DNA from: Acidobacteriaceae bacterium
GTDB lineage: Bacteria; Acidobacteriota; Terriglobia; Terriglobales; Acidobacteriaceae
Assembly (NCBI GenBank): GCA_028283655.1
Contig: JAPWKE010000003.1
Span: 558,001-622,000, forward strand
DNA length: 64,000 nt
Direction of reading: 5' to 3'
Below are positions 1-64,000 of the stretch, in pieces (within the stretch, counting starts at the first letter, position 1; each line of letters starts with the position of its first letter). Both the position numbers and the translations under genes were made by a program. The notes under the pieces were generated by a model, which searched no databases, was not told where the DNA came from, and worked only from the letters and a program-made list of their open reading frames with translations.

Positions 1-1040
1 AAGAGCTTGCTCTCGTCGAGGCGCAGGGTTTGCGGGTTCGTCGGCGAGCCCTTGACTCCACTCTCGATGAGGACCCCGTTCGAGATCATCGATTCAAGCG
101 TCTTGATCTTCTTCTGGTTCTGCCCCTTTACAGCCGCCAAGACATCTGCACGAAGATCGGTAAGGTTGGGCTGAGAACGCATGTGTTCGACTATGCGATC
201 GATCATCCCTGTATGGTTCTTGCGTACGACGTTCGCCTTCATCTGTTCGCGGCGCTCGTCGAGAGTGTCGCCGAGACTATAGCTGGTCACAACGTCTACG
301 CCCTCGTACTCTTCGACATCGGAGAGCAGCAGCGTAGAAGACAACGACCTGCCGATGCGAGTTTCGGCCGCGATGTACCGGTCGCCGTCATCCTTATGGA
401 GGACGATGTTGCAGTCGGTCTGACCACGCAGTGCGGTGCTTCCGAGGATGCCTTCGTGCACGTCGTCGGTCTTCGTCTTCTTCGTGTGCGCCGTCGCCTG
501 GACGTGTACGTGCGGGAACCTCTCGCGCAGCAGCTGGGTGATATTCTGCGTTGCCTTGATCGTCTCCATGTACTCGTTCACATCACGGATGTGCGTGAAC
601 TTCGGGAGAGTGTCGATGATGACGAGCCCCACGTCGGGCAGGCCACTAAGCAAATCGCCAAGGCATGCGACATTGTCTTCGACGTTGCTGTACACCTGAT
701 TCACAACGTGGATGCGCGCATCGTTCGCGCCGTCCCAGCCAAGTGCCGACAGGCAATTGTCAACATGCTGCGGGGCATCCTCAAGATTGATGAGGACGAC
801 CTCCGACTGTTTCGTAGCGCGGCCGAGGAAGGGCAATCCACGGCTGACGGCGACCGCCTCGTAGCGGGTGAGCTGGCTCTTGCCCATCTTGGGCGGACCA
901 GCAAGGACGGAGAAGCCTCCCTCAACGAGAAGGCCATCAATGATGAACGGAATGGGCGTGGGCTTGCCGTTCGTGAAAGTGGAATAGGGTTGTACCACGT
1001 TGAACTTCAACGGGGCGTCAGTTTCTTTCTGCCTATGCAT
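1..1040 (-). CDS. RepA-like AAA ATPase (partial, runs off left edge)
   Basis: Reading the minus strand from the ATG at 1040 gives an open frame of about 346 codons with no stop before the window edge, so the 3' end is missing. The protein has a Walker A motif GPPKMGKS (about residues 48-55), an acidic strand LINLEDA after it, and a Walker B strand LVIID (about 139-143), the order seen in the RepA/AAA_25 ATPases related to hexameric DnaB-type helicases of plasmids, phages and integrative elements. The C-terminal part resembles a small helix-turn-helix region. An in-frame TAG lies ten codons upstream of the ATG, which fixes the start. The product probably acts in replication or maintenance of a mobile element. 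A 440-codon frame on the opposite strand is its shadow. The family call is good; the exact role is inferred. Confidence 0.8.
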   Translation of the reverse strand, partial: MHRQKETDAPLKFNVVQPYSTFTNGKPTPIPFIIDGLLVEGGFSVLAGPPKMGKSQLTRYEAVAVSRGLPFLGRATKQSEVVLINLEDAPQHVDNCLSALGWDGANDARIHVVNQVYSNVEDNVACLGDLLSGLPDVGLVIIDTLPKFTHIRDVNEYMETIKATQNITQLLRERFPHVHVQATAHTKKTKTDDVHEGILGSTALRGQTDCNIVLHKDDGDRYIAAETRIGRSLSSTLLLSDVEEYEGVDVVTSYSLGDTLDERREQMKANVVRKNHTGMIDRIVEHMRSQPNLTDLRADVLAAVKGQNQKKIKTLESMISNGVLIESGVKGSPTNPQTLRLDESKL

Positions 1041-1553
1041 GTCATCTTTCTGGCGGGCGTCTGTCTTCTAGACGTTCCCGACCGTGAGCACCTACTGGGT
1101 CCGATCGCAGGTGTAGGCACACGCAAGTCCACTGCCGCTGTTGCCGGAACGCAGGAGTGCGAAAGCATCCATGCAAAGGAACGCGGAAGGAAGAACGAAG
1201 GAGTGCATGTGCAGAAAGAGAGAGAGGTTCCTTCTCTTTCTTTTTTTTATGAATGCGGTCGTTCTTCCTTCCGCGTTCCTTTGCACGAGGCAGTGGAAGC
1301 GCAGGGAGGCAAACCCCGGATAGAGACCCACGGGGCGGAACGACTAGGATGATTGTCTAAGTGGGACTAAAGCGTGGTCAGCGAGGAAGACTGACTCAAA
1401 TCCGCAATCCACTATTACAGAATACAACCAGTGTCAATGATTTATTGCGTATTTCCTGTGTGAAAGCTGTGGATGGGTATCCCAGCTGGTGAGCTAAATG
1501 GCTGTCGTTATTGAGGAAGCTATCAATTGCCAAAAACTTGCCAGAAAGTGAAA
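1041..1553. other. Non-coding stretch with inverted repeat
   Basis: No convincing gene lies between the RepA-like ATPase and the XRE regulator. The stretch is dominated by a purine-rich inverted repeat (listed separately). Past it, from about 1290 to 1553, I see only AT-richer unassigned sequence in which neither strand has a plausible coding frame. Confidence 0.5.
1172..1285. repeat. 27-bp perfect inverted repeat with nested hairpin
   Basis: Positions 1172-1198 and 1259-1285 are exact reverse complements over 27 bases, separated by 60 bases. The left arm is purine-rich and the right arm pyrimidine-rich. Inside the spacer is a second inverted repeat, AGAAAGAGA at 1213-1221 and TCTCTTTCT at 1233-1241, followed by a run of eight T at 1241-1248, which reads as a terminator on the plus strand. 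No transposase or obvious target duplication accompanies it. It could be a miniature mobile element, a replication or protein-binding structure of the element that carries the RepA-like ATPase, or a small structured RNA. Confidence 0.8.
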
Positions 1554-1787
1554 CTAACCGAGAATATCTGGATCCCTGATGCCGGTCATCAGTTCTGAAA
1601 TCTTGATTTCAAAGGCCTCGGCAATCTTTGCAATCGTCTTCAAGCCAGCTTCCCTCGTACCGCGTTCGAGGTCGGACAGATGCACCTCATGGACTTTCGA
1701 GTGCTGGGCCAGATCGACTTGCCGCCACCCTCGCTTTTTCCGCAGCTCACGAATGCGGTCTCCAAGCTGCTCACAGACGTCCGCCAT
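1554..1787 (-). CDS. Small XRE-family DNA-binding regulator
   Basis: This 77-residue protein is almost entirely a Cro/C1-type helix-turn-helix. Helices begin at about residue 7 (LGDRIRELRKKRGW) and the turn and recognition helix cover about residues 21-42 (QVDLAQHSKVHEVHLSDLERG). It ends with the usual hydrophobic helix EAFEIKISELM. The pattern is that of stand-alone repressors of phages and integrative elements. It is divergent from the secreted protein gene at 1828, and only 40 bp separate the two starts, so the promoters must overlap and the regulator may control both. No strong ribosome binding site is visible. Its target is unknown. Confidence 0.85.
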   Translation of the reverse strand: MADVCEQLGDRIRELRKKRGWRQVDLAQHSKVHEVHLSDLERGTREAGLKTIAKIAEAFEIKISELMTGIRDPDILG

Positions 1788-1827
1788 GCGTCTAGCTTGT
1801 GCTCGTCACATGCAGTAGATTTAGTGG

Positions 1828-2457
1828 ATGCACTCTCTGAGAAGATTTCTTGCAGCTAGATTCATCTGCCTCGCTATGCCGCTGTGCCTGCTCGTCCCGC
1901 AAGCAAAAGCGCAGACCTTAGCCGACTACCTCAAGCGTATGACCTTCGTCATCGCCCCGTTCGGCCAGGTGACAGGCACAGACTGCCGCAGAGTGCAGTT
2001 CGAGCGTTCGGGTCCGTGGCAGAACCTCGCGATCCCTGACGGCGTTGATGAGCGCAATCACGACTACACGTGGAGCATCGTGCGCTCAGACCTGCTGCGT
2101 GTGACGCTTGACCTCACGACTCTCGACGAAGACAAGGTGACAGCCCAGAACTTCTTCGACCTTGATGACATCAAGAGGAGCAGGGAGCGGGGAACGACTC
2201 CCCAGGCGAACGCGGCGACCGTAGTGTTCACCACTGCCCGACCCGTCCCTGCTGAGATTGTCGATCTCGCCAAAGTCGCGAGCTTCACCAATGCGGCTGG
2301 TGTGCCCGAGAGCGAACTCGGTGTCTCTACGGAGGAGCGGCGCTATGTGCTGCTCGTGTTCACCCACAAAGAGCAAGCTGACATGTTCGCCAATACTCTG
2401 AAGAAAGCTATCGTCGCTTGCAAAGCCATTTCAGCACAGGGAGGACGGCAGCCATAG
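1828..2457 (+). CDS. Exported protein of unknown function
   Basis: The 209-residue product starts with a classical signal peptide: basic residues RR at 5-6, a hydrophobic core about 12-24, and a probable cleavage after AKA near residue 28. The mature part has no motif I recognise. It alternates charged and hydrophobic segments and contains one Cys near residue 53 (TGTDCRR) and one near the C-terminus (VACKAI), which could form a disulfide in the periplasm. It lies divergent from the small XRE regulator and is followed by two other unknown genes on the same strand. It belongs to the mobile-element-like section, and I cannot assign a function. Confidence 0.65.
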   Translation: MHSLRRFLAARFICLAMPLCLLVPQAKAQTLADYLKRMTFVIAPFGQVTGTDCRRVQFERSGPWQNLAIPDGVDERNHDYTWSIVRSDLLRVTLDLTTLDEDKVTAQNFFDLDDIKRSRERGTTPQANAATVVFTTARPVPAEIVDLAKVASFTNAAGVPESELGVSTEERRYVLLVFTHKEQADMFANTLKKAIVACKAISAQGGRQP

Positions 2458-2563
2458 CTGATCGAACTTGCCACGGCACCACCGGTATACCGTCCTCAAC
2501 CCACGCACGAATGACGAGCGTGTGATGACACAGGCTGCTCACGACAAACGGCAGTAACCACTC

Positions 2564-2842
2564 ATGGAGGCTATCTTGACATCTGCTACACCACCTACCG
2601 CACGAAAGCTCACGCGCCGCGAAAAGGCGGAGGCCGCGCGTAAACCTCTTGACATCGAAGAATATGCCAATGCCTCAGCGATGGGAGGTATAAAGGAAGC
2701 TATCGAGTTCTTCACCGCGCCGGACTGCATGGAGGAGATCCGGAAGTGGGGAGAAGAGAACAGCCTCAATTCCAAAAAGAATGTAGAAGCTCGGCTTCGG
2801 CTGCGCGAAGAGGCCATCCGGCGGCGGGCCAAAACTGAATAG
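2564..2842 (+). CDS. Small hypothetical protein
   Basis: This 92-residue protein is charged and mostly helical in composition, ending in a basic helix (EARLRLREEAIRRRAKTE). I recognise no domain. The ATG at 2564 has only a weak upstream purine signal. A GGAGG at 2566-2570 sits just before an in-frame TTG at 2576, so translation could begin four codons later. It lies between the exported protein and the amber-interrupted gene, all on the same strand, and may belong to a mobile-element operon ending with the XRE-ImmA/IrrE gene. Confidence 0.5.
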   Translation: MEAILTSATPPTARKLTRREKAEAARKPLDIEEYANASAMGGIKEAIEFFTAPDCMEEIRKWGEENSLNSKKNVEARLRLREEAIRRRAKTE

Positions 2843-2928
2843 CAATGCTCTGTATTTCACAAATCACCTTGCTTTGCGAAATATTATGGGCATAGAATCC
2901 TCCTTAGCGAAATGCCGTGGAGGCTTCG

Positions 2929-3447
2929 ATGGATCAACCGGTACGAGAAACAATCCCCGAACTGCTGCGCCGCAACGTATCGCGAGAGCTTATTCTCGCT
3001 GTAGAAGAAGCTCTTCTCGTAGGCGCTGAGCGCGCATTTGCTGCCGCTAGAGGTATGGCACAAGGGCATCTTGCTCACGTCGTTGGCACCATGCGCCATT
3101 ACCACATGAATGAGGCGTTCCATCAGGCTCTGGCGGTGAACGGCGCAAATCCAAGCCCGATTCGCGGTAGCAATATCGTGACCGGCACCGCAGGCCTGTT
3201 CACTGTAGGCCGCTTCAATGCGAAGGACAAGCTCTGGAACAACGCTCGGCGCAGCCAAATCCGCAAGCAGCTTTCACTGGCGAACGCAAACATCGTTCCG
3301 CTGGTTCAGACCGATCTGTTCGGCGAGTACACCCCTCCGGCTGAAGGTGTCTTCTTCTTCGTAACCTGCTTCGCAAACTCGCTACGTATACAGCCGGAAG
3401 CACCCATCAGCATCCAGATTGCGGTTCCCGACCCAGCGATGCGGTAG
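2929..3447 (+). CDS. Unknown protein paired with XRE-ImmA/IrrE gene (amber-interrupted)
   Basis: A GGAGG at 2919-2923 is five bases before the ATG at 2929, which I prefer to the GTG at 2917. The frame gives 172 residues and then hits TAG at 3445-3447. It has no domain I can name. Its N-terminal half looks helical (ELILAVEEALLVGAERAFAAA), and it has a His-rich stretch near residue 60 (MRHYHMNEAFH) and conserved-looking segments NNARRSQIRK and VFFFVTCF. The same frame continues open past the TAG for 44 codons and stops in a TGA overlapping the ATG of the next gene (ATGA, 3579-3582). This suggests the ancestral gene was longer and translationally coupled to the XRE-ImmA protease. I infer a two-gene module, possibly of toxin-antitoxin or defence type; function is unknown. 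Confidence 0.65.
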   Translation: MDQPVRETIPELLRRNVSRELILAVEEALLVGAERAFAAARGMAQGHLAHVVGTMRHYHMNEAFHQALAVNGANPSPIRGSNIVTGTAGLFTVGRFNAKDKLWNNARRSQIRKQLSLANANIVPLVQTDLFGEYTPPAEGVFFFVTCFANSLRIQPEAPISIQIAVPDPAMR

Positions 3448-3582
3448 TGGCTTCACCGTGAATCGCTAGACACGTTCTTACAGGGTTACAACCAGACACC
3501 TTCCGTACAGGAGGACTTGGTTCGACCGCAGCTCCGCAAGGACATTCACAAGAAGATCGAAGCAGATGGAACGGGCCAATGA
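3448..3582 (+). pseudogene. In-frame continuation of the preceding gene after an amber stop
   Basis: After the TAG at 3445-3447 the frame reads on through 44 sense codons (starting WLHRESLDTFLQGYN) to TGA at 3580-3582. This TGA overlaps the ATG at 3579 of the XRE-ImmA gene in the classic ATGA arrangement of coupled genes. The 135-base gap otherwise has no function. I read it as the severed C-terminus of the upstream protein. Either a nonsense mutation truncated it, the TAG is read through or suppressed, or there is a sequencing error. Confidence 0.55.
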
Positions 3583-4790
3583 GTCGCAATGGAGTACAAG
3601 GTTTTCTCGCGGAAAGACTGGTGCAGATACTCGCTGCGCGGCGTCTCTCACAAGTGCAGTTGGCGGCCATGGTTGGTGTATCAACAGCAACCATAAGCAA
3701 ATGGAAGTCCGGATATCAGGCACCTGAACATGAGGCTCTTGAACGTCTGGCTTCTGTTGTCAATGTCTTGCCGGAATGGTTCACTCGCCCGTCGTCGCTA
3801 CAGCTCTCCGTTCCGCATTTCAGAAGCAACGCATCTGCTCACGATGCGGCTCGCGAGATGCTCGCAGCCCGTTTGAATTGGGCGCAGGACATCGCGATTG
3901 CACTGGCCGACTTTGTCGATTATCCCGTCGTAAATGTACCCCTTCGTCCTTATACAGATCCCGAGCAGATCACGAACGCCGATATTGAGCAGGCTGCGAG
4001 TGAGTGCCGGGAAGCGTGGCGCTTAGGCTCTTCCGTCATTCAGGATCTTGCGCTTGCAGCCGAAGGCGCAGGCATTATCTTGGTTCGGGAAGAGACCGGT
4101 ATAGCTCAGATTGAAGGCCTGTCTGCGTGGAGCGAAGCCTTAGCTCGACCGTTCGTACTACTTTCTTCTGACAAGGACAATGGATACCGTAGCCGCTTTG
4201 ATCTCGCACACGAGATAGGACACATCGTCTTGCATAGGCACATCAGCAGGCCCGACGAGCCACATCGCTACAAATTGCTGGAGCAGCAGGCACATAGTTT
4301 CGCGGGTGCCCTCCTGTTGCCAGGGGAGACTTTTGCCAGAGATGTGCGCGTACCACCGTCTCTCGATGACTTGCTGGTTCTGAAAAGAAGGTGGCGTGTT
4401 TCCGTCGGCGCAATGGTCATGCGTCTACATGCGCTTGGCTTGGTTGATGATGACCAGAAGCTCGCTCTATTCAAGAGGAGGTCAGCTCGCTGGGGGGCGA
4501 AATCGGAGCCTGGTGACAATGACCTGGCTCCAGAGCAACCGAGGCTGCTGCGCCGTACAATCGACCTTCTTGTAGATGAAAAGGTTATGCCATTAGAGGC
4601 TGTGCCTTACCACTTCGGTCTTTCGGCATTGGACGTAGAGATGATAGCCGGACTACCAAGAGGGTACTTCTCTGGGCGCTCCAACCTCGTGCACTTCTCG
4701 ACTCTGAAGGGAACCGTATCGACGACGGCTGCTTCTCCAAGCACGAGACACAGGACCGTACTTCCGTTCAAAGCGCAATCTTCACGATGA
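3579..4790 (+). CDS. XRE regulator fused to ImmA/IrrE metallopeptidase
   Basis: The 403-residue protein has an N-terminal Cro/C1 helix-turn-helix at about residues 12-68 (RRLSQVQLAAMVGVSTATIS) and a zinc metallopeptidase domain of the ImmA/IrrE family (Pfam Peptidase_M78). The domain carries HEIGH: His211, Glu212 and His215, followed by a downstream helix with QQAHSFAGALLLP. In known systems such as ImmA of ICEBs1 and IrrE/DdrO, these proteases cleave a cognate repressor. In this fused form the HTH part can itself act as antitoxin or regulator. The C-terminal 130 residues are less conserved. The start overlaps the TGA of the interrupted upstream frame. It converges with the arsC remnant, leaving 14 bp between stops. 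The protein may regulate the element or serve as one half of a defence pair. Confidence 0.88.
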   Translation: MSRNGVQGFLAERLVQILAARRLSQVQLAAMVGVSTATISKWKSGYQAPEHEALERLASVVNVLPEWFTRPSSLQLSVPHFRSNASAHDAAREMLAARLNWAQDIAIALADFVDYPVVNVPLRPYTDPEQITNADIEQAASECREAWRLGSSVIQDLALAAEGAGIILVREETGIAQIEGLSAWSEALARPFVLLSSDKDNGYRSRFDLAHEIGHIVLHRHISRPDEPHRYKLLEQQAHSFAGALLLPGETFARDVRVPPSLDDLLVLKRRWRVSVGAMVMRLHALGLVDDDQKLALFKRRSARWGAKSEPGDNDLAPEQPRLLRRTIDLLVDEKVMPLEAVPYHFGLSALDVEMIAGLPRGYFSGRSNLVHFSTLKGTVSTTAASPSTRHRTVLPFKAQSSR

Positions 4791-4804
4791 GTGCGATGCG
4801 TTAG

Positions 4805-5134
4805 TCATGAGCGTACGTAACGGCCGCCGACAAGCGCTCCGACTCGCTTTCGCACCTTAACTCGAATCCGCCTCACCTCTTCAATCGGCAGACCCTTAGA
4901 GTCTTGCAACGGCCAGTCATCGCGCCCCAGGCCGGGAACGAAGGGGCAAGCCTCGCCACAGCCCATAGTCACGAGCAGATTGGATTCCTGCGCGAGCTGA
5001 TCGGTGAGCTTCTGAGGGACAGCACGGCTTAGCTCGATATCGACTTCCTTCTTGACCTCGGCGACGACTGGATGGACCTGCGAGCCGGGGTTCGTACCGG
5101 CAGAGACCGACATCGCCTTCGTGAGGTCGGTCAT
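4805..5134 (-). pseudogene. arsC: 5'-truncated arsenate reductase (arsC) remnant
   Basis: The 109 codons encode the C-terminal three-quarters of a thioredoxin-coupled arsenate reductase of the low-molecular-weight phosphatase fold. They keep the conserved blocks FFNAM, SAGTNPGSQVHP, the redox pair in MGCGEACPF and the product-loop region RDDWPLQDSKGLP. Similarity continues upstream in frame to about 5176 (SAAAAFFNAM), but the expected P-loop, of the type CVHNAGRS with the nucleophilic Cys and the Arg, is replaced by HGDDCS. The Arg position reads Cys and the first Cys is gone. No start or complete N-terminus exists before the neighbouring glycosidase gene at 5222. It should be catalytically dead. 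Other ars genes are absent, so this is probably debris from a rearrangement at the boundary of the carbohydrate locus. Confidence 0.75.
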
Positions 5135-5221
5135 CGCATTGAAGAACGCAGCGGCCGCGCTGCAGTCATCACCGTGGCGTGGGGCCGTTCCTGGCCAGCG
5201 ATGTCCGCAGCACTGTGAAGC

Positions 5222-7849
5222 TCAGAACGCCTGGTGTAGATCGAACATCGAAAGTGTCCGCTCCAGCTTTTCTCTCGAGCTCGGAGTGTGTATCGCAATC
5301 GTCTTAGGTCTGCCAGGGAGAAGATCGAAGCTGTTGTCCGAGAGCTGAACATTTGCGTCACCGAAGGTTACCCAGACATTGCGGGCGAGCTTTGAGGACG
5401 AGAGGACGAGGGACAACTCCCCGTTCTTTTCTATCCAGCGATGAGTGATGACGGGCTCGGGGAGCTTCAGGTCCTTGACGTGCGTGAAGTAGACGTTGCG
5501 TTCAGAGACCACTTTGCCGTCGACGGAGAGCTCGACGGACACGAGTGTATTGTCGGCGGAGTGATGGTTGAGTAGGGCCGTCTCGTTCAAACGCGAGACC
5601 TCCTTCGCAGAGGCGGCGGGGATGGTGTAGGAGCGGGTCGTCGCGTTCTGCACGTTCCCGGCAAAGTCCATCACTGTCATTTTCAGAGAGGCCTCAATCG
5701 CGTGGTCGAGGTCATTCACAACGGATGTATCGAGGGAACCGTCGTGGAAATAGGGAACCACCTCGACGTCGGCATAGAAGCGCTTCGCATAGAACTGCAA
5801 CGCCTTCCACCGACCGAAATAGTCGATCGAGCTCCAGCTTGCAACGGGCCAGCAGTCGTTGAGCTGCCAGTAAAGCGAGCCCATCGTTCGGGGGCGCGAT
5901 GTGCGCAAGTGATCTGCGGCAACCTGGATCGCCTCAGCCTGCTGAACCTGACTCAAATAGACGAAGCTCGCAAAGTCTTTCGGCTTTGGATATTCGGCGT
6001 CCATGTACTTCTTGATCCGCTCATTGCCTCCGTCATTTTTCTGGTGCGCGAGCATTACCGGCGAGGTGAGCTGCATGTCCGCCGGTTGAGCGAATGCGCG
6101 AATCGTAGCCATCTCCGGGAAGCTCTGAAAGCCGTATTCGCTCATGAAGCGCGGCGTGATCTTGTTGTACTCAGAGATGGGAGCGTTCACACCCCAGACC
6201 TGCCAGTAGTGCATGTCGCCAGCGGTCTGAATATCTGGCAACTGATCGTAGGAGGAGTGCGGAGAACTCGGCGTGTAGGGGATGTCGGGCGTATGCGTGG
6301 CAACCACGGACTGCAAGACGTTGTCCATCACGAGCAGATAGTCCTGCCACACTTTGATCGCGGCATCCTTCTCCAGGTTCTTCCTGAAGTTGACGCGGTC
6401 GCCCCAGTGATACCAGCCTGTCTCTACTTCGTTGTTGCCGCACCAGAGCACGATAGAAGGATGATCGCGAAGTCGGTCCACTTGCTGCTCAGCTTCGCGC
6501 TGCACGTTCTCGCGGAAGCCCGGGACCTGATCGTCGCCGGGGATCTGGGCTCCTCCAAACATGAACTCCTGCCAGACCATGAGGCCGAGTTCATCGGCGA
6601 TGTCGTAGAAGTCGTCTGACTCGTAGTAGCCGCCTCCCCATTCGCGGACCATGTTCATGTGGGCGTCCACCGCAGACTGCAGGATCTGCCTATGCTGCGC
6701 CTCGGTGACACGCGGAGCGAAGCTATCGAAGGGAATCACGTCCGCCCCCTTGGCAAAGACCGGCTTGCCGTTGAGGACGAAGGTAAAAGACTCTCCGATC
6801 GCGTCAGGGGTGCGTTGCAGTTCGACATGGCGCAGGCCGGTTCGCGTCGTCGTGTGCACACTGAATCCTTTCCCTATGAGCGACGCGGTGAACTCATAGC
6901 GCGATGGTTTGCCGTAACCGACGGGGAACCAGAGTGCCGGGTGTGGGAGGTCGAAGGGCAGCTTCACCTGGTTCAAACCTGCCGTGAGGTGAACGGTACG
7001 ATGCAGTGTCGTTGTCGCCGCTCCGCTACCGCTGATGAGGTGTGCTACGACGGTCATCTCCGCCACTTCGTCGTGGTCAGCTATGGCCGCGAGGTCTGCC
7101 TCAAGAGCCGCATTGTCAGCGGTGATCTTGTTCTGAGCGATGTGCAGGCGCTCGATGCGGAGGTTGTCCCAGGTATCGAGATGAACGGCCTTCCAGATGC
7201 CCTCGTTCACGAAACGAGGACCCCAGTCCCAGCCGTAGCTGTATGGCGCCTTTCGCACGTAGGGGTCTGTGGCGATGCCTTCTTCGGAGATCGCCTGCAC
7301 TTGACCTACGGTCGGAATCTTCACCGCCATCGCCTTCACCTTGGGCATCATCTCGGTGATCGCGGAGTGAAAGACAACGCGAAGTTCGTTCTTGCCTGTG
7401 CGCAGAGCGGGTGCGGCGTCGATGCGCCAGGCGCGGAACATATTGTTTGCCGACAAGAGCGGCTTGCCGTTCACGTAGACGTCTGCAAAGGTGTCCAACC
7501 CCTCGAAGACGAGTTCCTGATGCTTCCTGGAATGCTCGCTGGCCGACACCGTGAAGGTGGTGCGATACTCCCAGTCGCTAAGCCCAATCCATTGCAGTGA
7601 CTTTTCGTTGTCACGGAAAAAGGGGTCTTGGATGAGACCGGCGTGCAGCAGGTCGAGTGTCACGACACCGGGCACTGTCGCGGGATGCCACGCTTGCGTC
7701 TCCTGGTGTCCCGCTGCGTTGAGGGAACGTACTTCCCACCCAGCGTTCAGTGCGCGGCTATGCAGGTCCGTAGGTTGCACAGACTGAGCTGCGGCAGTAA
7801 CAGTGAGGAATAGGATTCCGACACCAGCGAGGATCGATCTAAGCGGCAT
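5222..7849 (-). CDS. Exported beta-mannosidase, GH2
   Basis: The 875-residue protein has a signal peptide (hydrophobic 5-20, cleavage near AAAQS) followed by the GH2 layout: sugar-binding jelly roll (about 30-200), Ig-like domain (about 205-310), (beta/alpha)8 barrel (about 320-650) and C-terminal beta domains. Mannosidase-type motifs are clear: MVREWGGGYYESDDFYD, WCGNNEVETGW with the proposed acid/base Glu474, and MSEYGFQSFPE with the proposed nucleophile Glu571. It removes terminal beta-mannosyl units from manno-oligosaccharides, probably in the periplasm. It lies 61 bp downstream of regulator A on the same strand, so the two are probably co-transcribed. It supplies the mannan-degrading side of the locus whose main operon is divergent. 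Confidence 0.93.
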   Translation of the reverse strand: MPLRSILAGVGILFLTVTAAAQSVQPTDLHSRALNAGWEVRSLNAAGHQETQAWHPATVPGVVTLDLLHAGLIQDPFFRDNEKSLQWIGLSDWEYRTTFTVSASEHSRKHQELVFEGLDTFADVYVNGKPLLSANNMFRAWRIDAAPALRTGKNELRVVFHSAITEMMPKVKAMAVKIPTVGQVQAISEEGIATDPYVRKAPYSYGWDWGPRFVNEGIWKAVHLDTWDNLRIERLHIAQNKITADNAALEADLAAIADHDEVAEMTVVAHLISGSGAATTTLHRTVHLTAGLNQVKLPFDLPHPALWFPVGYGKPSRYEFTASLIGKGFSVHTTTRTGLRHVELQRTPDAIGESFTFVLNGKPVFAKGADVIPFDSFAPRVTEAQHRQILQSAVDAHMNMVREWGGGYYESDDFYDIADELGLMVWQEFMFGGAQIPGDDQVPGFRENVQREAEQQVDRLRDHPSIVLWCGNNEVETGWYHWGDRVNFRKNLEKDAAIKVWQDYLLVMDNVLQSVVATHTPDIPYTPSSPHSSYDQLPDIQTAGDMHYWQVWGVNAPISEYNKITPRFMSEYGFQSFPEMATIRAFAQPADMQLTSPVMLAHQKNDGGNERIKKYMDAEYPKPKDFASFVYLSQVQQAEAIQVAADHLRTSRPRTMGSLYWQLNDCWPVASWSSIDYFGRWKALQFYAKRFYADVEVVPYFHDGSLDTSVVNDLDHAIEASLKMTVMDFAGNVQNATTRSYTIPAASAKEVSRLNETALLNHHSADNTLVSVELSVDGKVVSERNVYFTHVKDLKLPEPVITHRWIEKNGELSLVLSSSKLARNVWVTFGDANVQLSDNSFDLLPGRPKTIAIHTPSSREKLERTLSMFDLHQAF

Positions 7850-7910
7850 GACGTGATACTACGGCGAAAAAGAGAGCCGAGGGCGTCAAGATGCGATTGG
7901 ATCGAGGAGA

Positions 7911-9254
7911 CTACCAGCTCTGGGTCGCTACGATCTGCGGGACGCTGTTGTGGCCGTTGATCACGTTTGTGCGAACGACGATCTGGATGTTGCGGTTCGC
8001 TTTCAACACGCCGTCGGGAAGCAGTTGTGAAAGCTCCTTATCGGTGACCAGGTCCGCAGCAGCTTCAGTGCCGTGGTTTCCGAGGCCGCCGATGGCGATC
8101 AGCCATTTCCCCGTATCGGGCTGGAGGACTTTGGTGATGATGGCGTAGTCGACCGATGACGCGGTGTAGCCGACGTCGCCGGGGCTCTTCCACTTCAAAT
8201 CTCCGGGAGCTTGACTGTCTTCAATCCACTGCACGTCCGTCTTCGGGTCCACGGCGACATGGAAGCGGAGCTTCGACAGCAAGACGAGGCTCCAATCGTT
8301 GTCGAAGGCGCCGATGAGGATGGCAGGACCACGACGGAGCTCGTCGATGGTCAGTTGTGAGCTCCTCTGGAGGACAAATGCGCTTCCATGCGAGCCCATC
8401 CAGTACGTCAGCTTGTTCATCGCGATCGTATCGACGTAGGGAACGAGCGGGATATCGGACTCAGAGATGTGGTGACTCGCGGTTGCCGTGCCCGCGATGA
8501 CCGCTGAGACGCGGCTTGGCCAGTCCTTCTCGTTCAAACTCTGTGGCGTATCGTCGGAAACGCAGAGGATGATGGGCGTGCGGTCGGCTACGAGGGGCGT
8601 CCAGAAAGCGGTCTGCTTTGCACTCTCTTTCACTAGTTCCTTGGGGCGAACCAGCCAGGCGGTGAAAAGACAGGTGATCGCGCAGGCCGCAAGCAGCAGC
8701 AAAAGAAAGCCCCACTTTGCAGAACGGCTGGTTTCGGCCGATTGGGCAATTGGCCCACTCTTATTCGAGCCTAGAGGCGCTTGTTCGAGAGGGGAAAGGG
8801 GGACAGCGAGAACCTCTGCTGCAGCCTCACCCGGCTTCTGTCCTTGTTCGTGGACTACGGGCGGGATCGTCGACTTTGAGACAAACGAAGCCCGATAACT
8901 CCCCGGAGGGATGCTGATCCGAAGGTTCGACTCTGTTCCTTCAGCCTGGTAGAACTGCGCAAGCCTCTTACGTACCTCGGACGCGCGAAGGCGCACCACC
9001 GGGTCGTCGCCCGGTTCGTAGTCTGCTTTGCGCCCGAAGACCTCGGATCCGATGACGCGCTCGCGGAGAAGATTCTCCTCGCCGGAGAGCGTGTGTTCGA
9101 CGACATAACGGAGGAGAGTGCTGCATTGCGCTGAGGTCTTGAATGGTCGACTGGCCAGAATCTCATCGAGTGCTCCGAGCACGCGGGCATCCTCAACCTG
9201 CTGGTTCAGCGGCTTGGGTGGCGTGTTTGCGGGGGATAGCTCGAGATCGTTCAA
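7911..9254 (-). CDS. Regulator A: membrane-anchored winged-helix sensor-like protein
   Basis: This 447-residue protein (TTG start) has three parts. Residues about 25-125 look like an OmpR/CadC-type winged helix: helix LLRYVVEHTL, the segment GSEVFGRKADYEPGDDP, a recognition-like helix VVRLRASEVRKRLAQFY and a wing LRISIPPGSYRASF. A Pro/Ala-rich linker leads to one membrane helix at about 181-202. The remaining 240 residues should be extracytoplasmic and share with regulator C the blocks GPAILIGAFDNDW and LGNHGTEAAADLVT. The architecture matches ToxR/CadC one-component regulators. The winged-helix assignment is my structural inference, and such proteins are usually left hypothetical in Acidobacteria. 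It is divergent from the TonB receptor operon, with a 380-bp shared promoter region, and is followed by the GH2 gene. Confidence 0.8.
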   Translation of the reverse strand: MNDLELSPANTPPKPLNQQVEDARVLGALDEILASRPFKTSAQCSTLLRYVVEHTLSGEENLLRERVIGSEVFGRKADYEPGDDPVVRLRASEVRKRLAQFYQAEGTESNLRISIPPGSYRASFVSKSTIPPVVHEQGQKPGEAAAEVLAVPLSPLEQAPLGSNKSGPIAQSAETSRSAKWGFLLLLLAACAITCLFTAWLVRPKELVKESAKQTAFWTPLVADRTPIILCVSDDTPQSLNEKDWPSRVSAVIAGTATASHHISESDIPLVPYVDTIAMNKLTYWMGSHGSAFVLQRSSQLTIDELRRGPAILIGAFDNDWSLVLLSKLRFHVAVDPKTDVQWIEDSQAPGDLKWKSPGDVGYTASSVDYAIITKVLQPDTGKWLIAIGGLGNHGTEAAADLVTDKELSQLLPDGVLKANRNIQIVVRTNVINGHNSVPQIVATQSW

Positions 9255-9634
9255 CGTTTCAGCCCGAAAAACAATGTACAGTACCTCTCCGGGGTTGTCA
9301 CCTAGTTTCCTTGTTTTGTGATAGTTAACTGGAGTCGCTAAGAACAGAACAGTACTGTGCCTTGCTACCTGTTCTTTCCGCGATGTTTCCTTGCTCCCGG
9401 CTCAGAAAACACCCAGCTTGCACTACCGAACGACGAACAGATCATGTTCGCGTTCCTGGCCCAAGGGATGTTTCGCGTTAGCCGAGAGGCAGGGAAGCAA
9501 TGAAGGACGTCGTATCAGAGATTGTTTCGCACAGAGAGAAAGAGGGGCAGGTATGCCTCTACAGTCCGTGTGCGAATACGGAAATCTACGCCGTGCAGCA
9601 TAGCCGATCCCAGTCGAGCAGTTTTGGAGGCTTC
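9255..9634. promoter_or_regulatory. Divergent promoter region between regulator A and TonB receptor
   Basis: This 380-bp non-coding stretch separates the divergent starts. The heptamer ACAGTAC occurs twice: within TGTACAGTAC at 9275-9284, close to the regulator start, and within the perfect palindrome ACAGTACTGT at 9349-9358. Their spacing and symmetry suit an operator. From 9500 the receptor reading frame is open but encodes no signal peptide until the ATG at 9635, so I treat 9500-9634 as leader. Core promoters could not be assigned with confidence. Confidence 0.45.
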
Positions 9635-12600
9635 ATGAATCAAGCACTCACGCGCCGGTCGAAGATGACGGTGCTTTGGATTCTCTTTCTGGGAATCGCA
9701 TCGGTGATCCTTCCCCGGACCCTATTCGCGCAGGTTGACACCGCCACTGTGAGCGGTCTGGTCGTAGATGCGGATAAGGCCCTCGTTCCGGGCGCCACCG
9801 TCGTCATTCAGAACAAGAACAACAAGTTCACGCGCAAAGGCCTGACGAATGGCTCGGGCAACTTCACCTTTCCGAGTATCGCCTGGGGTGACTACGACCT
9901 GACGATCACGGCGAACGGTTTCCAGACCACGACCGTACACGGCGTTCACCTGAACCCCGGCGACAGCCGTACGCTTTCGGAGATCACGCTCCGCGTCGGA
10001 TCGCAATCTGAGGTGATCACGGTCTCCGGCCAGTCGCTCACACAGATCGACGACACAGGCGAGCGCAGTTCGCTGATCACATCGGACGAAATCAGCAAAT
10101 TGACGCTGCAGGGACGCGATGTCACCGAGTTGCTGAAGACGCTTCCGGGCGCGGCGATCAATACGGGTAATGCTTCCTTCAACCAAGCGGTGAGCAATAC
10201 CACCTACGACAACAGCAACACGCAGATCGGCGGCGCGTCGGGCGGCTACTCCATGAGCGGCTCGCCGGTGAACGGCGTGAGCATCCGGACAGACGGCGCG
10301 AACATCACCGATCCAGGCACGTATTCCGGTGGTCTTCAGAATGTGAACACCGAGGCTGTGGCCGAGGTGAAGGTGTCGCAGCAGAACTTTGGCGCTGACA
10401 CTGCCAATGGCCCGATCGTTATCAATGCGGTGACGAAGTCGGGTGGAACCTCTTTCCACGGATCGCTTTATGTAAACGGCCGCAGCAGCCAGTTCAACTC
10501 CACGGACGCGTTTGCGAAGGTGCTCGGCTACCAGAAGCCCCCCGATCGCTACATCTATACCGGTGCAACCTTCGGTGGTCCGGTCATGATCCCGGGGACG
10601 GATATCAACCACAATAAGCGCCTCACCTTCTTCATTCAGGGTGAGAACCTGGCGCAGCGCAATACGTACGCGTACGGTAGCGCGAGCAGCGCTATCCAGA
10701 CGGCGCTCGTTCCCACGGCAGCGATGCGTCTCGGAGATTTCAGCGCGACACAGATCGCCAAGTATCTTCCTCCGGGTGAAACCGTCTGCACGGGCACGAA
10801 CACCTGCCCCACCGCCTACGACCTTTTCTCTGGCGTTCGTTCCGTTCCGGTAAGCAATGCTTACGGCGCACCGATCACCTGCAATGGCAATACCGGCAAT
10901 GATTGCCTTTCTGGAACCAACGGCATTGATCCGGGTGCGAAGGCGATCGTGAACTCGATGCCGCTGCCGAACACGCCGAATGGCCAAACGACGGCAGGCT
11001 ACTTCAACTATCAGCACCAGAACCTCGTACCGAACAATCTCTGGACGACGCACGGCAAGCTCGATTACAAGCCGAACGAGCGCCACAGCTTCTCGCTGAG
11101 CTACACCCAGGAGTTCGGAAATACCATCGTGCCGCAAGCGACCGACTACTTTGCTGCAGGTAACTCGGGTGGCTTGCTTGCGCCTGGTTATGGTGCGTCG
11201 CGCAACGCTCATACGCACAGCGGCTCATTCAACTGGACGAGCACGTGGTCGGCAACGCTGACCAATGAGTTCTTCATCAACGCTGCTTATAACGACCACT
11301 ACGATAGCCCGCTGCATCCGAGCCAGCTCTTCAGCTCCGCGATCGGCTACCCCTACCAAGGCGCATACGCCAACAAGACGAACGAACCGCCCAACTTTGT
11401 GGACTACGGTTACGATGGTCTGCCTCTCTCCATCGTGCCTGATTACTCGCATGGTCCGATGTTCTCGAAGACCTTCGTCCCGGGTATCGGCGATAACCTC
11501 ACGAAGGTGATCGGCCGCCACACACTCAAGGCTGGTTTTGACTTCGAGCGTCCTACGGTCAACAACATCCAGGTCAACGGAAGCGTCTTCGCACCGCAAG
11601 GTTCGATTACGAATTACTATCTGCCGTCGACCTTCGCTTTGCCCACGGTAGCAACGAACCCGGCGGGCGCGCAGACCAAGTGGTACAGCACCTGCTACGC
11701 CAGCTTTGATCAGCAGTGCACCCGGTTCAACGGCAATAGCAACAGCCTGGCGAACTTCATGACAGGCAGCTTCTCTGGCTACTACCAGGCGAACACCAAT
11801 CCGCAGCTTGATCTCTACAACTGGTCGAACTCGTTCTATGTGACAGACGACTTTAAACTGACCAAGCGTCTGACGGTGACTGCCGGTCTTCGTTTCGAGC
11901 ATTTGGGCCGCTGGATCGACAAGCACGGTTACGGTGTTCCAGTATGGCGTCCTGATCTTTATCGCAACGATCCGATCGGCTCGTCGCAGGTTCCGTTGCC
12001 TGGCTTCCGTTGGCACTCGATTGACCAGAACACACCGCTGAGCGGTTTCCCGACGCGTGCTCTGTTCTACTCACCGCGCTTCGGCATGAAGTGGGATGTC
12101 TACGGAAACGGCACGACGATCGTCAGCGGTGGATGGGGTATGTTCCGATTCCACGAAGGCCAGCTCGACTTTGAAAACATGCTGGCTGTAACGAACGGTC
12201 AGCGCACGTTGACGGTTTCCAATCCCTATCAGACGGGTGGTTTGCGCTTCAACTACATCAATGGTCTCGGCGTAAGCCCTGACCCCAGCAACGTGAGTTC
12301 GACGTTCGATGCTTCGGCGACCGGCTTCGCGACGACGACGACCACGGTCTATGGTGTGGCGGCAAACGACAACCAGTCTCCGTTGACACAAAGCTACAGC
12401 TTCACGGTGACGCAGGCCATGCCGAAGGACGTGATCTTCTCTCTCGGCTACGCGGGCAACCTCAGTTCGAACCTTCTGAATGATGGATCGAACCAGCAGA
12501 TCGTGGCCGATAACGTCAATGCAATTCCGGTAGGGGGTCTCTTCAAGGCGAATCCGAATCCGCAGAGCAACTACTACGGCATTACGTATACGCCCGCGAA

Positions 12601-13471
12601 TACCAATAGCATTTCGGCGGCGGAGCTGAATGACTATCGACCGTATCCGCGCTATTCACAGTTGCAGGTCGTGCAGCACACGCTGTACTCCAACTACAAC
12701 TCGCTGCAGTTGGTGGTGAGCCGCTACAAGCCGCACTTCAGCTTCAATGCGAACTATACGTTCTCGAAGACGATGGGCGTGCGTGGATCGTTCAACACCG
12801 GTATCCCGGGCGACTCGTTCAACATGCGGAACAACTATGGTCCTCTGTCGTACGATCGCTCACAGATTCTGAATAGCTGGTACGACTTCAACATCGGCGA
12901 TCCGTACAAGGGCGCACGCATCCTGCGCGCGTTGCTGAATGGTTGGGAGGTCTCTGGCAACACGCAACTGCAGAGCGGACAGAACCTGCAGTCGACCGGC
13001 TTCACGTCGAACTTCTCTGCACAGGGACAGGTGAATGCGACGACGAGTCAGCAAGCCTATCAGGTGAACAATCTGTCGTTCCTGGGTACGCCGGATGTGT
13101 CGTTGCAGCCAACGCTCATCTGCAACCCTGGCTCGAACCTGGCGAAGAACCAGTACATCAACGGAGCCTGCTTCGCACTGCCGACGCAGGGAGGAGCAAA
13201 CGGCCCCTTCATCTACCCGTATGTTCACGGACCGGCAAACTTCGATACGGACTTGAGTGCGATCAAGAACTTCAAGATGGCGAATGAAAGGAACCTGCAG
13301 GTGCGTCTTGCTGGCTTCAACTTCATCAACCATCCGCTTCCGACGTACACCAACAAGTCCCCCAATCAAACGAACCTTGTCTTCCCGACGGCGAACAACA
13401 CCGACTTCGGCAAGATCACGTACCGCTCAGGTCGAAGGATCGTGGAGATTGCGATCAAGTACAGCTTCTAG
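9635..13471 (+). CDS. TonB-dependent receptor, Oar-like, with CarboxypepD-regulatory domain
   Basis: I choose the ATG at 9635: GGAGG at 9626-9630 precedes it and the frame then begins with a signal peptide (basic TRRSK, hydrophobic core, cleavage near FAQ). A start at 9500 would put 45 unlikely residues in front. The 1278-residue protein has a carboxypeptidase-regulatory-like beta-sandwich at about 33-125 (TATVSGLVVDADKALVPGA), a plug domain (about 130-300, containing TLQGRDVTELLKTLPGAA) and a long C-terminal outer-membrane barrel rich in aromatic beta strands, ending in IKYSF with a terminal Phe. These Oar/CarbopepD-type receptors are the usual acidobacterial partners of glycan loci. It is the first gene of the hemicellulose operon and probably imports xylan- or mannan-derived oligosaccharides; the substrate is inferred from neighbours. 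Confidence 0.93.
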   Translation: MNQALTRRSKMTVLWILFLGIASVILPRTLFAQVDTATVSGLVVDADKALVPGATVVIQNKNNKFTRKGLTNGSGNFTFPSIAWGDYDLTITANGFQTTTVHGVHLNPGDSRTLSEITLRVGSQSEVITVSGQSLTQIDDTGERSSLITSDEISKLTLQGRDVTELLKTLPGAAINTGNASFNQAVSNTTYDNSNTQIGGASGGYSMSGSPVNGVSIRTDGANITDPGTYSGGLQNVNTEAVAEVKVSQQNFGADTANGPIVINAVTKSGGTSFHGSLYVNGRSSQFNSTDAFAKVLGYQKPPDRYIYTGATFGGPVMIPGTDINHNKRLTFFIQGENLAQRNTYAYGSASSAIQTALVPTAAMRLGDFSATQIAKYLPPGETVCTGTNTCPTAYDLFSGVRSVPVSNAYGAPITCNGNTGNDCLSGTNGIDPGAKAIVNSMPLPNTPNGQTTAGYFNYQHQNLVPNNLWTTHGKLDYKPNERHSFSLSYTQEFGNTIVPQATDYFAAGNSGGLLAPGYGASRNAHTHSGSFNWTSTWSATLTNEFFINAAYNDHYDSPLHPSQLFSSAIGYPYQGAYANKTNEPPNFVDYGYDGLPLSIVPDYSHGPMFSKTFVPGIGDNLTKVIGRHTLKAGFDFERPTVNNIQVNGSVFAPQGSITNYYLPSTFALPTVATNPAGAQTKWYSTCYASFDQQCTRFNGNSNSLANFMTGSFSGYYQANTNPQLDLYNWSNSFYVTDDFKLTKRLTVTAGLRFEHLGRWIDKHGYGVPVWRPDLYRNDPIGSSQVPLPGFRWHSIDQNTPLSGFPTRALFYSPRFGMKWDVYGNGTTIVSGGWGMFRFHEGQLDFENMLAVTNGQRTLTVSNPYQTGGLRFNYINGLGVSPDPSNVSSTFDASATGFATTTTTVYGVAANDNQSPLTQSYSFTVTQAMPKDVIFSLGYAGNLSSNLLNDGSNQQIVADNVNAIPVGGLFKANPNPQSNYYGITYTPANTNSISAAELNDYRPYPRYSQLQVVQHTLYSNYNSLQLVVSRYKPHFSFNANYTFSKTMGVRGSFNTGIPGDSFNMRNNYGPLSYDRSQILNSWYDFNIGDPYKGARILRALLNGWEVSGNTQLQSGQNLQSTGFTSNFSAQGQVNATTSQQAYQVNNLSFLGTPDVSLQPTLICNPGSNLAKNQYINGACFALPTQGGANGPFIYPYVHGPANFDTDLSAIKNFKMANERNLQVRLAGFNFINHPLPTYTNKSPNQTNLVFPTANNTDFGKITYRSGRRIVEIAIKYSF

Positions 13472-13507
13472 TCGAACGGCGAAAGCCACATTCGAGCAGC
13501 AGATTTC

Positions 13508-13523
13508 GGGGCCGCGAAGCCCC
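13508..13523 (+). promoter_or_regulatory. Intercistronic hairpin
   Basis: GGGGC at 13508-13512 pairs with GCCCC at 13519-13523 in the 63-bp gap between the receptor gene and the NHL protein gene. There is no T run. AGGAG follows directly as the ribosome binding site for the ATG at 13535. It may protect or partly attenuate the operon mRNA. Confidence 0.35.
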
Positions 13524-13534
13524 AGGAGAAGAGC

Positions 13535-16500
13535 ATGATCAGGGTCAAAGAAGTTTTCAAACGAATCAAGGTCGTCGGTTGTGCAGTCCTTGCGGGCGCG
13601 ACCGCTTTCGCAGCGGAAGGCGCGGCGCAGGCGCAGTCGACGCCGTTGTATCTCATATCTCAAACCACCGCCGTCAACGCAGCTGCGACGGCAGGGTACG
13701 GTACTCCGATCGGCAACATGGTTGCGGACAAGTTCGGCAACGTCTACGCGCCGGACCTCTACGCGTCGCGGGTGCTGGAGTTTCCGGCCAATGGCGGGGC
13801 TGCCATCGTCGTGTTCTCGGAAAAGAACCCGAGTACGCTTGTGGGCGGTGTCGGCATGGACGCCTCAGGCGCGCTATACGTCACGCTCGTCTATGGTCCT
13901 GCAGGCGCCACAGACTCGGGTGTCTATCGTCTTCCTCTGACCACATCCGGCATTCAGCCGTATGTCTACACGGGTGCTGCGCCACCCATCTGCACCGCAG
14001 GCGCTACGACCGCATGCACGTATGGCAATTTCGTGCAGACCGCGGGCTACTATTACTTCGGCCAGGCCATCGCGTTCGACGGCACGGGTAATGGCTACTT
14101 TGCGATGTCCGGCGGCGGTATCGGCGCGAACGTCATCCTCCAGTGCAATGCTGCATGCGCCTCAGACACCGGGAACGCATCGGTCTACCTCAATTCGCTT
14201 CCTTCTGCTCCGACTTCGATCGCTGCGTCTGCCGGTGGCGATCTCTACTGGGTGGATGGACATAGCGTCTACTACTCGAAGTCTGCCTCGGGCACGTACT
14301 CGGTCTTCGACGGCACTCTGGGTGCGGCGACGGGCGTCAGCTTCGACCGCGCCGGAAACCTGTACGTCTCCGGCGGCGCGGGGACATACGAGTACCCGTT
14401 GATCAGTGGCGTGCTTGTCTCATCCTCGAAGTTCCTGGTTTCCAACCAGACGTCTACCGCTGGCCCTGCCATCGACAACAACGGAAACATCTTCACCGCG
14501 CCCTACTACGGTGCGGTCATGGAAACCTCGCTCTTCAACGCAAATCTTGGCTCTTCGCCGGTGGGCACAGCGGCTGCACCGACAACGCTCACGGTCAACT
14601 TCATCTCGCCGGGAACAATTGCCTCGATCACCGCCTCCGGTAACACCGGCTCTTCCGCTGAGTATGTCGTGAGCGCCAACACCTGCAACGGTGCAGCGCA
14701 ACCGATCAACGGAAGCTGCACCTTCGCTGTGACCTTCACGCCGAGTGCCGTTGGTATTCGCCGTGGCGGGGTTGTCATCACAGACACCGCAGGTAACACC
14801 ACGACGGCATATCTCACGGGCGTCGGCACGGGCACAGGTTTTGCCGTTGACCCGGGCACTCCCTCCACCGTGACGAGCGCGCTCAAAGCGCCTTCGGGCA
14901 TGACTGTCGACGCGTCGAAGTCGCTCTACGTGGCGGACGCCACTGCGGGCACTGTCACTCGCTATCCCACGGGTTCTTCCACGGGCACCGTTGTCGCTTC
15001 GAGCCTGAACAAGCCGACAGGCGTTGCGCTCGATGCTTCGGGCAATCTGCTGGTGGTGGAACAGGGCGCGAACGACGTTCGAGTATTCGCTCGTTCGGCA
15101 ACCAGCTCCACGGGATTTGCCACGACGTCCACCGTCTTCGCCTCAGGCCTGAATGCGCCGACCGATGTCGTTGCCTCAGGGCTCGGAGTGGTCTTCGTGT
15201 CGAATACAGGCGCGCATGAGGTGCGTCAGTATCCGAACCCCTCGCGTCTTCCTTCCATGTCGCAGTATGCAAGCTACGGCATTTCGTTGAACGCTCCTGC
15301 GGGCCTCGCAGTGGATTCGCAGGGTGACTTGTTCATCGCGGACACTGCAGGCAATCAGGTCGTTGAAATCTCTTCGACTGGCGTGCAGACCTCACTCGGA
15401 AGCGGACTCAGTGCGCCGACCGGCGTTGCTGCAGAGGCTTCCGGCAGCATCATCATCGCGGACCAGGGCAACGGTCGTCTGGTGCGCATCCCTTACGAGG
15501 CCGCAGGTCTCACAACTACGGATGAGGTTGTTCTTCCTCAGCCTGTCGTCAATCCATATGCGGTTCGTCTGGCCTCTGACGGAACGCTGTTTGTCTCCGA
15601 CAATCAGGGTGCTGTGGTGGACAGCCTCAGCCGCACTGCGGGCACGGTGAACTTCGGCATCAGCAACGTCAACACGCTCTCGGCCTCGCAGGCGATCATC
15701 GTATCGAGCACAGGTACGAATCCTTTGACGCTGGGAACGCCGTTCTACGCTGCGGTTCCTGCTAACACTGGCTTTACGCTCACGGCAGGTGTCGTAGGAA
15801 CACCTTGCACCAGCGGCACGCTTGCCTCGGGTGCGGACTGCAGCCTTAGCTCCACCTTCGATCCGACAACCACCGGCGCCAAGACATACGCTGTTCCTTT
15901 CAACACCACCGCTATCAACACCTCTTCGCCTTCGGTCACGCTGACGGGGCAGGGCGTGCAACTCGTGGCGGTGAACATCACGGTGGCTCAGACCCCTGCC
16001 GGTGCTGTCTCGTATGGCACCAGCGTGAAGCTCACGGCGACCGTGGCTTCGGCGGGTACTTCTACCGGGACGCCAACGGGCAACCTCATCTTCACCATCG
16101 ACGGTACGGCGTATAAGGCGATTGTGCTGGCTAACGGACAGGCTTCTTTGACTCTGTCCTCGTTGTCGACGGGAACCCACACAGTTGTGGCAAGCTATGG
16201 CGGCGATGCGACGTTTGCGTCGGGAAGCGTGACCGCCGCTTCGATCGTGGTGAACCCGGCGACGACCACGGGTACCTTGACGATTGCTGCCAGCGGCCTT
16301 ACGCCGCTGTCGGCAGCCACCACGGATACCGTCACACTCACCACGACGATTATGCCGTCGATCGCTGGAACGCTGAACGGAACGGTGACCTACTACACCG
16401 GCACCACAGTGCTCGGCACGGCGACGGTCAACCAGACCAACCCTGTGAGTGCCACGTATCCCGCAGGGCAGTATGCGGCGATTCTGACGCTTTCAGGACT

Positions 16501-17410
16501 CAACCCCGGCGCGTACCCGATCTACGCGGTCTTCACACCGGCAGCGAACTACACCGGCTTTACGACACCGGCGCAGACGTTGACCATCGTCTCCGCTCCG
16601 ACGTACGGCATTACAGAGGACACGACGACTCTCACTGCAAGTGCAACACAGTACGGTATCGCGAACCTGACCGTGAGTTCTTACGCGGGCTTCCAGGCAG
16701 GCGTTTCTCTTAGCTGCTCTGGTCTGCCGGTGAACTCTTACTGCATCTTCCGCCCTGCGTCCGTGTCGCTCACCTCGAGCGGAACGAGCATTCCTCAGCA
16801 GCTCACCCAGATGCAGGTTCGAGTCGATCAGAACCCGACCAACATCAACAGTGCTGCGGGTTTCGGGCTCATCGGAGGCGCACTTGCCTTCACGTTGCTG
16901 CTCGCGCTGCGCAGGAATCACTCGGCTAAGAAGTTGGTGAGCTGCTCGCTGGTCTTCGCCGCTGTCTCGATGACTGCGGCCATGGTTACGGCCTGCGGCT
17001 CCAGCAACACGCCCTATCCCACGCCTGCGGGTACGTACACGATCAAGCTGCAGTCCACGGCAACTCCGTTGGTGAACGGTGCAGCTCCGGTCGTGTACAA
17101 CATCGCTCGTATCAAGGTCGCCACGGTGAATGGCGTGAACGTTGCGCACATCATCACAACAGCCACCAACTCGTTTACCACTGGCAACGTCATCCAGATA
17201 TCCGGGAACTCGAACGCCGCCTTCAATGGCTCGTTCACCGTTCTCGGAACCTCGGTGGATAACGATCCGAACGACGCACCATACACAGGTGTGGCGCAAG
17301 TCGATATCTCCGCGGGCAGCGTTGCGGTCGGTACGACTTCCACCGGTGGTGCGCTGCGTCAATCCAACGTCAGCATCCCCGATCAAACCTTCACGCTGAT
17401 CGTGAAGTAA
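13535..17410 (+). CDS. Secreted NHL-repeat/Ig-like surface protein
   Basis: The 1291-residue protein has a signal peptide (cleavage near QAQS, about residue 36). Two sets of NHL-type beta-propeller repeats follow (about 45-340 and 440-700, with repeated units such as GVALDASGNLLVVEQG and GLAVDSQGDLFIADTAG). These are separated and followed by Ig-like modules with the pattern CTFAVTFTPSAVG (about 350-430 and 705-810) and by Big_3-type Ig domains (about 815-1090). Near the C-terminus comes a hydrophobic segment (about 1109-1127) followed by basic residues, a second hydrophobic stretch and a lipobox-like MVTAC with Cys1154, then a final beta domain. It follows the TonB receptor by 63 bp with a good ribosome binding site, so it is in the same operon. 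I infer a glycan-binding or scaffold role like that of SusD; no catalytic motif is seen. Confidence 0.85.
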   Translation: MIRVKEVFKRIKVVGCAVLAGATAFAAEGAAQAQSTPLYLISQTTAVNAAATAGYGTPIGNMVADKFGNVYAPDLYASRVLEFPANGGAAIVVFSEKNPSTLVGGVGMDASGALYVTLVYGPAGATDSGVYRLPLTTSGIQPYVYTGAAPPICTAGATTACTYGNFVQTAGYYYFGQAIAFDGTGNGYFAMSGGGIGANVILQCNAACASDTGNASVYLNSLPSAPTSIAASAGGDLYWVDGHSVYYSKSASGTYSVFDGTLGAATGVSFDRAGNLYVSGGAGTYEYPLISGVLVSSSKFLVSNQTSTAGPAIDNNGNIFTAPYYGAVMETSLFNANLGSSPVGTAAAPTTLTVNFISPGTIASITASGNTGSSAEYVVSANTCNGAAQPINGSCTFAVTFTPSAVGIRRGGVVITDTAGNTTTAYLTGVGTGTGFAVDPGTPSTVTSALKAPSGMTVDASKSLYVADATAGTVTRYPTGSSTGTVVASSLNKPTGVALDASGNLLVVEQGANDVRVFARSATSSTGFATTSTVFASGLNAPTDVVASGLGVVFVSNTGAHEVRQYPNPSRLPSMSQYASYGISLNAPAGLAVDSQGDLFIADTAGNQVVEISSTGVQTSLGSGLSAPTGVAAEASGSIIIADQGNGRLVRIPYEAAGLTTTDEVVLPQPVVNPYAVRLASDGTLFVSDNQGAVVDSLSRTAGTVNFGISNVNTLSASQAIIVSSTGTNPLTLGTPFYAAVPANTGFTLTAGVVGTPCTSGTLASGADCSLSSTFDPTTTGAKTYAVPFNTTAINTSSPSVTLTGQGVQLVAVNITVAQTPAGAVSYGTSVKLTATVASAGTSTGTPTGNLIFTIDGTAYKAIVLANGQASLTLSSLSTGTHTVVASYGGDATFASGSVTAASIVVNPATTTGTLTIAASGLTPLSAATTDTVTLTTTIMPSIAGTLNGTVTYYTGTTVLGTATVNQTNPVSATYPAGQYAAILTLSGLNPGAYPIYAVFTPAANYTGFTTPAQTLTIVSAPTYGITEDTTTLTASATQYGIANLTVSSYAGFQAGVSLSCSGLPVNSYCIFRPASVSLTSSGTSIPQQLTQMQVRVDQNPTNINSAAGFGLIGGALAFTLLLALRRNHSAKKLVSCSLVFAAVSMTAAMVTACGSSNTPYPTPAGTYTIKLQSTATPLVNGAAPVVYNIARIKVATVNGVNVAHIITTATNSFTTGNVIQISGNSNAAFNGSFTVLGTSVDNDPNDAPYTGVAQVDISAGSVAVGTTSTGGALRQSNVSIPDQTFTLIVK

Positions 17411-17424
17411 CCAAGCAAACCACG

Positions 17425-17463
17425 TGTCGAGGGTTGCCAGGTGTACCTCTGCGATCCTCGACA
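17425..17463 (+). promoter_or_regulatory. Intercistronic stem-loop
   Basis: TGTCGAGG at 17425-17432 pairs exactly with CCTCGACA at 17456-17463 in the gap between the NHL protein and the next hydrolase. An inner AGGT/ACCT pair could extend it. It lacks a T run and ends 17 bases before the ATG at 17481, just before the GAGGA ribosome binding site. It may therefore attenuate expression or stabilise the transcript rather than terminate it. Confidence 0.4.
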
Positions 17464-17480
17464 ACCTGCAAAGAGGAAGT

Positions 17481-19082
17481 ATGTCTGTCGATATGAGTCA
17501 ACGGGCCATGCGTTGGGCGGTGTTGTCTCTGGGCATCTGCGGTTCTGCTGCGGCTCAGAGTACAGTGACGATTGATCTGTCTAAGTCGATCAACACTTTG
17601 ACGCAGCAGTCTGTCGGCGTCGTCCCACAGATGGGCGATGCAGAACTGTTCACGGGCAAGAATCTTGCAACGTTAAAGAGTGCTGGGATCACGAGCATCA
17701 TGTATCCGGCCGGTTGGGCGAGCACCTCGCAGCTTTATCACTGGTCAACCAACTCAACGATGAAGAATGCCGGTGCAGCACCGGAGTCTCAGAACGTGTT
17801 TACGCTGCCTGCGAACAACATGGGAGCTCTCGTCGAAGCGGTGAAAGCTGGCGTGGCTCCGATCATCGTCGTCAACTACGGCAGCAATCTAAAGGGGCAG
17901 GGCCCTGGCGAGCCGAAGGAAGCCGCCGCGTGGGTGGCTTACGTCAACGGCGATCCCAGCGACGCCAAGGTCATCGGGGAAGACTCCAGCGGGAATGATT
18001 GGAAGACCGTTGGGTTCTGGGCTTCGCTCCGAGCCTCTGCACCGCTTGCCGCTGATGATGGCTATAACTTCCTTCGTGTGCAACAAGCGAAACCGCTTGA
18101 GATCCGACTCTGGCAGATCGGTGAGAGCGAGGACGAGAACGGGTATTACGGAGGAGATCATAAGGGCACGGCTGATTTCCACGCGCCCTACCCGGCGTCA
18201 TCGAAGGACTCCGACCATCGTGCGAAGGACTCTCATCTATCGCCTGCGTTTTATGGTCAACGCCTTCTGGAGTTCGCGGCCGCGATGAAGAACGTCGATT
18301 CGAAGATTTGGATTGGCGCGACGCTGGCGACGCCGACGATCGACAAGTGGGCCGACGGATGGAACGAAGGCGTCCTCAAGGAATCGTGCAAGGCCATCGA
18401 CTTTGTTTCCTTCGGCTGGCATCCGGGAGCGCTCCGTCCACCCGATTGGAAATCACTCGATGAGCCGAGCGTTGTGAACGCTGTGCAGCGCGAGTACCCG
18501 AACATTCTCAAAGAAGCTATCTATCAGGACCATCAGAACTGCCCAGCCGGTAAGGTCCCTCACATCGTCCTCTCGCAGGTCGCGCCACCACTTTGGTTGA
18601 AGCCGGACAATCCGGTGGTGAATGCGCTGTTTGCCGCCGATGTCTTTGCGACAACGACAGAGTCGGGATTGATTGCAGAGTGGGCGCAGTTGCGTCCGCA
18701 GGGCCTGATGCAGACGAACTATGATCCTCAGCCTGCGTTCTTCGGTCTGCAGATGCTGCATATCGTGGCGTTTCGTCCGGGGGATACGTACGTCGCCGTC
18801 AGCGGCGCACCAGAGTCCCTTGCAGTGCATGCGACGCATCGTCAAGACGGGCTTGTCGGAGTGATGCTTGTGAATAAAGACCCGAGCGCACCCCAGACGG
18901 TGAAGCTGCAACTGAAGTATGTGCACCTCGCCGAGAAGGGTGTCCGGTTTGAGTATGGCCCTGCGCAAGTGAAAGCCAACCAAGGGCTCGCAAGGTCAGA
19001 CCTTGCGGGTGTGGCGGACAAGATGACCGTCGTCGTACCGCCGTACAGCATTGTTGATCTGCTCTTGCCGATTGCGAAGTAA
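17481..19082 (+). CDS. Exported (beta/alpha)8 glycosidase, arabinofuranosidase-like
   Basis: The ATG at 17481 follows GAGGA and starts a signal peptide (cleavage near AAAQS); an upstream in-frame start at 17424 has no such support. The 533-residue product has a clan GH-A look: a barrel with strands MYPAGW, PIIVVNYGS, LRLWQIGESEDENGYYGGD and DFVSFGWHPG, then a C-terminal beta domain of the kind found in alpha-L-arabinofuranosidases (GH51) and GH79. The segment IRLWQIGESEDENG stands where a GNE acid/base motif would be expected, so the Asn-Glu pair is replaced by Glu-Ser. Activity therefore needs proof. It lies in the operon between the NHL protein and GH39. An arabinoxylan side-chain role is an inference. 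Confidence 0.68.
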   Translation: MSVDMSQRAMRWAVLSLGICGSAAAQSTVTIDLSKSINTLTQQSVGVVPQMGDAELFTGKNLATLKSAGITSIMYPAGWASTSQLYHWSTNSTMKNAGAAPESQNVFTLPANNMGALVEAVKAGVAPIIVVNYGSNLKGQGPGEPKEAAAWVAYVNGDPSDAKVIGEDSSGNDWKTVGFWASLRASAPLAADDGYNFLRVQQAKPLEIRLWQIGESEDENGYYGGDHKGTADFHAPYPASSKDSDHRAKDSHLSPAFYGQRLLEFAAAMKNVDSKIWIGATLATPTIDKWADGWNEGVLKESCKAIDFVSFGWHPGALRPPDWKSLDEPSVVNAVQREYPNILKEAIYQDHQNCPAGKVPHIVLSQVAPPLWLKPDNPVVNALFAADVFATTTESGLIAEWAQLRPQGLMQTNYDPQPAFFGLQMLHIVAFRPGDTYVAVSGAPESLAVHATHRQDGLVGVMLVNKDPSAPQTVKLQLKYVHLAEKGVRFEYGPAQVKANQGLARSDLAGVADKMTVVVPPYSIVDLLLPIAK

Positions 19083-19135
19083 AACCTGACCCCGCCGGTC
19101 GCGTACAAGCGACAGGCGAGAGAGAAAAGGAAAGC

Positions 19136-20776
19136 ATGACTCGAAAACTTCCAGCGACAGCGGTTCTTTCGTCGCTCTTACTCTTGCCGCTCACACAAAG
19201 CGCTCAGTCGCAGGAGATGAAGCCTGCAGTCCCAGCCGCTCGCATCATCAACGCAGATGTCCGTGCAGCGAAGCAGCCCGTCGACCGCTTCTTCGCTCTC
19301 TCTGTTGGCTCGGATTATCCGGGCACGCTGCGCCGCGCCGAGGACCAGGAACAGCTGAAGCTCGTGGTGAAGGAGCTCGGCTTCCGTTACCTTCGCTTCC
19401 ACGACATCTTCGATGACGTCCTCGGTACGGTTCACAAAACAGACCACGGGGTGACGTATGACTGGAAGGGCATTGATGCTCTCTATGATCAGCTTCTCGG
19501 CAAGGGAATCAAGCCATTCGTCGAGTTGGGATTCACGCCCTCAGCGTTGAAGACATCGGACCAGACGATCTTCTATTGGAAGGGCAATACCTCGCATCCG
19601 CAGCGCGATGGGTGGAACAGTCTCATCACTGCCTTCGTGACGCATCTCGAAGCGCGTTACGGCAAGGCTGAAGTGCGCTCGTGGTTCTTCGAGGTGTGGA
19701 ATGAACCCAACCTTGCCGGATTCTGGGAGGGTGCGGACCAGGCGGCCTACTTTCAACTCTTCGACGATACGAGCAATGCGATCAAGGCCGTGGACCCTTC
19801 GCTACGCGTAGGCGGCCCCGCAACGGCAGGCGGAGCGTGGCCGGATGCGTTTCTCGCTCATGTCAAGAAGAGCGGCGCGAAGGTAGATTTTCTCTCGACC
19901 CATACTTATGGCGTGGATGGCGGTTTCCTCGACGAGAACGGTGTTGCGGACACGAAGCTGTCGACATCGCCTGATGCCGTCCTTGGGGATGTCCGCAACA
20001 CGCGCAAACAGGTCGAAGCGTCCGCTTATCCGGGCCTGCCGATCTACTTCACGGAGTGGAGCACCAGTTACACCGATCGCGATCCGGTCCACGACGCATA
20101 CGTCAGCGCTCCATACATCCTTACGAAGCTGAAGGGCGCGCAAGGCTACGTGCAGGGCATGAGCTACTGGACCTACACCGACCTTTTCGAAGAGCCAGGG
20201 CCGCCGCCATCCTCGTTCCACGGAGGCTTCGGTCTGCTCAATCGTGAGGGGATTCGCAAGCCTGCGTTCTTTGCATACAAGTACCTGAACGCCCTGCAGG
20301 GGCTCGCGGTTCCTGTGGCCGATAGCGCCGCAATGATTGCAAAAGAGGGTGACGATGTTCATGCCGTGATCTGGAGCTTTGAGTTGCCTGATCAACATGA
20401 GAGTGATCATCCGTACTACACGAGGGTGCATCCTTCGCACGCCGTCGCACCGGTGAGCGTGAACCTCGAGCACATGCAGCCCAAGGAAACGTACAGCGTG
20501 GAGATTCATCGCACGGGCTTCCACGCGAACGATGCGTACTCGGCCTACCTGGAAATGGGAGCTCCGAAGGACCTCTCTCCCGCTCAGGTGCAGAAGCTCA
20601 ACGCGCTCACGGCAGACAAGCCTGAAAGCCGCAAGAGCCTCGTTGCCGACGCCGCAGGCACGCTGCACGTGGACTTCCCGATGAACTCGAACGACGTTGT
20701 GCAGCTCATTGTGACGCCGCTGCAGGAGGCATCGGCGAAGAACAAGATCGGCGCGGGAAGGCAGGTGAAGAACTAA
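19136..20776 (+). CDS. Exported beta-xylosidase, GH39
   Basis: The 546-residue protein has a signal peptide (cleavage near SAQSQ) and a GH39 barrel. FRYLRFHDIFDDVLG lies near the N-terminus, FFEVWNEPNLAGFW carries the proposed acid/base Glu190, HTYG is typical of GH39, and IYFTEWSTSY carries the proposed nucleophile Glu307. A C-terminal beta domain follows. GH39 enzymes release xylose from xylo-oligosaccharides (some are iduronidases; the neighbours favour xylosidase). It is preceded by a purine-rich GAGAGAGAAAAGGAAAG leader and its TAA overlaps the ATG of the GH1 gene by one base, so the two are translationally coupled. It probably acts in the periplasm on imported xylan fragments. Confidence 0.92.
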   Translation: MTRKLPATAVLSSLLLLPLTQSAQSQEMKPAVPAARIINADVRAAKQPVDRFFALSVGSDYPGTLRRAEDQEQLKLVVKELGFRYLRFHDIFDDVLGTVHKTDHGVTYDWKGIDALYDQLLGKGIKPFVELGFTPSALKTSDQTIFYWKGNTSHPQRDGWNSLITAFVTHLEARYGKAEVRSWFFEVWNEPNLAGFWEGADQAAYFQLFDDTSNAIKAVDPSLRVGGPATAGGAWPDAFLAHVKKSGAKVDFLSTHTYGVDGGFLDENGVADTKLSTSPDAVLGDVRNTRKQVEASAYPGLPIYFTEWSTSYTDRDPVHDAYVSAPYILTKLKGAQGYVQGMSYWTYTDLFEEPGPPPSSFHGGFGLLNREGIRKPAFFAYKYLNALQGLAVPVADSAAMIAKEGDDVHAVIWSFELPDQHESDHPYYTRVHPSHAVAPVSVNLEHMQPKETYSVEIHRTGFHANDAYSAYLEMGAPKDLSPAQVQKLNALTADKPESRKSLVADAAGTLHVDFPMNSNDVVQLIVTPLQEASAKNKIGAGRQVKN

Positions 20777-22224
20777 TGATTACAAGACGAACATTCAATA
20801 AGCTCGCGTCCTTCGCCTCTGTGCTCGCTTCGGCGAACCCGGCAAAGGCTCTGCTGACTCCGGAAGATTCGCGCGCCGCCCACGGCGCTTTGTTTCCGAA
20901 GGGCTTCTTGTGGGGAACAGCAACGGCCTCCTATCAGGTGGAGGGAGCGGTGAACGAAGATGGGCGCGGACCGTCGATCTGGGACACGTTTTCGCACACA
21001 CCGGGTAAGGTGCATGGCGGCGATACAGGCGACATTGCGGATGACTTCTTCCATCGCTATGCAAGCGATATCGCGCTGATGCGTGAGCTTGGGCTGAAGA
21101 CATTTCGCTTCTCGTTGTCGTGGTCGCGCATCTTTCCGACGGGATCTGGCAAGCCCAACCCCAAGGGGCTCGACTTCTACAACAAGTTGATTGATGCCTT
21201 GCTCGCGGCTGGCATTCAGCCATACTGCACGCTGTATCACTGGGACCTCCCACAGCCTCTACAGGACGCGGGCGGTTGGGAAAATCGCGACACGGCTCTC
21301 CACTTTGCGGACTACGCCAGCTATGTACTGCCGCGTCTCTCGGATCGCGTGAAGAACTTCATGACGATGAATGAGATCCGCACGTTCGTCGAACTCGGTT
21401 ATGGCATCGGCACACACGCTCCGGGACTCACCGTCGGGAGCAAGCGGCTCGCGCAACTCAATCACCATGCGGTGTTGGGGCATGGCCTTGCCGTGCAGGC
21501 TGCCCGTGCCCATGCCAAGCCCGGAACAAAGGTAGGCATTGCCGACAACATCGAAGCTACCTGCCCGATCCTTTCGTCGCCGGAAGAGATCGCTGCTGCA
21601 CGACGAGCCATGCGCGAGCAGAATGCGAGCTACCTCTCGGTGATTCTCGACGGGCGGTACAGCGATCTCTACCTGTCGAACCTGGGGCCGAACGCTCCGC
21701 ATTTCACTGACGATGAGCTTCGCATCATCCATTCACCGATGGACTATGTGGGCCTGAATATCTATCAGCCCACCTGGGTGCGGGCCGCTGACAATCGCGC
21801 GGGGTATGACAAGGTACCGAACCCTGGCTCTTATCCGCACATGGAGAGCCCGTGGCTCACGTTCGGCCCTGAGGCGATCTATTGGGGGCCAAAGCTTGTG
21901 CATGATCTCTGGAAGCCGCGAGAGATGTTCATCACGGAGAACGGTGCATCCTCTGCCGATGTGGTTGCGCCCAACGGCGAAGTCTACGACACCGACCGCG
22001 CCATGTATCTCCGCGCTTATCTGCTTCGCCTCCAGCAGGCAATCGCTGAAGGCGTTCCTGTGCGCGGGTACTTCCTTTGGAGTCTGCTCGACAACTTTGA
22101 ATGGGCCGATGGCTATGACAAGCGATTCGGTGTCACCTACGTCGACTTTGCAACGCAGAAGCGCACACCAAAGTTGAGTTCCAAGTTCTACAAACAGGTC
22201 GTCTCGACCAACGCTGTTGTTTGA
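20776..22224 (+). CDS. Tat-exported beta-glucosidase, GH1
   Basis: The 482-residue protein begins with a twin-arginine signal (TRRTFNK at residues 3-9, weakly hydrophobic core, cleavage near AKA). GH1 signatures follow: FLWGTATASYQVEGA, FRFSLSWSRIFP, YCTLYHWDLPQPL, the acid/base segment TMNEIRTF with Glu200, and the nucleophile segment FITENGAS with Glu388. Near the end is FLWSLLDNFEWADGYDKRFG, which binds the glycone. The usual NEP of the acid/base strand is NEI here. It probably hydrolyses beta-glucosides or cello- and gluco-manno-oligosaccharides after folding in the cytoplasm and export. Its start overlaps the GH39 stop, and the GH5 start follows its stop by 13 bp, all within the hemicellulose operon. 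Confidence 0.93.
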   Translation: MITRRTFNKLASFASVLASANPAKALLTPEDSRAAHGALFPKGFLWGTATASYQVEGAVNEDGRGPSIWDTFSHTPGKVHGGDTGDIADDFFHRYASDIALMRELGLKTFRFSLSWSRIFPTGSGKPNPKGLDFYNKLIDALLAAGIQPYCTLYHWDLPQPLQDAGGWENRDTALHFADYASYVLPRLSDRVKNFMTMNEIRTFVELGYGIGTHAPGLTVGSKRLAQLNHHAVLGHGLAVQAARAHAKPGTKVGIADNIEATCPILSSPEEIAAARRAMREQNASYLSVILDGRYSDLYLSNLGPNAPHFTDDELRIIHSPMDYVGLNIYQPTWVRAADNRAGYDKVPNPGSYPHMESPWLTFGPEAIYWGPKLVHDLWKPREMFITENGASSADVVAPNGEVYDTDRAMYLRAYLLRLQQAIAEGVPVRGYFLWSLLDNFEWADGYDKRFGVTYVDFATQKRTPKLSSKFYKQVVSTNAVV

Positions 22225-22237
22225 TCGGAGTGAATCG

Positions 22238-23368
22238 ATGAAGAGATATCTCAAGTTCGGACTGGCGTGTGTTGGTCTTGCCGGAAGTCTTGCGGCAGCA
22301 GCGCAGACGCCGCAGAATGCGTTGGCGTTCGAGCGTGCCGCGCATCTGAAGCACGGCATCAACACCAGTATCTGGTTCGCACAGTCGCCGAACAACTACA
22401 GCGTAGACCGACTCCGCACCTTCACTACGGAGAAGGACCTGCAACTCATCGCGAAGCTGGGTTTCGACCACATTCGTCTCAGCATCGATGCAGTGCCACT
22501 GACGGCGTGGCAGCATGATGACCCTGCAGGAAAGGCCTTTGTCGCGGAGTTGGATCGTGTAGTCGATGCTGCGATCGCGGATAAGCTCGCGGTCATCATC
22601 GATGTACATCCGGAGGACCCTTACAAACACGATCTTCTGCAAGGCGATGCCTCTATCAAGGCGCTCGATGATCTGTGGCATACGCTTGCGCAGCACTATG
22701 CCTCAAAGGGCGCGAGCGAGGTGTACTTCGAGCTGATGAATGAATCGCAGCAGACGGACGGAGTCCGGTGGGGAACTATCCAGGCCGGTCTTGTCGACAC
22801 TATCCGGAGCGTAGATAAGGTGCACACGATCATCGCGACGGGACCACACTGGTCAGGTCTTGAAGACCTTCTTAGCTCTGAACCACTCAAGGATTCCAAT
22901 GTCATCTACACCTTTCATGACTACGAGCCCTTCGCGTTTACGCATCAGGGTTCGACCTGGGCGATGTCCGAGCTACCTCCTTTGCGAGCGGTTCCGTACC
23001 CTGCAACGTTGAAAGACGTCAGCCCCAATTTGAATCAAGAGCCCTCGCTTCAAGGCAGGCTCTACGTGACAAAGTATGCGCTCGATCACTGGGACGCGAA
23101 GCGCATCGACGCCTTGCTCGCGTTTGCCGAAACGTGGTCGAAGGATCATGGCGTGCCTGTGTACTGCGGGGAGTTCGGTGTCTTCCGTCCTTACGCAGAG
23201 GCAAAAGATCGTCAGCGGTGGATTCGTGACACACGCACCTCGCTGGAGCGTCACGGCATCGGCTGGGCGATGTGGGATTACCAGACGGATTTCGGCCTTG
23301 TGACGAAGAAAGACGGTAAGACCGAAGTCGATAAGGGTGTGCTGAATGCACTCGGCCTCAAGGAATAG
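22238..23368 (+). CDS. Exported endoglucanase/endomannanase-type GH5
   Basis: I choose the ATG at 22238, seven bases after GGAG (22227-22230), because it opens directly into a signal peptide (MKRYLKF, cleavage near AAAQ). The ATG at 22217 overlaps the GH1 gene. The 376-residue mature-type protein shows GH5 features: FDHIRLSID near the N-terminus, VIIDVHPEDP, the acid/base segment ELMNESQQ with Glu169, TFHDYEPFAFTHQG, and the nucleophile segment VYCGEFGVFRP with Glu312, then WAMWDYQTDFGL at the C-terminus. GH5 covers endoglucanases, endomannanases and other beta-glycanases, and the subfamily was not resolved here. Within this operon it would cut backbone glycan chains. Confidence 0.9.
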   Translation: MKRYLKFGLACVGLAGSLAAAAQTPQNALAFERAAHLKHGINTSIWFAQSPNNYSVDRLRTFTTEKDLQLIAKLGFDHIRLSIDAVPLTAWQHDDPAGKAFVAELDRVVDAAIADKLAVIIDVHPEDPYKHDLLQGDASIKALDDLWHTLAQHYASKGASEVYFELMNESQQTDGVRWGTIQAGLVDTIRSVDKVHTIIATGPHWSGLEDLLSSEPLKDSNVIYTFHDYEPFAFTHQGSTWAMSELPPLRAVPYPATLKDVSPNLNQEPSLQGRLYVTKYALDHWDAKRIDALLAFAETWSKDHGVPVYCGEFGVFRPYAEAKDRQRWIRDTRTSLERHGIGWAMWDYQTDFGLVTKKDGKTEVDKGVLNALGLKE

Positions 23369-23448
23369 CTCCGGATCACTGTGATGGGGCTCACGACAGA
23401 GAGATCTGATCGAACTGACTCAACTGCTCTAACTGCTTCGAGATTTGG

Positions 23449-24972
23449 ATGATGGAAAAGAAGAATCGGCTAATAGGAATGGCGATGTTGCTCACCAGCC
23501 TCTGCTGTGCGGCGGGTCATGCGAGCGTGCGCTTGCCGCATCTGCTGTCGGATCATGCGGTGTTGCAGCGCGATCGCCCCATCCACGTTTGGGGATGGGC
23601 CTCGCCCAACGTGCGTTTAAAAGTGGCATTGCATGGACAGAGTAGTGAGACCCTAGCGAACCCGCTCGGCGAGTGGAGCGTCTATCTCAAACCTGAGAGT
23701 GCTGGCGGTCCCTATACGCTCTTGATCACCGGAGACGGTGAAGAGGTGAAGCTACAAGACCTTCTCATTGGTGACGTCTGGCTGGCTTCAGGACAAAGCA
23801 ACATGCAGTTCCCATTGCAAGGCTTCACGGGCGCTCCCATGAAAGATCAAGCTGCAGAGATTGCAGCTTCGACGCATCCGCGCATTCGTTTGCTGCGCGT
23901 GGAGCAGGGAGGCAGCGATACTCCGAAGGCCGATCAGCCGAGTGTCTGGAAAGAGTGCATTCCTGAGAATGCCAAAGATTTCTCTGCTGTCGCTTACTTC
24001 TTTGGCAGGGAAATCTCCGGCCTGCAGAACGTTCCCGTGGGATTGATCGACAGCGCCTATGGTGGAACGCCTGCGGACTCCTGGTTGTCACTGCACGCGT
24101 ATGGCGCGGACGCATCCCTGCAGCCCGCGCTGGCAACGTGGTCACGTTTCGCGGACGAACAAGCGAATCTGAGTGATGTGATCGCGATTGAGCGTGAAGA
24201 GGACGCGACCGCGGTGCGTGAGGGCAAGCCTAAGCCGTCGCATCCGTGGCATCCCTTCGCGCAGTCCTGGCAACCGTCCGCTCTCTACAACGCGATGATC
24301 GCTCCGTTGACTCCGTATGCGATTCGCGGATTCCTCTGGTATCAGGGCGAGACGAACTCTGCGCCGGATCGCGCACCGCATTATCAGAGCACGCTCAGTG
24401 CGTTGATTCGCGACTGGCGCAATCGCTTCGATCAAGGCAATCTTCCGTTTCTCTACGTGCAGATATCCAGCTTCTCATCGCCCAGCGAAGATTGGGCGAT
24501 GCTGCGCGATCAACAACGACGGGCTCTTGATAACGCGAATACCGCGATGTCTGTCACCATTGACGTCGGCGAAGCTACGAACGTCCATCCTGCGGACAAG
24601 CAGACGGTCGGAGCACGTCTTGCTTTAGCCGCGAGGCATCTCGTGTATGGCGAGAACCTCGTATCGAGCGGTCCGCTCTTTCGACAGGCGACGGCGGAGA
24701 TGAACGCCGACGGCTCGAAGAGCATGCGTGTCTGGTTCGATGATGCCCACAGCCTTTCCTCGCGTGGCGCGCCTCTGAGTTCGTTTGAAGTGGCAGGCGC
24801 AGATCACAAGTTCGTTCCCGCAGAAGCGGCGATCGAAGGCGATACGGTTCTGGTGAAAGCTGCCGCTGTTCAGGACCCTCGCTTCGTCCGTTTCGGCTGG
24901 AGCAGTGTGGTTGAGAGCAATCTCTACAACGAGGCCGGGCTTCCCGCCTCCACCTTCACCTCTGAGCCGTAA
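23449..24972 (+). CDS. Exported SGNH-type acetylesterase (sialate O-acetylesterase family)
   Basis: The 507-residue protein has a signal peptide (cleavage near GHAS) and the family start VRLPHLLSDHAVLQRD, an N-terminal Ig-like fold, and the catalytic block WLASGQSNMQF with the nucleophile Ser117. IDSAYGGTPADSW and GFLWYQGETNS follow, both characteristic of the SASA/DUF303 family, and NVHPADKQTVGARLA carries the catalytic Asp-His region. In polysaccharide loci these enzymes remove acetyl groups from xylan or other hemicelluloses; sialate is unlikely here. It follows the GH5 gene by 80 bp on the same strand. The ATG at 23449 has no strong ribosome binding site and one at 23452 is equally possible. 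Confidence 0.87.
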   Translation: MMEKKNRLIGMAMLLTSLCCAAGHASVRLPHLLSDHAVLQRDRPIHVWGWASPNVRLKVALHGQSSETLANPLGEWSVYLKPESAGGPYTLLITGDGEEVKLQDLLIGDVWLASGQSNMQFPLQGFTGAPMKDQAAEIAASTHPRIRLLRVEQGGSDTPKADQPSVWKECIPENAKDFSAVAYFFGREISGLQNVPVGLIDSAYGGTPADSWLSLHAYGADASLQPALATWSRFADEQANLSDVIAIEREEDATAVREGKPKPSHPWHPFAQSWQPSALYNAMIAPLTPYAIRGFLWYQGETNSAPDRAPHYQSTLSALIRDWRNRFDQGNLPFLYVQISSFSSPSEDWAMLRDQQRRALDNANTAMSVTIDVGEATNVHPADKQTVGARLALAARHLVYGENLVSSGPLFRQATAEMNADGSKSMRVWFDDAHSLSSRGAPLSSFEVAGADHKFVPAEAAIEGDTVLVKAAAVQDPRFVRFGWSSVVESNLYNEAGLPASTFTSEP

Positions 24973-25014
24973 GTGAAGCAAGAAGGATCAGCATTCGAGA
25001 TGAAAGGCACCATT

Positions 25015-27084
25015 ATGGATTCACTACTTCGTTTCGTCAGCCCTCGCCACTCCATGAGGCTGGGGCTACTTGTGACTATGCTCTGCGGCGTGATGGCGAC
25101 GCATATCTCGCTCTCCGCGCAGACTGCTCCCAGCGCATCTGCAGCACCGCTAGTGGAGAGGGCTGAGATACCAACCGGACTGACGCCAATCTCCGTGCAC
25201 AGCGTGGGCCGCACGAAGCTGGCAAGCGATGGTATGTACACCTATCAGTGGCCGGGAACGTACTTCCTTTTCGCCTACGAAGGGTCGGCTGTCTACTTCA
25301 AGGTGCAAGGCAAGCAGGACCTGCACATCTTTGTGGATGGACACAACACGGCACTTACAACCGACGGGCAGTCGTCGACCTATCGCATCTCGACCCCGAC
25401 CGGGGGAGCGCATGTCGTGCGCATCGACTCTGTGAACGAAAGTTCATGGGCACCGGAGCAGCTTGGTGGCTTCGCCGTTCCCGCAGGTGGCAAGGGAATC
25501 GACTTCCCGGTGAGCAAGCGGCAGATGGAGTTCATCGGGGACTCGCACACGGTTGGCTATGGCAATATGTCCCCCTCAAGAGAATGCACTGCAGACGAGT
25601 TGTTTGCTCGCACCGACACAACGCACTCGATCGGCGCGGATACAGCGCTGCATTACGGAGCGAACTATCAGATCAACGCCATCTCCGGTCACGGCGTGGT
25701 GAGGAACTACGATGGCGGAGCTGGTGATCCGGTGCCTGTCGCTTATCCGTTCCTGCTGCTGGACAAGAAGGAGAAGTACGACGATCCGAGCTGGAACCCG
25801 CAGGTCATCGTGATTGCGCTTGGTACCAACGATTTCTCCAATCCGCTTCACCCGAATGAGCCGTGGAAGAGCAGGGACGAGCTTCACGCAGCCTACGAGA
25901 AGACCTATGTTCAGTTCGTCGAGCAGGTGCGCAAGCGCAATCCCAAGGCGTTGATCGTCCTGTGGTCTACGAGCTACTCCAATGGAGAGATTGCTTCGGA
26001 GGTGCAAAAGGTACTCAGCACGTTGCATGCCGCGGGAGACAAGCGTGTGGACTTCGTTCAGATCGGTGATCTGTCGATGTCGGCATGTCACTACCATCCG
26101 TCTGCGTCGGATGATCTGCTCATCAGCGGCAAGCTGATTCAGGATATTGATTCTCACCCGGATGTGTGGCCGGATGGTCATGCTCCGATCAAGGCACCGA
26201 AGCAGACCCAGACCGTATCGAAAGTGGAAGTCCCTGCAGGAAAGGCACCTCTTGCGATCACGTGGGATGATCTTCCTGCTCATGGCGAGCTGCCGAAGGG
26301 ACTCACGCGGCTGGAGCTCACGAACGAGATCATCAAGGCTTTGCGCGACGAGCATGTACCTCCCGTCTACGGCTTTGTGAACGGAAGTATCACTGCATGG
26401 GAGCCGCAAAGCGAAGCTGTCTTTCGTGCTTGGACGGAAGCAGGAAACCTGCTCGGGAATCACACGTGGTCGCATATGAATCCAGGCGACCACACCACCG
26501 CGGAGTACAAAGCCGACATCGACAAGAACGAACCTCTGCTCAATCACTGGATGGAGAACAAAGACTGGCATTGGTTCCGCTACCCATTCCTTGCGGAAGG
26601 CAAAACGCCGGAGCAGCAGAAAGAGATTCGGTCTTACCTTTCAGAGAAAGGCTACAAGATCGCTGCTGTGACGCTTAGCTTTCCCGATTACAACTGGGAT
26701 GCACCCTATGTTCGCTGTCTTGCGAAGAATGACACCGCGCAGGTTGCGAAGTTGGAAGACGAGTATCTGAAGGCCGCGCGTGATGCGGCGCTCTACTCTC
26801 GGAAGCTCTCTTCCACTCTCTACGGGAAGGACATCCCCTATGTTCTTCTGCTGCATGTGGGGCCGCTCGACGCGAAGCTTCTTCCTCGAACTCTTGCTCA
26901 GTTTCGAGAGATGGGTTTCAGTTTCGTTCCCTTGGACCAAGCTGAGTCGGATCCGTTTTACGAAGCAGACACGAACCCGCAGATGCCCGGCAATTCATCC
27001 TCTCTCGTGGGAGAAGCCTACAAGCGAGGATCCGCGTTGCCGCCTGCACCGACGTTCCCGGATTTGGAAAAGGTCTGCCGCTAG
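25015..27084 (+). CDS. Fusion esterase: CE2-like SGNH hydrolase plus CE4/NodB deacetylase
   Basis: I prefer the ATG at 25015 (AAAGG at 25003-25007) to the GTG at 24973 directly after the upstream stop. The 689-residue product starts with a signal peptide (hydrophobic about 15-33). Residues about 45-385 form a CE2-like esterase: N-terminal jelly roll, then FIGDSHTVGYG with Ser177, ALGTND (Asp273) and a histidine pair HYH about 359-361. Residues about 405-640 form a NodB/CE4-like domain: TWDDLP (Asp418, Asp419), NHTWSHM (His483, His487) for metal binding, and FRYPFL. Both halves would deacetylate glycans, so the fusion may strip different acetyl decorations of xylan or glucomannan. It ends the operon. 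NodB motifs match weakly at the C-terminal active-site His. Confidence 0.86.
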   Translation: MDSLLRFVSPRHSMRLGLLVTMLCGVMATHISLSAQTAPSASAAPLVERAEIPTGLTPISVHSVGRTKLASDGMYTYQWPGTYFLFAYEGSAVYFKVQGKQDLHIFVDGHNTALTTDGQSSTYRISTPTGGAHVVRIDSVNESSWAPEQLGGFAVPAGGKGIDFPVSKRQMEFIGDSHTVGYGNMSPSRECTADELFARTDTTHSIGADTALHYGANYQINAISGHGVVRNYDGGAGDPVPVAYPFLLLDKKEKYDDPSWNPQVIVIALGTNDFSNPLHPNEPWKSRDELHAAYEKTYVQFVEQVRKRNPKALIVLWSTSYSNGEIASEVQKVLSTLHAAGDKRVDFVQIGDLSMSACHYHPSASDDLLISGKLIQDIDSHPDVWPDGHAPIKAPKQTQTVSKVEVPAGKAPLAITWDDLPAHGELPKGLTRLELTNEIIKALRDEHVPPVYGFVNGSITAWEPQSEAVFRAWTEAGNLLGNHTWSHMNPGDHTTAEYKADIDKNEPLLNHWMENKDWHWFRYPFLAEGKTPEQQKEIRSYLSEKGYKIAAVTLSFPDYNWDAPYVRCLAKNDTAQVAKLEDEYLKAARDAALYSRKLSSTLYGKDIPYVLLLHVGPLDAKLLPRTLAQFREMGFSFVPLDQAESDPFYEADTNPQMPGNSSSLVGEAYKRGSALPPAPTFPDLEKVCR

Positions 27085-27594
27085 CGGGCGAGGCGTGTCA
27101 ATGTTGATCCAGCATAACCTGCTGCCTTCACAGGCGGCAGGCCATTGCCTTCGACGCCACGTTTGAGCAACCGCTCAGCGAGTGTTGAGAGCTTCTCCGG
27201 ATCATTGTGTTGACTATGGACGATCTGCATCTGGCGCACCGTGAAGCGCACCGAAACGCAGCGTCCACGTTTGACCAGCGTCAGTGCGTCGCCAGCCAGA
27301 CGAGGTGACTTAAGAGTGCCAGGAGCCCCCCGGCCCCGCCTTGCGGGAGGGTTGGTTAGGGACGTTATGAAGGGGACCCGGCTATGTTGAGAATCTCCAA
27401 TTGAGGTCAAAATGCACTTCGCCGACCCAGTAATTGACCGCACATTGGCGACACTCGCGCCGCAGTTGGCTACAAACCAACGTGGGTCAAACTTGGGTCA
27501 GATTTGGGACGGTTATGTGTTCTCTCGCGTTCAGCTAGGTTCGTTGTGTATCGAAAAATGCCCGTAACTGATTGAAGATTGCCCGGTCAGCATT
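27085..27594. other. Non-coding junction between the carbohydrate locus and a tRNA fragment
   Basis: No gene can be supported here. A minus-strand frame of 120 codons (27081-27443) and a plus-strand frame of 51 codons starting at 27412 are open, but neither shows a domain, a ribosome binding site or conserved-looking motifs. The stretch has a GC-rich block near 27325-27350 and then drifts to lower GC. It looks like decayed sequence at the end of an island, next to the tRNA-Ala fragment. Confidence 0.45.
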
Positions 27595-27639
27595 TTCGCA
27601 ACGAGGAGGTCAGCGGTTCGATCCCGCTCAGCTCCACCA
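27595..27639 (+). other. 3' half of tRNA-Ala: probable island attachment site (attR)
   Basis: Positions 27595-27639 read as the 3' part of a tRNA-Ala from the anticodon loop onward: TTCGCAA (anticodon CGC), variable region, an intact T-arm AGCGG-TTCGATC-CCGCT, the acceptor strand CAGCTCC and an encoded ACCA. Upstream of the loop the sequence no longer pairs, so there is no anticodon stem, D-arm or 5' acceptor. A perfect hairpin follows immediately, as after a native tRNA gene. Tyrosine-recombinase elements that target tRNA genes leave exactly such a 3' copy at the far end, while the intact gene is rebuilt beside the integrase. The island would therefore lie to the left. Confidence 0.7.
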
Positions 27640-27641
27640 AC

Positions 27642-27665
27642 AACATCAAGCGTTCGCTTGATGTT
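27642..27665 (+). terminator. Hairpin after the tRNA-Ala fragment
   Basis: AACATCAAGCG at 27642-27652 and CGCTTGATGTT at 27655-27665 are perfect reverse complements around a TT centre. The position directly after the tRNA 3' end suggests it is the tRNA's original terminator or processing structure. It has no long T run. Confidence 0.55.
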
Positions 27666-27784
27666 CCACGAAGAAAATCATTCGCCTAATTCATCGTTAT
27701 TCTCCAGTGGTTGCGTATTTTCGGCGCAGAGATTACGCCGTATGCCCGGCTGTGGCCGATGTATTCACGCTATGAAGCTTCTGC

Positions 27785-27819
27785 GAAAAAAGAGGCCCAT
27801 GCTGCATGCATGGGCCTCT
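27785..27819 (-). terminator. Rho-independent terminator of the propeller lipoprotein gene
   Basis: AGAGGCCCATGC at 27791-27802 pairs perfectly with GCATGGGCCTCT at 27808-27819, with a five-base loop. On the minus strand the stem is followed by a run of six T (A run at 27786-27791). It lies 24 bp downstream of the stop of the minus-strand gene at 27844. Confidence 0.88.
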
Positions 27820-27843
27820 CTTTGTACGGGGTTTGCTATGAGG

Positions 27844-30171
27844 TTAGGGCTTCATCCCGAGAGTGCCGTTCGCGGCGCCAACGGAGAGTGGTGTGACCAG
27901 CGGAACGCCTGCACCAACGAGTTCCAGAATGCCGGTGCCGGTGCTGCTGTTTTGCCCGATCCAGACATTGCCAGTCGGGTCCACCGCGAGGCCGCGAACT
28001 CCCAGGGGCAGCAACGTAGCTGGCTTCTGGAAGCCGCCTGTCGAGACCCCGTAGCCGCCAGTGCCAGAGGCTGAAGTGGGTGAGAGTGCATCCCCTGCGG
28101 CGCTGACCTCGCTCACCGAGAAGAGCCCGCTTGTGGTGGCACCGCTGACCCAGTTGCCGGTGGCTGCGGTGGTATTGCCTTCCCACTGATTGCCCGCTCC
28201 GTCGACGGCTACGCCGCGTGTCGAGAGGATGCCGCCGAACCCGACGGCGCTCACTGACGCGGTTGCCTGTCCAGGCGTCGCGGCGGTGGGGGTGACTGTG
28301 CTCCAGCGGTAGCTGTTACCTGCGCTCCCGGACCCCGCGCCATTGGCCGAGTAGATGATGCCGTTCGGGCCAACGGCCACACCGTAGGGGTTGTAGATCG
28401 TGGGTGTGGAGCCGGTGAGGTTTGCCGAGAGGGTCGCGATGTTGGACGTTTCGAAGCCGGCGTGCGTGCCGTCGCTTGTTCCGGAGGCGTAGGTTGCGGC
28501 GGTGGTGTCGTTGCTTGGGTAGATCTGAAAGAACCCTTCGGCTGACGGGGTCCCGACGTGGACGATTGCAACCCAGAGGTTGTCGGAGCTGTCGACGGCC
28601 ATGAAAGTGGGCAGGGAGAAGACGGTTGCGATCTGTTGCGTAGAGATATTGGTGGGGGTAGAGCCTGCGACGCCTGCACCGGCTAACTCATTCACTGAGC
28701 CAGCGGTGGTACTGAAGGTTGTGGGCGAGGTGGAGGCAGAGTAGAAAATGTTTCCGTGTCCGTCCGCCACAATGGCCTGTGGTGCCGCCGTGGAAGAGGT
28801 TATCCAGGTGGAGTCAAGTGTGCTTGCCGTCGGGCTCCACTTCAAGAGGTTGTAGTTGGAGTCGACCTTGGACCCGGAGGCGACCCAGACGTAGCCTGCG
28901 GGGTCGATGGTGAGGCCAGTGGCGATGGGCGCGGCTCCACCGAGGCCGCAGGTGAGTGGCGTTCCCGTGGAGGAGATTTCGAAGAGGTTGCCAGCGGTGG
29001 CGATGTTAGCTCCCCACACGTTTCCATTGGCATCAATGGTCGGGTTGTTGACCCCGTTGAGGAACTTCGCCGTGCTGGTGGTACCGGCACCGGACTTGAG
29101 CGTGCAGGTGTTGGTGCTGCTGTAGAAGACGCCGACAGTCCAATCAGTGGGAGCCGTACTGTACGTGGGCTGGAATGGAGCAACTCCCGTGGGCAGGTCG
29201 AAGAGCGCGTTCATGTTTGTGGCGCTCTGGCCGCTTGAGGGGTTCGTCAGCATGAAGTAGAGTGCCTGAACCGTATCTTCGTTCTCTGCGGTAATGGTGG
29301 AGAAATCCTGCATCGGCTGGCTGGTAAACGAGGCTACAGGTGGCACCGCGCTTGCGAAGAGCGTGGTGCAGGCGCTGGCGGCGTTGCTGGTGTTGTTCAC
29401 ACAGGCAGCGAGAATGTTTGCCAGCAGATTGACCTTTGTCGTTTCAGGCGTGATGGTGACGGTAATGTTGCTGGAAGAGCCGTCAGGAGTGGCCGTGCTG
29501 GTGTTGCTGGTGACGGCGGCGCCTGTAGCGATGTTGGCAAGGTTGCTGATCGCGGCAACGCCGTTTGCAAAGCCAGTCGCTGCCTGCGCCGTATTGGGAT
29601 AGCCGAAGGATTCTGTAGCGGGGTTGAAGTACTGTTGCAGCCCGGCCATGGTAGCGACGGAGGTGACTTCATTCATGTTCACCAGAAGCGAAGCGACGGT
29701 GCTGCACTTGCCAAGCGCAATCACGAACGCAGCAGCAGAGTTTGTGCCATTGCCCACGCCCTGGGTTTCGCCACCACGTGCGACGAGGTACATCTGCGGA
29801 TCGGAGTCGGCTGTGTTGCCGGTCGGGCAGGTGTAGCTGGAGGTCAGCGGTGTAACTGGACCGGAAGTTGGCGAAGAGCCTGGCGTGAGCTGGGTAAACG
29901 CAAAGTTACCCGAAGGTGCAGCGGAGGTGGTAACGGCATAGGCCGTGGCTGTGGAGCCGTAGCCTGAGGTGCCAGCGGCGTAGAGGGTGACCGTTGCGCC
30001 GATGATGGGCTGATTGCCGCCATGTACGTTGCCGCTCATGGCTCCCCCTTGAACAAAGGAGTTGCCGCCCGAGACGGTGGGGCTAAGGCCGGTGCTGCAG
30101 CCAGCAAGCAGAGAGAGTGTCAGAGCGGTGGCCGGGACGAGAAGGCGACCGAAGAGCGAGAAGCTGGGCAT
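27844..30171 (-). CDS. Lipoprotein with beta-propeller (NHL-like) repeats
   Basis: The ATG at 30171 is preceded by AGGAG seven bases upstream, which outweighs the in-frame start at 30222. The 775-residue product has a lipoprotein signal: hydrophobic 8-22 and lipobox LLAGC with Cys25. After a Ser/Gly-rich section comes a beta domain (about 50-110, NQPIIGATVTLYAAGTSGYG) of carboxypeptidase-regulatory type. A helical middle part follows (about 150-290, with paired Cys), then a C-terminal propeller with repeats such as PTIDANGNVWGANI, GLTIDPAGYVWVASG, GVAVDGAGNQWEGN and GLAVDPTGNVWIGQN (about 370-770). I infer a surface-anchored binding protein. It stands alone with its own terminator, divergent from regulator B across about 500 bp. 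Confidence 0.85.
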   Translation of the reverse strand: MPSFSLFGRLLVPATALTLSLLAGCSTGLSPTVSGGNSFVQGGAMSGNVHGGNQPIIGATVTLYAAGTSGYGSTATAYAVTTSAAPSGNFAFTQLTPGSSPTSGPVTPLTSSYTCPTGNTADSDPQMYLVARGGETQGVGNGTNSAAAFVIALGKCSTVASLLVNMNEVTSVATMAGLQQYFNPATESFGYPNTAQAATGFANGVAAISNLANIATGAAVTSNTSTATPDGSSSNITVTITPETTKVNLLANILAACVNNTSNAASACTTLFASAVPPVASFTSQPMQDFSTITAENEDTVQALYFMLTNPSSGQSATNMNALFDLPTGVAPFQPTYSTAPTDWTVGVFYSSTNTCTLKSGAGTTSTAKFLNGVNNPTIDANGNVWGANIATAGNLFEISSTGTPLTCGLGGAAPIATGLTIDPAGYVWVASGSKVDSNYNLLKWSPTASTLDSTWITSSTAAPQAIVADGHGNIFYSASTSPTTFSTTAGSVNELAGAGVAGSTPTNISTQQIATVFSLPTFMAVDSSDNLWVAIVHVGTPSAEGFFQIYPSNDTTAATYASGTSDGTHAGFETSNIATLSANLTGSTPTIYNPYGVAVGPNGIIYSANGAGSGSAGNSYRWSTVTPTAATPGQATASVSAVGFGGILSTRGVAVDGAGNQWEGNTTAATGNWVSGATTSGLFSVSEVSAAGDALSPTSASGTGGYGVSTGGFQKPATLLPLGVRGLAVDPTGNVWIGQNSSTGTGILELVGAGVPLVTPLSVGAANGTLGMKP

Positions 30172-30674
30172 CAGAGATCTCCTGGAAACAGGACGCACAG
30201 GAAGAAAGTCACAGTGGGTCACGAGGAGCGTAGCTCTGGATCTGCAGCGGAGGTACGAGAATCACAGTGGCAACACGGGGAGCTTGTGGCCGCACTTTTC
30301 GGACGAAGCGGCAGAACTGAATTGACGGTGCGCATGCGTGTCATGGAGCGAAGCGTTCATCCTCTCGTCATAGAGTTGCGTTGAAAGAATCTCGAACTGC
30401 GATGATGTTGAGCCATCATTCTTTGTTTTGTCATGAAGCTGTAACTCTTGGCAGGGTGTGCTGGCATATTCACCATGAGTTCATGGTGGAAGGGGGTGAG
30501 CTGTCTTAGCCTTGAGAGCACGCAAGAGATTTTTTTACGCCGGAATTGTCTTTGGGAAATGAAGGATTAGTCCTTACTTTTCGCGCTTTCTCACGGGTGA
30601 AGAGCGGCGTCGGAAAGAAAATTCCGCAGGTGCGGTAAGCGGACGAGTTATATATCGCAAGAAGGAACGGAAAG
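30172..30674. promoter_or_regulatory. Divergent promoter region between propeller lipoprotein and regulator B
   Basis: About 500 bp without a supported gene separates the two divergent starts. Its one clear signal is an 18-bp perfect palindrome at 30471-30488 (CACCATGA-GT-TCATGGTG), placed roughly midway. A weaker inverted pair ATGATG/CATCAT lies near 30402-30419. The last 100 bases are AT-rich before AAGGAACGGAAAG, the ribosome binding region of regulator B. Confidence 0.45.
30471..30488. promoter_or_regulatory. 18-bp palindrome, candidate operator
   Basis: CACCATGA at 30471-30478 and TCATGGTG at 30481-30488 are exact reverse complements around GT. Such symmetry in a divergent promoter region suits a dimeric regulator, most simply regulator B. 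A two-base centre makes a stable RNA hairpin unlikely, which favours a DNA-binding site. Confidence 0.5.
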
Positions 30675-31970
30675 ATGTCCAGCGAGCTAGGGGAGATCGA
30701 AGTTTCAACGGCCGAGACTGTAGAGAACGGACTTGAAGCGATGAAGCGTGTGCTCGCAAGCAGAAGCTTTGCGCGTGCACCAAGGCTTTGTTCGTTCCTG
30801 CAATACATCGTGGAGAAGTCAGCCGAAGGTGATGTCGAGAGCTTGACCGAGCAGCAGATTGGAATTTATATCTTCCAGCGGCGGCCTGGCTATAACTCAA
30901 ACGATGACAACATCGTGCGCGGAACGGCGAGAGCGCTACGGCAACGGTTGGCAACGTACTACCTCACCGAGGGCGCAGGGGACTCGCTGCGGATCGAGAT
31001 TCCAAAGGGCGCGTACGTGGCGCATTTTGTCGAGCTGCCGATTGAGCAAGAGGCGGTTCCCTCCGAAATCCTGCAGGCCGTAGAGCCTCCTCCTCCGCCT
31101 GTTCTGGAAGAGGTCGCCGTCGTACCTGCAACTCGGCGTCGTCTGGCATGGTTCGGGTGGGCTGTAGCGTTGGCGTGCGCGGCTGTAGCGGTGTGGCCAT
31201 ATGCGCATGAGCGTTGGGTGGAGGCGCATGACCCGGGCCACTTATTGTGGCGAACGTTGTTCTCTCTGGAACGGCCAACGTATCTGGTCGCCGGCGATGC
31301 AGGCTTGAATATGTACGAGACGCTGGGTGGTCGAACGGTCGCACTCCCTGAGTACTCTCAGCAGTTTTATGCGGACAGTCTGAAGCCCGACGCGACACTC
31401 GTGGACAAGCTTGGAACTCGGTTTTACACGCCGATGTCAGATTTACAGTTGGTGTCGAACCTGGTCCGTTTGCCGGAGGCTGCTCGGAACCATGTAAATG
31501 TACGGTTCGCACGCGACCTCGCGGCAAGCGACATCAAGGACGCGAACCTGGTGTTGATGGGCACGCGAAGCTACAACCCATGGACGGAGTTATACAAGTC
31601 GCAGCTAAGTCTGCAGATGAACTGGGATGGCGCGGAAGATACGTTCACTGTGATAAACCGCATGCCGCTGCCAGGCGAGGAGTCCTCTTACGAGTGGAGC
31701 GTGCGACGGGGCGCGAAAGGCGCGTTGACGTTGATTTCTTTGACTCACAATCCGCAGGGAAGCGGGCGCGTCCTACTGGCGGAAGGAACAACGATGGCCG
31801 CGATGTTTGCAGCGACAGACTTCCTCTCCAACAAGCAGTTGCGCGATCCAATCTTGCTGCGGGCAAAGCACTCCGACGGCACATTGGGGGACTTTGATGT
31901 GTTGCTGCAGAGCGACTTCATTCGAGAAGGTGTGAGCAACTTGAAAGTGCTGGCCGTACACATCCGGTAG
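30675..31970 (+). CDS. Regulator B: membrane-anchored winged-helix sensor-like protein
   Basis: The 431-residue protein is a paralogue of regulators A and C. Residues about 18-118 repeat the winged-helix-like pattern: FLQYIVEKSA, a degenerate GIYIFQRRPGYNSNDDNI in place of EVFGR, the helix VRGTARALRQRLATYY and the wing LRIEIPKGAYVAHF. A Pro/Glu-rich linker leads to a membrane helix at about 157-175. The extracytoplasmic part (about 180-431) contains RPTYLVAGDAGLNMYE, DANLVLMGTRSYNPW and an ending similar in plan to A and C (FIREGVSNLKVLAVHIR). The ATG follows AAGGAACGGAAAG. It is divergent from the propeller lipoprotein gene and convergent with the efflux operon. A regulatory role is inferred from fold pattern and position. 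Confidence 0.78.
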   Translation: MSSELGEIEVSTAETVENGLEAMKRVLASRSFARAPRLCSFLQYIVEKSAEGDVESLTEQQIGIYIFQRRPGYNSNDDNIVRGTARALRQRLATYYLTEGAGDSLRIEIPKGAYVAHFVELPIEQEAVPSEILQAVEPPPPPVLEEVAVVPATRRRLAWFGWAVALACAAVAVWPYAHERWVEAHDPGHLLWRTLFSLERPTYLVAGDAGLNMYETLGGRTVALPEYSQQFYADSLKPDATLVDKLGTRFYTPMSDLQLVSNLVRLPEAARNHVNVRFARDLAASDIKDANLVLMGTRSYNPWTELYKSQLSLQMNWDGAEDTFTVINRMPLPGEESSYEWSVRRGAKGALTLISLTHNPQGSGRVLLAEGTTMAAMFAATDFLSNKQLRDPILLRAKHSDGTLGDFDVLLQSDFIREGVSNLKVLAVHIR

Positions 31971-32003
31971 GTCTCTCGATACAAGCGTGAAGCAGAAAAG
32001 AAG

Positions 32004-32040
32004 CGGCCGAGGCACGCGTTGAACGCATATCCCTCGGCCG
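32004..32040. terminator. Convergent terminator hairpin
   Basis: CGGCCGAGG at 32004-32012 pairs perfectly with CCTCGGCCG at 32032-32040 around a 19-base loop, between the convergent stops of regulator B and the TolC-family gene. On the minus strand it is followed by a T-rich stretch (CTTCTTTTCTGC), so it mainly serves the efflux operon and may act in both directions. Confidence 0.65.
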
Positions 32041-32053
32041 TTAGTCCTTGCAG

Positions 32054-33496
32054 CTACTGTCCGGTCTGGTAGCGGATAGCGGCCAGCGATCCCTGGTACG
32101 AGTAGCGAGCGCTGGTGAGCTGTATCTGCGCTTGCGTATCGAGCAACTGGGCCTGCGAGAGTTCCACTATGGAGCTTAGCCCCAGATCGTAGCGTGTCTT
32201 CGCCAGCTTCAACGCCGTGGACGACTGCTGAGCAAGTTGCTCCGCAACGGCTATACGGTTGAAGTTTGACTGCGCCTGTAGAACAGTCGTTGTCACGTCG
32301 CGAGCGATGGTGTCGTGTGCCTGCCGAACGTGCTCATCCGCGGCCTTCGCTTGGAGCTTGGCTTCGTTGTAGCGTGCGCTATATAGGAAGCCGTTGAAGA
32401 CCGGCACGGAGAGGTTAACCCCGACGGCGCCGTAGACATTTTGCGTGATCTGCCCGTCATGTGTGGGTGCTGTACCGACGGCACCGAGTGCGCTGATCGA
32501 AGGAAGGGAAAGGTTGTGTTCAGCCTTTGCAAAGTTATGCTCGGCCTGTGCTGTCTGGTTCAGACTTCGGAGATCCGGGCGTGACTTGAACGCAAGTGTG
32601 ACGAGCGGTGCGGCTTCCGCTGGAGGAAAGGCTGGATGGTTGGGTGTCTCGTCGACGAGACGGTAGACGGTGGAGTTTTCATCGCCGAGCAGCGCTGAAA
32701 GTGCTGCCTGGGCTTCGACCGAGTTATTGCGTGCATCGAGCAGTTGAAGCTGGGCCTGTGCGAGGTCTGCGTTGGCAAAGCTCAGGTCGAGTGTGGAGCG
32801 AAGACGAGCCTTGGTAAGTGCGCCGATCTGATTTGCTGTTGCACGACGTGTGCGAACGTTCTGCTGTGCGACTCCGATAAGCGCCTGGGCCCCGAGTGCA
32901 CGGTAGAAGGTAGTTTCAACCGCAAAGAGAATGTCGTCGTGTGTGGCGGCGAGTGTGCTATCTGCCGCCTTGGCTCGCAGACTTGCCGATGCGACGAGGT
33001 TGCGTGTCCGTCCGAAATCTGTGAGCAGTTGGTTGAGCGTAGCGCCGAAGGCGGCGCGTGTGTAGAGCACAGGGTTGTTGAGCGCGCCGGCGGTGAGTCG
33101 GCCTCCGTTATCGGCCTGCACGGCGGTGGCAGCCGCACTGAGCGTCGGCATGTAGGCGGCGCGGTTCTCCCGCGTAACTTCACCTTGCGCGAGAGCGGTA
33201 AGGCGAGCGATGTTGATACGCGGGTTGTGCGCCAACGCAAGCTGTTCGGCCTGCGCAAGCGTGAGAGTGGGGGCGTCGGCCGGGACGACTGGTGTATTCG
33301 ATTGGTCGAAGCTGTCCGGCAGTTCGTGAATGCGCGGCTCAACGCCCGGTGGCGTTGGCTGCTGCGATGCAGGTTGTTGCTGAGGCTGTGCTGCAGGCGC
33401 ACCGTTATCGGTGGTGACAGGAGTGGTGGTCACCTGCGCCGAAGCGAAAGTGACCAAAGCGAAGGGGAGAAGCAGCCGCGTCGAGAAGATAGACAT
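32054..33496 (-). CDS. TolC-family outer-membrane efflux protein
   Basis: The 480-residue protein has a signal peptide (cleavage near ASAQ) and a Pro/Gln-rich N-terminus, followed by the two-repeat outer membrane efflux fold. LTLAQAEQLALAHNPRI starts the first repeat, and long Ala-rich coiled helices carry Gln/Asn at intervals (about 95-250 and 290-470). The late segment TRYDLGLSSIVELSQAQ is typical of TolC-like proteins. It forms the outer-membrane channel of a tripartite pump. Its ATG overlaps the stop of the RND permease gene by one base, showing translational coupling, and it is the last gene of the operon. Confidence 0.93.
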   Translation of the reverse strand: MSIFSTRLLLPFALVTFASAQVTTTPVTTDNGAPAAQPQQQPASQQPTPPGVEPRIHELPDSFDQSNTPVVPADAPTLTLAQAEQLALAHNPRINIARLTALAQGEVTRENRAAYMPTLSAAATAVQADNGGRLTAGALNNPVLYTRAAFGATLNQLLTDFGRTRNLVASASLRAKAADSTLAATHDDILFAVETTFYRALGAQALIGVAQQNVRTRRATANQIGALTKARLRSTLDLSFANADLAQAQLQLLDARNNSVEAQAALSALLGDENSTVYRLVDETPNHPAFPPAEAAPLVTLAFKSRPDLRSLNQTAQAEHNFAKAEHNLSLPSISALGAVGTAPTHDGQITQNVYGAVGVNLSVPVFNGFLYSARYNEAKLQAKAADEHVRQAHDTIARDVTTTVLQAQSNFNRIAVAEQLAQQSSTALKLAKTRYDLGLSSIVELSQAQLLDTQAQIQLTSARYSYQGSLAAIRYQTGQ

Positions 33497-36400
33497 TAGA
33501 CCGCCTCCGCGAGTGTTTCGCCGTGCGGTTGCAGCGGCCGGTTGCGATGGATGAGAAGGTACGCCGCGGGCACGATGAAGATGGTCGCCAGCACCGAGAA
33601 GGAGAGTCCGCCAATGATGGCGCGTGCCAGCGGAGCATACTGCTCAGAGCCTGCTTCGAGAGCAAGCGCCATGGGGATCATGCCGAGGATGGTGGCGAGG
33701 GAGGTCATCATGATGGGACGCAGACGAACGCGGCACGCAGTGGCAGCTGCCTCTTCGATAGGCATGCCCTCCAGGCGTAGCGCTCGTGTGAACTCTACGA
33801 TGAGGATGGAGTTGGAGACGACGATGCCGGTCATCATCACAACGCCCATCAGGCTCATGACGTTGAGCGTCGTGTGCGTGAGGAGCAGGAACAGCACCAC
33901 ACCCGCGAGCCCAGGAGGGATCGCCAGCAGGATGATGAGCGGGTCAAGGAACGAGGAGAACTGCGCCATCAGCACGAGATACACGAGGATGACCGCGAGG
34001 ATGAGTCCAACGCCGAAGCTTGTGAAGGACTTGTGCATCCCATCGACCGCGCCGCGTGTGGTGACGATGAGGCCATGTGGGATGGGGGTTGCGTCAACAA
34101 CCTTCTGCACGCGTTTCGCCGTGCCGGCAAGGTCTTCGGTGGAGGGTGAAACGTAGAGGTCGATAACGCGGCGGATCTGGTAGTGGTCCACTTCTGTCGG
34201 TGTCGTGACCTCTGTGATCGTCGTTGCTGCTCCAAGGTTGGTGTCAGACTTTGACCCGCGTGCCGGGGTTGCCATGAATGGGTTGGAGGTTGCCGCACCG
34301 AGGTTCCGTGCCGTGAGAGGAATCTGCTGGAAGTCGGTGAGAGACTTCACCGCACTTTCGGGATACTGCACGGTGAGCAGATAGTTGTTGCCACTCTTGG
34401 GATCGACCCAGTACGTTGGCGCGATCATGCCGTTGGAACTGAGCGCGGTGATGACGTTGTCGATAACTTCCTTCGAGTCGAGCCCGAGACGTGCGGCGAT
34501 CTCGCGGTTCACATCGAGACGAAGGCCCGGGTAGTTGACGTCCTGCGGGATCAGAACGTCGGAGACGCCCTTGACGTTACGCAACTTCGCCGCAAGCGTT
34601 GCTGCCGTAGCGTAAGCCTGCTGCAGGTCCTTGCCGCCGACCTGAATGTCGATCGGTGCAGGCATACCCATATTCACAACCGAATCGACGAGGCCGCCGG
34701 TCTGGAAGTAGGTGCTGAGTTCAGGCAGATCGTCGCGAAGCTTGGCGCGTACCTTGTCGATGTAATAGAAGCTCGACTTGGAATGCTCTTCCTTGAGCGA
34801 GACCTGCACGAACGCCGTGCTCATCGTGGAGTTCGGTGTGTAGATCGCTGAGAAGTCCGGCGTGATGCCGATGTTGGAGACGATCATGTTGAGGTCCTTG
34901 GCCGGGACCACGGAGCGGATGTCGCTTTCAACGCGTGCGATGTACTTATCCGTCAGTTCGATGCGCGTGCCAGCCGGAGCTTTCACGTTGATGACAAACT
35001 GTCCGGGATCCGTACGCGGGAAGAACGACATACCGAGGAATGGGAAAAGCGACAGCACACACGCAATGACGATGCCTGAGATCGCGAGTACACGCTTCGG
35101 ATGTTTGAGCGCGCGTCGGATGGCGCGGTCGTAGTGCATGAGGCAACGGTCGTACGCCTGGTTGAAGCGACGTACGAATCGTTGGAAGAGGCTGATGCCG
35201 TCGTGGTGTCCAATCTCATGATGCACGTTCTTGATGAACTTCGCGCAGAAGAGCGGAACGACTGTCATGGCCGAGGTATAGCTGGCAAGGATGGAGAGCA
35301 CAACGGCCAGCGCCAGAGCGACGAAGAGGAAGCGGCTGACGCCGTAGAGGAAGATGACAGGAAAGAAGACGATAGCTGTTGTGAACGTAGCGGCGAGCAC
35401 AGGCAGCGTAACTTCGCGACCGCCGATCTCTGCGGCCTCGCGTGCTGGTTTCCCCATCTCCATGTGACGGAAGATGTTTTCGAGCACGACCACGGAGTCG
35501 TCGATGAGTCGTGAGAACGCAAGTGCCAGTCCGCCAAGCACCATCGAGTTGATCGTCATGCCGAGCATGTTGAGCACGATGAACGCAGCGAGTGCTGACA
35601 GCGGAATGGAGAGCATCACTGCGATCGTCGCCTTGCCGTTACCAAGGAAGATGAGAATCATCGACGCGATCAGCACCAGGCCGATAAGACCTTCAGAACC
35701 CAAATTCTTGATCGCGGTTTTGACGAAGACAGACTGGTCGAAGACCACCTTCGCTTTCAGCGTGGAGGGAATGTCGAGCAGGTGTTTGAGTGCTTCTCGA
35801 ATACCGTTGACGACGGAGATGGTGTTGGAGCCGCCACCTTGTTTCAGGATCGGCAGGTACACCGACTTCTGCCCATCAATGCGGACAATGTTTGTCTGGA
35901 TTGCGCTGGCGTCCTTGGCATAGCCAATGTCGGAGATGAGCAACTGTCCGTTGCCGACAGTGCGCAGCGGAAGACGATCGATCTCCTGCGTCGTCGGCAG
36001 CTGCGAGTTGGTGTAGATGTTGTAATCCTTGGGTCCGATGCGGACGTCACCAGCAGGAAGGATAGCGTTTGCAGAGTTCAGTGAACGTACGACATCCATC
36101 GGCGAGAGCTGATGCGCTTCAAGCTTGATGGGGTCGACGTAGACCTGAATCTGGCGATACTTGCCACCGAAGGGCTGAGGCACAGAGGCACCGGGAACAT
36201 TGGCGATCTGGTTGCGAACGGTATATTGGCCAAGATCGTGAAGCTGGGTCTCATTCAGCCCCGCGCCCTTGAGCGTGATGAGGCAAACGGGCAGCGAACT
36301 GGCGTCGAACTTCAACACCACGGGAGGAAGTGTGCCGGGTGGCAATCTTCTCAACTGCGCCATGGCCAGGTTGGAGATCGTGCCAACGGCTGCGTCGGCG

Positions 36401-36693
36401 CTGGTGCCGGGCTGGAAGTAAACCTTGATGAGCGAGACGCCGGTGAGCGAGCGCGACTCGATATGGTCAATGCCTGAGCCGAGTGTGAAGAAGCGTTCGA
36501 AGGGGTTGGTGATCGTGGCTTCAACCTGCTCGGGCGGCATACCGTTGTAAAAGGTGGCCACGACGACGACAGGAATGTCGATCTGCGGGAAGAGGTCGAC
36601 GGGCATGCGTGCGATCGTGGTGGACCCGACAACGGCCACGACCAGGCACATCATGATGATGAAGAAGGGGTACTTGATGGAGAAGCCTGACAT
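33496..36693 (-). CDS. RND efflux permease (HAE1/AcrB type)
   Basis: The 1065-residue inner-membrane protein shows the RND layout: TM1 near residue 8-28, two large periplasmic loops, and two groups of membrane helices (about 335-540 and 870-1040). FSRLIDDSVVVLENIFRH in the TM4 region carries the paired Asp residues used in proton relay, and the second half has the matching GIVVSNSILIVEF. FFPRTDPGQFVINVKAP opens the second loop. It drives proton-dependent export of small molecules. Encoded directly between the adaptor (one-base spacing) and the TolC gene (one-base overlap). Substrate is unknown; residues with an HAE1-like pattern favour organic compounds over metals. Confidence 0.95.
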   Translation of the reverse strand: MSGFSIKYPFFIIMMCLVVAVVGSTTIARMPVDLFPQIDIPVVVVATFYNGMPPEQVEATITNPFERFFTLGSGIDHIESRSLTGVSLIKVYFQPGTSADAAVGTISNLAMAQLRRLPPGTLPPVVLKFDASSLPVCLITLKGAGLNETQLHDLGQYTVRNQIANVPGASVPQPFGGKYRQIQVYVDPIKLEAHQLSPMDVVRSLNSANAILPAGDVRIGPKDYNIYTNSQLPTTQEIDRLPLRTVGNGQLLISDIGYAKDASAIQTNIVRIDGQKSVYLPILKQGGGSNTISVVNGIREALKHLLDIPSTLKAKVVFDQSVFVKTAIKNLGSEGLIGLVLIASMILIFLGNGKATIAVMLSIPLSALAAFIVLNMLGMTINSMVLGGLALAFSRLIDDSVVVLENIFRHMEMGKPAREAAEIGGREVTLPVLAATFTTAIVFFPVIFLYGVSRFLFVALALAVVLSILASYTSAMTVVPLFCAKFIKNVHHEIGHHDGISLFQRFVRRFNQAYDRCLMHYDRAIRRALKHPKRVLAISGIVIACVLSLFPFLGMSFFPRTDPGQFVINVKAPAGTRIELTDKYIARVESDIRSVVPAKDLNMIVSNIGITPDFSAIYTPNSTMSTAFVQVSLKEEHSKSSFYYIDKVRAKLRDDLPELSTYFQTGGLVDSVVNMGMPAPIDIQVGGKDLQQAYATAATLAAKLRNVKGVSDVLIPQDVNYPGLRLDVNREIAARLGLDSKEVIDNVITALSSNGMIAPTYWVDPKSGNNYLLTVQYPESAVKSLTDFQQIPLTARNLGAATSNPFMATPARGSKSDTNLGAATTITEVTTPTEVDHYQIRRVIDLYVSPSTEDLAGTAKRVQKVVDATPIPHGLIVTTRGAVDGMHKSFTSFGVGLILAVILVYLVLMAQFSSFLDPLIILLAIPPGLAGVVLFLLLTHTTLNVMSLMGVVMMTGIVVSNSILIVEFTRALRLEGMPIEEAAATACRVRLRPIMMTSLATILGMIPMALALEAGSEQYAPLARAIIGGLSFSVLATIFIVPAAYLLIHRNRPLQPHGETLAEAV

Positions 36694-37938
36694 TTATTTG
36701 CCCTCCGCATCTGCGATTGCCGATGGCTTGGGAGTCACTGTCTGGCCTTCGGTGTAAGCGCCAAGGTTGGTCGCGATGATGCGGTCACCTGCGTTGAGAC
36801 CGGAGACGATCTCGATGCGGTTTGCGGTGGAGATGCCCGTCTGCACATCGCGCTTGACGATATGGTTCCCGCTGTCGATGAGCATGACAAAGGCATGTTG
36901 GTTGCTGGTGTCGACAGCGGTAATCGGTACCGCGAGAGCATTGCCTGCACGATGAATGTCGAGCATTACCTGCGCGTACATGCCAGGCGTGATGGAGTGG
37001 TCTTTGTTCGGTACATCCACTTCGACCTGCATGGTGCGCGTGCTGGGATCGAGTGCTCCTGTGGAGCGTGTGACTGTGCCCTGGAAGCTGCGATGCAGCG
37101 CGCCGACGTTGATGTTGGCGATATCTCCATCGTGGACGAAGCTGGCGAGCGACTCAGGCACCGGCAGGCGAAGTCGTAGCACATCAACCGAGGCGACCTT
37201 CACGACAGGCGCTGCGGTTGCGTTAGATGTCCCTGCCTGGATCAGGGCGCCGGGGTCTGCATAGCGTGCGGTGATGATGCCGCTGAAGGGCACGGTGATG
37301 CGCGAGTAATCCGCCATCGACGAGACCTGCGTACGTTGCGCCTGCGAAACATTCAGCGCCTGTTGCGAGGCTGCGAGGCTGGCCTTGGCCGCTTCAACGG
37401 CCGACTCTGAAGCGCGATCACGGGCGCGGGCGTTGTCGAGTTCCTGCTCGGCAATAATGCCGGGCTGCATCTTCGAGGCATCCGCGAGACGTTGCGCGGC
37501 AGAGTGCAGCGCGACGTGGTCCGCCTCCGCGCGTGCGAGTTCGCCGCGAGCATGAGCAATGCCTTCTCGCGACTGCGCAACGCCTGCGGTTGCGCCAACC
37601 ACCTGCGCGTTCAACTCGGGCACATCCAGTGTGGCAACCACCTGGCCCTGCTTTACGCGGTCGCCGATGTCGATCGTGATGGAGCGGATGTAGCCCGCGA
37701 CCTTGGCATGCAGTTCGACCTCTTCCCACGGAAGAAACTGTCCGGCGACGGTCAGTTTGTTGGCGAGTGCGGTCCGCTTTGCCGTGACGACGGGAGCGAC
37801 GGGAGCGGTTTCCTGCGAAGGCTGGTCGCCTTCTTGCGAGTGGCAACCGGCAAGGGTAAGTGCGGCAATAGCGATAGCCGTGAAAGCAGCGGCTGCAGCA
37901 AGAGGACGGTCAGCGATGGACAGACGGAAAGTAGGCAT
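36694..37938 (-). CDS. RND efflux periplasmic adaptor lipoprotein
   Basis: The ATG at 37938 gives a 414-residue protein with a lipoprotein signal (hydrophobic 13-30, lipobox TLAGC with Cys32). The in-frame TTG at 37974 would add 12 residues and is less likely. The mature part follows the membrane-fusion plan: a lipoyl half-motif (VELHAKVAGYIRSITIDIGDRVKQGQVVATLD, about 70-105, in the long form of the motif), an alpha-helical hairpin rich in Ala and Glu (about 105-190), the second lipoyl half (ITVPFSGIITARYADPGALI) and beta-barrel and membrane-proximal domains (about 230-400). It links the RND permease to the TolC-type channel and is the first gene of that operon. Confidence 0.92.
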   Translation of the reverse strand: MPTFRLSIADRPLAAAAAFTAIAIAALTLAGCHSQEGDQPSQETAPVAPVVTAKRTALANKLTVAGQFLPWEEVELHAKVAGYIRSITIDIGDRVKQGQVVATLDVPELNAQVVGATAGVAQSREGIAHARGELARAEADHVALHSAAQRLADASKMQPGIIAEQELDNARARDRASESAVEAAKASLAASQQALNVSQAQRTQVSSMADYSRITVPFSGIITARYADPGALIQAGTSNATAAPVVKVASVDVLRLRLPVPESLASFVHDGDIANINVGALHRSFQGTVTRSTGALDPSTRTMQVEVDVPNKDHSITPGMYAQVMLDIHRAGNALAVPITAVDTSNQHAFVMLIDSGNHIVKRDVQTGISTANRIEIVSGLNAGDRIIATNLGAYTEGQTVTPKPSAIADAEGK

Positions 37939-38130
37939 GAGTTTTTGGGCGCTCTTGGGCAAAGTAGGGAACAACGTACTCGCGATTGAGACACCGAAAC
38001 GGTGCCTGCTTATCGCGCAGAGATGCGAGTGGAATGCCTGCAGTACCGCACAGAGATCAGCAACGCAGAAGGCGCAGAACAGCGTTCCAAAGCGAACGCT
38101 GAACAGAGCGCACAGCGGTGGCTGAGCGGT

Positions 38131-38487
38131 TTACAGGCGTGACGAAGCTGGAGGGGGCCTTGCGAGTTGCCGCTTGCGATATCCTTCACGCGCCACAGCG
38201 ACCACAGGGCGGGGTTCGCTGACGACGAGCACCGCCACCGCAGCTACGAACGCTGCAAAGGCCGTGGCAAACGCCGTGGTGAGATCAATGGCAGGTAAGG
38301 CAAAATCCAGCGTCGCAAACTCGGCACGCGCAGCTTTCATGCTGGCGATCGGGTGCTGTCGCTGAGGATGTGGCTTGTACCAGGAGGTCTTGGCGATCAG
38401 CGCAAAAGCGACCACAAGCAGACAAAGCAGCGCGCCAGAGAAAAGGCGGCGGTTCGTCCTGCGATCGGCGGATGCGATAGGTCGCAC
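38131..38487 (-). CDS. Small two-helix membrane protein
   Basis: The 118-residue frame starts at a GTG and holds two hydrophobic segments: about 15-31 (LFSGALLCLLVVAFALI) and about 68-88 (AFATAFAAFVAAVAVLVV). The linker between is basic with several His. I know no matching family. It lies about 190 bp upstream of the adaptor gene on the same strand, so it could be expressed ahead of the efflux operon. No clear ribosome binding site is present, so the call is uncertain. Confidence 0.42.
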   Translation of the reverse strand: MRPIASADRRTNRRLFSGALLCLLVVAFALIAKTSWYKPHPQRQHPIASMKAARAEFATLDFALPAIDLTTAFATAFAAFVAAVAVLVVSEPRPVVAVAREGYRKRQLARPPPASSRL

Positions 38488-38534
38488 GGGAGAAGTGTAG
38501 CACGCATATCGCGAGGCGACTGAAGTGAACGTGA

Positions 38535-38573
38535 AACGCCCCGCAGACTATCTTGCTGAGTCTGCGGGGCGTT
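38535..38573. terminator. Terminator hairpin downstream of the LssY-C fusion gene
   Basis: A 15-bp perfect stem is formed by 38535-38549 and 38559-38573 (core CGCCCCGCAGACT) with a nine-base loop, 15 bp past the stop of the minus-strand gene at 38589. A T-rich tail (GGGTTTTC) lies on the plus-strand side; the minus side has only scattered T. Confidence 0.7.
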
Positions 38574-38588
38574 GGGTTTTCTCGAAAG

Positions 38589-41576
38589 TTAGAAGGTGAA
38601 GGCAATGCCCATCGTGGCGCGCTGCTGGAAGAACTTCTTGTCCGGGCTTTCATGGAAGATGAGGGCGTCGTAGTCGCCCTGGAGGTCATCCGGAATCGCT
38701 TCCTCGTAAGAGTCGCGGATGATCTGCGGGTTCTTCGACCAGGTCTCTCGCCAATCCATGCGCACCATGATGCGCGGCGTCACGCGGTACTTGATGCCTG
38801 CACCGTACTCGAGTCCGGGTTGGAAGATGCCACCGCCATCGAGCGGCGGCGTGTTGCCGAAGTCAAACGCTGCTTTGAAGAGGCCGATGTTCTTCAACCC
38901 GAGCGTGTACACGCCGGCGGGCTTCTTCAGCGGCGCGTCCGAGAGTGCGATCAACTGCAGCACCGGACCCGCAGCGATGTACGGACGCCAGCGTGAGGTC
39001 GGCGGACGGAAGTGAATGAGTGTGTTGTATTCGAACTGCCGTGTCACAAGGCCAACCGTCTCAGACGCTTCGTCAATCACCGCGTCGTCGACGTTCGTAT
39101 CATTGCCCGGCACAGCGATGCTAATGCCGTTGAGCCTGTACTTGCCCTGCTGGCGGAAGTAGCCGAACTCGTTCGACACCCACTTCCAGCTGTTCAGCGT
39201 GACGGTGAAGCCTGCGGTCCATCCATCGCCCACTTCATCGCCAAAGCCTGCAACATAGGTTGGGTTCGCGGGGTCATCTGGAACCAGCGCAATGAGATCG
39301 CTCTCTAGCGAAGCATTGCGGAAGCGGATGTAGCCACCGTGCAAGGCAATTTCGTAATGCGGCGGAGCCCAACGCTGGGCAGCGGTCATAGTTGTTTCGC
39401 GCTGCAGCACTTCCTTGGCCTCGCGGTGATCCTGCGGTTCGCCGTAGGCCAGCGAAGGATCCGCTTCGGAGGCTTCCGTGCGATACCAGGAGCCAAGGCT
39501 TCGTGGAGCATCCTTTTCATGCAGAAAGCCACGCACCTTGATGCCGCCATCGACGCCCTGGTAGACCACGTTGCCGCGGTAGATGTCGTTGCGCAGCGTC
39601 AGCATGGTGTTGCGGATGCTGCGTTCGAAGAGGTTCGGGCGAACGGCTGGTGTCGGGAAGGTGATGTGCGGCTGTTCGCAGCCGTTCATCTGCAGCACGG
39701 CGGTTTCTCCGTCGGTGCGCAGGCGATCGCCGGTGGAGTTATACGCGTCGAGCGGAACCCACGGACGCTCGACCATCTGCAGACCATCGACACAGTGTGT
39801 GAAGACGAGGTCATTCACCACCTTGCTGCGTTCGTTGTCGATGTAGTGATCGATGACATGGATGAGCGTCCTCTTCTTTCGCGAGAACGCGATGCCTGTG
39901 TCCTGCGTGCTCGAGGCCGTCAGCACAGGGACGCCTTCATAGCGAAGGCCCGTGTCGAAGATGCGAAGATGATGCCGCGAGTTGAAGGTGTTGGTCGTCT
40001 TCGTAAAGGTGTAGAGCGGTTCTTTGCCGTTGAGCAACAGCATAGACATCGGCGCTTCGCGATAGACCTCTGTGCCCGAGACCGAGCGCATCGTGGAGAA
40101 GGTCGACGCGGCTGTCAGCGTGTCGGCTTTGACCCATCCCGCAGAGGTGAACGCGCGCGCGACCTCAGCAGGTGTACCGAGGAAGACGAGGTTCGTCAGA
40201 TCCGAAGGATGATTGCCCGTCTGCGTCGCCGTGCGGTAGGGAAGCGACTTTACCATCGCGGCAAGCCCTGCCTGATCCGCAGAGACGGTGAGTGGAATGG
40301 AGGGCGTGAAGGTCGTTTCCGTAATGACCGGCGCGGCGAAGCGCATGATCATCTCCGTCCCGGCAGGGTAGAGAATTTCAGACTCCGCAAAGCCGAGCAC
40401 CGCTGTACCGGAGGCCTGCAGCGCGATGTACGCGATGGGGTCGACCTGCGCGAGGGCAACGATCTTTCCTTCAGCCGAGTGGCCCAGAGTTCCCGTGGCG
40501 CGCACGCCGTGGATCACGCCTTTGCTGTCCACGCTCTCGTTCGCATTGTCCACAGCCACGATGTACGCGTCGATGGGCATGGAGGCTGCTGCCGGAGGCT
40601 TCGCTGTGGTGAAGTGCAGAGCTAGTGCGGCACGCTCGTGACCCATGCCATAGTGAACGCCATGGGCTTCCACGATCGTTCCGTCGATGGTGGTGCCCTG
40701 CGGCAGATACAGCTTGCCGCCGATCATCGCGGGCGTAATCAATACAGCTTGAATGCTCTGGCCTACCTTGGCCGTGCGCGAGTTCAGCGGAGCGAGCAGG
40801 CGAACGGTCAGCCGTGTGTCAGCAGGAATGCCTTCGGTTGTTTGCAGGGAGGCGCGAGAGATCGTTTCTGTCTTCTCGCCTTCGTGCAGCACAACATTCT
40901 CGCTATCCAGCGTCCATGTCACCTTCGTGGCCTCGGTGCTTACCGGCTGCAGGTACGCTGTGCCGGTGGGCAGCAGTTGCAGCGTTCGCGGGCCAACCTT
41001 ATAGATGCGGTTCAGTAGTGGTGCCCCGGTCACTTCTGCCAGCGTATACGTCTGCTCGCTTCCGTTGCTGTTACGGACATGAAGCGTCTGGCCGTCCACC
41101 GTAGGATTGCTGGCACCCGTCAGCACAGCGCGAATCGCCTGCGCGTCGGCGATGTAAATCGTCGGCTTGCCATCCTGCTCACCTGTAAGGAAAAAGACGG
41201 GGAGTCCATGCTCATCATGGGCTTCTTTGAAGGCTGGCGCCATCATTGGAAGCGCCCCAAGCGTGTGTCGCTCGCCTGTGTCGATGTCATACAGGCGAAG
41301 CTGAGGGCCTTGCTCGCCCTTGCTTCCCGCAGGTGTCACAACAAGCGCGCTCTCACCGGCTTCCGCGAGCCAGCCCAACCGGCCGTGCGCGGTAACGGTA
41401 TGGGGTTTGCCGTCCACCGTTGCAACAACCTTGCCGTCGCTGTGCCCAGGGGCAATCGCGACAGTGAGGGAAGTGGCCTTCGGCGGAGCCGTTTGGGCCT
41501 GCAGATTCAGTGACATCACGAAAAGAGCCGCAGCTCCGCATTGATAGGCAATTTTCCGTTGCATCGTCTTGCTCAA
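38589..41576 (-). CDS. LssY-C domain protein fused to an outer-membrane beta-barrel
   Basis: The 995-residue protein has a signal peptide (cleavage near LQAQ), an N-terminal beta-rich part (about 35-240), and a segment ADTRLTVRLLAPLNSRTAKVGQSI (about 255-345) resembling the extracytoplasmic part of TrbI-type proteins. Then comes an LssY C-terminal domain (about 430-640): NLVFLGTPAEVARAFTSAGW, EPLYTFTKTTNTFNSRHHLRIF, TGIAFSRKKRTLIHVIDHYID. The last 250 residues alternate aromatic beta strands (IALHGGYIRFRNAS, WTAGFTVTLNSWKWVSNEFGYF) and end in ATMGIAFTF, as in small outer-membrane barrels. LssY-C is known mainly as an add-on of membrane phosphatases; joined to a barrel it would be surface-linked. 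No partner lies in operon; function unknown. Confidence 0.78.
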   Translation of the reverse strand: MSKTMQRKIAYQCGAAALFVMSLNLQAQTAPPKATSLTVAIAPGHSDGKVVATVDGKPHTVTAHGRLGWLAEAGESALVVTPAGSKGEQGPQLRLYDIDTGERHTLGALPMMAPAFKEAHDEHGLPVFFLTGEQDGKPTIYIADAQAIRAVLTGASNPTVDGQTLHVRNSNGSEQTYTLAEVTGAPLLNRIYKVGPRTLQLLPTGTAYLQPVSTEATKVTWTLDSENVVLHEGEKTETISRASLQTTEGIPADTRLTVRLLAPLNSRTAKVGQSIQAVLITPAMIGGKLYLPQGTTIDGTIVEAHGVHYGMGHERAALALHFTTAKPPAAASMPIDAYIVAVDNANESVDSKGVIHGVRATGTLGHSAEGKIVALAQVDPIAYIALQASGTAVLGFAESEILYPAGTEMIMRFAAPVITETTFTPSIPLTVSADQAGLAAMVKSLPYRTATQTGNHPSDLTNLVFLGTPAEVARAFTSAGWVKADTLTAASTFSTMRSVSGTEVYREAPMSMLLLNGKEPLYTFTKTTNTFNSRHHLRIFDTGLRYEGVPVLTASSTQDTGIAFSRKKRTLIHVIDHYIDNERSKVVNDLVFTHCVDGLQMVERPWVPLDAYNSTGDRLRTDGETAVLQMNGCEQPHITFPTPAVRPNLFERSIRNTMLTLRNDIYRGNVVYQGVDGGIKVRGFLHEKDAPRSLGSWYRTEASEADPSLAYGEPQDHREAKEVLQRETTMTAAQRWAPPHYEIALHGGYIRFRNASLESDLIALVPDDPANPTYVAGFGDEVGDGWTAGFTVTLNSWKWVSNEFGYFRQQGKYRLNGISIAVPGNDTNVDDAVIDEASETVGLVTRQFEYNTLIHFRPPTSRWRPYIAAGPVLQLIALSDAPLKKPAGVYTLGLKNIGLFKAAFDFGNTPPLDGGGIFQPGLEYGAGIKYRVTPRIMVRMDWRETWSKNPQIIRDSYEEAIPDDLQGDYDALIFHESPDKKFFQQRATMGIAFTF

Positions 41577-41856
41577 CCTTATCCAGTGGGGTTCTTTTTT
41601 ACCCTACGCCAACTTTGTCGCAAGACGAACCCCACCAAGGTGTCAGTGGCAAAGTTGTACTTCGTTTATCGACCAATTCGCAGACTTGTTGCGTTTTCCA
41701 TGTCGAAGGCCACGAGAGCGGGACATGGGGGAGGCTCGCTGTCCGGGTAGATCGTCGTAGGGCGGACATGCTATTTTTCATGCGTCGGAAAAATCCCAGT
41801 GGACGCGCGCGGAACGGATAACGCTGTCCATTTCGTCGGCCCATAAAGGACACGCC

Positions 41857-43329
41857 ATGAACGCAGAACAGAACTCCCGCAGAAGATTCCTCAAGGGCGC
41901 ATCCGCGCTGTCGCTGGTAGCCATGCCCGGCGTGTTGACTGCAAAGACGCTCTCTACGTCATCTGCGCCAGAGACCGCAACGCCTGGCGGTCAGCGTGCA
42001 CAGATAAACGTGCGCGACCTGGGCGCGACCGGGGACGGGAAGACCAAAGATACGTTGGCGTTGCAGCAGGCGCTGGATCGTTGCAATCTGCTTGGTGGCG
42101 GCGAGGTCCTCGTTCCGCCGGGTGAGTATCTGACCGGTGCGCTCTTCCTACGCTCGAACACCACCCTGCATCTGCAGGAGGGAGCAAGCCTGCTCGGCTC
42201 GCCCGACATCAACGACTATCCCTTGACGCAGGTGCGCTGGGAAGGCCGTTTTATCAAGGGCTACGGCGCGTTCATCAACGCGAACTCTGCGGAGAACGTA
42301 ACGATCACAGGGAAAGGCCGCATCCTTGCCAGTCCAGCTATTCCTGGTCGCGTTCGCAATGCAGACGGCTCCGAGATCGTGCGACCACCTGCGGGAACAC
42401 CTCACGGCCCCACCTCCAGCAACAGGGTTGCGCGCCGCGACATTATTCGCAACCCCGCGCTGATGGAGTTCACACGCGTCCGCAACCTGCTCGTCGAAAA
42501 CATCTACACACAGGGCAACGATATGTGGTCGACGCACCCACTGTTCTGCGAGAACGTCACCTTCCGCAACCTCACCATCATCAGCGGTGCAGACGGCATC
42601 GATGTGGACTCGTGCAAGCATGTGCGCATCGACAACTGCACCTTCGAGACGAAGGATGACTGCATCTCGCTGAAGAGCGGGCGCGGCATGGAAGGCAACG
42701 TGATCGGCGTTCCCTGCGAAGACGTCCACGTCTCGAACTGCACCTTCAACGACTCTGGCTTCGCCTGCATCGGCATCGGTAGTGAGGCCTCAGGCGGCGT
42801 TCGCAATCTGCTCGTCGAGCACTGCAAGTTCACCGGCGCGCGCAGCTATGCCATCTATATCAAGAGCCGCATTGGCCGTGGAGCCTTCATCGAAGACCTC
42901 ACATTCAATGATCTCGACGTTTCAAATACAAGGCAGGGCTTCCTTCGCTTCAACCAGACGGGCAGCGGGTTGCAGGACCCCGCACCTGTGGCCGGGATGG
43001 ACGGCGTTCCTCACTTTGCACGCTTCAAGTTCACCAACATTCGCGTGACGGACGTTCCCGTTCTCGTACAGGCGGATGAGATTGACGGTGACAAGCCTCT
43101 GGATGGTCTTCTGCTGAAGAACATCAGCGGTACGTGCGCAAAGGGAATGTTGTTGGCAAACATCAAGAACGCTGACCTGAGCGAGATCCACGTCACCGGC
43201 TTCACCGGCCCGTTGCTGAGCACGTACAACGTCACCGGCAAGGGCCTGGCGAACGCCGCAACGCTTGAAGCACCAAAGCCAACACCACCGACTCCGCCGC
43301 TGCAACCGCCCTATGTGCTCGGACAATAA
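41857..43329 (+). CDS. Tat-exported polygalacturonase-like enzyme, GH28
   Basis: The 490-residue protein begins with a twin-arginine signal (SRRRFLKG, residues 7-14). A right-handed beta helix starts with INVRDLGATGDGKTKDTLALQQALD, the common GH28/pectate-lyase-like opening. GH28 catalytic features include GADGIDVDSC (Asp249, Asp251) and TKDDCISLKSG (Asp267, Asp268). Then GIGSEASGGV stands where polygalacturonases have GHG, and YAIYIKSR is the RIK-type arm. The missing His of the GHG loop is common in exo-acting or rhamnogalacturonan enzymes. It cleaves galacturonan-type pectin. AAAGGA precedes the ATG. It is followed by the CE15 gene with 35 bp between, probably one operon. Confidence 0.9.
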   Translation: MNAEQNSRRRFLKGASALSLVAMPGVLTAKTLSTSSAPETATPGGQRAQINVRDLGATGDGKTKDTLALQQALDRCNLLGGGEVLVPPGEYLTGALFLRSNTTLHLQEGASLLGSPDINDYPLTQVRWEGRFIKGYGAFINANSAENVTITGKGRILASPAIPGRVRNADGSEIVRPPAGTPHGPTSSNRVARRDIIRNPALMEFTRVRNLLVENIYTQGNDMWSTHPLFCENVTFRNLTIISGADGIDVDSCKHVRIDNCTFETKDDCISLKSGRGMEGNVIGVPCEDVHVSNCTFNDSGFACIGIGSEASGGVRNLLVEHCKFTGARSYAIYIKSRIGRGAFIEDLTFNDLDVSNTRQGFLRFNQTGSGLQDPAPVAGMDGVPHFARFKFTNIRVTDVPVLVQADEIDGDKPLDGLLLKNISGTCAKGMLLANIKNADLSEIHVTGFTGPLLSTYNVTGKGLANAATLEAPKPTPPTPPLQPPYVLGQ

Positions 43330-43364
43330 CTGTCGGCAAAAGGCGAAGAACACGAGAGGCATGG

Positions 43365-44774
43365 ATGAACCGCAAAAAACTACTGGCCGCTATCACCGTA
43401 CTCTCCACCGCATCGCTCGCTGCACAGACCGCGAGCAGCGTTCCTTCGCGGCCCGACCCGAAGGAGATTCCGGTACCTGCCATCAAGACAGGCATGAAGC
43501 CCATGCCCGGCCCGGATGCTCTTCCCACGCGCACGGCTATGCCTGATCCGTTGGTGATGAACAACGGTCAGCGTGTGCGGACCATGAAGCAGTGGCAGCA
43601 GCGTCGGCAGCAGATACGCGCGACGCTCGAGTACTACGCCGTTGGTCAGGCGCCTCCGCCTCCCGGCAACGTGAAGGGCCGCATCCTGCACGAAGAAGTG
43701 GTGGCTGCCGGCAAGGTGCGCTACCAGTTAGTGCATCTCAGCTTCGGTCCGCAGCAAAGCCTTGGCCTCGACATCGGCATCTTCACTCCCATCGGTGTGC
43801 CTGCTGCGCCGGCCATCATCTCGCCTTCGGGCACGCCGCCCGGAGCGACACAGCTTCCTCGCCTGGCGCAGGGAGCGAACCAGGGCAAAAATCAGGACGT
43901 GCTTCTCGTCACCGGCCCGATGACCTCGGCTCCAGTCGCCGCAGCCCCCGGAGCGCGTGAAGGGCAGGCTCTTCGCGCAGGCCAGCATGCACGCACGGCA
44001 GAAGAGATCGCCACCACGAATCCCGCCATTCTTCACGGCTATGCGTTCGTCACCTTCAACTACAACGACTGCGGCGAAGACACCACGTTGCGCCTCCCCG
44101 ACGGTAGCTGGGCGTATCGCACAACGCGCTTCTTCCCCGCGTATCCGCAGTACGACTGGGGTCTTCTGCGAGCGTGGGCCTGGGGTGTCTCGCGCATCGT
44201 CGACTATCTGGAGACCGATGCCGCCGTGGACAAGACGAAGCTCATCGTCACCGGCGTCTCACGCACCGGCAAGTCCGCGCTCATCGCCGGTGCCTTCGAT
44301 GAACGCATCGCGATGATTGCACCCGTCGCAAGCTCCGGCGGAGGCACCCCTGCCTACCGCTACAGCGGCCACGGTCGCGGAGGCAAAGAGGGCCTCGACG
44401 AGATGGTGCGCAAGTATCCAAACTGGTTTTCCGACCACCTGCACCAGTTCTGGGGGCAGCAGGACAAACTGCCCTTCGACGAACACTGGTTCCTTGCGCT
44501 CTGCGCTCCGCGTCCCACCATCTCGCTCGAAGGCACGCACGACCAGAACGTCAACATCAACGGCGTATATCAGAGCTTCCTCGCCGCTCGCCCCGTCTTT
44601 GCCTTCCTTCATGCGGAGGACAAACTCGGTGTCAGCTTCGCCAATCGTCCGCACGGCCTGGTGCAGGGAGACTGGGACGCGATGCTCGCGTTCTCTGATA
44701 AGTTCCTTCTCCACAAGCCCGTCGACCGCGACTTTTCTACGTTTCCGCCTGAATTGCTAAAGCCTGAACAGTAG
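43365..44774 (+). CDS. Exported glucuronoyl esterase, CE15-like
   Basis: The 469-residue protein has a signal peptide (cleavage near LAAQT) and an alpha/beta-hydrolase fold of the CE15 type. The nucleophile elbow GVSRTGKSAL holds Ser299, PVASSGGG and HQFWGQQDKLPFDEHWFLAL form the family active-site loops, and RPHGLVQGDW contains the proposed catalytic His430. CE15 enzymes cleave ester bonds between glucuronic acid of glucuronoxylan and lignin or other alcohols. An extra stretch of about 45 residues (about 170-215) is low in complexity and rich in Ala, Gly and Gln. A hairpin terminator follows 20 bp after the stop. It probably works with the GH28 and GH79 enzymes of this locus. Confidence 0.88.
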   Translation: MNRKKLLAAITVLSTASLAAQTASSVPSRPDPKEIPVPAIKTGMKPMPGPDALPTRTAMPDPLVMNNGQRVRTMKQWQQRRQQIRATLEYYAVGQAPPPPGNVKGRILHEEVVAAGKVRYQLVHLSFGPQQSLGLDIGIFTPIGVPAAPAIISPSGTPPGATQLPRLAQGANQGKNQDVLLVTGPMTSAPVAAAPGAREGQALRAGQHARTAEEIATTNPAILHGYAFVTFNYNDCGEDTTLRLPDGSWAYRTTRFFPAYPQYDWGLLRAWAWGVSRIVDYLETDAAVDKTKLIVTGVSRTGKSALIAGAFDERIAMIAPVASSGGGTPAYRYSGHGRGGKEGLDEMVRKYPNWFSDHLHQFWGQQDKLPFDEHWFLALCAPRPTISLEGTHDQNVNINGVYQSFLAARPVFAFLHAEDKLGVSFANRPHGLVQGDWDAMLAFSDKFLLHKPVDRDFSTFPPELLKPEQ

Positions 44775-44793
44775 AAACGCTGCTCTCGCAAAT

Positions 44794-44827
44794 GGCAGCC
44801 CGTCGCGATAGCGTCTGGCTGCCTTTT
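44794..44827 (+). terminator. Rho-independent terminator after the CE15 gene
   Basis: GGCAGCC at 44794-44800 pairs with GGCTGCC at 44817-44823 around a 16-base loop and is followed by TTTTGCTTTG. It lies 20 bp after the CE15 stop and before the convergent GH35 gene. Confidence 0.7.
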
Positions 44828-44846
44828 GCTTTGTGTCGCTTGCCTT

Positions 44847-46775
44847 CTACGGCTTTGGAGCATCGGCAGGCGCTGCAAGCTTTGAGCCGAACTCTGCCGT
44901 TGGATCGTCTTTCTTCCGCCGCTCCGGATCGTCCGCATAACCAGGTGTGGGAGCATCGAGAATCGGCTTGTCTAGTCCGCTCAGCGACACCGTCTGGTGC
45001 TTCTCGTCCAGCTCGAAGACGAGAACGCTATTGCGTCCTTTATGAAGCCATGCTCCTGGAAGATATAGCGTGCCCTGCGGACCGATGTTCCAGAACCGGC
45101 CAAGCGCTCGGCCGTTGATCCATAGAACTCCCTTGCCCAGCCCACGTACATCAAGGAAGCTGTCTCCCACCGTCTGCAACTCAAACGAGCCCGCACTCAT
45201 GTGCGGCGCTTGCATCTCTGCAGGCTCTTGCTTGCCCGAAGCGAACGTCATCGGGTCATTCATCGGCAGCGGATAGATCTCCCAGCCTGTCAGCGGCTCT
45301 CCATCGAGCGTTGCACCGCGAAGCCCTTTGCGTTCATCACGCATGGCCCGCGTCGAGTTCAGGCGCCCAGTGTTTTCGACCAGGATATCCAGCCGGCTTG
45401 CTCCCGTTGTCGTCAGGCTCAGCGAGTGCTGCGCGTAATGCCGATCAAGCGTTCCCACCAGCTTTCCGTCGACGAAGACCTGCGCATAGTCATACAGGTG
45501 GTCCAGCACGAGCATCTTCGCGTGAACCGCATGAGGAAGCTCTGTGCGATACAGGATGTAGCCATAAGATTGACCAACCTCTTCCATCGTCAGCGGCAAT
45601 TTGCTTTTGATCGGAGCTGGCAAATGCTCCCACAGCGAAGCTATGGGACGAACCTCAAACGGCGGAATCGTGATGACGGCTGGAACGGCTGGCAGCGGTA
45701 ACGGCTTCTCGCCGGTATGCTTCAGAATCTCGTCACGATAGGCAAAGAACTTCGCCGTGGGATGCCCTGCTTCATCAAGTGGAGCGTCGTAGTCGTAACT
45801 CGTCACGTTTCCTCGATAACTTCCCGTGCTTCGGCTTGCCCCGGCCATCATCCCGAAGTTCGTGCCTCCGTGGAACATGTAGAGGTTGAACGAAGCATGG
45901 TGGCTCAGCATGTACTCCAGGTCGGCAATCTGTGGCGCAAGCGGTCGCGTTTCGTGCGGATGCCCCCACAGGTCGAACCATCCGGGCCAGTACTCTGTCG
46001 CAAAAAGCGGCTGTCCCGGACGCGCTTCGGCCAACGTAGTTAGGGCTGCGGGGGCTCTCCCTGTCCCAAAGTTGACGCCGGAGTAGACGCCATCCAGCCC
46101 TCCACTGACGAGCGCCTTCGACGGATTCACCGTGTAGAGCAGCGAGCGATTGAAACCCGCTGCGACAAGAATCTCGTAGATGCGTTTGAGATAAGCCTTG
46201 TCGTTGGAGAAGTTCCCATACTCGTTCTCCACCTGCGTGGCGAGGATGGGCCCGCCATTCTCTATCTGGTACTTCGCGACCTCCTGCCCAAGACGGTTCA
46301 GCCACCTCGTCGTCGGCACCAGAAACGCCGGGTCGTTCGCTCTCAGCGCATGGCTCATCGCCGGGTCTTTCAGCAGCCAGGCAGGGAAGCCACCGAACTC
46401 CCACTCCGCGCAGGAGTAAGGACCTGCTCGCAGCAGAACGTACAGATGCTCTTCCTGCGCAAGCCTTATGAAGGCGGCAAGGTCGGCCTGCCCTTTGAAA
46501 TCGAAGACGCCGGGACTAGGCTCATGCACGTTCCAGAAGACGTACGTCGCGACTGTGTTCAGCCCCATGGCCCGCGCCATCTGCAGGCGTTGCCGCCAGT
46601 ACTGACGCGGTATGCGCGCGTAGTGCAGCTCTCCGGCAATCACTTCGAAGGGCTTACCGTCCAGCTCGAAGTGATCCCCGACTACGCGGAAAGAGTGCTT
46701 AGTCTTTGTCGTTTGCGCCTGTGTGCAAACGAACGAAATCATCAGCAGCAAACAGGCGACAATCCGAACTCTCAT
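44847..46775 (-). CDS. Exported beta-galactosidase, GH35
   Basis: The 642-residue protein has a signal peptide (cleavage near CTQAQ) and the GH35 signatures FEVIAGELHYARIPRQYW, YVFWNVHEPSPGVFDF and LRAGPYSCAEWEFGGFPAWL. QVENEYGNF carries the acid/base Glu185 and LFATEYWPGWFDLWG carries the nucleophile Glu261. Two or three C-terminal beta domains follow, ending with RGLGKGVLWINGRALGRFW. It removes terminal beta-galactose, for example from arabinogalactan or galactan side chains of pectin. It lies 121 bp downstream of regulator C on the same strand. That arrangement repeats the regulator A to GH2 pair of the first locus, so the two are probably co-transcribed. Confidence 0.94.
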   Translation of the reverse strand: MRVRIVACLLLMISFVCTQAQTTKTKHSFRVVGDHFELDGKPFEVIAGELHYARIPRQYWRQRLQMARAMGLNTVATYVFWNVHEPSPGVFDFKGQADLAAFIRLAQEEHLYVLLRAGPYSCAEWEFGGFPAWLLKDPAMSHALRANDPAFLVPTTRWLNRLGQEVAKYQIENGGPILATQVENEYGNFSNDKAYLKRIYEILVAAGFNRSLLYTVNPSKALVSGGLDGVYSGVNFGTGRAPAALTTLAEARPGQPLFATEYWPGWFDLWGHPHETRPLAPQIADLEYMLSHHASFNLYMFHGGTNFGMMAGASRSTGSYRGNVTSYDYDAPLDEAGHPTAKFFAYRDEILKHTGEKPLPLPAVPAVITIPPFEVRPIASLWEHLPAPIKSKLPLTMEEVGQSYGYILYRTELPHAVHAKMLVLDHLYDYAQVFVDGKLVGTLDRHYAQHSLSLTTTGASRLDILVENTGRLNSTRAMRDERKGLRGATLDGEPLTGWEIYPLPMNDPMTFASGKQEPAEMQAPHMSAGSFELQTVGDSFLDVRGLGKGVLWINGRALGRFWNIGPQGTLYLPGAWLHKGRNSVLVFELDEKHQTVSLSGLDKPILDAPTPGYADDPERRKKDDPTAEFGSKLAAPADAPKP

Positions 46776-46896
46776 TCATTCCCCGGCTACAAAATGTACG
46801 CCCAAACCTCTATCGTTGGCGCGACATAATTTGCCTCATATGAGTCAGGAAGGGATGTTGCTGAACGTAGTCCGTTTCGGTGTTGGTGTTACGGCA

Positions 46897-48147
46897 TCAC
46901 CACGTCTTGAATGCGATCACGTGAGGAGGACCTGCCTTGCCATCTACCGCTTCTGTCTCAACGATGGCTTCGAAGTTCTCTGCATTTTTCAAATCACGCA
47001 GTGCGCCCTTGAACGCCTGCGGCGAGGTCAGCAACTCGCCCGCTGCCTGCGTTCCCTGCGAGGAAATTCCCGCAATGATGACAGACGGTTCGCCCGAGAG
47101 CGGGCTATGAAACTTCGCCACAATCCCATAGTCTTTTGCGATCCGCTGGTGCGGCGTCGTAATGTCGACGGCCCACTGCGTCTTGCCATCCTTGGCCACA
47201 ATCCGTCCCGTGCGGCCATCGGGCGACTCTTCAAAGTGGAACGGAAGATCTTTGGTCAGTCGCAGCGTCCACGCATTGTCTAGCGCGCCGATGAAGATCG
47301 CCGGTCCGGTCCGCAGCTCGGAGAAACTGATCTCGGACGAAGACGCCAGCCAGTACTTAAGGTTCTCGCGTTCCAACCGCCCAGCCACACGCGCCGCGAT
47401 CGTCGTGTCTTCAATTGACAGGTTTGGCGCTACCGAAACATCACTCGGTCGCTCCGGTGAATCAGGAGCAGGAACGTGCCGGATCACCGGCATCACAATG
47501 ATGGCGCTGTCAGAACTACCCAGGAACGCCGCCCAGAACGCGCCCACCTGCGTCGGCTGGTTGCGTTTCAGCAGAGGGATGTAGCCCGCCAGTGCCGCCA
47601 CCAGCAGGAGTACCAGAGCACAGGCCACCACCCTCCAGAGCTTTGAAGAGGACTTTGCTTCCAGCGTCGCCTGCGTCTGTTCTTCTACGGCAGCATGTGC
47701 CGAAGCCATAGCTTCTTCGGCCGCAGCCGTCTCCTGCACCGTCGCTACTTCGAGCGCAGGGGGCTCAACCACCACAACCGCCTCAGCGGGGCGGCGATAG
47801 AGCGGCAGGTACGTGCCCGAAGGCAACTCAATATGGATACCGTCATCGCGGCCATCGGTGTAGTAGTACTGCGCCAGCTTTTTGCGCAGCTCGGTCGCGG
47901 TCACCCGGACAATCGGGTCGGCGTTAGTGTCATAGTCCGGCTTGCGGCCGAAGACCTCCACACCCAGCGTGCGCTCTTTCAGCGGAGCCGCTTCGCCGTG
48001 CGCCAAAGACTCGTGGACCACAAATTGGAGGAACGCCGGAAGACGGCGACTATGGCGGAAGAGAGTATGCGACAGCAGCCGTTCGAGCTCCTGATCGATC
48101 TCGCGCCGCTCATCCCCAGTCATCTTGTCAAGAGAAACTACCCGCAT
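46897..48147 (-). CDS. Regulator C: membrane-anchored winged-helix sensor-like protein
   Basis: This paralogue of regulator A has about 416 residues from the ATG at 48147; a GTG at 48174 or ATG at 48123 is also possible. The N-terminal part holds the winged-helix-like region (about 20-118): FLQFVVHESLAHGE, LGVEVFGRKPDYDTNADP, the helix IVRVTATELRKKLAQYYY and the wing IHIELPSGTYLPLY. An Ala/Glu-rich linker (about 125-168) and a membrane helix (about 171-191) follow. The outer domain shares GPAIFIGALDNAWTL and the C-terminal block GISSQGTQAAGELLT with A. Divergent GH79, GH55-like and TonB receptor genes start about 190 bp away, and GH35 follows on its own strand. Regulatory function is inferred. 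Confidence 0.8.
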   Translation of the reverse strand: MRVVSLDKMTGDERREIDQELERLLSHTLFRHSRRLPAFLQFVVHESLAHGEAAPLKERTLGVEVFGRKPDYDTNADPIVRVTATELRKKLAQYYYTDGRDDGIHIELPSGTYLPLYRRPAEAVVVVEPPALEVATVQETAAAEEAMASAHAAVEEQTQATLEAKSSSKLWRVVACALVLLLVAALAGYIPLLKRNQPTQVGAFWAAFLGSSDSAIIVMPVIRHVPAPDSPERPSDVSVAPNLSIEDTTIAARVAGRLERENLKYWLASSSEISFSELRTGPAIFIGALDNAWTLRLTKDLPFHFEESPDGRTGRIVAKDGKTQWAVDITTPHQRIAKDYGIVAKFHSPLSGEPSVIIAGISSQGTQAAGELLTSPQAFKGALRDLKNAENFEAIVETEAVDGKAGPPHVIAFKTW

Positions 48148-48337
48148 CCACACCACCACCGACGTTGAAAACACCCGGCATAGCTATCGTTGACCTGCGG
48201 GATGAGCCGTATGATACATGCCGCTGCATACGGTCAGGAAGCGCAGCACACCGTATCTTGCGGTAAGGCCCGGTGCCGAGCACCTGCTTCAACCCCTATC
48301 TTGGAAGCCTGATATTGGTTCGAGGAGAGCACGCATC

Positions 48338-49864
48338 GTGAATCGCCCCACACACCCAGAAATGGGTACGCCGTCCGAAGTTTCAGCAGCTTTGCCCACC
48401 CGTCGCCAGGTACTTCGCGGAGGGCTCGCCGCTGCCGGCGTTCTCGCCTCTGCCCGGCTCTCTGCTTTTGCTCAGGCTCCGGTCAGCCCGGTCGCTGGGT
48501 CCGTCGTCGTCTCTGCGACCGCCGGAAAGCACATCGCCGCCGACTACACCGGGCTCAGCTACGAGACCACCCAACTCGCTCACCCGCAGTTCTTCTCCGG
48601 CGACTCCGCCGCACTCGCCCGCTACTTCCGCCTGCTCGGCCATGACGGCGTGCTCCGCATCGGCGGTAACATGAGCGAGTTCAGCTTCTGGGATCCCAAG
48701 GCCCCTGTGACGGAAACCCCCGACGGCGTCGAAGGCCCGGACCCCGGCCACGGCTCGCCCCGCACCTACAAAATCCCCGCTGTCGCCATCGACAATCTGG
48801 CGAAGTTCCTCAAGCTCACCGGCTGGAAGCTGATCTACGGCCTCAACCTTGCCGCCGGAACCCCGGAAACGGCTGCGGACGAAGCCGAATACGTCGCAAA
48901 AGCCATCGGGACGAACCTCGTCGCGCTGCAGTTCGGCAACGAACCCGACCTCTTCAAGCACAACAAGGACCCCAAGCAGCACTGGACATACGACGAGTTC
49001 ATCACCAAGTGGCAGCTCTTTTACGACGCCGTCCACCCCCGCGTGCCGCACGTCATGATCGCAGGCCCCGACACCTCCTACGAACCTGTCTGGATGAAGA
49101 AGTTCTGCGAGCAGGAGAAGGGCAAGATCGGCCTGCTCACCGGCCACTACTACGCCGGTGGCCCGCCGACTGATCCGAAGATGACGACCGGCTTCCTGCT
49201 GGAGCCCAACGCTCGCCTGAAAGATCACGTCCTCCGGGCCATCGAAATCGGCAACGCCAACGGCGTACCGTACCGTATGTCGGAAGGTAACACCTGCTAC
49301 GGAGCAGGAAAGAAAGGCGTTAGCGACACCTTTGCCTCCGCGCTGTGGGCGGTTGACTTCTGGCTTCAGCTTGCGGAGCAGGGTTCGACCGGCGTTAACC
49401 TGCACGGCGGCGGCAACGGCTACTACACCCCCATCGCCGGTTCCCCGGCAAAGGGCCTCGTCGCACGTCCCATCTTCTATGGTCTCCAGATGGCGGGCGC
49501 CTTCGCCGGAGCGCAGCTTCACGCCTGCGAGGTCAACGCTGGCGGCAAGAACGTAGTCGCCTACGCTGGAACGAAGGCAAAGGGCGCGGCCCTCGCCATC
49601 GTCAACCGTGATGCCGTTCCTGTACGCCTTGAAGTCGATCTCCCCGCCAGCCTCGAGGGCGCGTCCGCCGCTGAGTTCTCTGGCTGGAGACTGCAGGCCC
49701 CCTCGCTCGAAAGCACCTCCGGTGTCACCTTCGCCGGCGCGGAAGTCACGACGGACGGCCACTGGATGCCGAAGAAAACAGAGAAGATCGCCGTCCGCAA
49801 GGGCAAGGCTGTGGTGGAGCTTGCTCCCTACAGCGCCATCCTTTTGTGCACTGCGGGCTTCTAA
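48338..49864 (+). CDS. Tat-exported GH79-like beta-glucuronidase
   Basis: I choose the GTG at 48338, which follows GAGGAG at 48322-48327; an ATG at 48362 is an alternative without a strong site. The 508-residue protein has a twin-arginine signal (TRRQVLRG, hydrophobic core, cleavage near AFAQA). Its barrel carries VLRIGGNMSEFSFW, ALQFGNEPDLF with the proposed acid/base Glu202, and YRMSEGNTCYG with the proposed nucleophile Glu316. A C-terminal beta domain follows, as in GH79 (heparanase and bacterial beta-glucuronidases). It would release glucuronic acid or methyl-glucuronic acid from arabinogalactan or related glycans. It is divergent from regulator C and leads into the GH55-like gene. Confidence 0.86.
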   Translation: MNRPTHPEMGTPSEVSAALPTRRQVLRGGLAAAGVLASARLSAFAQAPVSPVAGSVVVSATAGKHIAADYTGLSYETTQLAHPQFFSGDSAALARYFRLLGHDGVLRIGGNMSEFSFWDPKAPVTETPDGVEGPDPGHGSPRTYKIPAVAIDNLAKFLKLTGWKLIYGLNLAAGTPETAADEAEYVAKAIGTNLVALQFGNEPDLFKHNKDPKQHWTYDEFITKWQLFYDAVHPRVPHVMIAGPDTSYEPVWMKKFCEQEKGKIGLLTGHYYAGGPPTDPKMTTGFLLEPNARLKDHVLRAIEIGNANGVPYRMSEGNTCYGAGKKGVSDTFASALWAVDFWLQLAEQGSTGVNLHGGGNGYYTPIAGSPAKGLVARPIFYGLQMAGAFAGAQLHACEVNAGGKNVVAYAGTKAKGAALAIVNRDAVPVRLEVDLPASLEGASAAEFSGWRLQAPSLESTSGVTFAGAEVTTDGHWMPKKTEKIAVRKGKAVVELAPYSAILLCTAGF

Positions 49865-49880
49865 GCTGATTGTTGTTGAG

Positions 49881-52769
49881 GTGATACGGCACGTGCTGAG
49901 TTGGAGTTTCCCCATCGTTCGACGTGTCGGCACGCTCTGCCTTCTGCTTGTGTGTGTCTTCGCTGCAAGGGCGGAAGCAACACTCCAGCAGGCGCTGGAC
50001 GCCTCAACCTTTCCTCTTCGTCCTCAGGATCCCGCCGCTGCGACCTTCACCGGTCGCAGCGGCGAAGATGTCTCAGCGGAACTGCAAGCCACGATCGACA
50101 AGCTGCAGGAAACCCGCCACCAGGGCGTGATCTTCATCCCCGAAGGTCGCTACCGCCTCACCCGCACCATTTACGTCTGGACCGGCATCCGCCTGATCGG
50201 CTTCGGCGCAAAGCGCCCCGTCTTTCTCCTTCCAGACAACACTTCCGGCTTCTCCGGGGACACTCCAGTCGCGCTCTTCCACTTCGCCCACCAGCGTCCC
50301 CGGGCGGGGCAGCCGATTCAGGACGGTACCTCCGACACCTTCTACAGCGGCCTCTTCAACATCGACATTCAGGTCGGGAAGGGCAATCCCGCCGCCTCTG
50401 CCGTGCGCTTTCATGTCGCCCAGCACGGCATCCTCTCGCACCTGCGCATCGAGATGCGCTCCGGCCACGCCGCCATCTGGGACGCCGGAAACATCGCCGA
50501 AGACCTGCATCTGATCGGAGGTGACTACGCCATCGACACCGGCGTGACCGCCCCCGCATGGCCGTGGGTGCTCATGGACTCCGTGCTCGAAGACCAGCAG
50601 AAAGCCGCCGTCCGCACGCACGACGCCGGAACCACGCTGGTGCGCGTGCAGATCCTCCACACGCCCATCGCTGTCGAAATCCCCGCAGGTAAAATCGAAC
50701 ATCTTTACCTCGCCGACACCACGCTGCAAGCGATCAGCGGCGTTGCCATCCAGCCCGGTGACGCGGCCAACGAGCGTTCGCAGATCGCTGCCGACAACCT
50801 CCGCTGCATCGGCGTTCCGCACTTTTTGCCCGGCACCAGCCTCTCCGCCGCTCTCCCCGGCCTGCCCGGCTCTTTTACGGAGGAGCGTCTCCGCCTCGGC
50901 ACCATCGCGGATGCGAACGGCCGCCGTTCCCAGCAACATCTCCAGCACGCCGAGCATCCCGGCGTCAGCGACAAACTGCCCGCCACCGACGTCTCCCCGC
51001 TTCCCGCGCCCGATACCTGGGCCAACGTCCACGAACTCGGCGTCGTCGGCGACGGTCTGCACGACGATACGGCTGCGCTTCAGCATGCGGTCGACACCCA
51101 CGCCTCACTCTTCTTTCCTGCGGGCAGATACCGCCTCACCGGCACGCTGCATCTTCGGCTTGAAACCGCTTTGATCGGTCTACATCCGTTTGCGACGCAG
51201 ATCATTCTCGCGGACAACACCCCGGCCTTTCAGGGCGCAGGCGCACCGGTCCCCGTGCTGGAAACTCAGCCCGAAAGCCGCAATATCATCAGCGGCATCG
51301 GCCTCTCGACCGGCGCGTTCAATCCCCGGGCCAACGCTCTACTCTGGCGTTCGGGCGCCGCGTCGCTTCTGGAAGACGTCAAGTTCTTCGGCGGCCGCGG
51401 CACGCTCGACGAAGCCAACCACCCGATCCACATCTATCCCGCTCCCACGCCAGAACCCCCTGTTTCGCAGGGCTGGAGCACGCAGGCCCCCAGTCTTATC
51501 GTCCGTGGCGGCGGTGGAGTCTTCCGTGCCATTTGGAGCGCAAGCTCCTTCGCCCAGGCTGGGATTCAGGTCGAATCATCCGCAATCCCCGGCGCGGTCT
51601 ATCAGTTCTCCTGCGAGCATCACCTGCACCACGAAGTCATGCTCGACGGCGTCAGCCACTGGAGATTCTTCGCGCTGCAAACAGAAGAGGAAGCCCAGCA
51701 GGGCAAGGACGCCGTTGCGCTGACGCTCCACAACGTCAACGATCTCCGCATCGCCAACCTCTTCGACTACCGCGTCACCCGCAGCCTCGGCCCAGCCGAC
51801 CACGCCATCGAAATCACCGGCCACAACTCCGGCGAACTCGTCGATCTCCACGTCTTCGGCGGTGGCCGCTACGCCTTCGACAATAGCGTCTTCGACCAGC
51901 GTAGTAGCGTCCGCTCGCGGCTACGGGAACTCGCGCTCCTTAATCTCTCGCTCCTTAATACAGACACGCCGCTCGTGCCGTCCACTCTGCTGCAGAGTCC
52001 AATGCTCTTCGTCCCCGGTTCGCTGCATCTCGTGGCGCATGGCTTCGCCGATCTCACCGGGCTAACGTCTCTCCCGGATGGCGATTTACTCTTCACCGAC
52101 GCCTCTTCCCACAAACTCCTGCGGCTTCACGCCAGCAGCGGGCAGGTGGAAGAACTAAAGCTGCCAGAGGACGTAAAGCCCGTCGTGATCGCCACCATCA
52201 CACCTGCCGGTGCAGTCGTTCTGGACGCCGCCGGCAAGGCCTACCGCATCAGCCTCACGGAGCCGCTCACTGCAACGGCTCTTGCTCCCACCGCAGCAGG
52301 CGATGCGCGCTGGCTCCCAACGGGCGGTCATAGCGGATGGAAAGCTCTACTGGCCTCGGTTCACGCCGAGCAGGGATTCCCGACGGCAGAAACAAGCACC
52401 GTTCCCACCCCCAAAGACATGCGACCGCTGCTCTACGGTACGCAGTACAGCCTCTATCGCAAGGGAACGCGCACGCTTCTGGTCTCGGAAGAGGACGCCC
52501 AGGTGGCTCGACTTCCTATCGGCGGCGAAACTCCGGAGACCATCGCTCCCATTGCAGGCACCTCTGTGCTTGAACTCGGCTGTGGGCGTCTGCTCGTTGC
52601 TGGCGATCAGCTTCATCTGCTCTCCAGCGAGGGTCGGCTGCTCGGCACCACCGAACTTCCGTCGCGCCCGACGTCACTTTTGCTCGCCGACGATCAAAAG
52701 ACGGTCTGGATCGGCGCTCGTGGAGATCTCTACTCCGCTCTCCTGGCACCCTGTCCTGCGGTGCGGTAG
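49881..52769 (+). CDS. Exported double beta-helix protein (GH55/pectate-lyase-3-like) with C-terminal propeller-like domain
   Basis: The frame is open from inside the GH79 gene, but the plausible start is GTG at 49881 (or 49893), which begins a signal peptide (hydrophobic LCLLLVCVF, cleavage near ARAEA) and gives 962 residues. Two pectate-lyase-3-type beta helices follow: the first with VIFIPEGRYRLTRTIYVW and LIGFGAKRPVFLL (about 45-330), the second with VHELGVVGDGLHDDTAALQH and FFPAGRYRLTGTLHL (about 370-690). Two tandem helices of this kind are the hallmark of GH55 beta-1,3-glucanases. The last 230 residues form a beta-rich propeller-like tail (DGDLLFTDASSHKLLRLHA). Catalytic residues could not be pinpointed. 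It follows GH79 by 16 bp, so it shares the operon. Confidence 0.75.
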   Translation: MIRHVLSWSFPIVRRVGTLCLLLVCVFAARAEATLQQALDASTFPLRPQDPAAATFTGRSGEDVSAELQATIDKLQETRHQGVIFIPEGRYRLTRTIYVWTGIRLIGFGAKRPVFLLPDNTSGFSGDTPVALFHFAHQRPRAGQPIQDGTSDTFYSGLFNIDIQVGKGNPAASAVRFHVAQHGILSHLRIEMRSGHAAIWDAGNIAEDLHLIGGDYAIDTGVTAPAWPWVLMDSVLEDQQKAAVRTHDAGTTLVRVQILHTPIAVEIPAGKIEHLYLADTTLQAISGVAIQPGDAANERSQIAADNLRCIGVPHFLPGTSLSAALPGLPGSFTEERLRLGTIADANGRRSQQHLQHAEHPGVSDKLPATDVSPLPAPDTWANVHELGVVGDGLHDDTAALQHAVDTHASLFFPAGRYRLTGTLHLRLETALIGLHPFATQIILADNTPAFQGAGAPVPVLETQPESRNIISGIGLSTGAFNPRANALLWRSGAASLLEDVKFFGGRGTLDEANHPIHIYPAPTPEPPVSQGWSTQAPSLIVRGGGGVFRAIWSASSFAQAGIQVESSAIPGAVYQFSCEHHLHHEVMLDGVSHWRFFALQTEEEAQQGKDAVALTLHNVNDLRIANLFDYRVTRSLGPADHAIEITGHNSGELVDLHVFGGGRYAFDNSVFDQRSSVRSRLRELALLNLSLLNTDTPLVPSTLLQSPMLFVPGSLHLVAHGFADLTGLTSLPDGDLLFTDASSHKLLRLHASSGQVEELKLPEDVKPVVIATITPAGAVVLDAAGKAYRISLTEPLTATALAPTAAGDARWLPTGGHSGWKALLASVHAEQGFPTAETSTVPTPKDMRPLLYGTQYSLYRKGTRTLLVSEEDAQVARLPIGGETPETIAPIAGTSVLELGCGRLLVAGDQLHLLSSEGRLLGTTELPSRPTSLLLADDQKTVWIGARGDLYSALLAPCPAVR

Positions 52770-52782
52770 AAAAACCGCATCT

Positions 52783-52801
52783 CGGACGTATCATACGTCC
52801 G
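52783..52801. promoter_or_regulatory. 19-bp palindrome upstream of the second TonB receptor, candidate operator
   Basis: CGGACGTAT at 52783-52791 and ATACGTCCG at 52793-52801 are exact reverse complements around one C. The single-base centre and lack of a T run argue against a terminator and for a DNA site. It lies 14 bp after the GH55-like stop and 190 bp before the receptor start, in the promoter region of the receptor. Confidence 0.5.
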
Positions 52802-52844
52802 CAGAACACACCTGGAACTCCATCGCAAATACATGTAAATAAAT

Positions 52845-52892
52845 GACTTTATCCTTTTATCGGCTGTTTGCCGTCAGGTTAACGGTAAAGTC
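52845..52892 (+). promoter_or_regulatory. Possible structured leader of the TonB receptor mRNA
   Basis: GACTTTA at 52845-52851 pairs with TAAAGTC at 52886-52892, and a small CGGC/GCCG stem (52861-52873) lies inside. The rest of the 220-bp upstream region is AT-rich. The receptor ATG at 52990 follows AAGGGAGAGCC. It may be an RNA structure or only the promoter; evidence is thin. Confidence 0.25.
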
Positions 52893-52989
52893 CTAACCGA
52901 CCGTAATCTGCGTTCAATAGATTCCTCGGGTTGCATCAAGACAGGGGCTCAACGTTCTATATAGACGGCGAGCTTCCCAAGGGAGAGCC

Positions 52990-55900
52990 ATGAAGGAAGT
53001 CGGATCATTGAACAAGAAAGCTGGAAAGCCAGCAGAGATCGCACGAGGGATTCGTAATCTCGGCGCTGCTGTTTCCTTTGCGTCAGTCACCATGTTGGGC
53101 GTCGGAGTTGTCGGGACCGCATGTATCGCTCCTGCCGCCTACGCGCAGGGAACCAACGCTACGGTTCGCGGAACCGTAACCGATGCCACCGGAGCTCTGG
53201 TTGCCGGAGCGTCCGTATCGTTGAAGAGCCAGGAAACGAAGGTCGTCGTCTACACAGGCAAGACGCTGGAGAACGGTTCGTTCGTCGCCCCGCAGATTCC
53301 TCCGGGCGAGTACTCGCTGACGGTCACCTCGCCCGGCATGAGCAAGAAGACGCTCAACAACATTACGGTCTCGGTCTCGCAGACCACCTCGCTGGACGTT
53401 GCGCTCGCCGTCGGCAGTGCGAACGAGCAGGTGGACGTACAGGCCACCAGCACCCAGCAGCTTGATCGTGAAAGCTCGAACATCAGCACGCTGATCTCTC
53501 CGGCCGAAGTCCAGAACCTGCCGCTGCAGTCGCGCGACGCCTACAACCTGCTGGCAATCGTTCCGGGCATCGCTCACGGCGGTTCGGCAACGGCCGTCAA
53601 CTCGCAGCAGATCTCCATCAACGGCAGCCGTTCGCTCAACACCGAACTGCTCCTCGACGGCGTCTCACTGGTCGTTCCTTCCACCGGCTTCACCGCGGCC
53701 CTGCCCTCACCGGACGGCATCACCGAGTTCCGGGTGCTTGCGCTCAACGCTCCGGCAGAGTTCGGCCGAACCTCCGGCGGCGTCATCACCGTCAGCACCA
53801 AGTACGGCACCAGCGACTTCCACGGCAACCTCTACACTCTGGTGCGTAATGAGGCGTTGAACGCCAACAGCTACGCCAATCGCCTGAAGAACCCTGTCCT
53901 GGCCCGCCCCCGCGATCGCTACTACCAGTTCGGTGGCAGCATCGGTGGGCCATTGTTCATCCCGAAGCTCTACGGTCGCAACCATCAGACCTTCTTCTTC
54001 ATCAACTACGACCGCACGCAGCGGATCGTCCCCACGACCTCGACGTCTACCGTACCTTCCGCCGACTGGCGTACAGGAAACTTCAGCACAGCTACCACCA
54101 CCATCGTGGATCCTGTGACCAAGCTTCCGCTGGCAAACAACCAGGTCACGGCGATTGATCCAGCCGCCGCCGCAATCATTGCGCGTATTCCCCAGGCCAA
54201 CACGACAGGTACGTTCGACGCCACTAACAACCGCTACACCAACAACTACACCTACCAGACCACGACCAAGCCGGTCACGCAAAGAGTGGACGCCCGCCTG
54301 GATCAGCAGATCCGTCAAAGCGACCGTATCTTTGCCTCCGTCTACCGCTTCACCGACATGTCGCCACAGGTTCCCACCTTCAACGACCTGCTGCTGAACA
54401 CTGGTTATGACTGCGCCTGCTCGGAAGGCTGGATGGGATCAATCGGCGAAACGCACATCTTCTCCCCAACGCTCGTCAGCGAAATCCACATGGGCTTCTT
54501 CCGTTATGCGGCGTACCGCAACCCGACCGGCGGGAACGCAAACGTGGCAACCACGTTCAAAATTCCCTCCACGCCGCTCGACCAGCTCCCCTACACCAGC
54601 ATTACCGGCGAGTCCTCGTTTGGCGCCACCAGCAACACCACCCAGTTCAACGCGACGAACACCTACTCGCCCTTTGGCTCGGTCACCAAAACCTGGGGAC
54701 CGCACACGTTCAAGGCTGGCTTCAGCCTGCGCAAGAACGAGTTCAACTCCTACAACCCGGCTTCGTACATCAACGGCTCGCTCAACTTCACGGGTGAAAT
54801 TACCAGTCCGACAGCCAACAGCGGAAACCCTGCAAACGCCATGGCAGACTTCCTCTACGGCAAGATCAAGACAGGGAACTACGAGCTGCCGCAGCCTCCC
54901 ACCGGCCGCCGCAACTACAACTACGGCATCTACCTGCAGGACGACTATCGCATCACCCCGACGCTGGTCGTAAACGCTGGCGTACGCTACGAGTACGAAA
55001 GCCCGCAAACCGTCTCCAACAATATCTACTCTCGCTTTGAAGACAGCACCGGCTCGCTGCTCGTCGCTGGCAAGAACGCAACCAACTCACTCAACATCAC
55101 CACGCCCAAGCTCGACTTCTCGCCGCGCGTTGGCTTCTCGTGGAGCGCTCACCCTTCTACCGTCGTTCGTGGCGGCTTCGGCATGTTCTACGGCCTGGTG
55201 CTCTCGAACCTCGGCGGCCAGATCGCCTATCCCGGCTACGACGTCACCTCGTCGTACAACAACCAGGGCTCCGGTGTCGCGCAGCCGTTCACCCTCTCGC
55301 AGGGTCTTCCGCTCAACGGCGTTCGCGACCTCAACAACCCCGGCGCTGTACTCGTGGGCACCTCCGCATCGAATCCGCTAACGGTCTCCGGCGTGCAATT
55401 CGGCAAGCTCGATCCGCTCTCGCTCGTACAGCAGTACAACCTCGGCATCGAGCAGCAGCTTCCGTTCGCCATGCTCTTTGAGCTGAACTATGTGGGCAAC
55501 CACTCCGTGCATCTTCCGCTGAACATCCCCATCAACACGGTGGACATCACAAAGTGGGACGCCGTTGCCTTTGCGAACACGACCACCGCAACGCAGAACG
55601 CAAAGCCGTTCTCCAACCTCGGCACCTGGACCTCGGTCTACACCGGCGGCACCGCACGGTATGACTCCATGCAGGCTTCGCTGCGCCGCCAGTTCAGCAC
55701 GAACCTCGCGTTCATCATGAACTACACCTGGGCGAAGAACCGCGATAGCGATTCGAGCGTCTTCGGTAACGGCGTACCCACAAGTGCTTCAGCACACGCC
55801 CAGTACATGGGTAACTCGAAGCTGCGTGCGCTGGATTACGCCGCTTCCTCGTTCGACATTCGCAACACGTTGAACATCGCCGTACAGTACACCACCACTG

Positions 55901-56445
55901 GCCCAGCCTGGCTGCGCGGATTCAAGATCGCCCCGATCTTCATCATGCGTTCCGGCGCACCGCTCAACATCACGCAAACCAACAACATTCCAAACGCGAC
56001 AGCACAGCGTCCGAATGGAAGCAGCAACTCGCTCAAGATCACACCGTACCGCACCGGAAGTGCGATCCAGTACTTCATGCCGACGACCGACTCGCGCTTT
56101 CCTCTGACGCCCAGTGGGCCGCTTTTCACGGGCACGGGTTCCGCACGTACGGAAGTGCTCCATGCTGCTCTAGGAACGCTGGGACGCAACAGCATCGTCG
56201 GCCCCGGTGAAGTGAATCTTGACCTGTCCGTTTCGCGAATCATCCCGATCTACCGGAAGGTGAACTTCCAGATCCGTATGGATGCGTTCAACGTCCTCAA
56301 CCACGTCAATCTGTCGTTCCCGTCGACAACGCTCACCACGGTCGTCAACGGAAGCACACCGGGCTTCAATAGCTCGAGCTTCGGACAGATCACATCCGCG
56401 CAGCCGATGCGTACGATGCAGATCGTCGGTCGCATCAACTTCTAA
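52990..56445 (+). CDS. TonB-dependent receptor, Oar-like, with CarboxypepD-regulatory domain
   Basis: The 1151-residue protein starts after AAGGGAGAG and has a long signal peptide (hydrophobic about 24-45, cleavage near AYAQG). A carboxypeptidase-regulatory-like domain is at about 55-140 (ATVRGTVTDATGALVAGASV), the plug at about 145-290 (NLPLQSRDAYNLLAIVPGI and GRTSGGVITVSTKYGTSDFH), and a large outer-membrane barrel makes up the rest, ending in QIVGRINF with the terminal Phe needed for barrel assembly. It is the second receptor in the window and only distantly similar to the first in the barrel. As last gene of the GH79/GH55-like group it probably imports arabinogalactan, pectin or beta-glucan fragments. 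A strong terminator follows. Confidence 0.93.
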   Translation: MKEVGSLNKKAGKPAEIARGIRNLGAAVSFASVTMLGVGVVGTACIAPAAYAQGTNATVRGTVTDATGALVAGASVSLKSQETKVVVYTGKTLENGSFVAPQIPPGEYSLTVTSPGMSKKTLNNITVSVSQTTSLDVALAVGSANEQVDVQATSTQQLDRESSNISTLISPAEVQNLPLQSRDAYNLLAIVPGIAHGGSATAVNSQQISINGSRSLNTELLLDGVSLVVPSTGFTAALPSPDGITEFRVLALNAPAEFGRTSGGVITVSTKYGTSDFHGNLYTLVRNEALNANSYANRLKNPVLARPRDRYYQFGGSIGGPLFIPKLYGRNHQTFFFINYDRTQRIVPTTSTSTVPSADWRTGNFSTATTTIVDPVTKLPLANNQVTAIDPAAAAIIARIPQANTTGTFDATNNRYTNNYTYQTTTKPVTQRVDARLDQQIRQSDRIFASVYRFTDMSPQVPTFNDLLLNTGYDCACSEGWMGSIGETHIFSPTLVSEIHMGFFRYAAYRNPTGGNANVATTFKIPSTPLDQLPYTSITGESSFGATSNTTQFNATNTYSPFGSVTKTWGPHTFKAGFSLRKNEFNSYNPASYINGSLNFTGEITSPTANSGNPANAMADFLYGKIKTGNYELPQPPTGRRNYNYGIYLQDDYRITPTLVVNAGVRYEYESPQTVSNNIYSRFEDSTGSLLVAGKNATNSLNITTPKLDFSPRVGFSWSAHPSTVVRGGFGMFYGLVLSNLGGQIAYPGYDVTSSYNNQGSGVAQPFTLSQGLPLNGVRDLNNPGAVLVGTSASNPLTVSGVQFGKLDPLSLVQQYNLGIEQQLPFAMLFELNYVGNHSVHLPLNIPINTVDITKWDAVAFANTTTATQNAKPFSNLGTWTSVYTGGTARYDSMQASLRRQFSTNLAFIMNYTWAKNRDSDSSVFGNGVPTSASAHAQYMGNSKLRALDYAASSFDIRNTLNIAVQYTTTGPAWLRGFKIAPIFIMRSGAPLNITQTNNIPNATAQRPNGSSNSLKITPYRTGSAIQYFMPTTDSRFPLTPSGPLFTGTGSARTEVLHAALGTLGRNSIVGPGEVNLDLSVSRIIPIYRKVNFQIRMDAFNVLNHVNLSFPSTTLTTVVNGSTPGFNSSSFGQITSAQPMRTMQIVGRINF

Positions 56446-56458
56446 CCCATCCATGCAG

Positions 56459-56494
56459 AAGCGGCCGCACCGGAGTACTCCGGTGCGGCCGCTT
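56459..56494. terminator. Strong bidirectional terminator
   Basis: Positions 56459-56475 and 56478-56494 form a perfect 17-bp stem (core GCGGCCGCACCGGAG) around TA, between the convergent stops of the TonB receptor and the SDR gene. CTTGTTTTGT follows on the plus strand. Confidence 0.88.
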
Positions 56495-56525
56495 CTTGTT
56501 TTGTACTTTGGAAAATCCCTGCTTC

Positions 56526-57272
56526 TTACTGCAGACCTCCGCTTACGCGAATCGTCTCGCCGGTGATCCATGCGGAATCTTCAGACGCAAGGTACACGGC
56601 TGCCTTCGCGATATCTTCAGGCTCTCCAAGTCGGCCAAGAGGTGTGTTCGCTGCGAGTTGCTTGCCGACCGTCTCCTCAAAGCCTTCGATGCTCTGTATG
56701 CCAGGCGTGCGTGTAACACCGGGAAGGATGGAGTTTACGCGAATCTTGCGGGCGCCAAGCTCCTTCGCTGCTACCTTGGTGATGACATCGACCGCAGCCT
56801 TGCTGGCCGAGTAAATCGCCGAGGCCGGTCCGGGGTTCGACGCGTAGACCGAACTGATATTGAGAATGCTTCCGCCTTCTTCCATCTGCTTGATCGCATG
56901 TTGGATGGCAAGCACAGGCCCGAGAACGTTTGTGTTGAACTCGCGATGAAACTCCTGCTCCTGCACAGCTTCAATTGGATCGAACTGGAAGACACCCGCG
57001 TTATTTACAAGAATATCCAGACGACCGTACTCGCTCTGCGTTGCGGCAAAGAGCTTTGCCACATCGGCAGTCTTCGACATATCGGCCTGCACGGCGATAG
57101 CTTTGCCGCCTGCGCTTACGATGCTCTGCACCACGTGCTCGGCAGCGTCACGGCTGCTCGCATAGTTGACGACGACAGAGGCTCCTGCAGCACCGAACGC
57201 TGTGGCGATAGCGGCCCCGATGCCTTTGGAAGCACCTGTAACGATTGCGACCTTACTGTTCAACTTCGACAT
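56526..57272 (-). CDS. Short-chain dehydrogenase/reductase
   Basis: The ATG at 57272 gives 248 residues, the usual classical SDR length; the longer open frame upstream to 57473 lies inside the flavin oxidoreductase gene. The Rossmann motif TGASKGIG is at 12-19, NNAG at 90-93, the catalytic Ser in NISSVY near 140, and YSASK with Tyr154 and Lys158. The C-terminal PLGRLGEPEDIAKAAVYLAS and VSGGLQ are typical of 3-oxoacyl-reductase-like SDRs. It should be an NAD(P)H-dependent carbonyl reductase. Its start overlaps the end of the preceding OYE gene by 20 bp, so it is the last gene of a coupled operon of redox enzymes. Confidence 0.93.
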   Translation of the reverse strand: MSKLNSKVAIVTGASKGIGAAIATAFGAAGASVVVNYASSRDAAEHVVQSIVSAGGKAIAVQADMSKTADVAKLFAATQSEYGRLDILVNNAGVFQFDPIEAVQEQEFHREFNTNVLGPVLAIQHAIKQMEEGGSILNISSVYASNPGPASAIYSASKAAVDVITKVAAKELGARKIRVNSILPGVTRTPGIQSIEGFEETVGKQLAANTPLGRLGEPEDIAKAAVYLASEDSAWITGETIRVSGGLQ

Positions 57273-58404
57273 ACTCGTTCTCTCTTTCTGTGTGCTCTTG
57301 ACGAGCTGCTTCTGCTTGTTCGAGCGTGAGATAGTCGGTATAGCCTTCTGTTCCACGCGTGTAAAAGGTGCTGCGGTCATAGCTGTTGAGCTCTGCGTCG
57401 AGCTCAATGCGATGGGGCAGATCTGGGTTTGCGATAAAGAGACGACCGAAGGCGATAGCGTCCGCATCGCCACGCTGCAGCAGCGCTTCTGCGTCAGCAG
57501 GCTTGTAGCCTCCTGCTGCGAGCAGACGTGTGTTGCCGGTCACCAGCGGGCGAAAGCGATCGGGCCCGAGATCAAGCTGCGGCTGCACATCGAGGTTTCC
57601 GGAGACGCGCGGGCTCACCAGGTGAATGTACGCAGGCCTGCGCTTGTTCACTTCTGCCACGGCGTAGCTGTAGGTCTCCCAGCGATTGTTATCGCTGATG
57701 TCGCCGTGCTCGTTGGTAGGTGAAAGGCGTACGCCGACGCGATCCGCTCCCCAGACGTTGATGACGGCGTCAGTAACAGCCAGCAGAAAGCGTGCCCTGT
57801 TTTCGACCGAGCCGCCCCACTCATCGGTGCGATGGTTCGAACTGCTATTCAGGAACTGGTCCGGCAGATAACCGTTGGCCCCGTGAACTTCGACGCCGTC
57901 GAAACCTGCTTCGAGTGCAAGTTGCGCACTGCGGCGAAACTCTTCGATAACACCGGGAATCTCGGCAGCCTCAAGTGCTCGCGGCACAGGGCGAGCCTTA
58001 GGGCCGTCCCAGGTCAGGGCTTCGCCCGAGGAGCGAATCGCTGACGGAGCAACAGGAAGCACGCCGCCTGGCTGGAGGTCCTGATGCGAGAGCCTACCAA
58101 CGTGCCAGATCTGTTGGAAGATCGTGCCGCCAAGCTCATGCACGGCCTGCGTAATGGGCCGCCAGCCATCGCGCTGCGCTTCCGTATGGATGCCTGGTGT
58201 GCCACGATATCCATGGCCAAACGGCGATACGGGCGTGCCTTCGGTGATGATCAGGCCGGCTGAAGCGCGCTGCCGGTAGTACTCGAGCGCCATCGCACTG
58301 GGCACGTTGCCTTCATCCGCGCGGGTGCGGGTCAACGGTGCCATAACGACGCGGTTGCGAAGGGTATAAGGCCCAAGCGAGAGGGGTGAGAGTAGCTTCT
58401 TCAC
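57253..58404 (-). CDS. Old yellow enzyme family NADH:flavin oxidoreductase
   Basis: The 383-residue protein shows the OYE plan: SLGPYTLRNRVVMAPLTRTRA at the N-terminus with the FMN-binding Thr, YYRQRASAGLIITEGTPVSP, FQQIWHVGRLSH, GFDGVEVHGANGYLPDQF with the active-site His/Asn pair, NHRTDEWGG, and a C-terminal FMN phosphate region (DAIAFGRLFIANPDLP). Such NemA-like enzymes reduce activated alkenes, quinones or nitro compounds using an FMN in a single barrel. The ATG overlaps the peroxiredoxin stop by four bases (ATGA) and the SDR gene starts inside its 3' end. The order suggests a stress-response module against electrophiles. Confidence 0.94.
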   Translation of the reverse strand: MKKLLSPLSLGPYTLRNRVVMAPLTRTRADEGNVPSAMALEYYRQRASAGLIITEGTPVSPFGHGYRGTPGIHTEAQRDGWRPITQAVHELGGTIFQQIWHVGRLSHQDLQPGGVLPVAPSAIRSSGEALTWDGPKARPVPRALEAAEIPGVIEEFRRSAQLALEAGFDGVEVHGANGYLPDQFLNSSSNHRTDEWGGSVENRARFLLAVTDAVINVWGADRVGVRLSPTNEHGDISDNNRWETYSYAVAEVNKRRPAYIHLVSPRVSGNLDVQPQLDLGPDRFRPLVTGNTRLLAAGGYKPADAEALLQRGDADAIAFGRLFIANPDLPHRIELDAELNSYDRSTFYTRGTEGYTDYLTLEQAEAARQEHTERENEYVEVEQ

Positions 58405-59093
58405 TGTTTGCCTCCTTGATCTGTGGCGCTCAGTTGGCGGAGTGTGTCGAGCACGATCTCCGGATCGAGCCTGCGTGTGTAGTCTTCATCCACGTAGGCG
58501 AGTTTGATGATGCCGCTGCGGTCGAGCACAAACGTGGCCGGGATCGGCAACTCCGTTGCGCCGGTCTCTCCGTTCATCATCGCCAGACCATGCTGAAACT
58601 GGTTGTAGGTCTCCAGAAGGTCATTGGGCAGTGTGAAGACGATGCCGAAGCGCCGTGCCACTTTGTTACCTACATCGCTAAGCACGGGAAACTGCAGGCC
58701 GTTCTTCTCCTCGGTTGATAAGGAGTTGTCCGGGAGCTGCGGTGAGATCGCAACCAGCGAAGCGCCGAGCTTCTGAATCTCCGGCAGTGCTCGCTGCAGG
58801 CCGCGAAGTTCGATGTTGCAGTACGGGCACCATCCTCCGCGATAAAACGCGATCACTACTGGGCCGGCCGACAGCAACTGCTGCAGGCGAACCGGTGTGC
58901 CGTGCGCGTCCATGAGAATGAAGTCCTGCGCACGGTTGCCTTCGCTGAGAGAAGACTCGCGGAGAGCGCTACGGATCAGTTCTTCCGTCGCAGCATCCAT
59001 GATCTTCAGCTTGTCAGCCGGGATCACTTCATTGCGATAGTGATCGCGGGCTGCGTCGAGTTCGTTTGTTGTTTGCAATACCTGCGTCGCCAT
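58401..59093 (-). CDS. Peroxiredoxin / AhpC-TSA family protein
   Basis: The 230-residue protein has a short helical N-terminus and a thioredoxin-like fold from about residue 50. The active segment YRGGWCPYC carries Cys89 and Cys92, and AISPQLPDNS and FPVLSDVGNKVARRFGI match the peroxiredoxin-like AhpC/TSA group, with PATFVLDRSGII near the C-terminus. A CPYC pair resembles thioredoxin-like bacterioferritin-comigratory relatives more than classical AhpC. It would reduce peroxides or disulfides in the cytoplasm. It starts 54 bp after the CMD gene and ends in an ATGA overlap with the OYE gene. Confidence 0.9.
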   Translation of the reverse strand: MATQVLQTTNELDAARDHYRNEVIPADKLKIMDAATEELIRSALRESSLSEGNRAQDFILMDAHGTPVRLQQLLSAGPVVIAFYRGGWCPYCNIELRGLQRALPEIQKLGASLVAISPQLPDNSLSTEEKNGLQFPVLSDVGNKVARRFGIVFTLPNDLLETYNQFQHGLAMMNGETGATELPIPATFVLDRSGIIKLAYVDEDYTRRLDPEIVLDTLRQLSATDQGGKQ

Positions 59094-59147
59094 CAGCGTC
59101 TCTCCTTGAGAAAGGTTTGTAGTGTGTTCCGCCTGGGGCGGAAGCTC

Positions 59148-59714
59148 TTACCGAGCTTCCGCTGCAAAGGCCTGGTCGATCGTTGCCGGGGAGAGATGGT
59201 CAAGGTAGTTCGAGACCGTCTTCAGCGCGACGCCAAGCAGCAGTTCCATCACCTGCGGCTTCTGGTAGCCCGCTTCGAGGAATGCCTCCACAGTTGCAGG
59301 CGAAGCAAAGCCGCGCTCACGCACAATCTCGCGAACCAGATTCACCAACGCGTTCTGCTTCTTGTCTGCCACGGGCTTGCCATCGCGAACGGCAGCGATC
59401 GTCTCAGCAGGTGCGTGGAGGAAAGCCTTGGCAATGGTGGAGTGTGCGGCTGCGCAGTAGTTGCATTTGTTCTCTTCGCTCGCAGCGAGCAGGATCAGCT
59501 GACGCTCGATGGGCGAGAACGTGCCCTTCTCAAAAACGCCATCCATGGCAAGGTAACCCTGCAGTACGGTGGGGCTGTTGGCGAACGTGGCCATCAGGTT
59601 CGGGATAAAGCCAAAGCCCTTCTGAATGTTCTCGAGAATCGGCTTGGAAGCCTCAGGTGCGGTGGCAACGGTGAGCGGCTGGAACAGGGTTTCGGTAGCG
59701 GTAGCGTTCGACAT
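59148..59714 (-). CDS. AhpD-like carboxymuconolactone decarboxylase family protein
   Basis: The 188-residue helical protein carries the CMD/AhpD motif ENKCNYCAAAH with Cys84, Cys87 and His91, used in alkylhydroperoxidase activity. NIQKGFGFIPNLM and the C-terminal LGVALKTVSNYLDHL also fit the uncharacterised peroxidase-related subgroup. It is the first gene of the operon of four redox genes and divergent from the LysR gene, with a 112-bp region holding an inverted repeat. It probably hands electrons to, or works alongside, the peroxiredoxin encoded next. Confidence 0.92.
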   Translation of the reverse strand: MSNATATETLFQPLTVATAPEASKPILENIQKGFGFIPNLMATFANSPTVLQGYLAMDGVFEKGTFSPIERQLILLAASEENKCNYCAAAHSTIAKAFLHAPAETIAAVRDGKPVADKKQNALVNLVREIVRERGFASPATVEAFLEAGYQKPQVMELLLGVALKTVSNYLDHLSPATIDQAFAAEAR

Positions 59715-59771
59715 TTTCTTTCTCCTTAGCTCGGTTCATAACCGTCAGCTACTGGAGTAGACACTTTGGCG

Positions 59772-59805
59772 AGTTGATATGATTCCTAAGAAGATCCGAT
59801 CAACT
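59772..59805. promoter_or_regulatory. Inverted repeat in the LysR / redox-operon divergent promoter
   Basis: AGTTGAT at 59772-59778 and ATCAACT at 59799-59805 are exact reverse complements 20 bases apart. They sit in the 112-bp gap between the LysR start (TTG at 59827) and the AhpD-like gene (59714). The arrangement suits a LysR-type regulator that autoregulates and activates the divergent operon. Confidence 0.5.
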
Positions 59806-59826
59806 TGATAAGAAAAGGCGTTCACC

Positions 59827-60744
59827 TTGGAGCTAAGACATCTTCGTTATTTCACTGCAGTGGTTCAGTGGAACGGCTACCGCGAGGCCGCAAGGCAGCG
59901 GAATATCGCGCAGCCTGCGCTGAGCCAGGCCGTGTCTGAGCTGGAGGAAGAGCTTGGGCTGAAGCTGTTCAATCGCGAGAAGCGGCGCGCCCGTCTCACA
60001 CCCGAAGGCGAGGTGTTTTACGTTGAGGCCGTGCGTGTTCTGGAGCAGGCTCAGCACGCGATAGATGCAGCCCGCCGAGCCGCACGTGGTGAGATCGGAA
60101 CGCTGCGCATTGGCTTCCTGGGGTCAGCAACGTCGTCGTTCCTTCCCGATCTGATTCGCTTGTATCGGCAGCGCTACCCTGGGGTGAAGCTTGTGCTGGA
60201 AGAACTGACGCCACTGCAGCAGGACGAAGCGTTCGCTCGTGGGGAGCTGGACGTGGGTTTCACGCGCCCACTCACCCGCGATCAGGCAGCACTGTTCAAC
60301 ACGCGCTCTATTTACAAGGAACCTCTGCTGGTCGCGATGCCCGATCACTGCGCGCCAAAAGGGAAGAGCGTGGCGCTGAATACGTTTGAAGGCAAGCCTT
60401 TGATCCTCTTCCATCGTCGTGGCGCACCGGGCTTATACGACAGCATCACGGCTTTGTGTAAGGAAGCAGGCTTTGTTCCGCGCGTGGAGTACGAGCCGAA
60501 CATGATGCAGACCGTGCTCTCGCTTGTGGCTTCCGAAGCTGGAGCCGCGATCGTCCCTGCCTGCGTAAGCAATCTCCGCGCAGATGGCGTGAAGTTTCTG
60601 CGTCTTACTCCCGATGAGGCTCGCGTCGAGTTGATCGCAACCTGGCTGAAGGGCGTGCCATCCGTGGTCCTGCAGTCATTCCTCGATCTGCTGGAAACGG
60701 AGTCCCTCACCATTTTGGCTAAGGTAAAAAACCATGTGCCATGA
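59827..60744 (+). CDS. LysR-family transcriptional regulator
   Basis: The 305-residue protein (TTG start: MELRHLRYF, standard LysR opening) has the N-terminal helix-turn-helix (about 4-60; REAARQRNIAQPALSQAVSELEEELGLKLFNR) and a type-2 periplasmic-binding-protein-like effector domain (about 90-300; LRIGFLGSATSSFLPDLIRLYRQRYPGV). It is divergent from the four-gene redox operon and probably controls it in response to an oxidant or electrophile. The effector is unknown; I see no clear pair of redox Cys of OxyR type. Confidence 0.94.
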   Translation: MELRHLRYFTAVVQWNGYREAARQRNIAQPALSQAVSELEEELGLKLFNREKRRARLTPEGEVFYVEAVRVLEQAQHAIDAARRAARGEIGTLRIGFLGSATSSFLPDLIRLYRQRYPGVKLVLEELTPLQQDEAFARGELDVGFTRPLTRDQAALFNTRSIYKEPLLVAMPDHCAPKGKSVALNTFEGKPLILFHRRGAPGLYDSITALCKEAGFVPRVEYEPNMMQTVLSLVASEAGAAIVPACVSNLRADGVKFLRLTPDEARVELIATWLKGVPSVVLQSFLDLLETESLTILAKVKNHVP

Positions 60745-60882
60745 AGACCGCAGTCATAACTGCTGCCGTGTTCCCACGCATAGAAGGTGATAGAAGCAGC
60801 AGCCTGCTGCCTGACGGGAACTCTCTTCAGGCAGTAACACTCCTCGAACGGATGAAAACTTCGGCATATAATTACGCTGTAA

Positions 60883-60945
60883 GCGGGAGTAGTTCCGTGG
60901 CAGAACGTCAGCCATTCCCAAGCTGGTAATCTGGTCGTCCTCCCG
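60883..60945 (+). pseudogene. Degenerate tRNA-Gly
   Basis: GCGGGAG (60883-60889) can pair with the CTCCCG at 60940-60945, and a perfect D-arm GTTC-CGTGGCA-GAAC follows, as in tRNA-Gly. The anticodon region still reads TTCCCAA but its stem needs a two-base bulge, and no T-arm with TTCGA exists, so the molecule is only 63 bases. It is a 5' tRNA half followed by foreign sequence. Confidence 0.6.
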
Positions 60946-60946
60946 A

Positions 60947-61021
60947 GCGGGAGTAGCTCAATGGTAGAGTAGCGGCTTCCCAAGCCGTTGGTTGCGGGTT
61001 CGATCCCCGTCTCCCGCTCCA
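60947..61021 (+). tRNA. tRNA-Gly (CCC)
   Basis: The 75-base cloverleaf is complete. GCGGGAG/CTCCCGC is the acceptor, the D-arm is GCTC-AATGGTA-GAGT (last pair C/G to wobble), the anticodon arm is GCGGC-TTCCCAA-GCCGT with anticodon CCC, and the T-arm is GCGGG-TTCGATC-CCCGT. CCA is encoded at the end. It reads GGG glycine codons. It lies between a damaged tRNA-Gly and a lipoprotein gene. Confidence 0.95.
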
Positions 61022-61049
61022 AGTTCCATAGGCATACTCTCTAGTCGCA

Positions 61050-62126
61050 TCAGTAAGCCGGTTCACCGACCCATCGACCATCTTTGCACTCCGAATATCC
61101 CGCAGACAGGCGAAGTAGTTCGTCATTCCCGTACATCGCTATGTAGTCGTCGATTACCCAGTGACCGTTCTCTAGAATTGCCGTTACATTACCCTCCGAA
61201 TCGCCCCAATCTTCTTTGAACGCGAGCAGAGCATCAACTCGGTTCTCGCCGACTGCCCGGCTGCTGACGATCCGAAAGGAAGGTGGCGTCGCCGCATCGT
61301 TAGGCCCGGTGAAGAGACCTTCTTCTAACCAAGGCGTCGCGGGCTTTGACGTTTCGGCGAGAAGAATCTTGCCATAGCGCCGGTAGTAGCCTCGGTCGCA
61401 AGCCGCTAGCCCATCGATCTCTTGAACAAGCCGCTTGCTGAGAAGCGGCCAAAGCACCGTCTTTGCTTTTCCGGATGGAATTCCCAACGGCCTATATTTG
61501 GTGATGGCAGCGTAGAACTTCCGAATGGTTTCAATCGCCGCTTCGGGAGAATTGGGATGAACGGTAAGATCCTGCACGATGCACGCTTCGATACAAAACT
61601 TCAGCTTCGAAGACGGGAATGTCCCAACTGCTGGTTTTGCTTGGCCGGAAAATCGAGCAAAGCTCTCTGGCGGTCCCATCGAGAACTCAGCGAGAAGCGT
61701 GTACTCGCCTGGTTTGTCGAATGCAAATCCCGTGCCATCCTTGAGCGAGATGGCTCTGGTCGTAGAGATCGCCTGATACTGTTTGAGTACTGTGAGATCG
61801 GCTGCAGCATTCACTTTGGGGTCGGCCTGCGTTTTTCCTTGCCAGCGCATTGCGGTGCCGTCCGGCCCCGTGACTTTGAAATGCACAAAGTCGTTACCTT
61901 GCAGGCTGGCCAGTATCGGTTGCTCTGAGCGGCTATAAAGCTGAAAACCGAATGTCACAGGTTCGCCCATCGAGAAGAGCTGAGTTGTCGGGCGGATGAA
62001 GAAGTAAAGTTCTGGAGTTTTAACGACTGCCGTTGTCGCTCGATCCTGCTCACGGTGAGAGCATCCCAGGAAAAGTGGGATTACGAAAAACGACGATACC
62101 GTTACCCACCGACTCAACTTGCGCAT
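61050..62126 (-). CDS. Lipoprotein of unknown function
   Basis: The 358-residue product has a lipoprotein signal with lipobox LFLGC (Cys22). The mature N-terminal half looks like an Ig-type beta sandwich (YFFIRPTTQLFSMGEPVTFGFQLY, then GEYTLLAEFSM), and the C-terminal half (about 190-350) resembles a NTF2-like or DUF4878-like fold with FRIVSSRAVGENRVDALLAF and HWVIDDYIAMYGND. I know no precise family. It lies alone between an intact tRNA-Gly and a tRNA-Gly 3' half, in a segment that may have been inserted. The base composition is slightly lower in GC than its neighbours. Confidence 0.75.
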   Translation of the reverse strand: MRKLSRWVTVSSFFVIPLFLGCSHREQDRATTAVVKTPELYFFIRPTTQLFSMGEPVTFGFQLYSRSEQPILASLQGNDFVHFKVTGPDGTAMRWQGKTQADPKVNAAADLTVLKQYQAISTTRAISLKDGTGFAFDKPGEYTLLAEFSMGPPESFARFSGQAKPAVGTFPSSKLKFCIEACIVQDLTVHPNSPEAAIETIRKFYAAITKYRPLGIPSGKAKTVLWPLLSKRLVQEIDGLAACDRGYYRRYGKILLAETSKPATPWLEEGLFTGPNDAATPPSFRIVSSRAVGENRVDALLAFKEDWGDSEGNVTAILENGHWVIDDYIAMYGNDELLRLSAGYSECKDGRWVGEPAY

Positions 62127-62337
62127 AGTGAATTAGACACCGGCTAACGACGCTTTGCTCCTGGGGTTTTCGCGAGTCGGAGCTTACTGTCCATACTGTT
62201 CATTCTTGGGCGAACCGCAGGACACAGTATGCCGAGAGTGCAAGGAACGCGCAGAATGCAAATGGGTAGATACTTGTGAATCAGTCTTTTGCAGTAAACA
62301 CATGATGAGGCTAGGTGGGCCTTGAAGAAACAAAGGT

Positions 62338-62391
62338 AACGTCAGCTTCCCAAGCTCAATGTCGCCGGTTCGATCCCGGTCTCCCGCTCCA
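62338..62391 (+). pseudogene. 3' half of tRNA-Gly
   Basis: From AACGTCAGC onward this reads as a tRNA-Gly from the D-arm end: anticodon loop TTCCCAA (CCC), a nearly paired anticodon stem, an intact T-arm GCCGG-TTCGATC-CCGGT and acceptor CTCCCGC followed by TCCA. There is no 5' acceptor or full D-arm. The first 19 bases match the degenerate tRNA at 60904-60924, allowing for a two-base gap. It could be the missing 3' part of that gene. Confidence 0.65.
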
Positions 62392-62411
62392 AAAGATTTG
62401 TAAGCAGCAAG

Positions 62412-62445
62412 TAAGAAGGGCCGCTCATCAGAGCGGCCCTTCTTA
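62412..62445. terminator. Terminator hairpin next to the processing protease gene
   Basis: TAAGAAGGGCCGCTC at 62412-62426 and its reverse complement at 62431-62445 form a perfect 15-bp stem with a four-base loop, 15 bp downstream of the minus-strand protease gene. The tails are only moderately T-rich on both strands. Confidence 0.75.
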
Positions 62446-62460
62446 TTTGCTGCAGCCACA

Positions 62461-64000
62461 TTAGCGGCTTGCGGTTTGTTGTGCGCCGCCATGCTCTGAA
62501 GGCAGTTTGTGCAGGTACAGAGCTTCCGCTTCGGGGAAGTACGTGATCGCCTTGGCGATCTGCGGGTCCCATGCCGCGCGAACCATCATGCCCTGGGTCT
62601 GACCAAACTGAGCGGTGAAAAGCTCGGCCTTGATGCTGGTCTTGATCCATTCGATGTTCGTCTGCAAATCGGCATCGGTGTACTCGATCTTGTTCTCTTT
62701 CAGGAAGCTCTTGAAGTCGTTCATCACCGCATCGTCCACCACGAAGTCGCGGGGAACGCTGCTGTGCGTCGCGAGGTAGTGCTTGCTGAAGTTGAAGAAC
62801 GCATACTTCATCAACAGGACATCCTGCTGGTGGTTGCTCTTGATCTCTGCAATCTTCTCGTCGGGCGTGATGCCACCGCCACCGTACACCGTACGGCCGG
62901 AGTCGGTGAGCTTCACTTCCTTGTTCGTGTTGTTAGCCGGGGCCGCATCGTCACGAACGTAGAAGTAGTCGAAGCGCGATTCGCCCGAGTAGTCGCGCTG
63001 GATCAAGCGACCCGACGGGGTGAAGTAGTGGTACGTGGTCAGCGCAAGCCCGGTGTTCTCGCTGATCGGGAAGACCGTTTGCACAAGGCCCTTACCGAAG
63101 GTGGTTTCGCCCACGATCAGTGCGCGGTCATGGTCCTGAAGCGCGCCGGAGAGGATCTCCGCTGCCGATGCCGTGTTGCGGTTCACCAGCACGATGATCG
63201 GGTACTTGGCGTCCGAACCATGCGGCGAGCGATAGACCTGGTCAGGGAAGGCACGGCCACGCTGCGACACCACGATCTGTCCCTTCTGCAGGAACTTGTC
63301 GCTGACGTCGACAGCCATATTAAGCAGACCACCGGGGTTACCGCGGAGGTCGATCAGCAGACCTTGCAGGCCGGGACCAAACTTGTCCAGCGCGTCCTGC
63401 AACTCTTTTGCCGTCGTCTCCGAACCGAAGCTGGCAATGTGGACGTAGCCGATATGCGGCTTAAGTTCAAACGCGAGATCGACGGTAAGGTGCGGGATCT
63501 CGTCGCGGATCAGGTCAAAGGTCAGCGGCTTCGGCGAGCCTTCGCGAGCCATCACAACGATGACGTGCGTGCCACGCGGTCCCTTCAGCACAGACGCGAC
63601 GTCCGAGGAGTCCATCTTTTCCGTGCTCTTGCCGTCAACAGAGAGAATCACGTCGCCCGGACGAATGCCGGCGCGATAGCTCGGCGTTCCTTCAAACGGT
63701 GCGACGACGACGATCTTCGTGCCCTGCGGCTGAATCGTCATGCCCACGCCGAAGTACTTGCCCTGCTGGTCTTCGCGCATCTTGGCGAAAGCCTTTGGAT
63801 CGAAGAAGTTCGAGTGGGGATCAAGCGTATCGAGCATGCCTGGGATCGCGCCATCATAGATCGCCTTGTCCACCTGGTCGGTGTTCAGCTTGTCGGCGTA
63901 GTTGGCTTCCACAATAGAGTAGGCGTCGGTAAAGTTCTTCATCGAGTCGCGCAACGTGGACTCATCCGTTGCCGATTGTGCCGCCACACGGCCGCCGAGC
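62461..64000 (-). CDS. C-terminal processing protease, S41 family (partial at 5' end)
   Basis: The frame is open to the right edge, so the true start, probably with a signal or membrane segment, lies outside; GTG at 63987 is an internal candidate. From that position residues about 80-165 form a PDZ domain (YFGVGMTIQPQGTKIVVV, GIRPGDVILSVDGKS). The S41 peptidase core follows: LRGNPGGLLNMAVDVSD, VNRNTASAAEIL with the nucleophile Ser274 and TFGKGLVQTV with the general-base Lys299. Ctp proteases cleave C-terminal tails of periplasmic or membrane proteins. The tail of about 180 residues is charged (NHQQDVLLMKYAFFNF) and usual for the family. A terminator hairpin follows. Confidence 0.94.
   Translation of the reverse strand, partial: LGGRVAAQSATDESTLRDSMKNFTDAYSIVEANYADKLNTDQVDKAIYDGAIPGMLDTLDPHSNFFDPKAFAKMREDQQGKYFGVGMTIQPQGTKIVVVAPFEGTPSYRAGIRPGDVILSVDGKSTEKMDSSDVASVLKGPRGTHVIVVMAREGSPKPLTFDLIRDEIPHLTVDLAFELKPHIGYVHIASFGSETTAKELQDALDKFGPGLQGLLIDLRGNPGGLLNMAVDVSDKFLQKGQIVVSQRGRAFPDQVYRSPHGSDAKYPIIVLVNRNTASAAEILSGALQDHDRALIVGETTFGKGLVQTVFPISENTGLALTTYHYFTPSGRLIQRDYSGESRFDYFYVRDDAAPANNTNKEVKLTDSGRTVYGGGGITPDEKIAEIKSNHQQDVLLMKYAFFNFSKHYLATHSSVPRDFVVDDAVMNDFKSFLKENKIEYTDADLQTNIEWIKTSIKAELFTAQFGQTQGMMVRAAWDPQIAKAITYFPEAEALYLHKLPSEHGGAQQTASR

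Follow-up and report, generated by a model that had tools for sequence, protein, structure and literature searches.

A displaced tRNA-Ala(CGC) 3′ half as the probable right end of a 30.1-kb island carrying a hemicellulose operon, in tandem with a second island at the same tRNA gene

The presence of half a tRNA gene beside a hemicellulose operon raises the question of whether the operon is an ordinary part of the chromosome or the cargo of an integrated element. The window analyzed here is the whole stretch of 64,000 nucleotides (C3:558001–622000) from an Acidobacteriaceae genome of 4.27 Mb in five contigs. The 45 bases at positions 27595–27639 on its plus strand (C3:585595–585639; TTCGCAACGAGGAGGTCAGCGGTTCGATCCCGCTCAGCTCCACCA) are an exact match to the 3′ half of tRNA-Ala(CGC), from the anticodon loop to the CCA end, and because ARAGORN and Rfam called no tRNA at this place, the sequence there is a fragment, as a first-pass annotation made from the window had proposed. 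The hairpin described in that annotation directly 3′ of the fragment was also found, with a 10-bp stem (27642–27665, plus strand); it belongs to the chromosomal side or is a relic of an older element, the 60 bases downstream of the fragment folding at −15.8 kcal/mol and the hairpin being without a T-run. Judging from the sequence comparisons given below, it is highly probable (about 0.93) that 27595–27639 is the attR of a 30.1-kb island (E2), inserted by a tyrosine integrase into the 3′ half of tRNA-Ala(CGC) and lying in tandem with another island (E1).

When up to three mismatches are allowed, the 45-base core has exactly three copies in the genome, all on the plus strand (C3:547282, 555509, and 585595; copies 1, 2, and 3, respectively), and a control search with the reversed pattern gave no match genome-wide. 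Copy 1 belongs to an intact tRNA-Ala(CGC) gene (C3:547251–547326), 10.7 kb left of the window, and forms its 3′ half; copy 2 is a tRNA fragment 2.4 kb left of the window, and copy 3 is the fragment in the window. The stretch shared by every pair of copies is 45–46 bp long and starts sharply at the first base of the core, with unrelated flanks, and hairpins of different sequence follow copies 1 and 2 as well. Right of 27639, no degenerate fourth core was found in the window (up to three mismatches in 25 bases). The three same-strand copies therefore delimit two islands in tandem, in the order of intact tRNA, E1, copy 2, E2, and copy 3. E1 extends over 8.2 kb from the intact tRNA to copy 2, and E2 over about 30.1 kb from copy 2 to copy 3 (C3:555509–585639), with positions 1–27594 being its part between the window edge and copy 3. 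Each island has its own integrase gene on the minus strand: that of E1 (431 aa, C3:547262–548557; Phage_integrase, E = 1e-20) lies directly right of copy 1, and the different one of E2 (406 aa, C3:555586–556806; Phage_integrase, E = 2e-19) lies 32 bp from copy 2 and 1.2 kb left of the window. The first-pass annotation had supposed that the cargo island starts beyond position 1, with a complete tRNA-Ala(CGC) and an integrase at its left end. The search left of the window did find the complete tRNA with the same 45 bases, together with tyrosine recombinases, and the integrase is at the left end of the cargo island; the intact tRNA, however, is not, this end being the tRNA fragment at C3:555509, separated from the intact gene by the 8.2-kb E1.

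As to the mechanism, the last 45 bases of the tRNA-Ala(CGC) gene would have been present as a copy in the attP of E2, and recombination between attP and the tRNA gene would rebuild the tRNA at one end and leave the displaced 3′ half at the other. E1, with its different integrase, would have used the same core; excision and transfer are presumed steps for both islands. Because the cores are identical, the order of insertion is not readable from the layout, and either order of E1 and E2 yields the same structure.

The genes left of tRNA-Ala(CGC) encode a uracil-DNA glycosylase and a DUF2076 protein, and both also flank the same tRNA in relatives. In 20 stretches from 17 relatives, which extend at most about 17 kb beyond the tRNA, none of the cargo was found at the site except for single genes, such as a GH1 gene in G021 (L072, G021:C111), which is 64% identical to the cargo GH1 and located 796–2247 bases after tRNA-Ala. 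The nearest relative (G024) has the glycosylase, the DUF2076 protein, and the intact tRNA, followed by orthologues of 46897–48174 and 52990–56445 (67% and 86%, respectively), and is without both islands at the site. It was rejected as a clean empty site, since its tRNA is followed by a scar consisting of a sequence similar to the left arm of E2 and a piece similar to the integrase C-terminus. The comparison with empty sites that the first-pass annotation had suggested gave the tRNA without the cargo in relatives, but not a perfectly clean empty site, G024 keeping the attL-like scar, which weighs against the island reading. Synteny of the right flank was likewise discarded as a simple empty-site test, the right flank being variable in the genus. 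The 19.3 kb right of copy 3 (27640–46896), in which a propeller protein, a 431-aa protein, an RND efflux operon, and an LssY-type protein are encoded (the propeller and efflux genes at 27844–37974) and which have no recognizable far end of an island, are also missing in G024 between the tRNA and the next shared gene; this stretch is either an older third unit or was lost in G024 along with an island of its own. It is conceivable, though rather doubtful, that copy 3 at the same time bounds on the left a third element, older and decayed, spanning about 27640–46896. The stretch missing from G024 beyond its tRNA scar, as far as the next shared gene, would fit such an element, as would the copy-3 hairpin (TCAAGC-GTTC-GCTTGA), which resembles the post-tRNA hairpin of G002 and G006 (TCAAGC-AGTTA-GCTTGA/GTTTGA), whereas no integrase remnant was seen right of copy 3, the window holds no further tRNA fragment at the threshold given above, and a loss in G024 is an equally good explanation.

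The genes accompanying the integrases bear on what kind of elements E1 and E2 are. The left part of E2 in the window encodes a RepA-like AAA_25 ATPase (365 aa, cut by the window edge; 1–1040, minus strand; C3:557943–559040), a stand-alone XRE regulator (77 aa; 1554–1787, minus strand), an RmrT-like protein (176 aa; 2917–3447, plus strand; PADLOC RmrT, E = 2e-11), an RmrA-like XRE-ImmA protein with Peptidase_M78 (403 aa; 3579–4790, plus strand; PADLOC RmrA, E = 1e-128), and an ArsC-like fragment of the low molecular weight phosphatase fold (109 aa; 4805–5134, minus strand). The ATPase, the XRE regulator, the XRE-ImmA protein, and the arsC fragment had all been named in the first-pass annotation; the RmrT/RmrA-like pair (2917–4790) is a candidate toxin–antitoxin or defence module on E2. 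The other genes of E1 are those for HTH_17 excisionase-like proteins, a Prim-Pol/AAA_25 primase-helicase, and an XRE protein. On the backbone of both islands, PHROGs and Pfam found only genes for integration, replication, and regulation, and their main ORFs gave no Pfam match to a relaxase, a coupling protein, or type IV secretion, a result that weighs against the island reading. We consider it unlikely that E1 and E2, instead of being integrative islands, are defective prophages or phage satellites: the integrase, excisionase-like, and primase/helicase genes do resemble phage families, and the Prim-Pol/AAA_25 protein of E1 has relatives in phage records at about 30% identity, but no capsid, terminase, portal, or tail gene was detected among the larger ORFs of E1 and E2 scanned with PHROGs and Pfam. 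Primase-helicases are known also from integrative plasmids and satellites, and E1 is possibly a satellite. The integrase gene of E1 runs into the tRNA, with the last residues encoded by the tRNA antisense strand; the tail reads ...SLRTRRSPS in the integrated form (431 aa) and would read ...SLRIQGVTLDGEMPDDTE in the predicted circle form (440 aa), and integration therefore rewrites the tail of this integrase.

The ends of the two islands are paired by repeats in the arms adjoining the core, independently of the tRNA match. E2 has three GGGTCA repeats in its left arm (C3:555583, 555612, and 555623) and two, 11 bp apart, in its right arm (27484–27489 and 27495–27500, plus strand), namely at +30, +59, and +70 after copy 2 and at −111 and −100 before copy 3. 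Among the 17 plus-strand occurrences of GGGTCA in 92 kb, five are located in the two 150-bp arms of E2 (binomial P of about 2e-9, for a motif chosen after inspection). A different sequence, TGTGTCGT, with six plus-strand occurrences, is common to the arm after copy 1 and the arm before copy 2; GGGTCA does not occur in the E1 arms, nor does TGTGTCGT in the E2 arms. Because each island thus has repeats of its own at its two ends, the reading as one island is excluded in its simplest form. A composite of 38 kb, extending from the intact tRNA to the window fragment with a single integrase and with copy 2 as an internal leftover, is very improbable; copies 1 and 3 do bracket the whole stretch, and their recombination could in principle remove both units, but each unit carries a separate integrase next to the end on its tRNA side, and by their arm repeats copy 1 goes with copy 2 and copy 2 with copy 3, never copy 1 with copy 3. 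In the tandem arrangement of E1 and E2, the expected binding sites of the 406-aa integrase of E2 are the core, inside the 45 bp, and the GGGTCA repeats of the two arms.

The attR arm adjoining the core (taactgattgaagattgcccggtcagcatt; 27565–27594, plus strand) has similar counterparts on the left side of the displaced fragments of two relatives, G002 and G025, with a looser resemblance in G001, and GGNACAATAA repeats are present in both arms of G002 and G001, at distances nearly the same as those of GGGTCA in E2. Elements that target different tRNAs also have repeats of the form GGG-NN(N)-CA, spaced comparably from the tRNA end (attL arms L082–L085, L087, L093, L095, L125, L127, L128, and L133); for this motif, chosen post hoc, the enrichment is about 20-fold relative to the next 1 kb, and its letters vary independently of the targeted tRNA. 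We tentatively suggest that related Acidobacteriaceae integrases might use a fixed arm layout (approximately +30, +59, and +70) with varying letters after GGG (GGGTCA, GGGTCCA, GGGAACA, GGGTGCA, and GGGTACA, independent of the tRNA targeted), which would let different islands stand in tandem on one tRNA core without cross-recognition of their arms. The identity of the integrase N-terminal domains did not clearly track the arm motif.

The same tRNA site is used in relatives. Of 61 relatives, 26 have the core, intact or displaced (up to three mismatches), and almost all of these belong to the same genus. Full-length E2-like integrases are located beside tRNA-Ala(CGC) in SZAS-4 (61% identity), Granulicella sp. 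L46 (G001; 55–57%), and the Edaphobacter MAG RYN_3 (52%, broken by frame changes), and partial or broken copies adjoin the tRNA-Ala(CGC) core in G002, G014, G022, and G025. Integrases with 43% or less identity to that of E2 adjoin tRNA-Pro, Val, Asp, Glu, Lys, or Ala(GGC), and the association of the E2 integrase with tRNA-Ala(CGC) is thus specific to its subfamily. A second same-strand core is located 70.7 kb away in G002 and 159.5 kb away in G001, with islands of 71 kb and 159 kb, respectively. The integrases, arm repeats, and similar left arms in relatives therefore mark the window copy as the attR of the E2 integrase family and not as a random scrap of tRNA; the assignment of the fragment to the end of a tRNA-targeting element, made in the first-pass annotation, agrees with this, as an integrase-bearing element with the TonB/GH operon ends there. 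In the plasmid collection, the integrase had distant matches only, all below 60% identity. Two closely similar attL arms in G025 (L070 and L071), one after an intact and the other after a displaced core, suggest a tandem pair of related islands in that genome. In G009 (L148, G009:C12:230835–240943), the region 20–30 kb downstream of tRNA-Ala(CGC) encodes two TonB transporters together with a homologue of the 447-aa protein described below, perhaps as further cargo of this site.

The cargo begins with two minus-strand genes, those for a GH2 enzyme with β-mannosidase-type Ig domains (5222–7849) and for a 447-aa protein without a family match (7911–9254), which is probably the "regulator A" of the first-pass annotation. 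On the plus strand follow a TonB-dependent outer-membrane transporter (OMP_b-brl_4 and carboxypeptidase-regulatory domain; 9500–13471), an NHL-repeat/Ig-like operon protein (13535–17410), a 552-aa operon protein with no family assigned (17424–19082), a GH39 β-xylosidase matching Caulobacter-type β-xylosidase structures (19136–20776; PDB 4m29, E = 5e-219), a GH1 enzyme (20776–22224), a GH5 enzyme with CelC-type endoglucanases as its nearest solved relatives (22217–23368), a SASA-type carbohydrate acetylesterase (23449–24972), and a CE2-type esterase fused to a polysaccharide deacetylase (24973–27084). The GH39 and GH5 matches, the esterases, and the GH2 enzyme suggest that the substrate may be an acetylated hemicellulose of the xylan or mannan type. 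This hemicellulose operon (TonB transporter, GH39, GH1, GH5, esterases, and GH2) is the cargo of E2, lying between copies 2 and 3 as the first-pass annotation had placed it inside an island. In support of the island reading, the CE2–deacetylase occurs in full length only in this genome among 61, matches elsewhere being confined to the deacetylase part (51% identity or less), and the 552-aa protein has no counterpart in the rest of the genus other than two matches at 35% and 32%. Its best relative, 51% identical, is in another genus of the family (G348), where the transporter, the NHL protein, the 552-aa protein, and GH39 have homologues in a rearranged locus. The G+C contents of the cargo (58%) and the flanks (60%) are close, which counts against the island reading. 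It is hardly credible that the fragment is a chance or duplicated tRNA piece and the GH operon an ordinary chromosomal locus: single homologues of some cargo genes do occur elsewhere in relatives (e.g., GH1 with 65–70% DNA identity) and the G348 locus has no tRNA in the stretch read, but the exact 45-bp copies come with integrases and paired arm repeats, and the operon is not at the site in the relatives read.

According to a survey of Acidobacteria, it is not clear whether metabolic genes came in with mobile elements (PMC5900883), and our literature search on such islands in Granulicella or Acidobacteriota found nothing specific. E2 shows, with cleanly mapped boundaries, carbohydrate genes carried by a tRNA island in Acidobacteriota: the whole hemicellulose operon lies within exactly mapped island ends, in a tRNA reused repeatedly by related genomes, and the horizontal spread of plant-fibre degradation in these soil bacteria is therefore directly testable. 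Integrative elements of Bacteroidota can carry transporter and glycoside-hydrolase loci as mobile cargo. E2 resembles them in carrying both a transporter and glycoside hydrolases, whereas it belongs to another phylum, its TonB transporter has no SusD partner that was seen, and no conjugation module was found. Among the features by which Islander defines a tRNA-targeted island, those present here are an intact tRNA with a 3′ fragment in the same orientation and, in E1 and E2, an integrase between the tRNA/fragment pair; so are those of its tandem arrays, each member having its own fragment and integrase, with the arms pairing accordingly. Islander counted 125 arrays of two or more among 3919 islands (PMC4383910), and E1 and E2 share with its islands the regenerated tRNA, the displaced 3′ fragment, and the integrase in each unit; they are the same in principle as its arrays, whereas the Acidobacteriaceae host and the hemicellulose operon cargo are unlike the usual examples. 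Salmonella genomic island 1 is likewise reported to form tandems via common attachment sites (PMC2297512); its tandem consists of two copies of one element, whereas E1 and E2 are unrelated and have different integrases at one tRNA core. Altogether, the arrangement is that of a classical tandem tRNA-targeted genomic island, valuable for its precisely mapped ends and for what it carries.
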